Assembly: GCA_950106755.1 (NCBI GenBank) | Contig: OX467086.1 | Span: 22,028,001 to 22,092,000, forward strand | Source of the DNA: Climacium dendroides | Taxonomy: Eukaryota; Streptophyta; Bryopsida; Hypnales; Climaciaceae | DNA length: 64,000 nt | Reading direction: 5' to 3' | Part shown: piece by piece, positions 1 to 64,000 of the stretch | Numbering within the stretch: the stretch's first letter is position 1 | Layout: every line of letters starts with the position of its first letter | Notes under the pieces: generated by a model | Told to the model about the DNA's origin: nothing | The model's database searches: none | The model's input: the letters and a program-made list of their open reading frames with translations, nothing else | Translations under genes and position numbers: made by a program

Positions 1-236
1 CACGAGATGCATATTAGACATAACCCTCTCGTCTAGACTAAATTAGGATTGAGAATTCTTGGAGATTTATGACTCTCTTGAGCCAGAGGTAAGGAAGGAT
101 AGGGGTTTTGACCTTATTTTCTAACAGCCATTTGCCTGTGGTGATGAAAGGGATAGGTGAGGGTTATGATTTTGAGAGTGTTCCAACTAAGCTGGAGAGA
201 AATCTTTCTGATTTGGATAATTGGGGTGCTTTCCAG
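1..236 (+). other. Intron or small exon upstream within the ACC gene
   Basis: No long open frame joins the first recognised ACC exon. A plausible splice donor (CAG AG|GTAAGG) lies near 96, so a short exon may end there; its acceptor and frame could not be settled. The rest is probably intron. Confidence 0.4.
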
Positions 237-3200
237 GAAAGAGAATACCAGTACTACGAATGAAGTCGAGGAAGTGGTGAATGTGCTGGAAGGTTTGGCA
301 CATGAAGTATACTCGAAACTAGGGGCACGCATGCACCGCCTGGCCATCGCTGGTTGGGAGCTTCGTGTTCGTCTGAAAGAGCTTCAGACAGCCAATGGGG
401 CATGGCGTGTGGTGGTTGCGAACCCAACTGGCCATACTTGCACTGTCCAGGTTCGTGATCTTTACTTGTCTTTTTTTGAGTTAAGTTAGGGAATTGAGTG
501 TGTCTTCTATTATTAGAGTCACTAATTTTTATTTATTTTTGATCTTTTACTCATTTTCAAGAGGATTTGAGCGTAATAAGTGTGGTTTGGGTACCATTTA
601 AATAAGTTATGAATTTCGGAATTTTTTTCATATGATGAGTAAAATCGTGGATATGCTTTGACTCTTCAGCTGCTAAGCATTGCCATAGTCATTAGATGTT
701 CTATGTGCACTTGTGATTTACATGTGCTCAACTTCAGGCCTATTGTAGTCCTACTCATGGCAATGGGGAATTCATCTTACCTCATTTAGCATTTTATTAA
801 TCTCAGTTTTAGAGCTTTCTGAACATTGTGACAATTCTTCCACTATGCAGGTGTATAGAGAAGCTCAAGACAAGGGTACAGGTAAGGTGGTATACTGCTC
901 GCCTTTCGCTTCTGTGCATGGGCCGTTGCATGGAGTGCCGCTCTCGACGCAGTACAAATCCTTGGATGCCATTGATCAGAAACGGCTTGTAGCCAGGCGT
1001 CAAAACACCACTTACTGCTATGACTTCCCCTTGGTATGTCAACTTACCTTACTCTTGAGGTTGCAAAATAACCATATTCCGTGTTCTGAACAGAAATGCA
1101 TATATAGGTATCAAATCACATGACAGTTCTTGAGGAGTTTTCGAAACACAGTGAACAGTGAGCCAAGATAAAAAGAGTCTAGCTTCTTTTTGCGCTCCGT
1201 CTTGAGCTCATGTCGTTTTTACAATTGCAGGCATCGCTCACATTAGAATTATTTGTATCTTTTCCATCCAGTCCTAGTTGGTATGTTCGCAAGTGGACTT
1301 ATCTAACAGTGACTGAAATTGAATATTCTACTACAAAAGCCAGCTAGTTCTTCAGTTTTATTAATGCTCCGGATTCCAATTGTGCTACAATGAATATTAC
1401 GTAACTGGAGCTTACCAAGTTTGTGCTTACTTTTCTCCACAGGTATTCGAGACGGTGCTTCGCCAATGCTGGGCAGATGCATCTCCACAAACCTCAAACC
1501 CTCGAGGATCCTCACCAATCTTCAAAGCAACTGAGCTTGTGCTTGCAGATACAAACGGCAGCTGGGACACAGCTCTGGTGGAATCCGACCGTCCCGTTTC
1601 CAGCAACAACGTCGGCATGGTAGGCTGGTTGCTTCACATGCGCACCCCAGAGTTTCCCAACGGACGCAAAGTCTTAATAGTCTCCAACGACGTCACCTTC
1701 AGCGCAGGCTCCTTTGGTCCCAAGGAAGACGTCTTCTTCAAGTCCATGACCGACTTAGCTTGTCGTGAAAAGTTGCCCTTGATCTACCTCGCAGCCAACT
1801 CCGGAGCTCGCATCGGAGTCGCTGAGGAAGTCCGTTCCTGTTTCAACATTGGCTGGTCGGAAGACTCCTCTCCTGACCGTGGCTTTAAGTACCTGTACTT
1901 GAAACCCAAGGATTACCACCGCCTTTCCTCTTCTGTAGTTGCACATGAGCTCAAGCTTGACACTGGCGAGGTCAGATGGATTATTGAGGATGTGATTGGG
2001 AAAGAAGATGGCCTTGGTGTGGAGAATCTCTCAGGAAGTGGTGCCATAGCTGGTGCTTTTTCACGTGCTTATCGCGAGACGTTCACATTGACGTACGTTT
2101 CAGGTCGAACTGTTGGAATTGGTGCTTACCTTGCCCGCCTTGGCATGCGGTGTATCCAACGCTTGGACCAGCCCATCATCTTGACAGGATTCTCAGCGCT
2201 GAACAAGCTGCTTGGTCGTGAGGTCTACAGCTCCCACATGCAGTTGGGAGGACCCAAAGTGATGGCTGTGAATGGCGTTGTCCATCTCACTGTAGCTGAT
2301 GATCTAGAAGGCGTTGCCAGTATTTTGAAGTGGTTGAGTTATGTGCCTTCTCATGTAGGAGGTCCCTTGCCTTGTATTTCCCCAATCGATCCTCCTGAAC
2401 GACGAGTGGAGTATTACCCTGAAACTTCATGTGACCCTCGTGCTGCCATTCGGGGAGTTCAGAGCAATGGGAAGTGGTTGGGCGGTATTTTCGACAACGG
2501 AAGCTTTACTGAGACACTAGAAGGGTGGGCGCAGACTGTTGTAACTGGACGTGCGAGGTTGGGTGGCATTCCAGTAGGAGTTGTGGCTGTGGAAACTCAG
2601 ACTGTGACACAAATGATTCCTGCTGATCCTGGTCAACTGGACTCGCATGAGCGGGTTGTACCCCAAGCTGGCCAGGTGTGGTTCCCGGACTCAGCCCAGA
2701 AAACAGCTCAAGCTTTACTAGATTTCAACAAGGAAGGGCTACCACTCTTCATTCTTGCGAACTGGAGGGGATTTTCTGGTGGGCAGCGTGATCTCTTTGA
2801 AGGCATATTGCAAGCGGGTTCCATGATTGTGGAGCACTTGCGAGTGTACCAGCAGCCCGTGTTTGTCTTCATTCCGAAGACGGGGGAGCTTCGTGGTGGG
2901 GCTTGGGTGGTGGTGGACAGTAAAATCAACTCGGAGAAGGTAACGTCCATTTCGTTAAATCGGCGGTGTTCCAATACTTTGGCACCTTTCAGAAAGCATG
3001 TTCTGAAACATAAACCCATACCTGTCCTAGATATTAGACCTTTATGTACATTTAAGTCACTTTTTTTGGCGCTGGAATTAACGAAATTGGCTACAGGTGG
3101 AGATGTATGCTGAGGGTACTGCCAGGGGAGGAGTGTTGGAGCCTGAAGGGATGGTGGAGATCAAGTTCCGAACGAGGGAACTCTTGGAGTGCATGCACCG

Positions 3201-4748
3201 TGTCGACCCGGAGCTTGTGGCTTTGAGGCAACAGTTGGTGGAGCTGAAGGAAGCACCTATCGCTGCGTTGAATAGAGTCCAGCAAGAAATCAAAGCCCGG
3301 GAGAAAACTCTGACACCTGTGTACAAGCAAATCGCTATCAAGTTCATGGAGCTGCACGACACGCCCAACCGGATGGCTGCCAAGGGGGTCATCAAGAAGG
3401 TGCGTTGCTGATCCAGTTCCGATCTAGTGCTGCAGTCTTTGCAGGAGAGTTAGAAGTGAAAAAGAGACTCTAAACTATTCTCATAACATTTTAGAAAATT
3501 CTAGACTCTTCCAGAGCCTTTGATTGTGACAGCACCTCCTCTGGAAGAAATCTCTTTCAGTAGAAATCTTTATGGTAAGGTATGTACACCCATAATCAAC
3601 ACTGCCCAAGATATTGATGACACAAAGATGTACACAATCAGAACATGAGAATCTATGAGAGTCTGCTGTTGTTTTTTTGGTACACCTAGAGACATTACTC
3701 TGAAAATTCATAACTTACTCGATGGACACCGTATTAGGGTATGGACACCGTAATAGGTACAAAAGTGCGTTGGAATCCTCCTTCACTGCATAATAAGAGA
3801 AATTATGTTCAGTGGTAATTAGTGACGATTGTAGGTGCGCATACCTTAGTCAGATAGGAGAAACGATTTCGTGGTGCCTCAAGCAAAGTTGTGATGAAAT
3901 GGAAGTGACCCTTCGCTTAATCTTTTTGTTCTTTTGTTTTTGTTTGCTTTGCTGAAACTTGGATTTATTTTTGGTCGACGAAACTGCAATGTATGTAGGT
4001 GGTGGATTGGGGCGAATCTCGAAATTTCTTCTTCAATCGTTTGAAGAGGAGGCTTGCAGAGGAAAGCCTCATCCAGCAGATTCAAGTGGCAGCCGGTGAG
4101 GACTTCAGCCATTCTGCAGCTTTAGCATTGATCAAGGACGTTTTCTCAACAGCATCAACAAGTGGACCTCCGGATTGGGCAGACGACACACGATTTTTGG
4201 CTTGGAGCAGCCACCCAACAGGCCTGGAAGAGCACGTGAAGGAGCTTCAGTCAAAGCACTTAGTGAAGGAGATGGTGACTTTGGGATCGTCTGCTGAAGC
4301 TCTGAAAGCCCTCCCTCAGGGTTTGAATGCATTATTGCGCTCGGTGAGATTTTCAACTGTAGTCCAGCTTCCTTGGTTGAGTGGTCTATTTAAGAACTTG
4401 AAAATCTAGCCAAATTGATGGCCCCCCGGATTTGTTGCATATCGTTAGTGTAGTAGTGCATGTTTATATCGTAAATGCAAATGAATGGATTTGAAGTCCA
4501 TGCTTACATCTTCAAGAGCAAAAGGAGTGGATTTGAAGTGCTTGATGTTTATATCTTCAAGTGCGAAATTAACGGATTTGAAGTGCATGTTTGTATCTTT
4601 GAGTGCAAAATTAGTGGATTTGATGTTGCCATCAGAATGTTGAAACTTAAACTAAACTTATGATACTTCGTCTGTGCAGGTCGATGCAAGCAAAAGATCC
4701 CAGTTGATTGAGGAGCTAAAGCAAGCTTTAGATGCATCCTTTGATTAG
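237..4748 (+). CDS. Acetyl-CoA carboxylase, homomeric (3' part: carboxyltransferase region)
   Basis: Multidomain biotin-dependent enzyme that makes malonyl-CoA from acetyl-CoA for fatty-acid synthesis. The window holds about 870 C-terminal residues; biotin carboxylase and biotin carrier domains lie to the left. My exons are about 237-450, 851-1033, 1443-2939, 3097-3399, 3999-4343 and 4680-4748 (TAG stop). All junctions are GT-AG and keep frame; the first acceptor (CAG at 234-236) is least certain. Seen: the carboxyltransferase stretch NDVTFSAGSFGPKED, AANSGARIG, VENLSGSGAIAG, GREVYSSHMQLGG and, in the second half, QTVVTGRARLGGIPVGV, AGQVWFPDSA, ANWRGFSGG and ELRGGAWVV, all ACC hallmarks in the right order. 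Wording such as ILTGFSALNKLLGREVYSSH is, to my memory, closer to algal/diatom ACCs than to Arabidopsis ACC1 (inference). Whether it acts in plastid or cytosol cannot be told because the N-terminus is missing. Confidence 0.93.
4457..4660 (+). repeat. Minisatellite in the last ACC intron (~42-45 bp unit)
   Basis: The motif GGATTTGAAGT starts at 4487, 4529, 4574 and, slightly changed, 4616, with the following TGTTTATATCTTCAAGTGCAAAAT-like part also repeated. The unit is open in one frame and so looks like a short repetitive protein, but it sits wholly between the donor at 4344 and the acceptor at 4679. Confidence 0.7.
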
Positions 4749-7160
4749 CAGGATCCTCAGGTGAGTAACTCTATTGTTTATTACTGCATTAGATGATTCG
4801 GTATATATCTGCTCACTAGTGCATTTATTGAGCTAAAAGCCTAGTTTTTGAAGATATGTAGTCTCTTCCGAGGAAGAGACGAGATAAAATAGTTGATGAG
4901 GGGACTTCCCTTCAGTTTTTGAGAAACTCGGAGATTAGGCTTTGGCAGCCTTTGAGGAATTGAGGCACAAGCCAGAATACTTGTATCATTACATATTCAT
5001 TCTTTCACGTTTTAATGCATCTATGCAACGACCTTTTTCAGTAATTGGTGGTTGAGTGGATTGTTTGACTTCGACTACAATGCTTTGTGTTATCACAACT
5101 GAGGTTAGTGCACCTTTAATTCACACAAACATCTTTATAAATTATTTTTATTGGATTTTATTTGCAAGGGAGGGAGGATTCCAATGCACTTTGAGCATGC
5201 ATTATTTGGACACCATATGGATAGGCTAAGAAATTTCAAAGTATTGTTTGTACCTAATTGTATTGTATTGTATGTAAACTTGATACAAGGTTCTTATAGG
5301 CTGACATGTTTTGTTTTTGCAAATCCAATGTCATCAAAATCTAGGTTTTAGTCTCGTTTTTTGGTCCAAATGTAGATGTTGCATTTGGGAAAATGATTAT
5401 TATGGCTGCACATACCTAAAGTTGGTTCAAGTTGTGTTCATCACCTCTTTATTAAAATTACTTATCCTACATTTTATCATTTTAACCCCTAAATGCCCGA
5501 GGCACCCAAATGTGGTGTTTGTAAAACTTTGAAGTTAAATAAAATCTAACCAAATTGCTATTTTTAGTAGTTTATATTTTTAGAAAGTTCTTCTTCAAGT
5601 CTAGTTTTAGCATCAAAAATCCAATCTTGAAAATAAATGATAGTGATTTTTCTATTCATGATTTTGTGCAAGGGTACTTAGTGTAATCTTGACTTCCTGT
5701 AGTGTTGAGAGCTCTTGGAAATGAGCCTCAAATACACTAGATCTTAGAGAAAAATTCACATTCAAAGTTCATTTAAAAAAATTATAGAGTAGATTTTAAG
5801 AAGCCATAAATTGATTGGGGTTATACAAGTTAGGCTCTTTAACCTCAATTTTTTTTGTCACCAACTTTTTAGATTTGACTTGTGAAAAGAGGGTTGAAAG
5901 ATTTTACATCACTTTTATAGTTTTAACACCCTCATAGTCAAACGTTATAATCTTTCGCTCCATAAGTGATATTGTTGTGTTTTCTTTTCCTATGAGACCT
6001 CTAACATGTCTAGTTTGAATTTGTACGGTTACAATTCAAAAAAACTTGATACAACTTATCAAAATGTTGGCATTTTGTTCAAGTTAGAGCAAATTCCAAG
6101 AAACTCGAAATAGGCCTTAGGCATTTAGGGATTAAATCTTTGTAGTCTTCCTTAAATTGGAGACCACTTTAGACTTTGATTCATAGTTTAGAGAACCAAT
6201 AATTAGTTATACATAGATGAGATAGAATTTCTTTTTCAAAATAGCTAATTAAAAATGACAACTTTAGACAAATTATTGATCTTTATTAATTTTTTTATTT
6301 CTATTTCAAAAAAAATTACACCAAAAGTATATCAATGAATAATAGAGTACTAAGAAAGAACTTCAAAAACTTGGGAACAATTTTCTCCTTAACATTACTT
6401 TGACTTGATTTTAGCCCCTAAAGTCCCAAGTGTTCCTTTAGAGAACATTTGAAGTTATTTTTACTTGATTTTAATCCCTAAAGTTCCAAATGCCCCTATA
6501 AAAGGTACTTAACAATTTAGACAGGGCAATTTTAAAACCTTTGTGCTTTTAGAACCTTCTACTTTAGAAGTGTGACAACCTCTAAAGTAGAAGCAACTTC
6601 TACAATAGAAGCAAGTACAACACAGGGAAAAACTAAATCATCATTAGTTCTAAGATGAAATTGAAATACAATCCAATATGTTATTTATTTTTTTCAAGAT
6701 AAGATGCTCCATAACTTTCTCATTACTTATCTAAATGGAATGAACTAAGTCTTTTGACATAGACAAAAATATTATCTACTAGATCTTTACATTGTTGTGC
6801 ACAATTGCCAATGATTGTATTCTAAGGAAGAGACATCAATTTTTATTTTTATTCAAAAAAATTTGTTTGTACAAATGAAAGAAGAGACATTTTACACAAA
6901 TACACCAATTTTTTATTTTTATTTTTCATATTTTTACTCAATGTTCCTATTGCCATTGCTTCCACCAACTAAAGTTTCAAATTTAAACCTAGATAACCCT
7001 CTTAGATATAAATTTCATTGATGGAAATTTATTCCAAATCTTTTTTTTTTGTCCTCTTCTTGACTATTTTGAGCTTTGTGTGCTTTGTTGTTGGGCATTG
7101 ATTGAAGAAAAAACTATATTTTCAAAAAGCTTATCTAATTTTCTATCTTGCAAAAAAAAA
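4749..7160. other. AT-rich intergenic spacer
   Basis: The first part probably contains the ACC 3' UTR (a GTGAGT donor after CCTCAG near 4760 could mark a 3'-UTR intron). After about 5,100 the DNA is AT-rich with only short ORFs, none of which I recognise. The stretch 7,060-7,150 resembles repeat family C seen at 28.96 and 35.48 kb. Confidence 0.6.
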
Positions 7161-7460
7161 AATTTAAAATTATGCTAAATTTTTTTATCAGAAGATCTTC
7201 CTCAAATGTACACAATTTGTACATGTTGCTTTTCCATAGTCTTCAACAATGTACAAATTGTGTACATTGTAGGAGGTGGGCGATTTTAGAGCCCTATGCC
7301 ACTTCAACTTAAAAATTTCATAACTAATTCCACAAAGCTCTGAAAAACATGAAACAACTTGGTTTAGATGCCAATTCCAGTTGTTTTTCAAGGAAAATTT
7401 ACTGCAAAATATTTCAAGAAGCTTCACCTCCCCAAACTTCAGTTTCAGCTCTTAGGTGGG
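7161..7460. repeat. Dispersed repeat family A, copy 1
   Basis: The part around 7,315-7,440 (CATAACTAATTCCACAAAG, GAAACAACTTGG, GATGCCAATTC, AAATTTACTG, CCTCCCCAAA) recurs in the same order at about 22,190-22,310 and 33,725-33,860. Each copy is preceded by a block with GTACA-rich short motifs. No coding capacity or termini are recognised. Confidence 0.6.
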
Positions 7461-7981
7461 CGATTTATGGACCTCCTACCTTATTGCCGATGCCCTATGA
7501 ACTCTCAGATGTTTCTTGGGAAAGCAGCTGGAGGAAATCGAATGCCTATGACATTGACTTGGAGCAAAAAGATCATGGTTCAAACAATATGGTAAATGGT
7601 ATCAATGGTTATAAAGTTATATGGTATCAATGGTCTTATTATGTTGGTTACAATGGTTTCTCAGCTTAGCAACTATTGAAGGGAGGAAATTTGTACAATT
7701 CTAGAGACAAGACTATATGACACACCTAATGGAAAGGATTACAGCCTTCCACTAATGGGTGAGAAAAAAGTCGGTGCTTCACCGACTCTTTCACAAGCGA
7801 GCTAAGATGAGAACCTATTCCTTGAGTATAATATAGGCAAAGGAAGAAATAGATCAACTTGAATTATTGTAGCTGTTGTACTACAAAGGAGTTCGTTTCA
7901 CCAAGCGCTAGTGCATTTGATGGTACATTGAGAGTATAAGTTGTTGAGCAAATAATTCTATTGTACATACCATTTACTTAA
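7461..7981. other. Unassigned spacer between repeat A and PARG
   Basis: No gene recognised. A short GTCGGTG/CACCGAC hairpin lies near 7,770. The 3' UTR of the minus-strand PARG gene should extend into this stretch. Confidence 0.5.
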
Positions 7982-10900
7982 TCAATTTCTATTTCGGACA
8001 CTTGCACTTGAAGGCGCTCCATTGAAGTAAGGAGCCACTGTTGGTAAATGGCGTCTATTGAGGTGCGAGGGTTGCTGAATGTCGAGGTCAGTTCCTGGTA
8101 GAGGAAGTATCCAGTCAAAGAGATTCACGTGGAAGTGTTTGTTCAGTGCATACTCCAAGACCAAACTCCAGAGCTCCCCAACCAGCCATCGTTCTTGCAA
8201 TATCCAATCCGCCACTTCCTGCAACTCCGAAGTACGCAATTAACATCGATTACACAAATTGGGTTCTGCAAGAGTTACGAGTACAAACTAAACCTCTATT
8301 GAGAGTTGGAACGGAACAATCGTTTAGAAAGCTTCAAGGAAGGTAATCCAATGTATGAATAGAAGGCATAAATTAATCTTCTACATTTTGAATAATAGAA
8401 ATATGAACTGGATGTTACTACAATTGACTGTTAGCTTCCAATTGAACGTTAGCTTAAGTAAATCTTTAGACTACTAGGTAGAAGAACTAAGTATTATAAA
8501 TTTTTCAAGAAATTTGCTCCAAGTGAAAATACAAGCAAGTACCTGTAAACGTAGAGCCTCAGGGTTCTGGAAGGAGAAATAAAGTACGAATGGACGCCCT
8601 GCTTGTGAGGCTGCCAACCATTGCAACATGCATTTGAGTGGCAGGTTGCCCCCAAAGACGCCACAGCCCCAATTTCCAGTCGCAATGCCCAGACCCCCTT
8701 GGACTATTTCAGCACCATGTTTTCCTTGAACATTTGCACTTGTAGTAGGGGGGTCATCAAGTATCATCTCATTACATTCATCACCAGTATCAACTATTTG
8801 AGATGATCCTAACTCCATAGAGCAGTCACTCGTCTGTGACTCATTATTCTCTTTCATCACACTATCCTTTAAATTCGTGCAAGGCGCCAAAGCTTCAGCG
8901 TTTCGCCTAATGCTCCTTCCAGTATCCAGGAATCCACAATATGCCTTGTTCAACTCCCGCAGGATGTAAGTGAGACGAAACTGGTCATCACCTGGTTGAG
9001 AGAGAGCATCAATTGCAATAATGTGGGTCTGCCTCCGTCCCCAAGCATCTCTAGGCCTAGAATCAATGAAGTCACCAGTAAAGCGAAAAGTCGAAGCATA
9101 GCCTGTGTAACAGCTGTACCTCTCTGCACCCACTATTTCTATCGATTCATTTGCAGCCATTGCTGGAAAAAACACCATTCCTGCAGCAAGTTCCGGATTG
9201 ATCATGAACCGGATCTCCTCCTGCACACAAAAAACAATTTCAAAAGTATTAGATACATATACAAGGAGAGCAACTTCACTCCTTAACATTCTTTAGCACT
9301 CGTAAACCTACAGCCAAATCAGCATCAGCATCACATTCTGACATGAATGGCGCAAGATTGGCTGGCTTTTCTGAGTTTCAATTTTATTAACTCATCAGTG
9401 CTCACGTCGCTAAAAGAGTCCGCTTCCATATGTTAAGTAGTTGAGAGATATCATTCAAGGAGCTCTGAAGGAAGATTTTTTTAAATGAAATAATAGAAAG
9501 AAAAATCATATCCTACATATTTGAAAGATAGAAATATGTTTTCCAAGTTACTGTAATCATTATTAGTCTCCCGAAGTAGAATTTAAAGCAATTTAAGCTT
9601 GGGCACAACTTTGGGGCTACTTAGTATACAATAGCTCATATCGTTACTCAAATTCTCGTTACTATCATGTTACTAACGGCGATAAAGTAAGCCCACACGC
9701 TAAATTGTATAAAACATTTGATAGAATCAAATGTTGAATTCAGATCCTTGGGTGCCTCTAAAGACTGTTATGAGCTCAATGCAAGGTAAAAAATCAAAAG
9801 ATAGCCGTTTGAACCAAGCACTAGAAACCATGACATAGAGAGAGCAAACCTGAACGCAGCCATCGCCAAGAGCGCCACCACCAAGCATTTTATTGGCAAA
9901 GTCCACTTGCAAGCAGTCTTGACCAAGATCTTCAATGTTGCCATCAGCTACAACCATGAGGGGGCACAGCGCAACACCACTCTCGCTCCAAAGAGCATTA
10001 CCGTCTCTCGGATTCTGCGCAGCAATGGCCTTCCGCTGGAACGAAACAACACCATCTGGCATATCCTGACAAACACGCTCGAAATAATGAAGAAGACAAA
10101 GCAGCTTATGCTCAATACTCTCGCCTCGCTCATAAATCCCTGCAAACAGTCGGTCCATATTCATATAGGGCAGATTCTCCCGCCTTCGTTCAGCCGAAGG
10201 ATAAAGACACAAGAAGGAACAAGCCAGCAGCGAGGCCACCAGACGCTGACTCAGAACTACAATTCCTTGCTGCTGCTTGCCCAGCAGCTTCAACCCCATA
10301 TCAGGCCGCAACTCGGTTCCTGCCAGGGCCACACAGGCAGGTGAGCCAGGATAGCCGACAGTGAAGAGGGGAAAAAAACAGATTTTTGCGAACTGAAAGG
10401 GACAAGAAACTATGGGAAAGGTTACATATTGGTTGATTGCCTAAACATAACCTCTTCAACAGGAAAGGAACTCAGTTTGTAAACGTCAGTTCATGGTACA
10501 CCAAGAGCTGTCAGATCGGAATGGATGACCAGTTCGGTTGTAAAAAGCAAACATTAAAGTAAACAAGTAAAAGGCGTCGCTTGTGTTTTACAAGGTCTTA
10601 CCTTCATGTTCTGTGTGGATGGGCTTTCCACCATAAACCGCAAAGAGCTTTGCCAGATCCTGAGACTGATTCTCCAGCAAAAGGGGCAATGAGAGCGCGA
10701 GCTTCGCTATCCCAGGCAACACTTGGTGGAAGAAATTGCGAGCGTCAGCTCGAGACAGAAGGTCATCAAAGAAGAGAGAGATCCCGTCCGCGGTGTCTCG
10801 TGCCATGTGCTGATGTTTTTTTTCTGCAAATCCACTCTCACGTTGCATGTCAAGAATACATTCATAGAGCCCTTCCCCACTTTGCACCAGGCTTGCTACA

Positions 10901-10992
10901 GGCCCTTTGGCCAGGGCAAGGAGCGAGTATTTCACATTCTCTGGCCACTTGTAAGATCCAGCCCTAGCTTTCACCGGTAAAAGTCTGTCCAT
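7982..10992 (-). CDS. PARG: Poly(ADP-ribose) glycohydrolase (PARG)
   Basis: Hydrolyses poly(ADP-ribose) chains made by PARPs, as in DNA damage and stress signalling. Four coding exons on the minus strand: 10992-10602, 10319-9850, 9220-8543 and 8218-7982, total 591 residues, all GT-AG with matching phases. The catalytic PARG signature spans the second junction: GGGALGDGCVQ (residues 277-287) followed by EEIRF (288-292), where E288-E289 are the family's catalytic glutamates. Further family blocks are YTGYASTFRFTGDF, RRQTHIIAIDAL, GIATGNWGCGVFGGN (about 464-479) and a C-terminal helix block around EVADWILQERWLVGELW. About 75 polar, Ser/Asp/Glu-rich residues (roughly 386-460) are inserted between the two macrodomain halves. 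The frame stays open upstream of Met1 for nine codons to an acceptor-like TTTGCAG (last base at 11,020 or so), so translation may begin in an upstream exon. Confidence 0.95.
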
Positions 10993-12044
10993 CTCTTTTT
11001 GCAGAAGAATCCTGATTGCTCTGCAAAGTTAGGACACAAACACTTTTAGAAACCTGATCCCGTCTGCTAAACCGGCCCCTGTTACCAACAGCAACTCAAC
11101 TATTCATACACATGGTAGGCATTTAGTTACCAAGTTGAATGTAAGTATGACTTGGCCAAATGTCTGTGGTTTTGTCTGTAACCAGGTTTCTAAAATTACT
11201 GATAGTGATCTACAACCACCCACTTTGAATGATTACATAAAAAATTCATACATAGGTACAAAAATTTGATCTAAAGAAAGTTTGGTCTTGTACCCAAAGT
11301 GAACTCAAGTGAGCTCAATACAGATCTCTCAATGCCCGCACACTCCTACATAATTGTTGAAGTGATGTGAATTTGATCCTTTACCTTAAGCCAAGACGAG
11401 CTTGCCTTGTCTTTCCATCGTCAGTGATGTTGGTCTTTCATCAGAAAGGCCCCCAAGAGACAACACCTCCATGCCTTTTCCAAAACCCTAAACCTGTGTC
11501 CCAAAAACCCTGCACTTTGACATTTAATCATACAATCGTATCATGAATTTCTGCTAACACACCGATATGCAGGAAGCTTTCCATGTACAATCCAATGATT
11601 TAGGTCACTAGGAAATAATCTTGCTTATCGGTCAATGAAAATACAAATCCATGTATTGTATTTAATTCTCGTGAAGTGCCTATAAACCTAAGAAGACAAC
11701 TGCAAGAGAAGGTACACATCGCTAGATTTCAAGGACTTGTTTGTACAATTGAGGGCCCCAATGAGCAAATCCATATTTTAGGGTTTGCAACCACTAGACT
11801 CAGAAGACCAGTAGATGAAGACCATGATCCCTGTTTTAGTAGCTCTTTTACGACCGTCATAAATCACAAACCTACTGAAAGGAGCAAGTAGGATTTTTGG
11901 TAACTCCAGACTGGCTGCTAAGCTCTCCAGGCAATCATAAATTTAGGTCTAAGAAAAGCCTAACCACAAACTAAGGTCTACTCAAAACTCTATCGAAAAG
12001 GATCCCCCAAGTATTGATCTCATTGATCTTTGGGTTATACAATA
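10993..12044. promoter_or_regulatory. Upstream region of PARG; telo-box-like motif
   Basis: No gene is recognised. An AAACCCTAA telo-box-like motif lies at about 11,483-11,491; such motifs occur in plant promoters and 5' UTRs. Other AACCCTAA-type motifs occur near 12,250 and 12,412. Whether this region or the duplicated F-box promoter further right drives PARG cannot be decided by eye. Confidence 0.4.
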
Positions 12045-13375
12045 AATATTCTGACGCAACATTTTAAAAACATCGTATTCAACACACTAACTCGTCGTAG
12101 CATTCGCGAGAAGTCTTAGTGACAGGAAGTAAGCATAAATTCACTATTCAAATTCGGCAGCAAAGGAGATTGTTTTTTTAATCATGCGAGAAAGAACCAT
12201 AAGGAAACAACTTTTGGAATTATTTTTGACCGAACGTGATGTATAGCATAAACCCTAACTTCAGAAAGAAAAGTTCCCTCAAAGCAGCTCCATAGGATCA
12301 ACAGCCAATGCCACCTTGACTTCAACCGAAACACAAAGTATCATGAAAGAATCGGTCTCCTTGCGTTTCTCAGCCGCCTTCAAACACTATCCGGGCTTCC
12401 CTCCGAATTGCTAAACCCTAGTCGATAAAAACTCGAAGCAGGGAGAGCACCCACAACACCCACAACTCTCAGCATATGCAACGAGCTTCAAAATTGGACT
12501 ACGCTGCAGAGAAAGGATCATATGCGAGGATTTACGCTCTGACATTCTCTTTACTCCCTTGCAAAGGTTTACCTGGCACTAAAGATTCAGCGATAGGATT
12601 AGTAGTACACCCGCACTTCCCACGGTGTTTTAGGGTGCTAATACTCTTGTTCAGGAGTTTAGCCACGCGCAAGATAGTTGTTTTTTATGAGGGCTGACAA
12701 GCTGATTTTTGGGATCCACGGATCGCATGAGTGACATCAAAATTGGAAGTCTTAAAAATCCACGATCTGAGGAATCCTGTTCCACACTCAACTGAATGGT
12801 GTCTGGCCCGCTACAAAAACAAGAACCCCTCCGTGCCTACAAACGGCTAATTTTGGAGGCAACGCCGACGCCGACGCCGTACAAAGTTTCATATTTCAAT
12901 CTAGGTAAACACTCTCTCTCATATAATTATCATCCACGGAATTAGAGATGTCAATGCATTGGAACGAAAGATTACACAGCTCGACTCTTGAAGCGATTGT
13001 TCCAAATTAAGGTCATCTCGCAACTTGAAAGAACTTTCGAATGACAATCCAAAAACCAACCAGCGCATCCAACCAAGCATCCCAAGCACACCGAAACGCT
13101 ACAACAATTGGTGCAAAGTCAACAACCGCTCAACGGAATTCCATTAAAAATTGGGTACAACGATATACCTGCGACGGCTGCGAGGGATGAGTTATACAGC
13201 TGCAGCGATTGATAGCGGCGCTGCATGCCTTGTCCGATGGAGCTCTCTCACTGATTCAGATGATAGTTGCACTGCAATTAAGCTTATATCCTGCAGCATC
13301 CACCATTCGCCATAGCCATCTCCGAGCTCGGAAGCTTTCTGGGTTTCGGAAGAAGCAAGCCCGACGAGAGCAAGC
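12045..13375 (-). pseudogene. Inverted partial copy of the F-box gene 5' region
   Basis: Two blocks match the F-box locus in reverse orientation: 12,945-13,375 corresponds to about 17,480-17,895 (promoter, exon 1, start of intron 1), and 12,045-12,215 to about 18,930-19,063 (end of intron 3 and first bases of exon 4). Between them about 730 bp of unrelated DNA replaces exons 2-3. The exon 1 copy (13226-13169, minus) still has its ATG, the first residues MQRRYQSLQL as in the gene, and a GT donor (GTATAT) shifted by nine bases. The copy ends inside exon 4, just after AATATTTA. It cannot encode the F-box protein, but it may still hold an active promoter and first exon pointing toward PARG. Confidence 0.75.
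12216..12944. other. Unassigned insert within the inverted F-box copy
   Basis: DNA that does not match the F-box locus. It contains AACCCTAA motifs and a short GCCGAC-type triplet run near 12,860. A 73-residue open frame on the plus strand (12,476-12,697) is not recognised and has no clear support. Confidence 0.4.
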
Positions 13376-13458
13376 GGGCGCCACGTTGGCGTTCCCGTGT
13401 TCCCAGCGTTCCCTCACTTTTTGATGTCCGGAGAGGTGAAATGGGAGTATTTTATATA

Positions 13459-13813
13459 AGGTAGAACCACCCATAACCGACCGAATAAGCAATAAGGCGA
13501 AGCAAATATTTCCATAGGTGCAGAGATAGAAATGAGGGGATTTTCAAAATTTGGTAATTTTATCGCTTGAACTGAAATCACTATGAATTATGGAAGGCAA
13601 AAGTTGGTCTAAACCCATGTCCAATGTGTAAACTATTTCTAAACTATCCATTTAAGAGAATATTTTTTGTTCACTATGGCACACCAAACCAAGCAAATAT
13701 GTCATGAAAAGAATGGAGGAATTGAAGGGTAGAAATCAAGAATTCATGTTTCAAAATTAGTCTTAGCTTTTCTTAAATTTCAAACCCCCTATTGGTGATG
13801 GATGATTCTACTA
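13459..13813. mobile_element. MITE family B, degenerate copy
   Basis: The left end AGGTAGAACCACCCATAACC and right end GGTGATGGATGATTCTACTAT are imperfect inverted repeats of the same type as the better preserved copy at 25,922. An isolated family-B-like end (ATGGATGATTCTACCTTATAA) also occurs near 14,847-14,866, so the right boundary could be there instead. No coding content. Confidence 0.5.
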
Positions 13814-14178
13814 TACATAAATTTGGTAGTCAAGGTCAACATTCCTTATCAAGTAAGTAATCAATGTTGGAAAATATGCCTTTGGCAAATGCTTGAAAGT
13901 AGTTTGACTCATTTTTTCATACAAAAGATTTATTTTTGTAAAAATAAAATTTCAAAAATTTCTAGCATTTCTTTGAGGAATACTTGTTGGCTACTTGACT
14001 ACTATGTGAGGAAGTAAGGTAGTGAACTATACTTGTTGCTAATTTCAAACCAATTGTGTCTCATGTTAACTAACTATTGATTGAAATTATTTTAAGCAAT
14101 GTGGGACTAAAAGTCAATTATGATTTGACTTGCAAATAGATGAACATTTTTCTACAAATACAACAATAAGGTAATGTA

Positions 14179-14484
14179 TACATCTCAAATTTAAGGATAG
14201 ACGGATTATTAACAAATATTGTACTGATCCAGTGCCTTCATCACTACGTACTATAATTGCATCAATTATGTGCATTTTTACGCGCTAAATCAATGCAAAA
14301 ACAATGAATATCAAGAACGTATAGTTAAAGTACATAAATTATACGCTATTGATATTCATTGTTTTTGCACTGATTTAGTGCGTAAAAATGCACATAATTG
14401 ATGCAATTATAGTACGTAGTGATGAAAGCACTGAATCAGTATAATATTTGTTAATAATCCATCTGTCCTTAAGTTTGAGATGTA
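14179..14484. repeat. Foldback with ~145-bp inverted arms
   Basis: Arms at 14,179-14,324 and 14,341-14,484 are near-perfect reverse complements separated by a loop of about 16 bases. Shared blocks, read outward to inward, include TACATCTCAAA, GGATTATTAACAAATATT, CATCACTACGTACTATAATT, GCATCAATTATGTGCATTTT and GCAAAAACAATGAATATCAA. It could be a foldback/MITE-type element or a long-hairpin small-RNA source; no target duplication could be fixed. Confidence 0.85.
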
Positions 14485-15240
14485 GTGTAGCTATACCGAA
14501 TATGTAAGGTGTAGCTATTTCTAAAACAAATTTATAATTCAAGTTTGAAATGGGTTTTTTGTCATTTTCAAGGTTGAGAATAGTAAAGTCAAGACACATG
14601 TTCCATAGTGTCATAAAGTGTGTGGGAAGTATTGATTGAGAAATTAGTCTCTTGATTGATTTGGATTGAAAGACTTTAGACATTGGCTATGGATTCAAAA
14701 CACTTTTTGGTTCTCAAAATTCATAGTAATTTCAATTTTGGGAATAAAATTAATAGTCTCAATATTTTTTATCTCTCTACACGAGAAAAATTTCCATTGC
14801 CTCAAATTGTTCCTCATTTGTCCTGAAATTGCTTAAGTGATTAGGTATGGATGATTCTACCTTATAAGAAGGGGCATTGAAGGTAGTATGGTCAAATGTT
14901 CTTGAACAAACATTGTATCCAATTCCATCCAATGCATTGATTGCATTTGTTATAGAATTTTTAGTCAAGAATTGTCCAAGATATCTTTTTGTGAGAGTAT
15001 TCCAAAGGTCAATTACAGACTACAGGGTATAAAGAAAAGGACTTTGCTACTTGATTCAAAATAGATTTGATTTTCAAAAGTCTTTATGAGACTCAATTTA
15101 TAGTTTTTGTTATTATTCTTATTTTTATTTATCTACATTATTTATTAAGACTAGTATGTTTTGTATTATTGCCATAGTCAAAACAAAAGTAAAAGTAATT
15201 TTCTAATTTTTTAAAACCAAAAATAACTAAAAAATACATA
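14485..15240. other. AT-rich spacer
   Basis: No gene recognised. It contains the isolated MITE family-B end near 14,850. Short ORFs here are antisense shadows of repeat DNA. Confidence 0.45.
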
Positions 15241-17085
15241 ACTTTCACACTATATATTCAAACGCCATGAATCTAAGTTGGTACACCCTCGTTGAGGGCT
15301 TTCTGATAGTACCATGTATGTGACCGGGGGATATACTATCCGGGAGATCTCAACGTGACAAACAAACAAAACAAACAACAGTATAGACTAGTGTGCCCTA
15401 TGCCGTTGCCACAGTCAAAACAAAAGAAAAAGTAATTTTCTACTTTTTAAGAACCAAAAACAACTAAAAAATGCATAACTTTCTCACCGTGAGTCGGAAT
15501 GCCACAAAACAAAGCCCATGCACCCCTTCTCACTGAGAGCTTTCCAACGGTACTAAGATTGTGACCAAAATATAAGTAAAAGTAATTTTTTAATTTCTTA
15601 GAACTAAAAATAACTCAACAATGCATAATTTTCACACCATATGTCCAAACTCCACGAATCCAAGCCGGTGTACCCCTCCTCACTGAAGGCTTTCCGACGG
15701 TACCAAGCACGCGATTGACAAACACACGGTCTGGGAGATCTCAACGTGACAAATAAACAAACAAAACAAACAACGGTATAGACTATTGTGCCCTGTGTCG
15801 TTACCACAATCAAAACAAAAATAAAAATAATTTTCTACTTTTTTAGAACCCAAAACAACTCAAAAATGCACAACTTTCTCACCATGAGTCGGAATGCCAC
15901 GAAACAAAGCTTGCACACCCCTCCTCGTTGAGAGCTTTCCGATGGTACCAAGATTGTGACCAAAATATAAGTAAAAGTCATTTTTTAATTCTTATAACCA
16001 AAAATAACTCAAAAATGCATAACTTTCACACCATGCTTCTGAACTCCACGAATCCAAGCCAGTGCACCCCTCCTTGCCAAGGGCTTTCTGACGGTACCAA
16101 ACACGTGACCAACAGACGTATAGTCCAGGAGATCTCAACATGACAAACAAACAAAACAAATAGCCTAATTTAAGGTATAGATGCTTAAAAGAATCTTCTT
16201 GTTTGAAGTTATTTATTTTGATTCCATCATAGACTATGGTTTTGTACTCCAAATTGACCACTACTTTTAATATTAGGTTCATTGTGGGACTTCTATGGAC
16301 AAAACTTTTTTTTCCATTTTGACTAACATTATGAGTATGGCAAAGTAATCCATACCTTAAATTTGTTTGTTTGTTTTGTTTGTTACATTGAGATCTCCCA
16401 GACCGTACATCCCTCAGTCATATACTTGGTACTGTCGGAAAGCCCTCAGCGAGGAGGGGTGCACGAGCTTTGTTTTGTGGTGTTCCAAGCTACGATGAGA
16501 AAGTTATTAATTTTTGAAGTTTTTATGAACTAAAAAAATAGAAAATTACTTTTACTTTTGTTTTGACTGTGGTAATGGCACAATGTACATTAATCTATAC
16601 CTTAAATTTAGTTGTTTGTTTTGTTTGTTATGTTAAGATCTCCCAGACCATGTGTCCCCTGGTCACATATTTGGTACCGTTAGAAAGCCCTCGGCAAGGA
16701 GTGCACCGGCTTAGTTTTGCAGCATTTGGACATACGGTGTGAAAGTTATTGTATTTTGAAGTTTTTATGACCTTAAAAATTAGAAAATTACTTTTACTTT
16801 TGTTTTGACTATGGCAATGGCACAAGGCACACTATACCTTAAATCAAGTTGTTTGTTTTGTTTGTTACATTGAGATCTCCCAGATCATGCATCCCCCAGT
16901 CACATGCTTGGTACTATCGGAAAGCCCTCGGTGAGGAGGGGTGTACTAGCTTGGTTTTGTGGCATTCCGACGTACAATATGAAAGTTGTTGAATTTTGAA
17001 GTTTTTATGAACTAAAAATTTAGAAAACTACTTTTACTTTTGTTTTGGCTGTGGCAACAGCACAAGGCACACTAGTAGTATTCAT
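15241..17085. repeat. Cluster of ~200-310 bp dispersed repeats in opposing orientations
   Basis: A unit with the ordered motifs AACTTTC-CACC, CTCACTGAGGGCTTTCCGACGGTACCAAG, GGGAGATCTCAACGTGACAAACAAACAAAACAAAC and GTAATTTTCTA recurs, with changes, about three to four times in the forward sense between 15,241 and 16,160, and about three times in the reverse sense between 16,355 and 17,080. The switch in orientation lies near 16,170-16,360, where GGTATAG and TAAATTTGTTTG-type flanks face each other. The whole cluster is thus a large imperfect inverted repeat. No ORF of note. Confidence 0.75.
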
Positions 17086-17636
17086 AGAACATGATCTCTT
17101 TTTTTTTGTTTCCAATATGGAAATCAATCAAAATATTACTCCTCCATTGTTCCAATCAACTTACAATTCCTAGTCAATTCATGTAACTGATGAACAACTT
17201 TTGGGTTTGACACCAGAGCTCAAGCTCCACATGTCTCTAAAAGGCTGTAAAGAAATAACTAAAAAAGCTGACAGAAATCAGATTCTGGAAGAGAGCTTGA
17301 GAGTGAGTATCAAGGACTTTTTTTTTTTGGCAAAATTTCACCAGACTGTCAGAAATCTGACCTCTCTGGCTTCGTCCCTCCGAAAACTGGCCTCTGTAGT
17401 GAGGCCACCAGGGGGGACACTGGTCCAAAAAAAAGGCCTGGTGGGTAGCTGTGAGGGGAAACTAGAACGCGACCTGGCCCCGCGCCGAAGGGCTTGCGAA
17501 GTTGCAATACCCAACAAATCAACGCTGCTGCCGAGGTAGCCTGGAGATAGCTAGGTCGGACCGTGGATGCTGCACGATAGAATTGCAGTGCTCCTATCAT
17601 TCGAAGCAGGGAGAAGAAAGCTCTGTCGAACAAGGT

Positions 17637-20330
17637 ATGCAGCGCCGCTATCAATCTTTGCAGCTGCATGACGCCATCTCTCGCAGGTAGGTACCAACCA
17701 ATTTTTATGAAATTGCTTTTGAGGGCTCGGTGAATTTGCGCCAATTGTTGTAGCGGTCGGGGCTCTTGGGGATGCTTGGTTGAATTTATTGGTCGGGTTA
17801 TCAGTCGAAACTTTTTTCAAGTTGCGAGATGACCTTAATTTGGCAAAATCGATTCAAGAGTCAGCCTGTCGTTCCAATGCATTTGAGATCTCTAATTTGA
17901 TTGATGCGGGATTGCTCCTCAGCTTGATTTAGGGTGCATGCTCTCGTAAGCGTTTGATGTGAATGTTTGGTTTCATAAATTTGATCGCCGTTCGTGTTGT
18001 TACGGGTGTTTAAATTAGTATTGTCCCTGTTGTGGTTTGGCATTTTAGGGTTTGGTGTCACGCGTTGGAATTCGACTTGCGATTAGCTTAGTTGCAGTTC
18101 AAAATGTATTAGTACGAGTGAATGCTATATATTACGTTCGGTCTAAAATAATTTCTAAAGTAGGAAATGAGATAAAGGTCTATAATGAGGTCTTGAAGGC
18201 GAAAACGAAACGATGAATTCTTTTTTATTTTTAATATATAGTTGATGACCCTTGGTTTTGAATTTGAAATACTTACTCCATTTTCAGGGGATGAACCTGC
18301 CCTGTGATAATGCTATTGAAGCTGTGTACCTGACAACCTGACCCATGAATGGATACAATGCTGTGCAGAAATGACTACGTAGAAGCATGTAAGGAGTTAC
18401 AAGGTATTCTGAAAGCTGTATATGTGGGTGCACCGAAACCGTTTCAGGCACTGCTTTACGAAGATGTCGTCCATGCGTTTCGAACATTGCCTGGGTATGC
18501 ATCTTCCCTCCAGAGTTTCTACGTATATTCTAGAAAAAAAAATGTTTCTACAGTTGGAACAATTAAATCGAGAGATCTAGAGAAGGTAATGGATACTTAG
18601 AATTGGCTGTGTGTCACCAACTGTGGTGGTGGTGGTGGTGGCAGATTGGAGAATAGTCAACAGCTTGGAGCTGCAAGATTGTTGCTTCACACAGTGGAGG
18701 ATATTTTTCCGAAGCAGCGGCGTGCTGCAGCAGCTCATGAATACAAGATTGCAATAATAGCATGGCACCGGCAATATAAAACCCCAGAGGCTCTGCCTGG
18801 TACATTTGTCTGCACCCGCCACCAGGCCTTGCAGTTTTGTTGGTTATATTCATCTTGCTTTATCTTTTATGTTAGGTCTTAAAGAACTAATGCCTGACCC
18901 TTGGAACTGGGATAATTATCTCACTTTTTCCTTATGGTTCTTGATTCTCTTTCTAGCGTGAATAAGGAACAATCTCCTTTGTAGCTGAATTTGAATAGTG
19001 AATTTATGCTTACTTCCTGTCACTAATTCGATGTTTTTAAATGTTGCGGGCAGAATATTTACAGCTGTCAGGTGACACACTGCTACATGTTTTTGAATAC
19101 TTGGATGCTCGCTCGCTGGCCATAGCTTCTGCGGTTAGCAGGTATTTTTCTAACAGCATGTTTTACACCATTTACAGAAATCTGTCTAGGGGATATAAAA
19201 TGCTAACGATTTTGTTTCAATTGAGGACCGTGGACAGGATTTTCCTTAGAGGTTACTGAGATCCTTCTAAGTGGAGGAGCTTACGAATGATGTTTCTATT
19301 GCAGGGCGTGGAACGTTGCAGCAACTGATGATACATTATGGCGTACTCAGTTCTTATCTCTCTTTGGTACCTCAAACCGCTGTCTAAGTCTGATGAATGT
19401 GGCTGGAATACGTGACGGTGTTCGTAAACCTGATCAAGATAAGAACAACGGAGAGCCCTTACAAAAGCCAGCAGAGAACGCAGGTGGAGCCTGGCGCAAA
19501 GCATTTAATCTTGCCCAAAAAGGTATGGTAAAGGAAAGAAGAGCTAATGTAGGAGTAATCCTGATATGCTTCATTGCTAAGACCTCACAGTTATCCTCTC
19601 CAATCATCTTCTATTTATACTGTGTAATGGTTTTCATCATGATTTTTTCAAATGATTTCAAATGAGATTTTCTGTAGCTTTCAATTGTGGCTCGCTTTTT
19701 GGGTGTGCAAGCTCACACAGTAGATGCAATATTATTTCTCATCAAGTGAGCGATGCATTGTTTGCAGGTCGTTCGTCACAATTGTTCATGTCTAATAGAG
19801 CCTACTGTCCAGTTTGCAAAAACGTAATATGGTTGGTTGACCCCCCCTGGAAACCTGTCAAGGGCAAATGTGTTGCAAGGAAGCGGATCTTGGAATCTCA
19901 TTCACCTCGGCCAATGTCAGTCAATCAGGTACGGCACACCTTCATTAGCAGTGTCTGAGAATATTTATTGGAAATACAGTGGAAGTATTGATTTTCGGAG
20001 CCTGAAATACTTCTTTCAATCTGTAAATCAGTTAATAGTGGCTTACATGTCTTGACAAGAATGCAGAGGCCAAATTCTTGCCTGAAGTTTTGTGCTTTGA
20101 GTTTTTGTCTAAATCAAAGGTTTGGAATCTTTGCATTTGCATTACCGCATTTGAAACATCTACATATATTCAATAATCTTGTATTGGACTTGTTGCAGGT
20201 CGTGAGGTACGTGGTGAGCAAGGATACAGCAAGTGCTTCAGAGTCTAGCAGTAGTGATTCAGATGACTACGATGCTGGCAAAATTCTCATGAGATTATGG
20301 AACGTTCCAAATGCAGTGAATACTAAATGA
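17637..20330 (+). CDS. F-box protein, At5g52880-like
   Basis: Probable substrate receptor of an SCF ubiquitin ligase. Seven exons, all GT-AG and phase-consistent: 17637-17686, 18369-18494, 18645-18799, 19054-19141, 19305-19522, 19768-19928, 20199-20330, giving 309 residues. The N-terminal block (RYQSLQLHDAISR, then NDYVEACKELQGILK, LLYEDVVHAFRTLPG, LLLHTVEDIFPKQRR) matches the layout I remember for Arabidopsis At5g52880, an F-box family protein. The F-box runs from about residue 112 to 160 (LSGDTLLHVFEYLDARSL, SRAWNVAATDDTLWRTQF) and is split between exons 4 and 5. Later there is a CPVC pair (C226, C229) and a Ser/Asp-rich tail. The start ATG follows directly a promoter segment that is duplicated in inverted orientation at 12.9-13.4 kb. 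Substrates are unknown. Confidence 0.87.
18623..18643 (+). repeat. GGT microsatellite at an intron 3' end
   Basis: About six GGT triplets run straight into the GCAG acceptor of F-box exon 3, in place of a normal pyrimidine tract. Confidence 0.7.
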
Positions 20331-20712
20331 AGTTGCTAAATGCAGCAATCGTTCAAAGCTTAGCCAATGCGATCGACCTGATTGGTTTATGTTAAACTTT
20401 GAAATTGGCAGTCTCGATAAGTGTATAGAAACTGTTTTTCTAATTTTCAAGTTCAAAGGACTTGAGGTACAGCACACATTTTATAAGCAGTTCCTAATGC
20501 CTGCAAATCATTGTGTAGAAAGATCCGTTACGCAACCCAGCATGTAGCATTTCACTATCAATTATCAACTCACCATCCTCCTCTTAGGTTGTTTTGGTTT
20601 TGTAAGTGAAGATGCAGAGCTTGAGTTGGACAATTTCAGGGGTTACTGAAAACCACAATTGTCCCCACGTCAATAGAATTGGGAACCCATTCTTGTGGCT
20701 TCCAGCTGTTTT

Positions 20713-21570
20713 TGGATACCATATGATTCAGTTATGGATTTTTGAAATTTTTCCAGAGGGTGAATAAAGTTTGGGGATTCAGTTATGGATTTTCGAAATT
20801 TTTCCAGAGGGTGAATAAAGTTTGGGGTAGACTTTGACACTTTAGTTGCTTAAATGTTGTCATAATCATTAAGGTAGAACTGCCCATTACCACACAGATT
20901 TGTTCTCTAGGTACTTTGGAGAGCTATTTGTTATCTCCCATATTTTTCAAAGATTGAAAAGTTTGAGAGAAGTCAATTGCAAAAAGAATGAAGACATTTA
21001 GTCCCATATTTTTTAAAGATGGAAAAGTTTGAGAGAAGTCAATTGCAAAAAGAATGAAGACATTTAGACAAGAAGTGAATTTTTCGTGATTTTTCAAAGT
21101 GAAAATGTTAAATTGTAAATAGCCCCTTGTTGAAGCATGAGCAACCTTTGTTAAAGTGTGGGTTGATGTGCCCACTCCCCAAGTGCATTGCCATCATGAT
21201 AATGGGTTCTAAAGATCATTGTAATAGATGGGCCACTGATGGAATTGGGAGGATCTTGTAGGTGGTGGAATTGGAAGGATGGTGATATTAGACAATTCTA
21301 TCTTAAATGATGTATATGTATTCATGAGTTACATTTACTCAACTTTGAGTCTATTTTAGTCAACCTATAATATTGAAGAATTTCTAGTTGTTTTGGATAC
21401 CATATGATAAAGTTATGGATTTTTGAAAAAATTTCGTAGAAGGTGAATAAAGTTGTAGGTAGACGTTGACACTTTAGTTGCTTAATGTTGTCATAATCAT
21501 TGAATGATGTATATGTACTCATAACTTACTTTTAATCAACTTTGAGTCTATTTTAGTCAATGTATGACAA
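20713..21570. repeat. Tandem segmental duplication with nested 51-bp repeat
   Basis: The block beginning TTTTGGATACCATATGAT and running through GTTATGGATTTTTGAA, GTGAATAAAGTT, CACTTTAGTTGC and CATAATCATT, then (past an inserted MITE) AATGATGTATATGT and CTCAACTTTGAGTCTATTTTAGTC, occurs twice: about 20,711-21,365 and 21,391-21,560. The first copy also has an internal tandem duplication with a period of 51 bp (GATTCAGTTATGGAT at 20,725 and 20,776). No coding content. Confidence 0.7.
20872..21303. mobile_element. MITE family B, copy with internal 66-bp duplication
   Basis: The left terminus AGGTAGAACTGCCCATTACC and right terminus GGTGATATTAGACAATTCTATCT are imperfect inverted repeats, with TA on both sides (20,870-71 and 21,304-05). 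A segment of about 66 bp (TCCCATATTTTTCAAAG to GAAGACATTTAG) is present twice in tandem near 20,937 and 21,003. The interior matches the copy at 25,922-26,289. TA target and short termini suggest a Tc1/mariner-type non-autonomous element (inference). Confidence 0.8.
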
Positions 21571-21869
21571 TAAGGAACTAAAATTCAACCCTATAACCCA
21601 TCATGGAGAGAGTCCATTTTCATGAAAAAGCACCTCAAATTGCATTTTACCTCTATGAATTGGGAGAGTCCTTGAGTAGAGGATTTTTTTTACAAGAATT
21701 TTAGCCAAGCTATTGGGAATGCATTATTAACAAGTAGAATGGTTGATTTCTTAATAAGAGCATTTGGGCACAATTAGCCTATTTTCTACAAAAAAGAAAT
21801 TTGTCAAAATGAATTTAAAATGTAACATTTTTCAAAGGTAAGTTTCTACAAAACTTTAATTCTTTTTGA
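21571..21869. other. AT-rich spacer
   Basis: Short unassigned stretch before dispersed repeat A; nothing recognised. Confidence 0.4.
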
Positions 21870-22330
21870 ATGCTCTCTTGTAAAAAGACTATCAAAGGAC
21901 TAAGACTAAATTATTGTCCTACACCAAGTCAACATTTTGATGAGAATGTTCTTTCAAAGATATTTTCTTTTCCAAGAGGACTTGTGATTATTAGAAATTC
22001 AAGGCCTAACTACACAAGTCAAGTGAAACTCACTCAAAAAACACTTGTTGTAAGGCAAGGTGCTTTAAAAGCGCCCCCTAGCATAGAGGTACACTTTGCT
22101 TTCTTCAATATACCAATAGTGTACATTTACCCTCCAAAAAATATACAAAGCGGGGTTGGTTTTAGTGACCATAGCTTTAAACTTCAAAAATTTGTAGCTA
22201 ATTCCATGAAGGTTCAAAAAATATGAAACTACTTGGATCAAATGCCAATTCAAGTTCTCCTCTTACTAAAATTTACTGAAAATTGTTTCAAGCAGTTCTG
22301 CTTCCCCAAAATGCAATCAGCTCTTCAAAG
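21870..22330. repeat. Dispersed repeat family A, copy 2
   Basis: Contains the family A order: GTGTACATTTACCC-type block, then AGCTAATTCCATGAAGGTTC, ATGAAACTACTTGG, AAATGCCAATTC, AAATTTACTG and CTTCCCCAAA. An open frame of 118 codons across it (21,870-22,226) is not recognised and probably chance. Confidence 0.55.
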
Positions 22331-22349
22331 GTCACTTTCAGAGAAGACC

Positions 22350-23485
22350 ATCTTACTTCCTCCTAAACCCAAAACCTTTCTGACATGAAATCATAGTATG
22401 CTCCAAAGCTGCAGCGGAATTCAATCCTCGGTGAACTTCGTGACAGATGTCGGTGGGAAGGGGGAAAAAAATGTACCCAACAGCCAAAAGAGACTGTAAC
22501 TGCACTTTCCCTGTACATCCTCCAAACCTGACGTGTGTACACATTTGCTTGCACAACTTCCACAATTCAAGTTGCTAGCACGTGTGAGGCCCATTCGTTC
22601 CGTGGCAGCGTATCCAGAGTAGTACACAACAGGGGTGTAAGATAAGTGCTAGACTCGAAAAGAATGCAAATTTCAAATCACATTTCAAACCTCACAAGGG
22701 AGCCTACTGAACTAAGTACTGTAAGAGTAAGAAGAATTACATCATGACCAAAACTGTAAATCCTAGGGCAGGTATCAGGAAATTAGGCCAGCCCCTGTTG
22801 TGTGACAAACGCAGGAGTGTCGAGCCGCTCCGAGATACGATCTGCTGATGTTCAAGACGAATCAAGGATACAAAGACACAGTGAAAAACGCAGATTTGAC
22901 AACTGTAGATGAAAACAAAGATATCACACCCGCTTCTCTGTGAAAAGAAAAATACCCCATCTTCAATATTAGGTGCCAGGACTACCAGCACAAGAGGTGG
23001 TATAACTTTACCACAGTACACTCGCACCATGGTTCTCATGACCTACTTCAGTTCAACGCAAACACAAATTCCTGAAATCATTTTTTTTGCAAACAAGAAA
23101 ACATGTTTTTAACAACATCTACGCCTGAGCATGGACATCGTCCCAAAGTGTAACTATGGTCCTCATGGCCTGCTTCCGTTCAACAAGAACACATGTCACA
23201 CCACCCTGAAATCACCTTCTTCTGTGCAAACGAGCAATCATCATGTTTCAAGTTTCAAAGCACAATAAATAAACAGCTACGCCTAAGCATGGACACAGTC
23301 ACACAGTGTGCAGCCCCGTAGACAGCCGGCACAGCCATAGTCCGTCTCTAATTTACACCTAGCCACTGCAGCTGTCTCGGGGACTGGGGCTCCTGATTCT
23401 TCAGACAATGAGCATCTATACGGCTGCGGAGAGATGACAGTTCCTCCGCGCAAGAGTGAGTCGTATGGAAACGAGAGAAGACGCA
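22350..23485 (-). other. Probable 3' UTR and downstream region of the acidic-protein gene
   Basis: Moderately GC-richer DNA with no convincing coding frame, lying downstream of the minus-strand acidic-protein gene. It includes an imperfect tandem duplication of about 135-150 bp: the block CATGGTTCTCATGACCTACTTC to CTACGCCTGAGCATGGACATCG (23,028-23,142) is echoed by TATGGTCCTCATGGCCTGCTTC to CTACGCCTAAGCATGGACACAG (23,155-23,300). Confidence 0.45.
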
Positions 23486-24253
23486 CTACGTCCTTTGTTT
23501 CTTGGTATGCGGCGCCCCATCTTCGTCTTCGTCGTCATCGTCGTCATCGTCGTCAACTTCCTCGCCTTCGTCGTCGTCGTCGTCGAGCTCAATGATATGG
23601 TCAGGACCTGCTGATGGCTCTTCTTCCTCCTCGTCCTCCTCTTCTCCTTCTTCCACACCCTCTTCGCCTTCATCAACTTCCTCCTCCCCTTCTTCCTCGT
23701 CACCGTCGTCCTCCTCGCCCTCTTCCTCTTCCTCCTCGTCCGACCCGGACGGATTGTCGAGCTCCTTCAGAAACTCGCTCTCCTGAAACGGCACGCGCTC
23801 GGCCAAAGGAAACTCCAGGACTTCGTATTTCACCACAGGCGTATTTCCAGAGGCGTCAGGATCCTCGTGCGTTTCCGCCGCGACGTCGACCTCCTTGTGA
23901 ATCCTTTTCAGTCGCTCCTTCAACGACATGCTCGACTGCGAAGCCACCTTGCGGCCGTTGTGTGTGACATTCTCGGGCACCTGCTCGTCGAGCTCGGCTA
24001 TCTGCTGCAGAATAGCCACGCCATACGCTTGCTTCTCGTCGATATAAGCGTCCTCCAGGTACGAAATCTCCGGCTCGTAAAATTGCTCCTCGGCGTTAGG
24101 ACCGATTTGCGCGTTCAAACGCCGAAACTCCGCGCGACGCTCCACAACGTACACTCTCGGCCGCTCATCGTGCTTCTGCCCGTTCGCGGAGGGCGTCATC
24201 CCGATAGGCGCTTTGCAACAAACTTGCAAGAATTTATTTTTTGTCTCACTCAC
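23486..24253 (-). CDS. Unrecognised protein with long acidic tail
   Basis: Single open frame of 255 residues. Residues 30-90 are well-mixed and could form helices (RVYVVERRAEFRRLNAQIG, then EPEISYLEDAYIDEKQAYG). The SYLED block faintly recalls Eaf6/MEAF6 subunits of histone acetyltransferase complexes, but the match is too weak to name it. Residues ~168-247 are almost wholly Glu/Asp with a few Gly, Val and Ser, and the chain ends with a basic TKKQRT. This composition is typical of nuclear histone- or nucleosome-binding proteins (inference). Met19 (24,199) may be the true start: the first 18 codons lie in an 85-bp unit that is repeated twice more upstream and look non-conserved. The opposite strand shows long Ser-rich open frames, which are shadows of the GAG/GAC codons. 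Confidence 0.6.
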   Translation of the reverse strand: MSETKNKFLQVCCKAPIGMTPSANGQKHDERPRVYVVERRAEFRRLNAQIGPNAEEQFYEPEISYLEDAYIDEKQAYGVAILQQIAELDEQVPENVTHNGRKVASQSSMSLKERLKRIHKEVDVAAETHEDPDASGNTPVVKYEVLEFPLAERVPFQESEFLKELDNPSGSDEEEEEEGEEDDGDEEEGEEEVDEGEEGVEEGEEEDEEEEEPSAGPDHIIELDDDDDEGEEVDDDDDDDDEDEDGAPHTKKQRT

Positions 24254-24465
24254 TCAGAACTCAGGTCGACAAGAGCCATAAATATCTCGAAAGTGGCACT
24301 ATGCAAAAACGAAATATATTCCTGTCTATCTCACACAGAACTAAGGTCCACACAAGTCATAAAAAAAAGTCCTCCGAACTAGCGCTATGCAACAAACTTC
24401 CACAAAAAATTCCCGCTTTTCTCACTCAGAACTAAAGCCAACAAGAGCCATAAAACAGGTCCAGT
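24210..24465. repeat. Three tandem ~85-bp units over the start of the acidic-protein gene
   Basis: Units begin near 24,210, 24,294 and 24,382. Each has a GCGCTATGCAACAAAC-like head, TCTCACTCAGAACTAAGGTC in the middle and ACAAGAGCCATAAA near the end. The first unit overlaps the upstream ATG and codons 1-15 of the acidic-protein frame. Confidence 0.75.
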
Positions 24466-25921
24466 CTTTCGTCACAACCTAGCAAAGAGAAATACAACAC
24501 ATTGTCCCTCGCTCAAAAAAACCAGCCGCCGCTACAGAATCACCAAACAACACCCGAAAATTTGCATTCCCACTCAACACTTCTCAGGTGCACCTCGCAA
24601 GTCCAGCGAGACGCTAGCTTCGAACCTTAAACAAGCAACACTGTTCGCTCCTACTAAATACAACCCTGCCAGCTCAAAATAACCAGCCACCTAAATCGCC
24701 TCCGGATGCTCCCAGAAATCGATCAACAACACCACACAAAGAAAGCAAAACCTCTTCAACCTTCCTTTCCAAGACTCCTCGCCCGAGAAAAATAACCTAA
24801 ACCTGTTACGAGCATAACCTAATAGCAAACTCCGCAATGACAAAAAAAAAACACCAAGATCAACCTTCACAACGACACCAGAGTGACCAGACGACGAGCG
24901 CGCTCGAAATAGCTCCGGCGGTCAGAACGCAGTCAACGCCGCGCGGCGCCGCTTGTTAGCTCCGGCCGACGTCCGTCGCAGAAATCCGGCCGAGCTTAAG
25001 TACTACTGCAGTTTCCTCTAGTGCCAAGAACCGTGTACGAACCCTAAGGGCTCCGACTTTTATGCAAAAAGCTTCATCTCGGAACGGCGATTGTCCATTA
25101 CGAAGAAAGGAGTCGGTACGTTTATGCCGATGTGAGAATGCAAGAGATAACACAAGTGTTTGCTCGACCGTCGGTTCTCCTTTCAGTGCCTAAAGCATAT
25201 CCTAAGGAATATTCGGCCGCGGTGAGGGTTCTGATGTACGGTAGAAATTCCACGGTTTTGTTATTCTTAAACACAAGGATTTCGTTGTCGTGTTTTCGTG
25301 GTCGCTTTCTTCCACGGCGAAGTCTGCCATAGCCGCAAGTTTGACGTCTAAGTTTAAATCCACAATTCACGAGAATGCAATCTGTTGCTAGGGTTTGCAC
25401 TCTTGAAAAACTCCAGTGCATGTGCAAACCTTAAGACCTCCAGAAAGCTTCGATTCGGAACGGCGATTGTGTTTGAGCAGTCCGTACCATATGCCGAAGC
25501 GAGAATGCGTGAGAGCGGGCAATTGCATGTTTTATTGAGCATTTGGCAATGGCATATGCTACGGAATATTCGACCATGGCCGAGAGTGGCTACCAGTGTA
25601 GGAATTTCATATATGATCGTGCTCTCGTGGTCGTTTCCCCCGGCGAAGTCCGCCATAGCCGCGAGCTCGGCTCATCACGACAATGCAATCTGTTGCTAGG
25701 GTTTGCATTCCGTAGAAACGCCAGTCGGTGTGCGTGAAGGTTTCAATTACAGGGAGATTCATGAACCCTACTTCCTATCAGATAAGCTTGAATTAACTCC
25801 GTTTATGCTAACCTTGGAGCCGGATGGAAGGCTGGCCCAATTTGCCCTCAATCCAGACCTAGTTCAACACTCTGGTGCCAATTAACCCCTAAAGGTCCAA
25901 ACACCATTTTTTTTGGCAATA
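24466..25921. repeat. Upstream region with an imperfect ~310-376 bp tandem duplication
   Basis: Probable promoter of the minus-strand acidic-protein gene. Two related blocks follow each other: CGGAACGGCGATTGT at 25,080 and 25,456, GGAATATTCG near 25,207 and 25,563, GTCGTTTCCCCCGGCGAAGTC-like near 25,300 and 25,637, and AATGCAATCTGTTGCTAGGG at 25,374 and 25,682. Spacing varies from 308 to 376, so an indel separates the copies. Short ORFs within are not recognised. Confidence 0.6.
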
Positions 25922-26289
25922 AGGTAGAACTACCCATTACCATACAGATTTGCTATCTAGGTACTTTGAAGAAGATATTTATGAGCTCTCATATTTTTCA
26001 GAGATTGAATTGTTGGAGAGAAGTCAATTGCAAGAAACATGAAGACATTCTGACAAGAATTGAATTTTTTGTGATTTTTCAAAGCTAAAATGTAAAACTG
26101 TGCGTAGACCCTTGGTAAAGCATGACCAGACCATTGTTGAAGCGTGGGCTGATGTGTCTGCTCCCCAGTGCATTGCCATCATGATCATGGATGAGTAAGG
26201 TTATGGTAATAAGATGGGCCAGTGACGGAAATGGGAGGAACCTATAGGTGGGGGAATTGGGTAAATGGTGGTAATGGGTAGTTCTACCT
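25922..26289. mobile_element. MITE family B, best preserved copy
   Basis: Perfect terminal inverted repeats of 21 bp beginning AGGTAGAACTACCCATTACC, flanked by TA on both sides (25,920-21 and 26,290-91). It has no coding capacity. The interior aligns with the 20,872 copy (CAGATTTG, GTACTTTG, GAGAGAAGTCAATTGCA, GTGATTTTTCAAAG, GATGGGCCA). TA target preference fits a Tc1/mariner-like (Stowaway-type) non-autonomous element. Confidence 0.85.
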
Positions 26290-27185
26290 TATAGCAATTT
26301 TAGGCAACTCACTACAAATGAAATTTTAAATTTTCTTTCTTTGAAAATTTCACACAACATGTGCTAGAGGAGGAGTTGTAAGGCCCAATAATTTTCATAA
26401 CTTGTTGACAACATGATTAAAAAGTTATTGTATGATATGTAATTTTCATTGCTCAACAGGTAACTTGAGCACTTCAAAAAACATCTTTTGAAAATCACCT
26501 TTTTAAGAAAAAGAAAAATTGAAATTGGTTTTCTAGATTCATATACATATGGAAAACCTTGAATCGTTCCATTTTGATTGACAAGATGAAAATTATGAGG
26601 AGTTTTAGTTTGTGGATAGGTATGTCATCCATATCATGTGAAATTTTCAAAGAAAAATAAATAAAAATTCTATTTGTAGTAAGCTACCCAAAATTGTTGT
26701 ATATAAAAAAAATGGTGTTTCAACCTTTGGAGGATAAATATGTAAAGTGTTGAGGTCAAATTCTAGGGCCTAAATTCTAGGGTTAATTAGAACTTCATTT
26801 CTTCAATATTTTGTTAGTTTACAATACCTTTTCTTCCACTAATTTGATTTACAATACCTTCTCTTCCACCAATTTGAATTGAAGTTTGTAGCTGAGTTCA
26901 AATACAACAAATTTTTCCCAAAAAAAATTGAAAAATATTTTTTCAAGAAACATGATGATTTGTTATTTGTTACTTGTTTGCAGGTACGGTTGTTCTTTGT
27001 TGGTTCTTCATAGACTATACTTGATGAAGATTCTTTGGCTTGAACAAAAATGCAATGGAATTATTTTAAGTGGACACAAGATCATATTCATATTGTAGTG
27101 AAATTCATTGACTAAAACACTTCTATGACCTACTACTAGACAACTTCTTTCAATAGTGCTATAATCAACAACAAATACCTAAAAA
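26290..27185. other. AT-rich spacer
   Basis: No gene recognised. The short block ATTTTCAAAGAAA occurs near both ends of a 26,300-26,700 stretch in opposed senses (GTAGTAAGCTACCC / TAGGCAACTCACTAC), hinting at another short inverted-repeat element that could not be delimited. Confidence 0.35.
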
Positions 27186-28110
27186 TTGGACAATCAACTA
27201 CAACACCCTATTATACAAAATCTAGATACCACTTATCTAAATAACTACAAACCTATTAAATTAGCCAACACCATATATAAACTATTTACAAACACAATGC
27301 AAATACTTTTAAGTAAACTTCGTATGGAGAAAAACACCAAATACGTCATAACAATCAAGAAGGCTTTAGACAGGAATGATGTATTACATGACAAATACAA
27401 GTACTCATATCAACATTTATTACATGATGTTAGGTTTATAACTAAAAACATATACATACTATACATAGACTTCAAAAATGTCTTTGGATCAATAAACCAC
27501 TAAGGACTACTCCCGTGGGACCACTAGCTTTAATGAGTGACCTTGAATACCCACAAGATGGCATCAATCTAGATAATTGGAAATATATATTCATTCTTCT
27601 ACAATCTTCACTAGAGACCATTTTTGTTACACAAAATTTATAACACTTTTGGGAGAAAGTATACAAGGAGACGCTCTTAGTCCGTATTTATTCATATTTT
27701 TCTCAAACCACTACTTTAATGACCACAACAAGACAACCATAGATACACATTCCACACGTCAAAAACAACCATAAATTCTACAGTCTAGGTTGATGATCTA
27801 GCATCACTATTTGATAATGTTAAATCAATCTTACACCAAATGAACAAAATAAACAAATTTTGTGAATGGGTTGGTATGGAGTTAGGCGTAGATTAACATG
27901 CCATCACATATTAGATGCCTTCATAAAGCTAAATTGTCCTTGAAAGCATCAAAAGCCTACATCCAATCACACAACATGAATTACAAAGGCCAAAACATAC
28001 CAGTCATATATCAAAATAAAGCATATTCCTATCTTGATATCCAAATGATACCTTCACTAAATTGGAACTTACAAAGAGAAGTTACAATAAACAAACTTAT
28101 CCAATAATGT
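27186..28110 (+). pseudogene. Degenerate non-LTR (LINE-type) reverse transcriptase
   Basis: Several frames broken by stops and shifts carry RT-domain wording in the expected order. NNYKPIKLANTIYKLFT comes near the start, then ILYIDFKNVFGSINH (motif A, with the catalytic Asp), GDALSPYLFIFF (motif B) and VDDLASLFDN around 27,790-27,820 (motif C, DD kept). Downstream are NKFCEWVGMELG and QNIPVIYQNKAYSYLDI, as in the thumb region. No endonuclease or 3' tail was recognised. Dead copy. Confidence 0.75.
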
Positions 28111-28186
28111 AACCTACTAATCAAATGCCTTGCAACAATGAAACAAAAACCAAACATGGTTAACATTGTACTAAGATGTAGTTTAA

Positions 28187-28464
28187 GATGCAACTTCTAT
28201 CCAATTCCACATTCAATGCCTGATTCAATGGCATCTATACAAAAACTCGATAAAATGCAACTTCTATCCAATCCCACATTCAATGGCATCTTTAAAAAAA
28301 CTTGATAAGATGCAACTTCTATCCAATCCCATATTCAATGGAATCTATAAGAAAACTTGATAACATGCAACTTCTGTCCAATTCCATATTTAGTGGCATC
28401 TATAATAAGATGCAACTTTGGTCCAATCCCATATTCAATGGCATCTATAACAAAACTCAATAAG
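28187..28464 (+). repeat. Tandem repeat, ~55-bp unit, about five copies
   Basis: Units start near 28,187, 28,254, 28,309, 28,364 and 28,409 with the core GATGCAACTTCTATCCAATC, then CATATTCAATGGCATCTATA and AAAACTTGATAA. It lies just downstream of the LINE RT remnant and may be part of its 3' region. Confidence 0.8.
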
Positions 28465-31400
28465 TAAATAATTATAGTCATTAAAAAAAATTTGGAGTCC
28501 CAAATAATACAAAAATATCATTACACAACTACCTCAAAGACAAATTTGGACTAGAAGCTTTTTCATTCAAAACAAACTACTTTATGTGCATTGGCAATCA
28601 ATAAACCCTAAAGTCCTAATTGCCATTTTCTATCAAAAACAATTCAAAACTATTAATAGTCTCATTTTTATTTTTGACTCAAAGATAAACCACTTTATCT
28701 CTTTATTAGTGTTTTTTTATAAATAGGTAACAACACCGATTTTTACAATTTCATTTTAGAATCACTATAATTTGAGCACTATTCATTTTGGGTTTCAATT
28801 ATTATTTTTATAGATAAATTTATAATATCTAGCATTCTGTCTCAAAATCTGCAAAAAGTCTCAATATAATGAATATGGCCTTACTAAATTATTAATAACT
28901 TTAAAATGGGATTGAAACATTGTATTCTCAATGGTAAAATTGTTTTAGCAAGCAAACTTAACCTTGTCAAACTTTTTTTTTAAATTACAAAAATTGCATT
29001 CAGAGTTGAATCCTATAAGTTATTTTTTTCAAGAAGATTCTCTACTTGCCCAAAAAACAAGATTGCCCTAAACTTTCACATAACAAGTCCAAATAGAATT
29101 AATCAAAGCTTCCAATAGAGATAAAATTAAAATCTATGAAAACCAATTTTTTTTTAAATTGATTTTTTTATGAAGAGATTTTTGCTTGCTACACAAAAAA
29201 GGACCTTTTGTACCATAACTTTTGAAATAAAATTGGATTCTTAGAAAGCTAGTATATTTTTCTATCTTCAAAAAATGTCTTAAAAAATCATGATGAATAT
29301 TGAAGTTGTAGGGGCTTGCCCACAATCCATTTTGTCCCTCGAGAAGACAATGGGACTCTAGGGATTAATAGATGCAATCAATGACCTTGGCAGATTAGAC
29401 AAAATATACAAAGTATTAGTGTATTAGATTTGCACAAAAATAAAGGATCTAAAACATGCCCACATCTTCCAAAAACATAGTATGTATTCATTCACCAATA
29501 TCTCATACCTTATACCTACTCAAAAGAGAAGCAAAGATTCATTTACAAAGTCTAGATCCTTCATTTCCATTATTGCAAACACCTTTAGAACAACTATGAA
29601 TTAGTGGGGGCGGTGGCGATTAGGTGCAAAATTGCACCAAATTTTTTGGCTTGGCACCACGCCTATAGAAAAAAACATGCCCCCACCTGTAAATCATAAA
29701 TCGCCAAAAAGCTTCAAATTTAAATAAATCTTAAATGAAATTGCCAAATTGTGGATGAAAATAGAATTATGGATATGTAATATGTGCTAATTTGATGTTT
29801 TCTACATATTATATGGATGAATGTTGAAATTTGAAGTACCACTATTACATTTAATATCACCACTATGGCACTTCATAGAAAATGAAAAAAACCCTGCTAT
29901 GAATCTAAAAAAAACAGTCTTTTTTTCAAACACCACAAAATAAATCTCATAAAAGTACCATGATAAACTACTATACTACTATATATCACAAACCTAGATC
30001 AAATCTTCACCACATGAAGAATACATACTACACCCAAAAAATTTGATAAAAAATAAAAATACCTCTACAACTCATTAAAAAACTTGGTATCCCCATTCAA
30101 CTTTAATTCTGCAATATATAATGCAATGCAATGTGCCTACATCCATTTACACATTATAATCATGATTGTGAATTACAATTACAATATTAACAACCAACAC
30201 CACAAATTCCACTTACATAGAACCCAAAACTCATTCACATAGATAATGCATCTTCATTATCCCCTCCAATTATGCTGCAAAATCAAAACATATATGGTAT
30301 ACTCTCAATCATTATAGTTAAATACAATACAAGCTTCAATAATAACCACTTTGTTAAATATACTATTAAAATCAAATGAAAATGGACACCCCCCACTAAT
30401 GAAAATTTTATAAAATAGACAAACATAAATCACATCTTTCCAAAATATTCACAAAATGTCACTACTACAACCTTCATCTATAACATCAATTCTACAAAAT
30501 ATAACATTCACACCTATATCATACAATAGAACCATTCCCACAATCATTTGAATGAAAAATAATAAATACCAAAGATACAAATATAAAACCTCCAAGAAAA
30601 ATCTACTTACAAAATCTCAATACACATTATCAAAACCCATATCTAACCAAATCACTTTTTTTTTATATTACACATTCATATCTCTCCTCAATTGGAGAAC
30701 TTGCTCCACCCAATTCACCCAATTCTACTCACCACATAGAAAAGATTGCATTTCTTACTCTTTAGGACCAACCTATGGTCAATAATGGTTAAGCCATGAC
30801 ATATCACATCCATATAATATTGAGACATTAACAAAAGCAATTCATTAGATTTGATCTGCCTCTCAAATAAATCCAAAAATATTATAATACTAATACTTTG
30901 AGATCCTACATGGTATAAAAAACACCTCCTAATCCACCTCAATTCTAAGACACACATGTATTAGCTTACTTTGTAATTGATACTATCATTTACAATTGCT
31001 AAACCAACAAAATCTACAAATATAAAATACAAAACAAAGAAAGCCAATGCTTATATATCCAAATATTGATGTGTATACCATCAACAAATTTTCTATAGAA
31101 CTACAAATGCCTGAACCATACCTATACATAATATCTAGTACACCTCAATATAAAAACTTAACAACATCCCACAATTAAACCTAATCCAAATCTACCATCA
31201 TCCATAAAACCCTCTTACACAAATAAACCACCATTTAATTACCCTTCAAACTACAACTATTACAATACGTTGGGGTCAAATTTGTTGGGTCCAATACAAA
31301 ATCATTTCTTTTTTAGTTGAATTTTCATTTGTCAACTAGATTTAGAATTTCTAGTAGTTCATTTTACAAGGTTCGAAATATTTTGTCACCTTTCATAGTA

Positions 31401-33599
31401 TTCATAGCTTTACTTATATTTATGACTTCAACTTCATGGTTTTTTTTAGGATTAAGATTATTTTCATTAGTATTTTCTTTACTATTCAATTATGCCACAT
31501 CACAACTTCTGGAATTTTGATTAGATGCCATATTTAATTTTATTTGAATTATTTTTTTAACAGATTTGATCCTAGCCATGGTACACTAATGGATCAATTA
31601 CCCCCCCTCAAAAACAACCTACTGCACTTTGAAATTGGTTAGTATAAATTACAATATACGGAATATACAATTCTGATGGAAAAATAGAACTCTCAAGCAG
31701 ATTACCAAGTCTCTAAAATACTCTACAAGTAAATTTAATAGTCATATATAAATTACTACAAAGATTAACAAGCAAAAATTCCAATGAACTAGCATACATT
31801 TCTACTAGTGCTAGCTTAAAATCCATTTATCTAATTCTCAATGACATCAAGTGTTCAACATCACAATGTAACCATTCAAGTAGAACAATACTCATCTCTA
31901 TTGTCCACATATTCCAAAGTTGTACTTCCCCATTCACAATACCAAAAGTCAAAACACATACCACCATTATAGGAAATGACATAGCCAATGCACTAGCTGT
32001 TGCAAGAAACCCCCAAAAGTATACACTACTCAAACTAAACTATGAACGTACATATTTTACATCGTATTATTTCCATAAATATGATTGGTTCTCCCCATAA
32101 CACATGCCATACAAAAGATTAATATGTTTCCTAAAATCTTATCTATGGTAGAACTACCTATATCCGATTACTTAAACAATTTTGGGATAGATCATAAGCA
32201 GTATGAGGCAATGTAAATTTTTCCCATGTGGAAATATAGGTAATATGGGAATTTCTAATTTTTTTGTAATTTTATTTCCAAAATTGAAATTGGGGGAGCT
32301 GAAAAGTACTTTGAACTATAGCCAATGTTTCAACTCTTTCAATTCCAATAAGTGAATAATAATTTTTGTGCTCACTACTTCCTATTTTCTTTCTCTCTAC
32401 TTCAGAATATATATCATGACCTTATTAGTCCCAACCTTTAAAAAATTTGGTTGTAAATTTGTTCCAACCTTGGTTGGAAATAGCTTCACCCTATAGTTGG
32501 CTATGATCCTTGGTTGGAAATATGTTGTCCTACCTTAAACCTAAAAAAAGTTGATGAAAACACCAATACAACTTACAAATTCTAATCCATCAAGAAATGG
32601 ACATAAAATAAAACCATGCAGTACCTTGTGTCAAATAAATTGTACACAAATTTTGCTATTACAAGCACAAGAAATTATACAATTAATAAAATTTTGATAT
32701 AGATTATATATTGGTCAAGCATGCAAACATCTCTTTGGGCCAACATAATATCTATCCACAAAATGCACACTATGTAACCTAAATCAAACAAACACTTGGA
32801 TACTTTTACTCTTGTGGTGTTTAGAACCTTATATAAAAGTACTATGTATGCAAACACACAACAAAGCAATATGAAAAATACTCAAAATGATTATCAATGT
32901 CACATATATCCCCAAGATGGTTCATACTGATGAAGGCAAGCATATTCAAAGAAAAAGCACATGAATGAACTATATTGCCATGGTTACTACCGTATTCTTG
33001 CCAACTTAATATAAATTGCAATTACAATGCCAAACTCTACCTTAGTCTATTATGTATAAAAAAATATATAACACCAACACACTTCACTACTACAACCAAC
33101 CAAAAATCACCAATTTTTAGAATTCACTTGCTACAATGAAGTAATTCACTTGCTACAATGAAGTTATTCACTAGAAGTGATAACATTAAAAACCAACAAA
33201 TATCAACTAGTCATAGATAATGTCAATGACACATTGGGTGAAATGCTAAACTTCTTATGGTAATTTTAGTTAGTGTTAGAGGAACCACGCATAGACTATA
33301 CAATCAATCATTGACCTACACAAAACTCTATCACTATCAAAAATATTGTCAATCACACTTTTAATACCACCATTACCAAATAACATTCATCTCTCATGAT
33401 GAACATAGGTCTACATTCATAATTCTCATAAATTTTTATACAACCCAAATATAACTACATTCAAACACACTCTACAGCTACTATAATTCTTTTTTAAAGT
33501 ATTTATAGTCTCCCTTCCACCACCCTCAAAGCAAGGTTGGAGTTTTTTTTTCCTCTCTCAATCTCATTGGATTTAAGGAACTTCATGAAGCACTCAAGC
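28465..33599. other. Gene-poor AT-rich region
   Basis: About 5 kb of AT-rich DNA with only short chance ORFs. A repeat of family C spans about 28,960-29,370 (ending CAATCCATTTTGTCCCTCGAGAAGACAATGG) and is echoed at 35,480-35,830. A perfect 16-bp palindrome GGTGCAAAATTGCACC lies at 29,623-29,638. A family-B-like end, GGTAGAACTACC, lies near 32,147. No gene is supported. Confidence 0.5.
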
Positions 33600-33880
33600 T
33601 CTAAAAGTGTCCAATCCCTAAAAGGCACACTACCGTGTACATTTTGCTTTCTTGTTGCTTCAGCACTATACAAATGAGTGTACATTTTAAGTGGTGAACA
33701 CTTCCGATGACTATTGTGCTTCAACTTTCAAAAATTGATAACTAATTCCATGAAGATCCAAAAAATATGAAACAACTTGGGTTAGATGCCAATTTTAGTT
33801 CTCTTCCAAGGAAATTATACTTAAAAAAATATATCAAAAAATCTAGTCCCCCCAAATGGTGGATTTTTTTCTAGTTCTTA
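33600..33880. repeat. Dispersed repeat family A, copy 3
   Basis: Contains AACTAATTCCATGAAGATCC, ATGAAACAACTTGG, AGATGCCAATTTTAGTTCTC and CCCCCCAAATGG in the same order as the copies at 7.3 and 22.2 kb, preceded by the GTGTACATTTTGCTTTCTT block. Confidence 0.6.
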
Positions 33881-34750
33881 AATGAGTGCTTTATGGACCT
33901 CCTACCGCCCAGTGGTAATTTAACATCATTGAAGCTGTCTGAATTAAAGCTGAGATCATATCTGCACCTCTGCTGTAGCTTATCATAACCTGACCAGGGC
34001 GGGATGTTTGAATTTGAGAGCTCTGTTTAATAGTGAGGAGCATTATGAACTTTCTGACTGAGTGGGGTGGGATGGTACACACCATGGTAACTTAGAACTT
34101 AACTTTACCTGAAGTAAAAGTGACACCCCCCCCCCCAACTGCCAAAATAAGCAATTCAACATAGTTGCAGGCAACTTTTCAGAAATTAAAAATAAATAAA
34201 TAAATGATATTATTAGCAATTGAGAATCATGAATTTAAAAAAAGAAGTTCAGATAAGATATGTAATTATTATTGTCAATTTTTCATAGTGCAACTATCTA
34301 GGCCACTGAAATTGTCACATAGCTTAGATTGTGACCATTCTAGGAAAATATTGTCTCTATATTCTAGGTTGGTGTAATATGACCACTATAAGCACTCTTG
34401 CTAGTGGTTTTGGAGTGATCTAATTATTAAAGTTATGATAAAAGCAAATGGTAGCTTTTTAGCAATTTGGACAATTTTTTGTCTAATAATTAATTAAAGT
34501 GCAAAGAATAGGTAGGTAGTCCAAATCATAAAATATTAAAATTGGATAATTTTAAAATATAACTAAAATAGTATAGGCATTCATCCACACACACTGCCTT
34601 CAAAGCTTTCTTGGCCATAAAGTACCTTATCTTCTTGGTCATACCTAGAAACCTTAATTTTATAGGCCTAGGCTCCAAAGTGCCATGGTAGTTTTGTGAT
34701 GGATGCAATACCTGCATCTCCATCACAAAGTTAAATCCTACAGTTTGCCA
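33881..34750. other. AT-rich spacer
   Basis: No gene recognised. It holds a poly-C tract near 34,125-34,135. The next poly-G tract (about 35,297) lies inside the TIR element. Confidence 0.4.
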
Positions 34751-34998
34751 ACAATTATCATGTGGTTATCGTTGTTTCATGGGTTCGCACATTAATTACA
34801 ATTTATTGCATCATTTCGATGCATTACTTCGCATTGTTACAATGCAATTGTAAGTAATGCATTGTAATAATGTGATAACAATGTGAAGTAATGCATTGTA
34901 ATAATGTGATAACAATGTGAAGTAATGCATTGTAATGATGTGATAAATTGTAATTAACATGCAAACCCATGAAACAATAATAACCACTTGATAATTGT
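34751..34998. repeat. Foldback with internal 34-bp tandem repeats
   Basis: The left arm (ACAATTATCATGTGGTTATC, GTTTCATGGGTT, ATTAATTACAATTTAT) is the reverse complement, with changes, of the right arm ending near 34,998. The centre holds three units of AAGTAATGCATTGTAATAAT + GTGATAACAATGTG starting at 34,852, 34,886 and 34,920 (34-bp period). Confidence 0.8.
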
Positions 34999-35212
34999 AC
35001 AAATCAATAGCAAATTTTTGAACTAACAATGGTGACTAAAAGTTCTAATTTTTTATTGTGCAAATTGATGGTAGGTGGTGTGCATTTTTCTTTCCAAATT
35101 GACAATAAGGAAGGAGGTTCAATTTTTTCGAATATAGATCGATAATCTAAATTTTTTTGAGTCATAAAACAAGCAAGAACAGGAGTACATGCATTGTTTC
35201 ATTGCATTGTTA

Positions 35213-35244
35213 AACACAGAATTCGTAATTTTTGCACTTGGCCA
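35213..35244 (+). repeat. Left terminal inverted repeat
   Basis: Begins AACACAGAATTCG and ends GCACTTGGCCA. Matches the reverse complement of 53,337-53,368 except for one base (sixth position, A versus T). Confidence 0.8.
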
Positions 35245-37641
35245 TATAAAATTGCAATTACTAATTTTTCGAGCAAAATCAACCTCATCGCCAATAGGGG
35301 GGGGGGTTAAAGTTGCCCTTTGAGGGGGGGCATACAAAATTGAAGAGGGGAGCACTGCTTTCTCTTTACGAAATGGTTTTTATTGGAAACATCTTTCTTA
35401 ATTTATTTGTGGCCTCAAATTGTAAATATGAACTCAAATTATTCCAAAAAAGTTTATAATACTTTGTTTATAAGTTTTAAGTTAATTGGAGCCAAAATTT
35501 GTCCATAATGGTCTTTTAACAAATCAAATTGGAATGAAAAAAAGCTTTACATATAGATTTCATTATACTCCTTAAGCAATTAATTTTCTAGAAACTTAAA
35601 AGCTTTTCTATAGGGACACAGTTTTGCACATTGCATCCACAAAAGGACTTTTTCAATCATAACTTCTGTTATTGGACTGCAATTGAGAAGAAAACTATAT
35701 TTCCAAAAAGTATTCTGTCTTTTTTAATTTCACAAAAAGTTCCACAAATTTTTGAGGAATATTGCTATTGTAGGAGCCTACTCAATTCCATTTTGTCCAC
35801 CAATGAGACAATGGTAGTGTAGGGGTTACATTTATCTTCTATTGAAAATGAAATCATCTATGATTTATGAAAAAAAATGGAACTCCGGCAAATACAAGGC
35901 AATATGAAGACCTTAAAGTGCCTACAATGTATTGAAATTGTAGTATTTTCTATTGGAATTTTGGAAAAATTTCATTGTATCACAGTACTAATTATATTTT
36001 TATTTTAAATTCAAATAAATAAATAGATATAAAATTATGATTGGAAAAAACAATGAATTGAATAAATATTAAAGTGGAAATCATAAATGAATTCTAAAAC
36101 TTTTTGATACATTTATGTAAATACCTTTTTCTTTTGTACTAGCCATATTTAAAGGAATTTCATATAAATAAAGTGATATCTCTGTCTTCAATTGCCATGT
36201 TCTATGTAAATTTAGAAACATAAAGTAATAAGTAAAAAAAACTATCATATTATGTATGAAGATTTTTTATGAAAGTTTTTTTTATATATACATATATAAA
36301 GAGGCAATTGCCATTGTATTAATGATATTTGTGGTATACATCTATCTCCTTTGAAGTCCAAGAAGGTTAATGTTTTCTTCTTCTCATAGAAATTGTTGGT
36401 CGTGGCATTCATATCATTTCACCTCAATATATTTTAAACCAAAAAAAGACTATCTAACAATTTCTTTAGTGTCACTATGATTATGGTTTAAGGTTCAAGT
36501 GGTAGTTTTTTTTTTTAAAAGCAAAAGATGTACAACATCTATGTTTCTGCTAGTTGTATGAGTTTTGGATATAATAATGTGATGGTTCCAGAAGCTATAG
36601 ATGCTTTATCAAAATTCCAATAAAATATCATTTGTATGTAGTATCTACATTAATTTAAAAAAAGAAATCGAAGAAGATGAAGTACAAATACTATAGATTC
36701 TAAAAGTAGATATAGTATTTCAGAATGTGCAAGTAGTGAATACAAAGGCTTCTACCTTTTCGAAGTTCAAGATGGTGAACTTAAAATTGCATTTCTATTT
36801 TTTGTGTGCCAAGGTCCCAATGAAAGAACTAATAAATGTTTTTTGGAAATTTGAACTACAGAGGAAGAAGGACTAAGCAATAAGAGAAAACAAAGAAGTC
36901 CACTCCAATTAAGGTATTGCGATGTAGAAATTCGTGTGCAAGTATCTTTGACAAGGAATCATTACTAGCACTAAGGACCATTTGTTTTGTGTTCTATGAA
37001 ATTTGTAATGATTGCAATAACACTTGGACAATATAATTTGATGATAGGGAATTCAAAGTGATAGTAGTAGCAAACTAAATGTAAAGAATAGTCCTTTCAA
37101 GATCATATACATGAAAGTTCATTAATGAAGGTTATTTATTCCTATACTTGCAAATAATATTACTTTTGATTATAAAGGGACATCAATTCAACTAATGCAG
37201 AGAAGTTCACAAAGTACAAAACATTCTGAATACTGTGCTTCTATAAATTTATAACACTTCCATCATCAAGTTCATTTTATTCTTGCATATTGTAATTGTT
37301 TCAACTTGCAAGGGGCTTTCATGAAAGTGAATATCCATATCACATAACTAATCAATAATTATATTCAACCAGTGTACACTAACAAGTGTACAAGAAATGA
37401 AAATTATAATAGTACCTTTATGTTAGGAAGAAAGTACAATTCTTAAAATTATTTTGCAAAGTTATTTTGAAAATAAAAAATACCATTCAAAGTTTTATAA
37501 GTAGCTTAGTGAAGCAAAGTTGTAGTTTTGGGCTAATTGAATTGGATATATGAATTCTAACTTTGATTTTCACATTTTAGATATTATAATAATTGGAATG
37601 GATGTTAGAACCCTATTCAAATACTAAAGTTTTTTTATTGT
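35245..37641. other. Non-coding left arm of the TIR element
   Basis: AT-rich, no gene recognised. It includes a poly-G tract near 35,297 and a repeat family C copy at about 35,480-35,830 (CCATTTTGTCCACCAATGAGACAATGG). Confidence 0.5.
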
Positions 37642-40550
37642 ATGATGTCCAAAAATAGGACTACCATGGCCCCTAAAATTTTCAGTACATGGATTGAGTA
37701 TGGATGGTGGATTGTGGCAACGGACCCTGGAACACCAATGTTGTGGATCACAGAGCGAGCATTGCAAGATGGCTTGCATTGGGCAGCCATAGGGCATGAA
37801 CATGGGAAACTACTTTCAATTACCATAGCACCACAAGATGTGATTTTCTTGCAAGTAGCAATGGAAGAAGGGAAGACTTGCAAGTTCCAGCTGCAAAGGC
37901 AATTCATGATGGCAGCTATTCCTCAGTGTTGCTTGGATGTTGATAAACCTATGCGGGTTCTACGTAAACTTCAAGAGAATTGGACCTCTATGCCTGAGGA
38001 GCTTCGAAATGCATGCAGTGAAGCAGTGGAAAGGTTCCAAAAATTAAATCCAGAGGATGTTGTACGAGCTCGAAGACTTTTGCAAGAAATGTTGGCATAT
38101 GAAGAGTTGAAAAGATCAGCTCCACAAAATGTTCTTGACAAAACTTCTCCACCAGTTCCGGAAGAAACTGATCCTATATATAGGGTTCTAGCAAATCCAG
38201 TGAATGTTCATTGGGTGCCTCTTCAAGAGCGTCGCAAGAAACGTATAACACCAGAATCGATGGAAGATATTACATCCTCCAATCCAACAGCACAACAAAG
38301 AAATGTCAGAAGAATTCAAGGTATGGAATCACGAGAAACACGTGCTGCACAATCAACACCAGCAATGGGTACATCTGTTGAACTACCTCTACAAAATTCA
38401 TCAACATCTACACAAGGTGGTTCATCGATAAGAGAGAGGGGTACATTGTTGATGAAGAAAAGTGGAGTGGAGTCATCAGGAGCAGCTACAACACGTCTAC
38501 GTACACTCCAAACAGTTGGAGCACAAAGAGTATTGTTACCACGTGGAAGAGGAAGGACAATTGTGCAACGTGTTCATTCTGAAGCAGCACCTTTGGGAAG
38601 AACGAGAAGGACACGTACAAATGCAGATGATACTACAAGTAATGTGGAACGTCTAGAAGAGTTAGGAGTTTTCGAAGAGGTCTTTGATGATGAAGAGGAT
38701 ACAGTGGTACAACACAAGTCAGCAAGTGTTGGTCCACTTGTTAAATTTCCAACACATGATGAATATTTGGCTGGATACATTTGGGGAATGGACCTTGTTT
38801 TTTCTACAAAGGTTGCAAACATACGGGATGTCAAGAATGTGGAGACAAATCACCGTGCATTGACAGCACGTCGCGTTGCAGAAACATACAAGCGACTTTG
38901 TGGAAAAGATGAGCCACATATGTCAGCACTCACTTTACGCCCAATAGCTTATATCCAAATTGGTGTAGATGTTGATGGTGCTCTAATGCAAAGGGAAATT
39001 CCGTTTTCTCATGAAAGTGCAGTGGAAAACTTTCAAGCAGCATTTTTGCATAATGCTTCAGCAGTTCCTGATGATCCGAACATGACAAAGATGAATTGGT
39101 TGCAAAATAATATCATTTGGGAACCTGTAGATGGTCAACATGTGGTTGCGGCATGTAAACAAGCTGAGCAGAAATATAAGGCGGGTTTGATGGAAGAAGA
39201 AGAGTACCAGAAGAAGTTTGCAGAGAGGAAGGCTCGATTCCTTGTCTACAATGATCCTAAAGTTTATATAGAGGCTTCAGTACGAATAAATGCACGGGAA
39301 TTTGAAAGAACATTTTATACCAACATGGAAGAAGATTTGATGAAGCTACGAGCTATTTGGATAGCATGCGGTAAACCCAATCCTGAGGTTCGTGCAGATG
39401 ATGCACAACGTGCCAAGGCTGTGACAATGGCAGCAAGTGCATTACATTAGACGAGGTCTTCTGGACAAAGTGTATCATTGGGGGTGATGTACAAAAGGAT
39501 GGCTGAGTATACTCGTCATGCATGGCAAGAAGATGAAGTGGCCTATTAAGCAGTTCTTCAAGTTTGTCGTGATTATGAAGATGGGATCTTATGGTATAGT
39601 AAAGATGATTTGCAGAAGTGGAAAAGATATGCCAACCAGAATTCCTTGGATCCAAACATTGACATCCGACAAAGGAGGAAGAGGATGGAACGGCTTTGGT
39701 TGAGACCTCTAATGAGGGTTCCGAAGACAATGTATTTGCGGTTAGCTAAGGAAATGGCTGCAAAACCTATGGTTGGTGATCGACATCCAAGACAAAGATT
39801 TTTTTTCAACAATGCAAGCAGTAATGCTCCAATGAAAGATACTTTGGCTTGAACAACAGATCGCATTCAACAGAAAGAAGCTGTACGAAATGTGATACGC
39901 TGGTTGATGGTTGATGCAAAGGTGGAAAATCCAAGAAGCATGCAAGATTTTTTTCGCATTGATGTGCAAAAATTTGAGGGCGTGAACCGTACTCAATTGA
40001 AGGTACTTGCTGAAGTAGTTGATAAGAAAATGAAGAAAGCTTGGTCATCTCCAACGGTGAAGACAGTGGAGGCTTTAGGTAGGTCAGCGAATTTAATACC
40101 TCCAATGGTCAAAGATCATTATGCCAGCATTCAACGAGGAGAATCTGGTTATCAAGGCATAAGTAGGAATATGAGAAACCTAGAAGAAGTCGAATGGGAT
40201 TGGCAACTGAATGTACCATGTACCACACATGGAGATGCAATTACAAGTGTTCTTGTTCGCTGTGGAAGAGGTTTTTTCTCACAAGGGGTCGTCGAATTGA
40301 GGACCCCTTGCTTGTGGATATTTGACTGTAGACGATGTGGAACAGGAGGAGATGATGAAGCATGGACAGAAGACGAGTACAGTGCAGTAATGGAAAAGTT
40401 GCACCAATGGATGGCAGGTACACACTAGTGGAATGCAGTGTTTCTATTTCAAGCAGGAGTACATTTGGACATGGACTTGAAAGAGAAGATGGGACTACCT
40501 ACAAATTGTACTGTCCGTAGAGGTGTGTGGGTTTTTCAACAACAAACCGT

Positions 40551-42646
40551 TGTCGTGTTGAGAGCGGTTTGCCTTGGGAAATCACGAAGATTCTGGCTGC
40601 AACTAGAAATGGCTAAGGAATATAAATATGATAGGAGAATAAAGGCAAGTGGACTTGTCACTTGCAAACCCAGTCTTCTAACTAGAATGATGAAGGTGAG
40701 TGAACTTGTCACCCACAAATTCACCAGTCAAATACAAAATGATATTGTACAACAACAAAATTTGTTGTCTCCCGTGAATCTCTAATCTTGGTCTTCAAAT
40801 CTCGTATACGGTCGTCGAATCATCAATCTTCAATCTTCAAACTCCTCCCCGTTGGCCTATCCTGTGGTGGCTCTATAAGGGTAAGGGTAAGGGTAAGGTG
40901 ATAAGATCCCACGGCCTCGGACGGGTAAAACGGGACAGCCAACACGAGTGACCGTCCGGATGATGGGACCCTAAACTTTCAAACCCACGGTGACCAGGAA
41001 GCGCCTTTCACCAATGGGAACAACATAAAAGAGCAACTAAGTGGGTGATTAAATCCCAAATAGTCTCCACAAACACAAAATGGAGCACTTACTGGATAAC
41101 CACGGCTCGCAACAGTTTCACAATGCTGAAATTGAAAATTGCAACTAGCCTCCAAAACCGGCTGGGAATAACCATAGAAAGACAACGAGCCCCCAAATCC
41201 GGCTAGGAATAACAAGCCACAAGCCACAACACACGAGTCTTCAATCTTTGTGTCTTCAAATTTCAACTTCAAATCATCACTCAAAGCTCCACCTCAACTT
41301 CAACTTCAAATTTTCACTCAAACTCCAACTTCAAATCTCTACCCCAACTCCATCTTCAAAGCTAAACTTTGAATGATCACCACCGTTGCTTCACAACTTC
41401 AAATGGGTTGCATGATAACTCTTTGGAAAGCTAACACAATTCTCTCCATTTCCTCCAAATCTCAACTCATTCCAATACTCTAACCCAAAACTATGGTCAT
41501 CCAAAGTTTCGGCCTCTACAAGTGAGGGCAACAGACCCTCCTTCACTCCTACACTCACAACTTACTCATAAATGCTCCAATTACTTTGAATGATAGCTTC
41601 TTAGAAAGCTAACAAAACTTTACACATCCTCTCCAAAACTCAAATCAAATTAACACTCTGTCCACCTTTCATGGCCACTCAAAGTTTCGGCCTCTAGAAA
41701 TGATAGGCAACAGACACTCCTTCACTTCTACACTCGTAACTCATTCATACAAGCTCCAAATAGAATGAGTGAGATCTTACTAGAAAGCTAACTTAATTTC
41801 CTACACTTCCTCCAAATATCAATGCAAACCAAGAACCTGTCCGTCTTTTATGGTCGGTCGAAGTCTCTGCCTCTTAATTTCGAAGGCAACAAACCTCCCT
41901 CCACTCAAACTAGCACAACTTTTGATTCACAACTCCAAATCAAGCAAGTGAGATCAATTTAGAAAGAAGACACCATGATACATAACTCCACCAATTTTCA
42001 TTTCAAAATTTCAAAAACACACAACACAATGGCCCTCCAAACATTCGGGTCTTTCCCTAAACTCACAATGGGAGAGAAGATGAATCCTATCCAACTTTTC
42101 CTCTACCTTATCTACTCTCAACCACACAAACAAGTGGGGTCCGCCTCTAACTCACTCTTAAAACTCCTCTAACAATAATTGAGCACTTATTTGGCCCACT
42201 ACTATCTCCTTATCTTTATCTTTGAAGGAAATTTACTTCAAGTTCACCTAGAAGGCAAACCATTTGAATATTTCCTTACAACTACTTCACAAACACAAAA
42301 TTATTATAGAAATTCACTCCAAATATGGAATGAAGAACTAAAACTCAACGTACACCTATTAGAGGTAAAAAACTAGAATTCCAATTTCATCTTGGGACTC
42401 AGAAAAAACCCTCCAATTCGACATACTGAATCTATAACAAATAATGAAGAAAACTACTTCAAGTTTGATGGAATTCTAAGATGGCAACCTATTCTTATAT
42501 AGATGACTCAAGCCATCGTAAGAAGGCGTCACCTTGAAGCCACTAAAGATGATGTCATTATTCTCCTCATATTCGTGAAAACCAAATCAATAGAAATAAA
42601 ACATTACCACACTTTTTTACACTATGTACGCATTTACAGTGCGACA
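40551..42646 (-). repeat. 3' LTR of the gypsy element
   Basis: Same length as the other LTR and aligned to it at an offset of 8,430. I see two differences: C at about 41,246 versus T, and G at about 42,242 versus A. A run GGGTAAGGGTAAGGGTAAGG lies near 40,879 and could form a G-quadruplex. ORFs inside are duplicated in both LTRs and are not genes. Confidence 0.95.
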
Positions 42647-42657
42647 TTCACCCCCTG
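42647..42657 (-). promoter_or_regulatory. Polypurine tract
   Basis: On the minus strand AGGGGGTGAA directly precedes the 3' LTR. It overlaps the last codons and TGA stop of pol. Confidence 0.75.
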
Positions 42658-45600
42658 TAAACCTGCACATCCTCCGGTATGTGCCAAGTAGGCTCTTCTT
42701 GGTCATCTTCTGTGCTTTCATCTCTGTTTTCTTCTATCTCTTGGGTTTGTGCTGAAGGTAAAATATCATCCAAATCTTCATTGTAAATCTCTCCATCTCT
42801 CCGCCGAAATACTTTGACACGCTTGCCAGCAATAGGAATTCTCAGAGGAGTTCCATCTAACTCTCGCAGTGAGTATGTGGCATTATCATGAACTGTGACT
42901 ACCACATATGGTCCAAACCAACGTCGAGCAAATTTCCTCACAGTACTGTGTTGATGCTCTAATGTGCTATCAAACACAAGTACCCAATCTCCTTCTTTGA
43001 TTTTCTCAGTCCTCAATCGATGAGTTCTGTCAAATCTCTCCTTGTTGTTTAGTCTAGCAACTTTCAACTTCTCCAAAGCTATTTGATGATCTTCAGGCAA
43101 CCTTTGAAGTTGTTGAATACGAAGTTCAAGTAGTCTCTCTATGCTGATACCATCTTCCCATGATAGAAATATCCATGAAGGAATAGACTCCTCTCCAGGC
43201 AACATAGGCTTATGACCATGCATGAGCTCTATAGGCATATATCCAGTGACAGTACTATGTGTGGTTCTGTCAGTCCATAGAGCAAATGGAAGTAGTTTAG
43301 GCCAAATATTAGGCCTTCCTCTACAAGCTTTAACCAACGCTTGAATGATAGGAGGATGTCCTCTTTCAATTTTACCATTGGCCTCAGGATTATAAGCTGT
43401 AGTTAACTTCAATCGTACACCATATCTGTTGAAAAACTCCCTTGCTTCAGTTGCATTCAATTCACCTCTGTCTGCTCTCATCGCACCAATACTTCCATAT
43501 CGGCTAAAAATATCTTCAAGAATAAAACGGCAGACATTCTCCGTTGTTTTGGTTCGAAGAGCCCTTCCTTCCACAAAGTTTGAAAGCTCTTCTCTTGCTA
43601 AAACAAGATACTTCATGCCCCATATGCCTGACGGCATGGCAACTAGATCAATCATCCATCGAAAATGAATGGAAGGAGGATATGTAGGATGAAGCTCATC
43701 TCTATGCCGAATTTTGGATTGTAATTGGCATACAACACATGAGGCTACAAATTCTTCAACTTCTTTGTATAATCCCTTCCACCAATAGCGTTCTTTGATC
43801 TTTGTATATGTCGCCCAAACTCCTCTATGACCAGCCCAAAGTGTATCATGAAATTCCTCAAGAACTTTAGTTTTGGTCTCGGAGTCACCAACTACTCTCA
43901 ATGGCATTTCATCAGCTCTTTTTGCCCTCTTCCACAAGAATCCTTCTCGCAAAAGGTACCCATAAGACTGATGTCTGATGTCCTTAAAAGTTTTGTCCAT
44001 CCATCCTTCTTGCCTCTTCAAAGTACTCAAATAGAGTCCAATCTCTTTCAACCTTCCTTCATATAACTCTTCTTTGAATGGCAAGATTCCATCTGTAGAA
44101 TTCTCTCCTTCTGTAGCCAAAATATAGCCACCATCAAAGAGGTCTTCACTTCCTTCATGAGCCATCATCTCTTCTTCTTGATAGTATCTGGCTCTCGATA
44201 ACATGTCCGCCATAGAATTCTCTTTCCCAGCAATGTGTATTAGTACTGGATTTAGAGACTTGATGTATGCTATCCATCGAAGCATGGCAATATCCGGTGA
44301 AGAACAATTGGCTATCATGCCAAGTAAGGGTAAGCAATCAGTTTCCAAAATAACATTGGCTCCAATTAAGTAATTTCTCTCCGCCTTTAGCGCTGTAAGC
44401 GCACCCCAAAGTTCTCTTTTCACTTGTGGATAAGCTCTTTGCCTCTCTGTGAGGATCCTTGCTCCAAAACGGATGGCAAATCTCCTCCCTTCTGCATCAT
44501 CTTGTCCAACAGCCCATCCAATGGCTATCGGACTTGTGTCAACAGTCACAATGACCGGTCTTCCACTCTCATAATCAACTTGTTTTAGAACCGGTGGTGA
44601 CTTCAAAACTTTCTTCAACTCTTCCATTACCAAATCTTGCTCAGCTTTCCATACAAACTTATTCTTTTTTCTCAACAGTTTGTAAAGAGGCTCTGATATG
44701 TGAGCAAAATGAGGTATCCAAATTTGGTAGAAGACGCAAGCTCCAAGAAACCTCCTTACTTCGGTAATATTGCTGCATGCTTTCATTTTTCCAATAGCAT
44801 CAACCTTTTCGGGATTTGGTTTCCGTCCATACCATCCACACAAATGCCCAACCACTAAAATTTCATCAACCCCGAATTTTGACTTCTCTATAGAAAGAGT
44901 CAAATCAACCTCTTCAAGTCTCCCCAAGATTTTGTCTACATCATTGATATGATTACTGACAAATGTTCTGCAACCATTATCTTGAAGAGTCAAGTCTCTG
45001 ACAATCTCCTCACAACCTTTAATTGGGATATCATCCACAAAAGGTATAGTCTTCTCAGGTACAAAATCTCGTAAGATTTGATTCATGGCATTTTGCATAT
45101 GTGCCACAGAGTTTGTAGCACCTTGAGGCAATGTACACATTCTAACCAATCCAAGTGGAGTCTTCATGGTTGTCAAATCTCTGCTCTCAGCAGCTAATTG
45201 AAATTGATCATAACCAGAATATAGATCTCCAATGGAGTAAATGGCATGTCCCGCAAATGCTTCTGCCACTTCATCAACAATAGGCCCAGAACCTTTGTTC
45301 CTAATTGTCACCTTATTTGCTGGTTGCATATCTTGAATGAACCTCAATGCTCCGGATTTCTTTGGCACTGTGAACCAACGATTGGAATATGGAGCCATTG
45401 AAGGTTCAAGGATACCCATGCGCATCTTCTCTTTAAGAAGTTCAACCAGTTTGGGAAGCAATGCCCGTGGTACTGGTATTGGTTTCAAATCCCATGGCAC
45501 ATGTGGCACGGTAAAAATAACCATTGGCGCAATTACACTTGGATGCACACAACCAATCTCATCTGGTGAAGAAGCAAAGGCTTTTCCGTGTTTGGAGAGC

Positions 45601-46235
45601 ATTTCTTGGAACCTCTTTCTCTCTGGTTCAGTCAAGAAGTCATCTCTTCCTATCTTCAGATTTGCCAATGTTTCCTCTGTAAATTTGTGTCCAATTTTTC
45701 TTGATTCTCTAAGACCCGGCTCCTTCTCTGCTTGTCTGATATGTTTGTCCGTATCAGAAGGTAGTTGAGTTGCTACTGGCTTAACCTTCTTGGCCACCGT
45801 TTTGTATTTGGTATTCACCATGGCTTCATGTTTCAACCCGTAACTCTGAAACCTATCAATCCTTGATATTATCTTCAATATCTCATCATGTAGTGATCGT
45901 GTGTGAATTTCAACCACAACATCACTATCATCAATTTCTACCTCCTCGATGTATAAAGCTCGCAAAACTTGTAATAAGTCATCTGCAAAGCCTTCCTCTT
46001 CAAATATCCCAGATATGTACTCATCATCCAAAATCACCTCCATCTTTTTTAATCTTTTCTCCATCTTTTTTGTAACCCTTTTACATATAGGGTTTAGGTC
46101 CTTCACATCCGTGAAGCTCACAGAACCACACTCCTTCATACTCAGAAATCCACTCCCAACACTATGTACATTGGGGAATTCAAAAGACTTTGATCCTTTT
46201 GCACTCGCAGATCCCCATTCTCCACGTGTGCACAT
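42648..46235 (-). CDS. pol polyprotein: reverse transcriptase, RNase H, integrase
   Basis: About 1,195 residues from the ATG at 46,235. An N-terminal charged region precedes the RT (PYSNRWFTVPKKSGALRFIQ, GDLYSGYDQFQLA, LPQGATNSVAHMQNAMNQ, and the catalytic box FVDD in place of YVDD). RNase H follows (TVDTSPIAIGWAVGQD, RELWGALTALKAERNYLIG, ETDCLPLLGMI, NSMADMLSRARY). Integrase comes last, with an H-H-C-C zinc-binding head (HDTLWAGHRGVW, CVVCQ), a DDE core (MIDLVAMP, RADRGE, NGKIERG) and a GPYVV-type module near the end. No chromodomain was recognised. The RNase H wording recalls fungal gypsy elements more than plant chromoviruses (from memory). The TGA stop lies one base from the 3' LTR. Confidence 0.95.
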   Translation of the reverse strand: MCTRGEWGSASAKGSKSFEFPNVHSVGSGFLSMKECGSVSFTDVKDLNPICKRVTKKMEKRLKKMEVILDDEYISGIFEEEGFADDLLQVLRALYIEEVEIDDSDVVVEIHTRSLHDEILKIISRIDRFQSYGLKHEAMVNTKYKTVAKKVKPVATQLPSDTDKHIRQAEKEPGLRESRKIGHKFTEETLANLKIGRDDFLTEPERKRFQEMLSKHGKAFASSPDEIGCVHPSVIAPMVIFTVPHVPWDLKPIPVPRALLPKLVELLKEKMRMGILEPSMAPYSNRWFTVPKKSGALRFIQDMQPANKVTIRNKGSGPIVDEVAEAFAGHAIYSIGDLYSGYDQFQLAAESRDLTTMKTPLGLVRMCTLPQGATNSVAHMQNAMNQILRDFVPEKTIPFVDDIPIKGCEEIVRDLTLQDNGCRTFVSNHINDVDKILGRLEEVDLTLSIEKSKFGVDEILVVGHLCGWYGRKPNPEKVDAIGKMKACSNITEVRRFLGACVFYQIWIPHFAHISEPLYKLLRKKNKFVWKAEQDLVMEELKKVLKSPPVLKQVDYESGRPVIVTVDTSPIAIGWAVGQDDAEGRRFAIRFGARILTERQRAYPQVKRELWGALTALKAERNYLIGANVILETDCLPLLGMIANCSSPDIAMLRWIAYIKSLNPVLIHIAGKENSMADMLSRARYYQEEEMMAHEGSEDLFDGGYILATEGENSTDGILPFKEELYEGRLKEIGLYLSTLKRQEGWMDKTFKDIRHQSYGYLLREGFLWKRAKRADEMPLRVVGDSETKTKVLEEFHDTLWAGHRGVWATYTKIKERYWWKGLYKEVEEFVASCVVCQLQSKIRHRDELHPTYPPSIHFRWMIDLVAMPSGIWGMKYLVLAREELSNFVEGRALRTKTTENVCRFILEDIFSRYGSIGAMRADRGELNATEAREFFNRYGVRLKLTTAYNPEANGKIERGHPPIIQALVKACRGRPNIWPKLLPFALWTDRTTHSTVTGYMPIELMHGHKPMLPGEESIPSWIFLSWEDGISIERLLELRIQQLQRLPEDHQIALEKLKVARLNNKERFDRTHRLRTEKIKEGDWVLVFDSTLEHQHSTVRKFARRWFGPYVVVTVHDNATYSLRELDGTPLRIPIAGKRVKVFRRRDGEIYNEDLDDILPSAQTQEIEENRDESTEDDQEEPTWHIPEDVQVYRG

Positions 46236-48928
46236 CAAAAATCCGTAAAGTCTAGAGAAGTTGGTAGAGGTCCTTCTCTAAGTTGAGCTCGATGCCTTTC
46301 ATTGTTAGGCCTTACAGTAAGAAACTGTACTGATCTCTTTCCATCACCACTTCGAATTCGAGCATAATGGGAGCCATCATCCAACACCTTTGTCTCCATT
46401 CTTGATGCTGTAATGTATGGCTGACCTAAAATTATGGGATAAGCTCCATAATTTTGTACAAAGAAGTTTTGTTCTACTTCCACATCTCCAATTCTTGTTG
46501 GCACAGCTGGGCATGCTCCATACAACTCTCCTCTTCCATTGTTGGCAGCTCTCATCACCCAACCGTGATTAACATCAATTGGCCATTTGCCCATCTCGTA
46601 AATCTTTCGAGACATGATGTTAATCTCTGAACCATGATCCACAAGAGCTAGAATGTAATCATCCAACTCTCCTAGCTTCACACGAGTTTCTGTAGTGGCT
46701 CTAGCCCAAAATGGATGAATGTAATCCAATCTCCTTTCGAGCTCTCCTTCCGCCATATGAATGATTGCACATTCATAAGATTTTGCCTCCATTTGAATCT
46801 CTTCTTTGTTTTCAGTCCTAGAGATTGCCTCATCCATCATTCTCCTCTCTTCTTCCAAAGTCTTCGAAGAACAAACTTCTTCCTCTAAGCTTTTCACCCC
46901 CACTGATCCTTTTCTTGTCACATCTTCACATTTCAAAAGATGATCAGCCTCAAACCCATTGTTTCTCTTGTCAATTGCACACATTTCAGTAAACATGTGC
47001 AAAATCTCTTCTTCTTCATCATCAGATAGATCACATAGACATGCATTTACTTCTACAATGCTCTTGTCTTTGTCTATCTCAACTATTTTAGTTGCAACCT
47101 TCTCCATTGTAGTTGGAGGATCACATATCAAGGCAAAAGCCACCCCAATCTCAGTCTCCTCATCTTTGGTGATGCGAGTGTCTAAAGCTTCCACCATGAT
47201 TGTTTCAGCTGTCATTTGTCTTTTTCTCTTGATGACATCAACAATCAGCTCATGAAAGTCTTTCTTGGCAATGCCAAGAGCCTCTCTCAATGTAAATTCA
47301 ATTTTGGCATCCAAGATTCTCTCCTCCAATATGCCTTTCATGTCTATAGAAGACTCAATGTCTGATTGAAGTTTATAGGCCGGCGGTTTGCCCTTGCCTT
47401 TGCTTGAATCTTCTTTGCCCTTTCCTTTTTTGCTATTGCTTGGATCTTCCCACTTCTCCTTAGGAAGCGGTTCATCTCCTGGATGAACAAAAATAGGTGA
47501 CTTCGCAGACCTTTGTCGTGTATGAGCAGCAGGACCATCTCCCTTTTCACCTTCTTTGATCCCTTGTGGTTTTCTTTTGAGTGCTGGCTCCTCCACATCA
47601 TCATCTTCAACAGTCCGCCCTCGTTTTTCTTCAACAAGAACATCATGGTCTTTATTATGGCCTTGTACTTCACCCAAAAACACTCTGATGCTACTTGCAT
47701 CAACAGGATCTTCCCAACCAGTCACCTTGCGAATGGCTTGAGCTCCTCTACGTAATACTTCAACAGATGGAGCTTGGGAAGTCTCAACTACATGTTGAAC
47801 AACCTCTACATGGAATGATGTAGCACCCTTTCCACCTAAAGAATTGGATCTTCCCATTTTGTCTTCTACGATCTTTTTCATCCCTCCTTTGCCAAAGTTG
47901 GTATTCAAAGGCAAATTTGTAGATGCATCATGTATTTTTCCATCTTTGAAGACAACTGTGCCATCTTTAAGAGCCTCATCGTATTGTTTACAACCTCGAA
48001 GGCTGTGGCTCTCCTCCTCATCACACCAAATACATCTCCTTGTAAATGTTCTTGTATTGTCAGATGATTGAGTACCTCGTGACTTCTTCAACTCGCTCAT
48101 CTCCACCCTCAAATCTTGAATACCCTTGATAAGCTCATCAAGAGTATCTCCTTCAACCGTCTTGGCAGTCTTTGAAGTTGATGGTGCAGGTGTAGGGGCA
48201 AATGATTTCTTAGGAGCCCTTGTAGTAGGTGCAGGCTCTTCTCCCACTTGTGGAGCTTTGCTTCTCGATCTCAATTTCTGTTGTTTCGTGAGTAGGATAA
48301 TTGCTTGTTCAATTGTCCTCCAATCATTGGTAAAACCTCCTTCAGTAGCTCGATCTCCAAGAAGCAAAAGAAGTTTGTCTCCTAAAGCATCATCAGTTGC
48401 TTGTAGAAACAACTCTGTCTTCCTACTATCAAGAAGACGTCTCTCTGCCAAAGGTAGCTGCTTGTACTTCTTCTCAAAATCTCGAAACAGCTCATTTGGG
48501 CCCATATTGTTCCCTGGACACTGCTCAATCCAGTCAAGAAATGCTCTCTTGGTCATACGGTCCGCATCTTCATCAAAATACTCATCCCGCAATCTCTCCT
48601 CAAACAACAACCATGGGATTGCGTTTGCATCACCTCGAATCTCTTCTACCCTTGGCCGGATCTCAGGTACAACAGCTAGACTGAAGGTTTGAATCATCTG
48701 GTTTTGAGAAACCTGATGTACCTCCATCTCACAAACATAGGCTCTCAAGAACTTCGTGATGTCCTTTCCGTCAAATCTTCCCATCTTGTCAACAACACCT
48801 TTTAGAGCTTTCGTAGCACTTTGACCGCCAGAATGAGATCTATGCTGTTCCATCAATATCGCCAAGGCACCAAGTATGGTGTCCATATTGGCTGGGGTTC
48901 TCTCAGAACCCCCACTAGTATCTTCCAT
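46235..48928 (-). CDS. gag-protease polyprotein of the gypsy element
   Basis: An 897-residue ORF starting 52 bases after the 5' LTR. The N-terminal half is a helical capsid-like region (KMGRFDGKDITKFLRAY, FLDWIEQC, FRDFEKKYKQLP). A cysteine-histidine cluster CIWCDEEESHSLRGC lies near residue 300 with spacing C-x2-C-x5-H-x4-C, one residue longer than the usual zinc knuckle. Long charged linkers follow. The C-terminal 135 residues form a retropepsin-like domain with ALVDHGSEINIMS (D764) and YPIILGQPYI. The active-site triplet is DHG rather than the usual DSG/DTG. So protease is in ORF1, not at the start of pol. The stop TGA overlaps the pol ATG (TGATG). Confidence 0.92.
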   Translation of the reverse strand: MEDTSGGSERTPANMDTILGALAILMEQHRSHSGGQSATKALKGVVDKMGRFDGKDITKFLRAYVCEMEVHQVSQNQMIQTFSLAVVPEIRPRVEEIRGDANAIPWLLFEERLRDEYFDEDADRMTKRAFLDWIEQCPGNNMGPNELFRDFEKKYKQLPLAERRLLDSRKTELFLQATDDALGDKLLLLLGDRATEGGFTNDWRTIEQAIILLTKQQKLRSRSKAPQVGEEPAPTTRAPKKSFAPTPAPSTSKTAKTVEGDTLDELIKGIQDLRVEMSELKKSRGTQSSDNTRTFTRRCIWCDEEESHSLRGCKQYDEALKDGTVVFKDGKIHDASTNLPLNTNFGKGGMKKIVEDKMGRSNSLGGKGATSFHVEVVQHVVETSQAPSVEVLRRGAQAIRKVTGWEDPVDASSIRVFLGEVQGHNKDHDVLVEEKRGRTVEDDDVEEPALKRKPQGIKEGEKGDGPAAHTRQRSAKSPIFVHPGDEPLPKEKWEDPSNSKKGKGKEDSSKGKGKPPAYKLQSDIESSIDMKGILEERILDAKIEFTLREALGIAKKDFHELIVDVIKRKRQMTAETIMVEALDTRITKDEETEIGVAFALICDPPTTMEKVATKIVEIDKDKSIVEVNACLCDLSDDEEEEILHMFTEMCAIDKRNNGFEADHLLKCEDVTRKGSVGVKSLEEEVCSSKTLEEERRMMDEAISRTENKEEIQMEAKSYECAIIHMAEGELERRLDYIHPFWARATTETRVKLGELDDYILALVDHGSEINIMSRKIYEMGKWPIDVNHGWVMRAANNGRGELYGACPAVPTRIGDVEVEQNFFVQNYGAYPIILGQPYITASRMETKVLDDGSHYARIRSGDGKRSVQFLTVRPNNERHRAQLREGPLPTSLDFTDF

Positions 48929-48960
48929 CTTCCTAAACTCAAACTAGTTGCCCCAAAGCT

Positions 48961-48978
48961 CTCTCAGTGGAAGCACCA
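48961..48978 (-). promoter_or_regulatory. Putative primer-binding site
   Basis: Two bases after the 5' LTR the minus strand reads TGGTGCTTCCACTGAGAG. It starts with TGG, the complement of a tRNA CCA end, as expected of a PBS. It is not the common initiator-Met type (TGGTATCAGAGC); I do not assign the tRNA. Confidence 0.7.
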
Positions 48979-48980
48979 AA

Positions 48981-51076
48981 TGTCGTGTTGAGAGCGGTTT
49001 GCCTTGGGAAATCACGAAGATTCTGGCTGCAACTAGAAATGGCTAAGGAATATAAATATGATAGGAGAATAAAGGCAAGTGGACTTGTCACTTGCAAACC
49101 CAGTCTTCTAACTAGAATGATGAAGGTGAGTGAACTTGTCACCCACAAATTCACCAGTCAAATACAAAATGATATTGTACAACAACAAAATTTGTTGTCT
49201 CCCGTGAATCTCTAATCTTGGTCTTCAAATCTCGTATACGGTCGTCGAATCATCAATCTTCAATCTTCAAACTCCTCCCCGTTGGCCTATCCTGTGGTGG
49301 CTCTATAAGGGTAAGGGTAAGGGTAAGGTGATAAGATCCCACGGCCTCGGACGGGTAAAACGGGACAGCCAACACGAGTGACCGTCCGGATGATGGGACC
49401 CTAAACTTTCAAACCCACGGTGACCAGGAAGCGCCTTTCACCAATGGGAACAACATAAAAGAGCAACTAAGTGGGTGATTAAATCCCAAATAGTCTCCAC
49501 AAACACAAAATGGAGCACTTACTGGATAACCACGGCTCGCAACAGTTTCACAATGCTGAAATTGAAAATTGCAACTAGCCTCCAAAACCGGCTGGGAATA
49601 ACCATAGAAAGACAACGAGCCCCCAAATCCGGCTAGGAATAACAAGCCACAAGCCACAACACACGAGTCTTCAATTTTTGTGTCTTCAAATTTCAACTTC
49701 AAATCATCACTCAAAGCTCCACCTCAACTTCAACTTCAAATTTTCACTCAAACTCCAACTTCAAATCTCTACCCCAACTCCATCTTCAAAGCTAAACTTT
49801 GAATGATCACCACCGTTGCTTCACAACTTCAAATGGGTTGCATGATAACTCTTTGGAAAGCTAACACAATTCTCTCCATTTCCTCCAAATCTCAACTCAT
49901 TCCAATACTCTAACCCAAAACTATGGTCATCCAAAGTTTCGGCCTCTACAAGTGAGGGCAACAGACCCTCCTTCACTCCTACACTCACAACTTACTCATA
50001 AATGCTCCAATTACTTTGAATGATAGCTTCTTAGAAAGCTAACAAAACTTTACACATCCTCTCCAAAACTCAAATCAAATTAACACTCTGTCCACCTTTC
50101 ATGGCCACTCAAAGTTTCGGCCTCTAGAAATGATAGGCAACAGACACTCCTTCACTTCTACACTCGTAACTCATTCATACAAGCTCCAAATAGAATGAGT
50201 GAGATCTTACTAGAAAGCTAACTTAATTTCCTACACTTCCTCCAAATATCAATGCAAACCAAGAACCTGTCCGTCTTTTATGGTCGGTCGAAGTCTCTGC
50301 CTCTTAATTTCGAAGGCAACAAACCTCCCTCCACTCAAACTAGCACAACTTTTGATTCACAACTCCAAATCAAGCAAGTGAGATCAATTTAGAAAGAAGA
50401 CACCATGATACATAACTCCACCAATTTTCATTTCAAAATTTCAAAAACACACAACACAATGGCCCTCCAAACATTCGGGTCTTTCCCTAAACTCACAATG
50501 GGAGAGAAGATGAATCCTATCCAACTTTTCCTCTACCTTATCTACTCTCAACCACACAAACAAGTGGGGTCCGCCTCTAACTCACTCTTAAAACTCCTCT
50601 AACAATAATTGAGCACTTATTTGGCCCACTACTATCTCCTTATCTTTATCTTTGAAGGAAATTTACTTCAAATTCACCTAGAAGGCAAACCATTTGAATA
50701 TTTCCTTACAACTACTTCACAAACACAAAATTATTATAGAAATTCACTCCAAATATGGAATGAAGAACTAAAACTCAACGTACACCTATTAGAGGTAAAA
50801 AACTAGAATTCCAATTTCATCTTGGGACTCAGAAAAAACCCTCCAATTCGACATACTGAATCTATAACAAATAATGAAGAAAACTACTTCAAGTTTGATG
50901 GAATTCTAAGATGGCAACCTATTCTTATATAGATGACTCAAGCCATCGTAAGAAGGCGTCACCTTGAAGCCACTAAAGATGATGTCATTATTCTCCTCAT
51001 ATTCGTGAAAACCAAATCAATAGAAATAAAACATTACCACACTTTTTTACACTATGTACGCATTTACAGTGCGACA
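48981..51076 (-). repeat. 5' LTR of the gypsy element
   Basis: Promoter-bearing LTR for the minus-strand transcript. Its inner end abuts the primer-binding site and its outer end abuts the CCGT target copy. The terminal inverted pentanucleotide TGTCG/CGACA is intact. Confidence 0.95.
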
Positions 51077-52857
51077 CCGTATCATCATATGTTGATGATT
51101 TGCAACACAATGGAGAAAGGGAGCGCACTGTACAAGCAATAGGGGATATTGCTATTGTAATGGTACATCCCCTTGCATCAAGGGTGGTAGAAAACCTACG
51201 AAATAATCCTCAACAAGTACTAGTGGTGTTTACGGATTCATAGAATGAAGCTAGTATGCCTTGTGAGGTAGACAATCTGGAGAGAAACCCCCTTGAGTTG
51301 CAGAGGTTGGTTGCTATATATTTACCAGAGAAATGGGGGTTAATAGGAATGGGCATTACGACAGCTATATCAAGTATATTGAAGACTTCATTTGTGGGCA
51401 GTGAAGTGATTGTCATGGATGGATCCATAGATCAAACTCGTTTTTTGAACAATACATTGCAAGAAGGAAATCCTACAGGAAATCAAGCAGGGGCAACTAC
51501 AGTGGTAGTAACTGGAAATGCAGAAGCAATACGGCCGCAAAATATTGGTGCTCCTCATATAGGATCTTCTTCTGTTCCTGTGGTACATACGAGGACAGAA
51601 GAAGATGATATCATGGAAGAGATATTTGGAGATGAAAAAGAGGACATAGAAGATGGCGAAGATTTGTATTCAGAAGATACACCAGTGAGAGAAGGACACG
51701 AAGAAGATGAAGAAGAAGATGAATCAAAATACGATGAAGAGGAAGAAGAAACGGAAGATGAGAGTGAAGATGATACATCGAACTCAGAAGAAGATACATC
51801 GGATTCAGAAGAGGACTCTGCAGAGCAAAAGGATGATTCAATAGAAGAAGAAAGTGATTCATCGAAGCAGAAGGTGCTACGTGAAAAGAAAGGGAAGGGC
51901 ACTCGCAAAAAAGAAGTACATGAACCTCCAAAGAAATTGAAAAACAAAAAATCAGCACATGATGTATCAATGGTAGATGCATCTACAGATCTTGAAGCAT
52001 CCATAGGACAGGCGAGTGTTCCAAAAAATAATACGACAAACAAAGATACAGACGACGTACTTGAAGAACATTCTATTCAAAATAATGAAGCAAGCAAAGA
52101 TAATCTTGAGGCCATGCAAGAGGAACAAGGTAAATTTCTAGTGCAAGATGAAGCTATTTCTTCTATGGAGGAGGTAGTGACGGAAATGGAGGTGAACATA
52201 CCAGTCGAAAGAGGTACAACCGACAAAGGAATAGAAGAAGTGGAACGTGAACTTCGTGTGGATGCAAGAACCGTTCCTTCTGGAGAAGTGTCTCCTTCAA
52301 CAGAGGAGGTAGTGATGGAAACAGAAGAAAATATTTCTTTGGCAAGAGCAATAATTCACGCGAGGGCAGAAGTAGATGCAAATATAGTTGACAGTGTTCT
52401 TGAGCCAAGTAGAGGAGATTTGCCTTCAACAATTTCAGAAGACATGACTACAATAACAGTGGGAGGTGAAACACAGTTAGATAGGATGTGTTATGCATGG
52501 GCTATGGTTGAAGAAGAAATGACAAGAGGAGCAGATGGAATGTACTACAATCGGGAAGGTATTCGACATCGTCGAAGGGGCATTGAAGGGGCATACGAAT
52601 ATGAACAAGTCACTTCAATATTGGAGGAGACGTCATCCATGAACCCAATACCTTTTCCAGAAGGTGAAGGTCAAGTTAATAGGTCCTTGAATGATGCAGA
52701 ATTTGAAATTCCACCTGAAATTTCTGCAATACTAACTGCAAGACCTAGGGAGACTGAAGCAGATGTTCTATGGGGTCCTGTAGGTTATGAAGAAGAAGCA
52801 GAGGTAGAGACTCAATCATCAGGGGTAATTGCAGAGACGTCAGACGCAATGGATTAG

Positions 52858-53336
52858 TATGTTGCCATTTTGCGTACAAGTATTTATAGTAGTGCATCCT
52901 ATTCTATATAGTTTTTATTAGTAGGAATAGTTATTATACTTAGTAATTATGGTATTTTGTGTGTTTATTTTGAGCTTTTCTTTTCAAGTGTAGCAATGAA
53001 TTGATAATAAATTGATGGTGTGCTATTTTTTAAAGTATATAAAAGTGTTTCATAATACCATGGGATTGATTTTTAAAGCAAGACCAACGTTTGACTCAAA
53101 ATCCCAATTCAAAAATGTTGCGTACATGTGATTCTTTGTTTAAATATACAAATTTGTTCATATTTCAAATGCATAGTTCATTACTTCAAGCACAATAGCA
53201 TGCTATGTGCAAAAGAAATGATCCAATTATAATGTACAATTTTTTCTTAAAAAGGCTTGACCCACATCTAGAATTGGTATACCACATTTATGAAGATTGG
53301 AAAAATGTGTCTTTTTTAGTGTTTGATTAATGCACT
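52858..53336. other. Non-coding right arm of the TIR element
   Basis: AT-rich, no gene. It ends in an 18-bp perfect palindrome TGCACTTGGCCAAGTGCA (53,331-53,348) that overlaps the inner end of the right TIR. Confidence 0.55.
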
Positions 53337-53368
53337 TGGCCAAGTGCAAAAATTACGAATTCAGTGTT
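53337..53368 (-). repeat. Right terminal inverted repeat
   Basis: Reverse complement of the left TIR with one mismatch; followed by GTTA, the same four bases that precede the left TIR. Confidence 0.8.
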
Positions 53369-53519
53369 GTTAGCTTTAGAATGAATGTAACTAGTGACAA
53401 GCAATTGGGGGGTGAATTGGTCATACCAAGTTTTAGGTGATTGCTTGAGGCCATATAAGAATTTTAAACTCTAAATACTTTATCTTTCTCCCCTTCTTTA
53501 CTAGAAACAAATAGTTGTC

Positions 53520-55340
53520 ACAAATAAATTTATTCTTTGAATAAATTGCGGAAGAACATAGTAAAAATATCTACATAATAAATTCATATATTACACAAGG
53601 CAATAAAAGCAATGAGAATTTTTTGAAACCATTGTAACTCTTATCAAAGGGGACAAAACATTTTTTCATAATCAATGCTATAGATTTGAGTAAATCCTCA
53701 AGCTACTAATCAAGCACTCTTTTGAATAGATTCATATTTACTTTTAAACAACCATATAAATCCGACTTTTATCATAGTAAATCCTCATACTTCATTTTTT
53801 AATGTTTTAAACAATATATTTTTTCATTATTATTTAAAGCTTTCTTTTGTACTTCCCAAGCTAGGTAAGTTTTGTTCTTAAATCAAGAAGAATCCCATCA
53901 TTATTTAGTGCATTGTTGTTAGGGTGGCTATGGTTGAAGAACAACATATTTTTATTTTGGTGTAGATATGAATGAAGTAGAAAGCTCATTGTGAGAAGAA
54001 TCTTCACGTGGTGTAATAGGAGGTTCTTTAGATAATGGAAGAGATTGAGAAACAAGTATTGAAGGTGATTGAAGGAAGAAAAGAGGAATTTAAGGCAATG
54101 GTGGTATGTTTATATATTATTGGAAATAGCTTGGGGAAGTAGTGATTGGTTGTGTTGGGAGAAATGCTATTTTTATGTAAGATTTCATTTTCTTGAAATA
54201 TAAAATTATGGATCCCAAAAATATGATGTTTATTTGTGTTATATAAGGTAACTAAGCCTATGACAGTCAAACTCTAAACCAACCTAATGTAGGCCTAGAT
54301 ATTCTTGAGTTGTACATGTGTCTTGTAAAATGTACTTTACCAAAAAAAATTGGCTTGCATTAGGCTAGTTCAGAGTTGTGCATGTCATAGGCTCAATTAC
54401 CTTAGATGATATCCTTCAGTACCTTGTGATTTTCAATAACCAAAAATATGCATTTAATTGATTTATATTCTAATTTTATTAATTTTCTTTTCATCTAGAA
54501 TAATTATGTGAATAGAATAATACAACCAAAAATATGAAAATGACTTCAATTAGGTTTGAAACAAGTTCACACTTGAAAAGAAGTTTGGTCAAGTATACCA
54601 CTTGTGAAGGGGCAATTATGTATATAACAAACAATAGCTATAGTTTTATTCATAATATTTTAGAAGATTAGCTGATTTTTGCATACTTCTAGTGAATTTG
54701 ACCAATGTATGCATTTTTTCTTTTTGGTACTCCATTTTGACTTGGAGATAGTTCCGGTGCAGTCCATTGATGTAGACTATTCATTATGGGCTTACTAGAT
54801 GGAATTCCAAGACTAAGAATATATGAGACTGTCAATTGTTGAAATCAAAGTTGAAATATTATGTGATTCTCACAAAAATTTTAAAAATTCTTAGAAACAT
54901 ATTCTCCCCCACTGTGATGCAAAGAACTTTTATTCATTGAGAAAGTTGATTCTCCATAAAAACTTTATAAATTTCAAATTTTAAGAATACTTCAAATTTT
55001 CTATTCAAGAAATATATTATAGTATGATAAGAATCATTATCTATGAAAAAAAGAAAATAATGAGCTTTATTTATTGAGAGGTTGACAATATTGCTACTAA
55101 ATTCATTATGTATGAAGTCCAATAACCATGATGTCCTTTTAGAGGTATTGGAAGGAAAACAAGTTTTATGGTGTTTTCCAATGATTGATGTACCCTTTTG
55201 CATAAAGAAAAAATAGGACTTACCTTGTATGAAGGTAAGCCATCTGCGTTTGGGTTTATTTGCATTTTCATACATAGTCATGTCAACAAGTATATGTGCT
55301 AATCCCAATTTTACACTCCTTTTTTTTATCATGATTATTG
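53520..55340 (-). pseudogene. Degenerate Ty1/copia retrotransposon
   Basis: The integrase part is the clearest: 55,332-54,934 reads HKTCFPSNTSKRTSWLLDFI, then AHYFLFFIDNDSYHTIIYFL and KFEVFLKFEIYK, the copia integrase core in the right order. Next, broken frames give FHIFGCII and KCIFLVIENHKV. Near 53,780-53,660 a fragment like GFIWLFKSKYESIQKSA followed by a GFTQIYSIDYEKMF block matches the start of the copia RT. Many stops and shifts; no LTRs recognised. It lies immediately outside the TIR element. Confidence 0.8.
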
Positions 55341-57268
55341 GGATTCCAATAACTGATTGATCCTTAATTTATTGGGATTATAACTAATTAGCTAGACAAT
55401 GACACTTACTAGTTTTAAAGAACATCACTTGAACAAATTCATACTTTTATGTATCGTTTCTTTTCTTTTTAAACGAGAGCTAATACTTCCAAAATTCTCT
55501 AAAGAATCAAATCTTGAAAGTCTTTATCTAAGATAAAAACACCTAAAATCATCCATTCTCATACAAAATAAACCGTTCTCATACTCAACTACAATTAGGG
55601 ATAGTCACACCTTTATCACTTGGCAACCATTCTCTAGAGAATGGAGACATAGCGGCTCCTCATTGGCTTGCTTTTGGCAAAATATCCTTCTGTTGTGATA
55701 ACTTTGTGATATTAATTATCCTCCTTCCAAACAAAAGAATGGGTGCATAGAAGACTTCAAGAGCAAAGCTTTCACCATCTATTGCTAATTTCATTGATGC
55801 TCCTACTTGATCCTGATTGGGTCCAATCTTGTTACCAAAGTCTTATTACCCTCATTTTGTAGTTTTATTACAATACTTTTGTATTTTCCATTGTCAACAC
55901 AACAAACCAGGGATTACACCTTCTTCACCCAAAACTATATCCATTGGCTCCTCTTTTCTCTCACCTACTTCTCATTTTGCTGCAGAGTTTATTTGCTCAA
56001 GAAGGTATAACTACCCCAAATGGTTGACTACTCATTCTTTAAATTTCAATAGTACAGGGCCCTAAAAGTTATGGTTATTAATCCAAGACGTATATGATTC
56101 TACTATAGTCAATAAGTCACTCTCAAGCCATAATTTCTATAAAGAAAAAGCCATTGTCATATCTCATAAATGCACATGACTTCATTATTGCTAAGAAGAT
56201 AGACTTTGGATTTATAAGTATACGATTTTGCCATAATTACTAAGTTATTCTATTAAAGCCATCACTTTCACACCTAGAAAATGCCACTGTCAAATCTTAT
56301 GAATGTATATGAATTTACAATAATTGTGAAGAAGACAGACTTTGGATGACCAAACTTCATGATCATGTTGATTTCATTATTGCTAACAAGATAAGCTCAC
56401 CCTTGTATTCACCTTACGACTCACCCATTCTACTTGTTATTTGAAAAGTTTCTTCGAGCTGCAACTTCAACCAACTCTCATAACCTTTTTTTCTATTATT
56501 TGTTGCATTTTCTTTGGCATCATTCTTTGTCTTTCTTTCTTCATGGTATTGTTCTTTCTTCTACTTGTAAAGATTGTGTTAGCCTTGAGTTAAATTGCAT
56601 GGAGACAACATGTGCAAATTGTATTAGGAGATTGGAGTTGTGTGACTAGTGAGTCAACAATGTTTTGATAGCCATGAACAAGAAGAGGATTCATTGAAGC
56701 ATTAGTGTTTTGTTGTCATCTTTGGGATACAAGAATAATGACTAAGTATAAGAATGGCTCAACAACCACAACATGATCATGTACTTTTGTTGTCCAAAGT
56801 TTGTCTTCTTCACAATAATGAAGTCATGTGCATTCATAAGAGTAAGTACTCACCTTAAGAGTATGATGGGTGAATACAAGAGTGAGTCTTAGGGCCCCTA
56901 TTGGACTCATTTTGTGCTTTAATGTTATCATCAATTATTATAGACTATACTTCACTCTAAATTTTATAGTTTTAAAAAGGTGTTGTACTTTGGACGTTGT
57001 CACTTTAATTGTTAGATTATTGCTTTGGCTAATGGCTTGCCAATTTGTATGCAAGTGAAGTTATTGCACAACCCATCACTAATGTGTACATAGGTAATTG
57101 TAAAACTTTTCAAAATAAAAACTAAAAACTTGATCACTAAATAGTGTGGATTCCTTAAATCATGGGAGCACAACACTAAATGAAATTATCTTGAATACTG
57201 TAATGATATTTATTTAGTGTGGGCAAAATTAAATAGAGTGAGAATGAGGATTGTAGTCTCGATTGTAA
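55341..57268. other. AT-rich spacer
   Basis: No gene recognised. The upper part may hold further copia remnants. Around 56,130-56,420 and 56,790-56,860 short blocks (CATGACTTCATTATTG, GAAGACAGACTTTGGATG) recur in direct and inverse sense, suggesting a small unresolved repeat. Confidence 0.4.
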
Positions 57269-57390
57269 AGGTATGTTCACACTTGGTGTTAGAGGCGTTG
57301 TTTGGAATGTGAATCTGATCCAAAATAGATCTAAATTCATTTCTAAGACCCTCAGTAACAACACTTTTAACACCAAGTGCGAACATACCT
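57269..57390. mobile_element. Tourist-like MITE, 122 bp
   Basis: Inverted termini AGGTATGTTCACACTTGGTG / CACCAAGTGCGAACATACCT (one mismatch) flanked by TAA on both sides (57,266-68 and 57,391-93). A 3-bp TAA target and short termini are typical of PIF/Harbinger-derived Tourist elements. Confidence 0.8.
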
Positions 57391-58473
57391 TAAGCTGCAG
57401 AGGACCTACCGACGCCTCCTTGTGGACGAGATTCTGTGAAAGACGGTAGAATTACGCCCCTTGAAATCTTCACGACGCTGCTCACTTGATCGATGCTTAC
57501 ATAGCTTGGAAACTAAGAATCCAAACCCTAAACTGATCGATCGTCGGCAAAGCTTTTTCAGTTGGTAATTGTGTGGACGAGAGTACTGTAGACTGATGGA
57601 CTTCGTGTGGAAACTAACACAGAGCTTCAATTCATTGCGTACGAGATGCTCAAAGTGCTGCTTCGATGCTTACCATTCTGTCTATCTACAAATCTGAAAG
57701 AAAAGTTTTTGGGCTGCAAAAGTCCATGTTGTACGCGTCAGTGTGTGACGCAAAGCGCAAAAATAGCGCAATCCTCTCTTAGTCAGAAAAGATCATCGAT
57801 GGACACCGCATTACGGAGTTTGAAGAAAAATGGACGGAGTCTGTCAATACGTGTTTTGTCGGTAAGCACTGCTACCGCACACCATCGAGACCGTGAGCTC
57901 AATTACTTTCAAGCCGCTGATTCCCGCTCTTTTCGTTGCCACATTTTGCAGAATCGATGCTGTCGCATAGGTTTGTCCATTTCTGCGAGGCTTTGGTGGC
58001 CGTCGTGTGAGTGCACCACTGAAACTTCAATTGTGTGATTAACGTGGAAATTTTTGCGTTAGATTTCGAGATTTGGCCGTTCCTTCGATGCTGAGGAGTG
58101 GCCATTCGAGATCTTCCTTGCGGTGGTCAGTCCGACGCTGATCGAGGAATCCAGTTGCAGATTAGGATTAGGTTTCCAGCTCTTTCTTTGCCACATTTGC
58201 AGAATCCATGTCGTCGCATAAGTCTTTCCATTTGTGAAGCTCGTTCACTGGCTATGGCGTCCTTCGAATGAATGCATTCCACCACTGAAATTTCAATTGT
58301 GTGATTACTGTGAAAAAATCATTGCGATGGATTACGAATTTCAGCCATTCCTGCGATGTTGAGAAGGGACCATTCGAGATCTCCCTTGCGGTGGCCAGTT
58401 CGACGCTGAACGAGGAATCCAGTTGCAGATTAGGGTTTGGAGGATCTCAGCTTAGGGGTTCAAAATCCTCAGA
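57391..58473 (+). repeat. Leader/promoter of the HSPA12-like gene with a 252-bp tandem duplication
   Basis: Two related units, about 57,925-58,176 and 58,177-58,435, share GCCACATTTTGCAGAATC, CATTTCTGCGAGGC-type, CCACTGAAATTTCAATTGTG, CCATTCGAGATCTCCCTTGC and GAGGAATCCAGTTGCAGATT, at a spacing of 252. A possible splice donor (TTGTCG|GTAAGC) follows an open stretch ending near 57,860, so part of this may be a 5' exon. No protein is recognised. Confidence 0.6.
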
Positions 58474-59924
58474 ATGGGCGCGTGGTTTAGTTGCTGCACT
58501 CCCGCCCAACTCCGTCCTCGGATTGATTGGGTTATAGGTTTGGATTTCGGGACCACGTATTCGGGATTCGCGTACGCGAGAGCTGTTACTGACGAGCCAG
58601 CAATTCATGTCTATTACTCCTGGCCGCAATTAGAAACCGAGAGACCGTATTCCAAGACCTTAACCGCCCTCTTCTACAAACGCGAAACTCCTGCGCACGC
58701 CGAGCTCGAGGTCGCGTCGTGGGGTTACTGCGCTCGTACGGCTTATTTCAATCAGAACAAGAAGAGCCAGGATCCCCGCGGACTGTACTTGACGACCTTC
58801 AAGGTGCTGTTGATGCAAGATCTGAGCGATGTGTTACCACCCCCGCTCACCATCGAATCTCTCATCATCGACTACTTGAAATGCATCGGCGAGCAAGCGT
58901 TGTCCGTCATTCGGAACCACGAGGGTGAGGTGAATTTCAATCGGGATGCAGTGCAATGGTGCGTGACGGTGCCATCCATCTGGGATGCCAAGGCCAAGCA
59001 GAGGATGAAGAATTGCATGATGAAGGCGGGGCTCGTCTCGCAGGAAGCCGGTGGCGTCGACGCCGTGAAGGTCAGTACTGATGTCTACCTAATTTTCTTT
59101 ACTGCTTCAAAAAATTTGGCAAATTTTAGCGTCCTTTTGAGCTCCTCAAGCTAGTTCTGAGAATCACATTTGTGGCATTGGTGAAGATTGCGCTGGAGCC
59201 CGAGGCTGCTTCGTTCTATTGCCACCAGATTTTGCAAAAGGAGCAGAAGCAGTTATCTCTCCAACTCTCAGATAAGCTCCTGGTGTTGGATGTTGGGGGA
59301 GGCACGGTGGACATCGTGGTCCAAGAGTTTGTAGGGACCAGTCAGATTTACAAGGTGAAGGAGATTACGCAAAGCTCAGGAGGGTTTTGTGGCGGAACAT
59401 TTGTGGACCAATCTTTCATGCGATTCTTGTCCCAAAAGATCGGATGCTTGGAGGCTTTCCTTTTGGATTTCCCATCGTTCAAGACGCGTCTGCTCAAGGA
59501 CTGGGAAGAGGTCAAGTGTGGGTTCGGCCACGAGATGATGGACACCGACGCCGTGAGTATTCCGCTGCACTACAAGCTAGCTCCGAAATGGGAGGCGTAC
59601 GAGAAGGAACGTGGAAATTGTCTGCTGGATTCCTCTGAGGTGGAGCTGACGAAACAGGACTTGCAGTCGATTTTTGATCCCATGGTGGAGGAGATTCTGG
59701 AGCTCGTTGCTGCGCAGTTGGAGCAAGTGCCGGATGTCAAGGTGATGTTCGTGGTGGGCGGATTTGCAAGCTCGCCGTATCTCATGCAAAGGATCCGAGC
59801 TCGCTTCGCAGAAGAGATCGCCCATATTGTCAGCCCCCCGGATCCTGGGAGCGCTGTGGTTCATGGCGCCGTCTCTTTGGCACTTCACCCTGAAGCCATT
59901 GTCTCCAATTTCAGAGAGGATTAA
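58474..59924 (+). CDS. HSPA12-like Hsp70-family ATPase, C-terminally short
   Basis: Two exons, 58474-59070 and 59187-59924, joined in phase 0 (...VDAVK | IALEPEAAS...), 444 residues. The actin-like Hsp70 ATPase motifs are all present: phosphate 1 IGLDFGTT (21-28), LEPEAAS (202-208), phosphate 2 LVLDVGGGTVDI (231-242) and adenosine VVGGFASSP (388-396), then DPGSAVVHGAVSLAL. The wording fits the HSPA12A/B branch, not canonical Hsp70s. HSPA12 proteins usually continue for well over 100 residues beyond this point; here the frame stops 15 residues later (PEAIVSNFRED) exactly at an unusual inverted-repeat structure. The N-terminus MGAWFSCC fits N-myristoylation at Gly2 with palmitoylatable Cys7-Cys8, suggesting membrane attachment (inference). 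Confidence 0.9.
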
Positions 59925-59991
59925 TTTGGTTCCTCATCCTAATTCAATTAATCCTCTCTGAAATTGGAGGTTTTAGGATGAGGAACCAAAT
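59903..59991. repeat. Interleaved inverted repeats A-B-A'-B' at the HSPA12-like stop codon
   Basis: A (59,903-59,924, starting CTCCAATTTCAG) is the exact reverse complement of A' (59,948-59,969). B (59,924-59,942, ATTTGGTTCCTCATCCTAA) is the exact reverse complement of B' (59,973-59,991). Because the pairs interleave, RNA could form an H-type pseudoknot or either of two hairpins. The TAA stop is the end of A. Confidence 0.9.
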
Positions 59992-60622
59992 TTGTAAGAT
60001 AGAACTGTGAAATCTGTTCCTTCCAATTTGATTAGCATCCTGCTTTTTAATCTAGACATTTCTTTCTCGCGGCTTTGCATTGCAGTTCCGCTTTCTGTGA
60101 TTATTATATCATCAAAGTTTAGCAATGGTGAGTATGGTAGAGCAATGAATTTACTCAGCATTGATGTCAGGGCTTTTGTTTCTTTGCTGCTTAGGAACAA
60201 CACTTGTTTTGCAAACTTGAGCTCAATTTGAATACATGAGAGCTCCACAAGCTAATGATCTCTCCAATTTCGAAATTCTTTATTGTTATATAATCAGTCA
60301 CTATTCACTTGATATGTGGCAAATATAATTGTCGGCATGAGTATGTATGGCAACATGCCTGTCTTTGAGGATGACCTCTGCATTCATGCAAAGTCATTTA
60401 CTTATTAAAAGAGTTGGACTTCCAATGTGTCATAATCAGAAGGGGAAAGATTTCATAGAGCTTGGATTGTCAATCCTCTACAAGAAGACTCCGTCTAAGA
60501 CTTGCTGTTAAGTGACGAGGGATTTGTGCAAGACCTTATTGCTCTTGCAAGTACTGATGGCCCAGTCAGTCTTGATTGCAGAGTCAGGAACTTTTCCTTG
60601 AGATGGAAAATTCATCTTTAAG
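59992..60622. other. Spacer between the convergent HSPA12-like and bHLH genes
   Basis: Probably the 3' UTRs of the two convergent genes. No coding sequence recognised. Confidence 0.5.
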
Positions 60623-63600
60623 CTAAGGGAGTGGTCCCTCATTTGCGGTGTCAAGAATTCTTTCTCCACTGATGGAGGACTGCTGTAAACTGGGGCCATC
60701 TGAAGTAGAGAGATTGAGTGCGCGGTGACCCGAGGTCATCTCCAACAAGGTATCACGCATTTGCTCCACACCCACGAGCTCCTTGTCTCTTACCTGCACT
60801 AACATGGAAGGAAGCAGCATAATTATCCTTCATGCCACGTTCATTAATATAACTACGTAGCCCTAGCCCGAGGGGCAGTGAGTGGACTAAGTCCTCTAGT
60901 TTATATTTTGTCGCGTGAAAGATTTCAAAATTGTCGGAAATTTTCATACTATTAGATGATACAGTAATTCTAACTGAGGAAATGACTTTCAAGTATTCTA
61001 ATTAGTAGCACCGCGACCACATTTAGCAAATTCATTCATTCTGAGATATTGCAAGAGAATTAAGACTTGCTTGGCATGTAGCAGAGAATCATGTTAGTGA
61101 GTCATCTGGACAAATGCCCTCTGGAAAATGACTCTTGGAGGGGTTGATTTTGATTGCAAAATTGAATACCTCGGCATTGAAAATGTTGAGAACTAGACCA
61201 CGGAAAGTGGTGATGTTGGCGTGGACAACGTTGAGGCCGAGGACGTCAAGGGCTTGCATCAACTTCACAAATACTCCTGGTCGTTTTTCACAAAAAATCC
61301 GGAGACTGAAGAGACGCCCATCCATCTTGTTCACCTCCACCTGAACCAATGGACATCAGCATAGAAAGTTTTGCAGTCATTAATCTGCGTATATAATCTA
61401 ATGGTTATACTCAATCTAACAGTCAGCACCAACAACGTAGCTAGATATGCAAATCATTGTGCTATGGGTTGAATCGCTTGAGTTCAAAGCAAATGAAGGT
61501 GTGCCACTTATGCTCCGAAAACCAGAGTTGGCTACAATTTAAATTTTAAATAACCTACTTGACGACCTCAATGTTCCATTAATGCTGTAAACACATGGGA
61601 CAATTCTATCACGAATAAGAATTTTTTTTTGTGGATAGTTTGCGTACGCTAAAATGCAACTATTGGTTTTACTACGTCTCATTATTGAGGACATTGATTA
61701 GTCTCTCCCTTGGATAGTACAGACAACAAATGACGAGATTTGGACACACGTGAATGTATCCTGAGCTTACTTGTATAGGCTGTGTGATCTCCTGGTCACC
61801 CTTCCTGTCAATAACCTCAATTGTGATGGACTGTGAATCGATCTTCCCAGGGTACTGCCCCATGTCAACGCCACCAAGCGTTGTCTCCTCTGCAGTCACT
61901 CCTCCCTCGTCGAAACCCAATCCTGCAGGAATTTCATTTTCTTTGCTATCTGGCAGCAACTCCTCTCGCAGCTCCTTCACCTGTTGTTGCAGTTCCTTCA
62001 CGTACTCAATCGCATCCCCCAATATTGATGCGCGATCCATCTGCATATAAGTGCAAGAAAATTTCCTAAGTAGTACAAATGACAAAAGGTCTGGTTCTGG
62101 ACAAAACAGTGTTTTCAGTATGAAGTTGTAGACATCAAAAAGAGAACATTCCTCTGATTAACGTGGTCATACCAAGACCTCCCGATGAATTGATTATGGG
62201 GATATTCTCTCTATGATGTAGTGTAGAAGTTCGAGAAAGATTCTAATTCTACTTGAAACCCTGTTTCATTAGTATGCAACGTCAGAGAGTCCATTGATCT
62301 TCACCTTAGTAATCTTAGGAACAAGAGCACGCAATGAATAGAGCCGTTCATTCAACTTTTTCCGGCGCTTGCGCTCTGCAACCAAGTTCTTGGACAAATG
62401 CCGGCGAGCAGATCTGGGTCCTCCCTTCTCATCGTCATCTTCCATTGGATCACTGCAATCAGATGACTCCCCTCGCATCTCCTGCTTCACTAGTGGAATC
62501 CAGAATTCACCACATGCAGATACACGTCACTTAGACCTCAACTTAAAAATAAAGAGTACATAGAGATTTTTTAAATTTCTCGTCATAGAGTTTAGAAATC
62601 GAGTATCATTGTCCGGTATGTATTGCAGAGCTCAGAGAGCTGCTAGTAGCACAAAGAAAAATGCAACTGAAAGAGATCACTCACAATGTGATAAACAGTG
62701 TGCAAGCAAACAAGTAAACATTATTTCCAAAAAATTGCACTATTTTGGGAACTTTTAGACAGCATCATAAAGAAAATATTTGCCAAGATTCATGGAGAGT
62801 TCTGCAGCATGATCACATTGTTCATAAAAGAGGCCTCCTCATGATACAGTGATATCACCTAAAAGTCCTATTTTGTTGAAAAAACACTCAGTTTTCACTT
62901 GCTATTCGGCTATGTGTGCTCACCTTCCCCGTCATCTTTTGACAGCCCACTTCCTCGTGGAGACTCCGCCAGAGTCCCTGTGTATGGCAAAACTGGATTA
63001 ATCTCTGCCACACAAGTTTGTTAAACCCTACATGAAAGCTAATGCTCAGGCCATTCTGCGTAATTCGCCAATGCAATGGAATGATAGGAGTCAGAACAGA
63101 CTGTGACATGACCAGATGTATAACTTCTTCAGAATTGTCCCCCCTGGACCTTGTAACAATATACCTAAGTGACATTCAATTAATGAGAGACAAAAGTGGA
63201 TAAACATGAACTGCTATCTCCGAGTTTGACATATTTACCATGATGAGGAAAATGACTGGTTGATCCCGGTAACTGAATAAGTTCTTGGTCCATACCTGTG
63301 CAGACGCAAGCACATGGTAGGCATTAAAGTATTTCGACAAATCGTCATATTTGATAAAATGGTGAAATTTCAAGAATTCTGCACTTTTCCAGTCGCATGG
63401 AACCTCATAATACACCAGTTTTCAAATCTAAGCACTTGGATGTTACAACTTTGGCCCTTTGAAACTCGCCACTTAAACAAATATGACAATTTCCCTGGAT
63501 ATTTCGTTCCTGAATGAGACTAACAAGTAGCACGCATGGCTGCAATAATATAAATCAGAAAGCATACTCCTCATGAGCTGGGACTCCAACATGGGGTCTT

Positions 63601-63817
63601 CTTGTTCCCATGGGTGTGAGCTTGGCCAGGGGCTGTCCAAGTTGGTTGGGAAGTGACGTGAGTAGTACATCTTGACGGCCTGCTGATCCATCATTCCATG
63701 ACCACCCGACCCATCGAGAGTGTTGTTGCCACTCCTTGTTTGCTTGGAAATGCCTGATTGCCACGGATCTCCACATCGAGCTCTTACATATTGCACCAGG
63801 TCTGCGTTCTCAGTCAC
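60623..63817 (-). CDS. bHLH transcription factor, AMS/DYT1-like (5' end beyond window)
   Basis: Minus-strand gene whose first exons lie past the right edge. Coding exons found: 63817-63568, 63239-63295, 62924-62992, 62305-62489, 61771-62040, 61170-61340 and 60623-60793, all GT-AG with matching phases, 390 residues. The bHLH domain spans two exons: [20 protein letters not shown], then [11 protein letters not shown] | [20 protein letters not shown]. The basic region keeps the E and R of the E-box contact set. A C-terminal ACT-like domain follows ([60 protein letters not shown]). The combination and the [22 protein letters not shown] junction match ABORTED MICROSPORES and related factors that control tapetum and spore-wall development in seed plants. 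Which subclade, and its role in this plant, cannot be told without the N-terminus. Confidence 0.9.
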
Positions 63818-64000
63818 CTAGAGGCCGACGCACTCTCCAGTTAATCAGCAGAACTTAACCAAAGATGCGCTTAAGATGAACAATATACCAGATATTGTGT
63901 AACAACACACGAATTCAAATGTCAAGTTTGGTTTTTCAGTGGATGCAACAAATCAAGAACCTCTTCTTCAAGTTTAAACTTTGAAGCTGACTCTCCGTGT
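63818..64000 (-). other. Intron of the bHLH gene
   Basis: Follows an acceptor CTCTAG in minus-strand reading; no open frame is recognised up to the window edge. Confidence 0.5.

Follow-up and report, generated by a model that had tools for sequence, protein, structure and literature searches.

The window, which is the whole stretch of 64,000 nucleotides of Climacium dendroides DNA that was analysed, contains an element bounded by terminal inverted repeats (TIRs), in which a broken gene, here termed gene B, is split by a nested retrotransposon. The features of the locus, in order of position, are as follows.

35209..35212, no strand: GTTA target duplication, left copy, adjoining the left TIR
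35213..35244, plus strand: left TIR, whose core is present 76 times in the genome
35374..35381, no strand: internal-deletion junction, where alignments to other copies overlap by about 8 bp
37609..40550, plus strand: gene B, first part, with the ParB-like part, the start of the methyltransferase-fold domain and four in-frame stops
39118..39141, plus strand: WEPVDGQH motif of gene B, with E, P, D, G, Q and H invariant in an 18-row alignment
40312..40335, plus strand: LWIFDCRR of gene B, at the presumed site of methyltransferase catalytic motif IV, as placed by topology
40547..40550, no strand: CCGT duplication of the nested element, left copy
40551..51076, minus strand: nested Gypsy-type LTR retrotransposon, inside gene B
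40551..42646, minus strand: LTR of the nested element, its 3' LTR when read on its own strand, 2,096 bp
42648..46277, minus strand: RT / RNase H / integrase frame of the nested element, with RVT_1, RT_RNaseH and Integrase_H2C2
46235..48943, minus strand: frame of the nested element with DUF4100, gag-like by position
48981..51076, minus strand: LTR of the nested element, its 5' LTR when read on its own strand, differing from the 3' LTR at 2 of 2,096 bp
51077..51080, no strand: CCGT duplication of the nested element, right copy
51079..52857, plus strand: gene B, second part, with the end of the methyltransferase-fold domain, an acidic tail and a single premature in-frame stop
near 51334-51366, plus strand: motif I site of gene B, within its second part
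53332..53347, no strand: perfect 16-bp palindrome GCACTTGGCCAAGTGC, spanning the inner edge of the right TIR
53337..53368, minus strand: right TIR, pairing with the left TIR
53369..53372, no strand: GTTA target duplication, right copy, adjoining the right TIR

The boundaries proposed in the initial annotation hold. The 32-bp TIRs are complementary at 31 of 32 positions (97%), with the one mismatch described, the GTTA flanks are identical, and a search of the window with a 26-bp part of the TIR at up to three mismatches returned two sites only, which are the TIRs themselves (mean of 0.00 in 100 shuffles). The nested LTR retrotransposon is confirmed as well, and its domain order (RT - RNase H - integrase) makes it Gypsy-type, the rve match in its RT frame falling slightly below the cut-off for that family. 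In the 412.6-Mb genome, the TIR core is found at up to one mismatch at 34 forward and 42 reverse sites, and is thus not unique to the window, while a control pattern, the core read backwards, is found at 0 sites in either orientation. The 21 forward/reverse pairs examined take up 42 of the 76 sites, and their 4-bp flanks are identical in 10 pairs, alike at three of four bases in 6 and worse in 5; some of the 11 pairs without identical flanks may have arisen by chance or been rearranged. In a sister subfamily the 4-bp flanks are identical in three of five copies, and in a third family one copy is flanked by CCTT (4 bp) and the other by ATAAG (5 bp) on both sides. The abundance of TIR cores and the identical flanks support the earlier proposal of a DNA transposon with 4-bp target duplications, and further pairs flanked by 4-bp repeats, as it anticipated, do exist. 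Of the 21 pairs, 19 are spaced at 16-26 kb and the remaining two at 2.2 and 12.1 kb. In the nine long copies examined, the ORF is bounded by these same TIRs, rather than ending at the unrelated positions that would have spoken against the proposal. The sequence on either side of the window element resembles a Copia reverse-transcriptase gene, and copies of that site without the element may therefore exist.

Copies free of large inserts measure 16-17 kb, and the 7.6 kb that remain in the window once the nested retrotransposon is removed therefore do not represent the full element. The long copies carry two head-to-head genes, A and B, and gene A, which is present in all nine, is missing from the window copy. 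Alignment to other copies identifies the latter as an internal-deletion derivative: positions 35213-35381 align to the left end of the other copies, and from 35374 on the window aligns about 8.65 kb further in (copy L009; 8.3-9.3 kb in L011, L017 and L023), a deletion of more than 8 kb having taken gene A out. Much of the central region was removed together with this transposase gene. What remains of gene B has decayed. The frame of about 1,560 codons noted in the initial annotation is real but broken, extending over 1,585 codons with six stops in a codon-level alignment to another copy, one of the six lying upstream of 37609; a possible first Met is found at 37666, and the frame resumes in phase at 51079 after the insert (40550 to 51079). 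The window copy is hence best read as a non-autonomous, decayed derivative of a giant transposon, and its large ORF is not a transposase but a putative ParB-methyltransferase gene of the partner type, the predicted transposase being gene A.

The product of gene A is a DUF7869 protein of about 1,055 residues with a conserved DDD. Residues D505, D508, D587, D627 and D629 are conserved at 90% or more, and the DDD triad would be drawn from among them. DUF7869 is its sole Pfam match and a Foldseek search against the PDB returned a single match at E≤0.001, whereas the model of a homolog adopts an integrase-type RNase-H fold; the conserved DDD and this modelled fold together identify gene A as the putative transposase. 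Coding constraint on gene A is supported within the window's family by a dN/dS of 0.37 in frame, against 0.62 and 0.71 in the shifted frames. The DUF7869 family, which is not named in the literature searched and is also represented in a protist and several animals, thus gains a likely identity as a DDD transposase.

The nature of gene B is less apparent from its sequence. Against Pfam, NCBIfam and PDB sequences it yielded no usable match, the matches to DUF3106, CDC45, C3_CUB2 and terephthalate-binding proteins being weak and of low complexity or short, and an alignment profile of gene B produced chance-level matches only against PDB sequences. A first homolog search, using words from the first 500 residues, retrieved 0 among 7,994 candidates and had evidently missed the 17 homologs obtained from the same database with residues 400-1000 of another gene-B copy. 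Both fold models, P0002 and P0124, are of homologs and not of the window proteins; that of the gene-B homolog has a beta-class N6A/N4C DNA methyltransferase fold, with strong fold matches, behind a ParB-like part. For the latter, a ParB assignment is suggested by topology, by an EPxDGQH motif that resembles the DGxHR motif of ParB/sulfiredoxin proteins, and by BFVD matches at TM-scores of 0.31 or less (rmsd near 28). A phage ParB/Sulfiredoxin protein aligns with the gene-B homolog over 763 columns, covering both halves, at a low TM-score. Neither ParB nor methyltransferase was recognised by Pfam or PHROGs profiles, whether in gene B itself or in the homologs, and the VIA-align list for gene B contains no ParB structure, which is no evidence against ParB given that the list is filled by the methyltransferase domain.

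With such a fold, gene B might be an active if unusual methyltransferase that marks the element's own DNA using [DE]CR in place of [DNS]PP[YFW]. We take [DNS]PP[YFW] to be the catalytic motif, and GxG the motif I signature, of amino-methyltransferases. The former is found in none of the 15 gene-B rows covering the site, all 15 of which carry [DE]CR, and GxG is absent from the printed stretch in all 12 rows covering motif I. That DCRR is also read in open-frame copies further argues against activity, even though the replacement is itself conserved, which can signal function, the beta-class fold is strongly matched and a like-built Ectocarpus protein is predicted to make N4mC or N6mA (PMC12477816). 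An active enzyme is hence unlikely, and gene B seems, from the modelled fold, to be a beta-class amino-methyltransferase with its catalytic motif replaced and its active site apparently lost. Gene B could also be a chance passenger, useless to the transposon. Giant transposons frequently bear extra genes (PMC12477816), and within the window's family gene B reveals no coding constraint beyond frame-shifted controls (dN/dS of 0.61 in frame against 0.44 and 0.63), so that these copies may be evolving as dead sequence. Between two subfamilies, on the other hand, constraint is seen (two gene-B comparisons), and 42 of the 44 scored gene-B loci sit opposite a DUF7869 gene, with gene order and relative strand unchanged, although between the subfamilies that keep this pair the proteins share about 54-60% identity. 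Two loci were left unpaired, one being the window copy and the other C38:27691538, where the transposase gene is present but broken (L025). The count covers all 44 gene-B loci scored from 342 candidates (37 further rows each add a second stretch of one of these loci) and the best 92 of 150 DUF7869 rows scored from 1,820 candidates; the 58 lower rows, which were not counted, match in part, for the most part at positions 31-192 or less. A mere passenger thus appears slightly less probable still than an active enzyme.

Two further readings concern the element as a whole. Its size of more than 15 kb and its TIRs are shared with integrated viruses or virus-like elements of the Polinton type. Maverick/Polinton elements, however, generate 6-bp duplications and carry viral polymerase, integrase and capsid genes, whereas the duplications here are of 4 bp, there are only two long genes, and neither capsid, DNA polymerase nor retroviral-type integrase families were matched in Pfam by the element's own frames tested, two central-region frames being without Pfam match. 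Two pattern scans of 2.9 million viral contigs detected no relative of the gene-A or gene-B protein, and a viral origin is accordingly very improbable. Hardly more credible, and if anything less so, is the idea that the ends were misread by 2 bp and that the element belongs to CACTA (En/Spm), ending in CACTG/CACAG and duplicating 3 bp. The ends do read (AA)CACWG and the subterminal motif is palindromic, but CACTA/EnSpm elements combine a 3-bp duplication with CACTA ends and a CACTA-type transposase, while most of the ends displayed here start with AACAC, sister ends being AACACG and AACACC rather than CACTA, the identical 4-bp flanks of the 10 pairs lie directly outside, and gene A matches DUF7869 alone in Pfam.

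The preferred reading, to which we assign a probability of roughly 0.7, is that the window holds a decayed non-autonomous copy of a giant Sola-like two-gene transposon, in which gene A provides a DDD transposase and gene B a DNA-binding partner devoid of the catalytic motif. The transposase would cut at the AACAC-initiated TIRs and insert with a 4-bp stagger, in a cut-and-paste process with mobilisation in trans, and the gene-B protein would bind DNA, most likely at the palindromic element ends, where it may help pair them or shield the element from host silencing, and not methylate DNA. It is also conceivable, at clearly less than even odds, that the Sola-like giants of this plant need two proteins, one of them a ParB-like clamp that is fused to a methyltransferase fold lacking its catalytic motif, binds the element's own palindromic ends and is needed for transposition or silencing escape. 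If true, this would imply that a eukaryotic transposon reused a bacterial DNA-marking module for structural DNA recognition, and a degenerate methyltransferase serving as a binding module would be the transposon counterpart of the inactive methyltransferase partners of cells. Should gene B counteract silencing, it would be relevant to the way in which transposons of plants cope with DNA methylation. Giant DNA transposons as such have been described before, and gene B offers a case for asking why they retain large second genes: it stays coupled to the transposase from one subfamily to the next, and some of its copies are nearly identical and have open frames, so that its role is directly testable.

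Among known proteins, gene B has its C-terminal domain fold in common with bacterial and phage ParB-methyltransferase fusions, M.BceJIV and CcrM, and the phage ParB/Sulfiredoxin protein aligns, at its low TM-score, over both halves of the gene-B homolog, but such beta-class enzymes differ from gene B, which has neither [DNS]PP[YFW] nor the GxG of motif I. The rotifer N4C methyltransferase (8s9o) and METTL14/MTA9-type proteins are eukaryotic proteins of the same fold, METTL14 and MTA9 being inactive partners; these are host genes, whereas gene B travels with a transposase. As for the element, the undescribed type suggested in the initial annotation stands as a DNA transposon but not clearly as an unknown superfamily, since a DDD transposase of RNase-H fold with 4-bp duplications points to Sola. 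Likened by description, the family is Sola-like in mechanism: the part of the Sola description consulted lists a DDD transposase, TIRs that vary between 11 and 1,124 bp, target duplications of 4 bp and presence in the moss Physcomitrella, with elements mostly of 2-9 kb and some exceeding 15 kb (PMC10741241). The window family shares these DDD, TIR and duplication features and the size of the largest elements, and differs in its typical 16-17 kb and in the ParB-methyltransferase gene, which that part of the description does not mention (PMC10741241). The closest published element, again compared by description, is Sola1-1_Ec32, a giant Sola-1 of 21.5 kb from the brown alga Ectocarpus whose transposase is accompanied by a ParB-like/DNA-methyltransferase protein of 1,104 aa, encoded on the opposite strand; one Sola-1 family of this alga comprises 1,989 copies, 2 of them intact (PMC12477816). 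Giant size, transposase and an opposite-strand gene of methyltransferase fold, here with a putative ParB-like part, are common to both, whereas the algal methyltransferase is predicted to be active (PMC12477816) and the catalytic motif of the window family is gone. Sola-1 elements with a partner gene of the ParB-methyltransferase kind are therefore already known from a brown alga (PMC12477816). What is new here is the host, which the resemblance of a carboxyl-transferase frame in the window and the genome size also mark as a land plant, probably a moss, together with the conserved loss of the catalytic motif and the retention of both genes across subfamilies.

The inverted repeats and flanking GTTA reported for this element (35213-53368) by the initial annotation are both present, the two 32-bp TIRs (35213-35244 and 53337-53368) differing at a single position, and their 26-bp core occurs at no further place within the window (mean of 0.00 in 100 shuffles). 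The long frame described there around a nested retrotransposon is also present, but with five in-frame stops: gene B, the large ORF with a putative ParB-like part and a predicted beta-class methyltransferase fold, runs from 37609 to 40550 with four stops and continues in phase beyond the insert at 51079-52857 with one.

Features of the window
35209-35212 and 53369-53372: GTTA on both sides of the element
40551-51076, minus strand: nested Gypsy-type LTR retrotransposon, CCGT flanking both sides
1365-3113, plus strand: carboxyl-transferase domain (E 2.3e-123)
8474-10440, minus strand: poly(ADP-ribose) glycohydrolase exons (PARG_cat_C, PARG_cat_N)
59130-59924, plus strand: HSP70-like fragment (E 3.4e-6)

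The Gypsy-type element is judged young because its 2,096-bp LTRs differ at 2 sites; its first frame (46235-48943, minus strand) carries DUF4100. The carboxyl-transferase frame resembles the acetyl-CoA carboxylase of a land plant. Sequences flanking the TIR element (53327-53470, minus strand, and 35063-35212) resemble one interrupted Copia reverse-transcriptase gene, with YGLKQSPKTWYDQF being what we take to be its motif, so that insertion probably occurred into a retrotransposon. Directly to the left lies an 89-bp inverted repeat (34751-34998, 88% complementary), which overlaps a tandem array of three 34-bp units.

The genome search in both orientations proposed initially reveals a family: in the 412.6-Mb genome containing the window, the 21-bp TIR core (at most one mismatch) has 34 forward and 42 reverse matches, and the core read backwards, as a control, has 0. 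Among 21 pairs of ends (10 with whole or short elements, 10 further end pairs and the window), the 4-bp flanks are identical in 10, agree at three of four bases in 6 more and match worse in 5, the imperfect pairs including two copies with damaged TIR ends (L017 and L021). Another of the imperfect pairs (L030/L031) has two same-type ends and inverted flanks and is not a single element. A sister subfamily, with ends AACACGCAATTCG, shows identical 4-bp flanks in 3/5 cases, the left end being damaged in one of the other two; in a third family, with ends AACACCGAATTAG, one copy is flanked by CCTT and the other by 5-bp ATAAG. A 2.2-kb short derivative (C1:12862848-12865022; flanks CAAG and GAAG) retains both TIRs and only the end of each gene.

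Anatomy of the full-length element, from nine long copies in the window's orientation
Leftmost: gene A (DUF7869, probable DDD transposase), ~1,055 codons, oriented toward the left TIR
Between the genes: central region, ~7 kb, long coding frames absent
Rightmost: gene B, ~1,585 codons, oriented toward the right TIR

In the copy L009, the central region consists partly of simple repeats and a G+C-rich stretch; its frames reach 200-400 codons, and neither of two checked has a Pfam match. A genome search for DUF7869 scored and matched 150 of 1,820 first-look candidates; none of 14 control genomes gave a match. A second group matches about positions 31-192 or fewer only, and several DUF7869 lineages thus seem to coexist. 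Searching with a gene-B homolog scored 44 of 342 candidates; when these were compared with the first 92 of the 150 DUF7869 rows, 42 of the 44 had a DUF7869 match head-to-head on the opposite strand, 4.5-28 kb away, the exceptions being the window copy and one copy with a broken transposase. The two genes belong together. Several pairs are open in both frames (stop-to-stop, a 1,611-codon gene B paired with a gene A of 1,059 or of 1,061 codons, and a 1,455-codon gene B with a gene A of 1,068), and one gene-B copy hardly differs from another located on a separate contig (pN 0.001 over the 1,528 codons compared), which suggests recent movement.

Such movement would very likely proceed through the DDD enzyme with a 4-bp stagger. 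The window copy is unable to move by itself: relative to L009, it keeps the left 169 bp and then jumps ~8.65 kb inward (8.3-9.3 kb when measured against the further copies L011, L017 and L023), and gene A is therefore gone. The alignments overlap by ~8 bp at the junction (35374-35381), a second, smaller loss lies at 37512-37520, and the remainder, in which the retrotransposon splits gene B, is 91-98% identical to other copies. Compared with three others, the window copy carries 79 private changes, and 54 of these are of the C-to-T or G-to-A kind, a bias such as would be expected of a methylated, silenced element. Because its ends are good and its 4-bp duplication is present, this copy could possibly have been trans-mobilised before decaying; gene A may instead have been lost after insertion.

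For gene B, whose catalytic motif is replaced, our best guess, at about one in two, is a predicted non-catalytic DNA-binding partner. Between two subfamilies, in which gene B is 54% identical, its in-frame pN/pS is 0.44, and the shifted frames give 0.93 and 1.15 (one pair, uncorrected); within the window's family, an in-frame value of 0.61 beside 0.44 and 0.63 for the shifted frames leaves no constraint visible, and gene A there gives 0.37 against 0.62 and 0.71. That gene B encodes an active, unusual enzyme appears unlikely, and that it is a passenger slightly more so.

Sola elements are characterised by a DDD transposase and a 4-bp duplication (PMC10741241, which also records Sola from the moss Physcomitrella and sizes above 15 kb). 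That the element works like Sola is stated with more confidence than that it is Sola, because the two are compared by description. Among the papers listed by the literature searches, none describes such an element from a land plant. The initial proposal of an undescribed DNA transposon holds as to DNA transposon and only partly as to undescribed, since the plan matches that of a described Sola-type element, Ectocarpus Sola1-1_Ec32 (PMC12477816): a transposase with a ParB-methyltransferase gene on the opposite strand. The difference lies in the catalytic motif, which has been lost in the present element.
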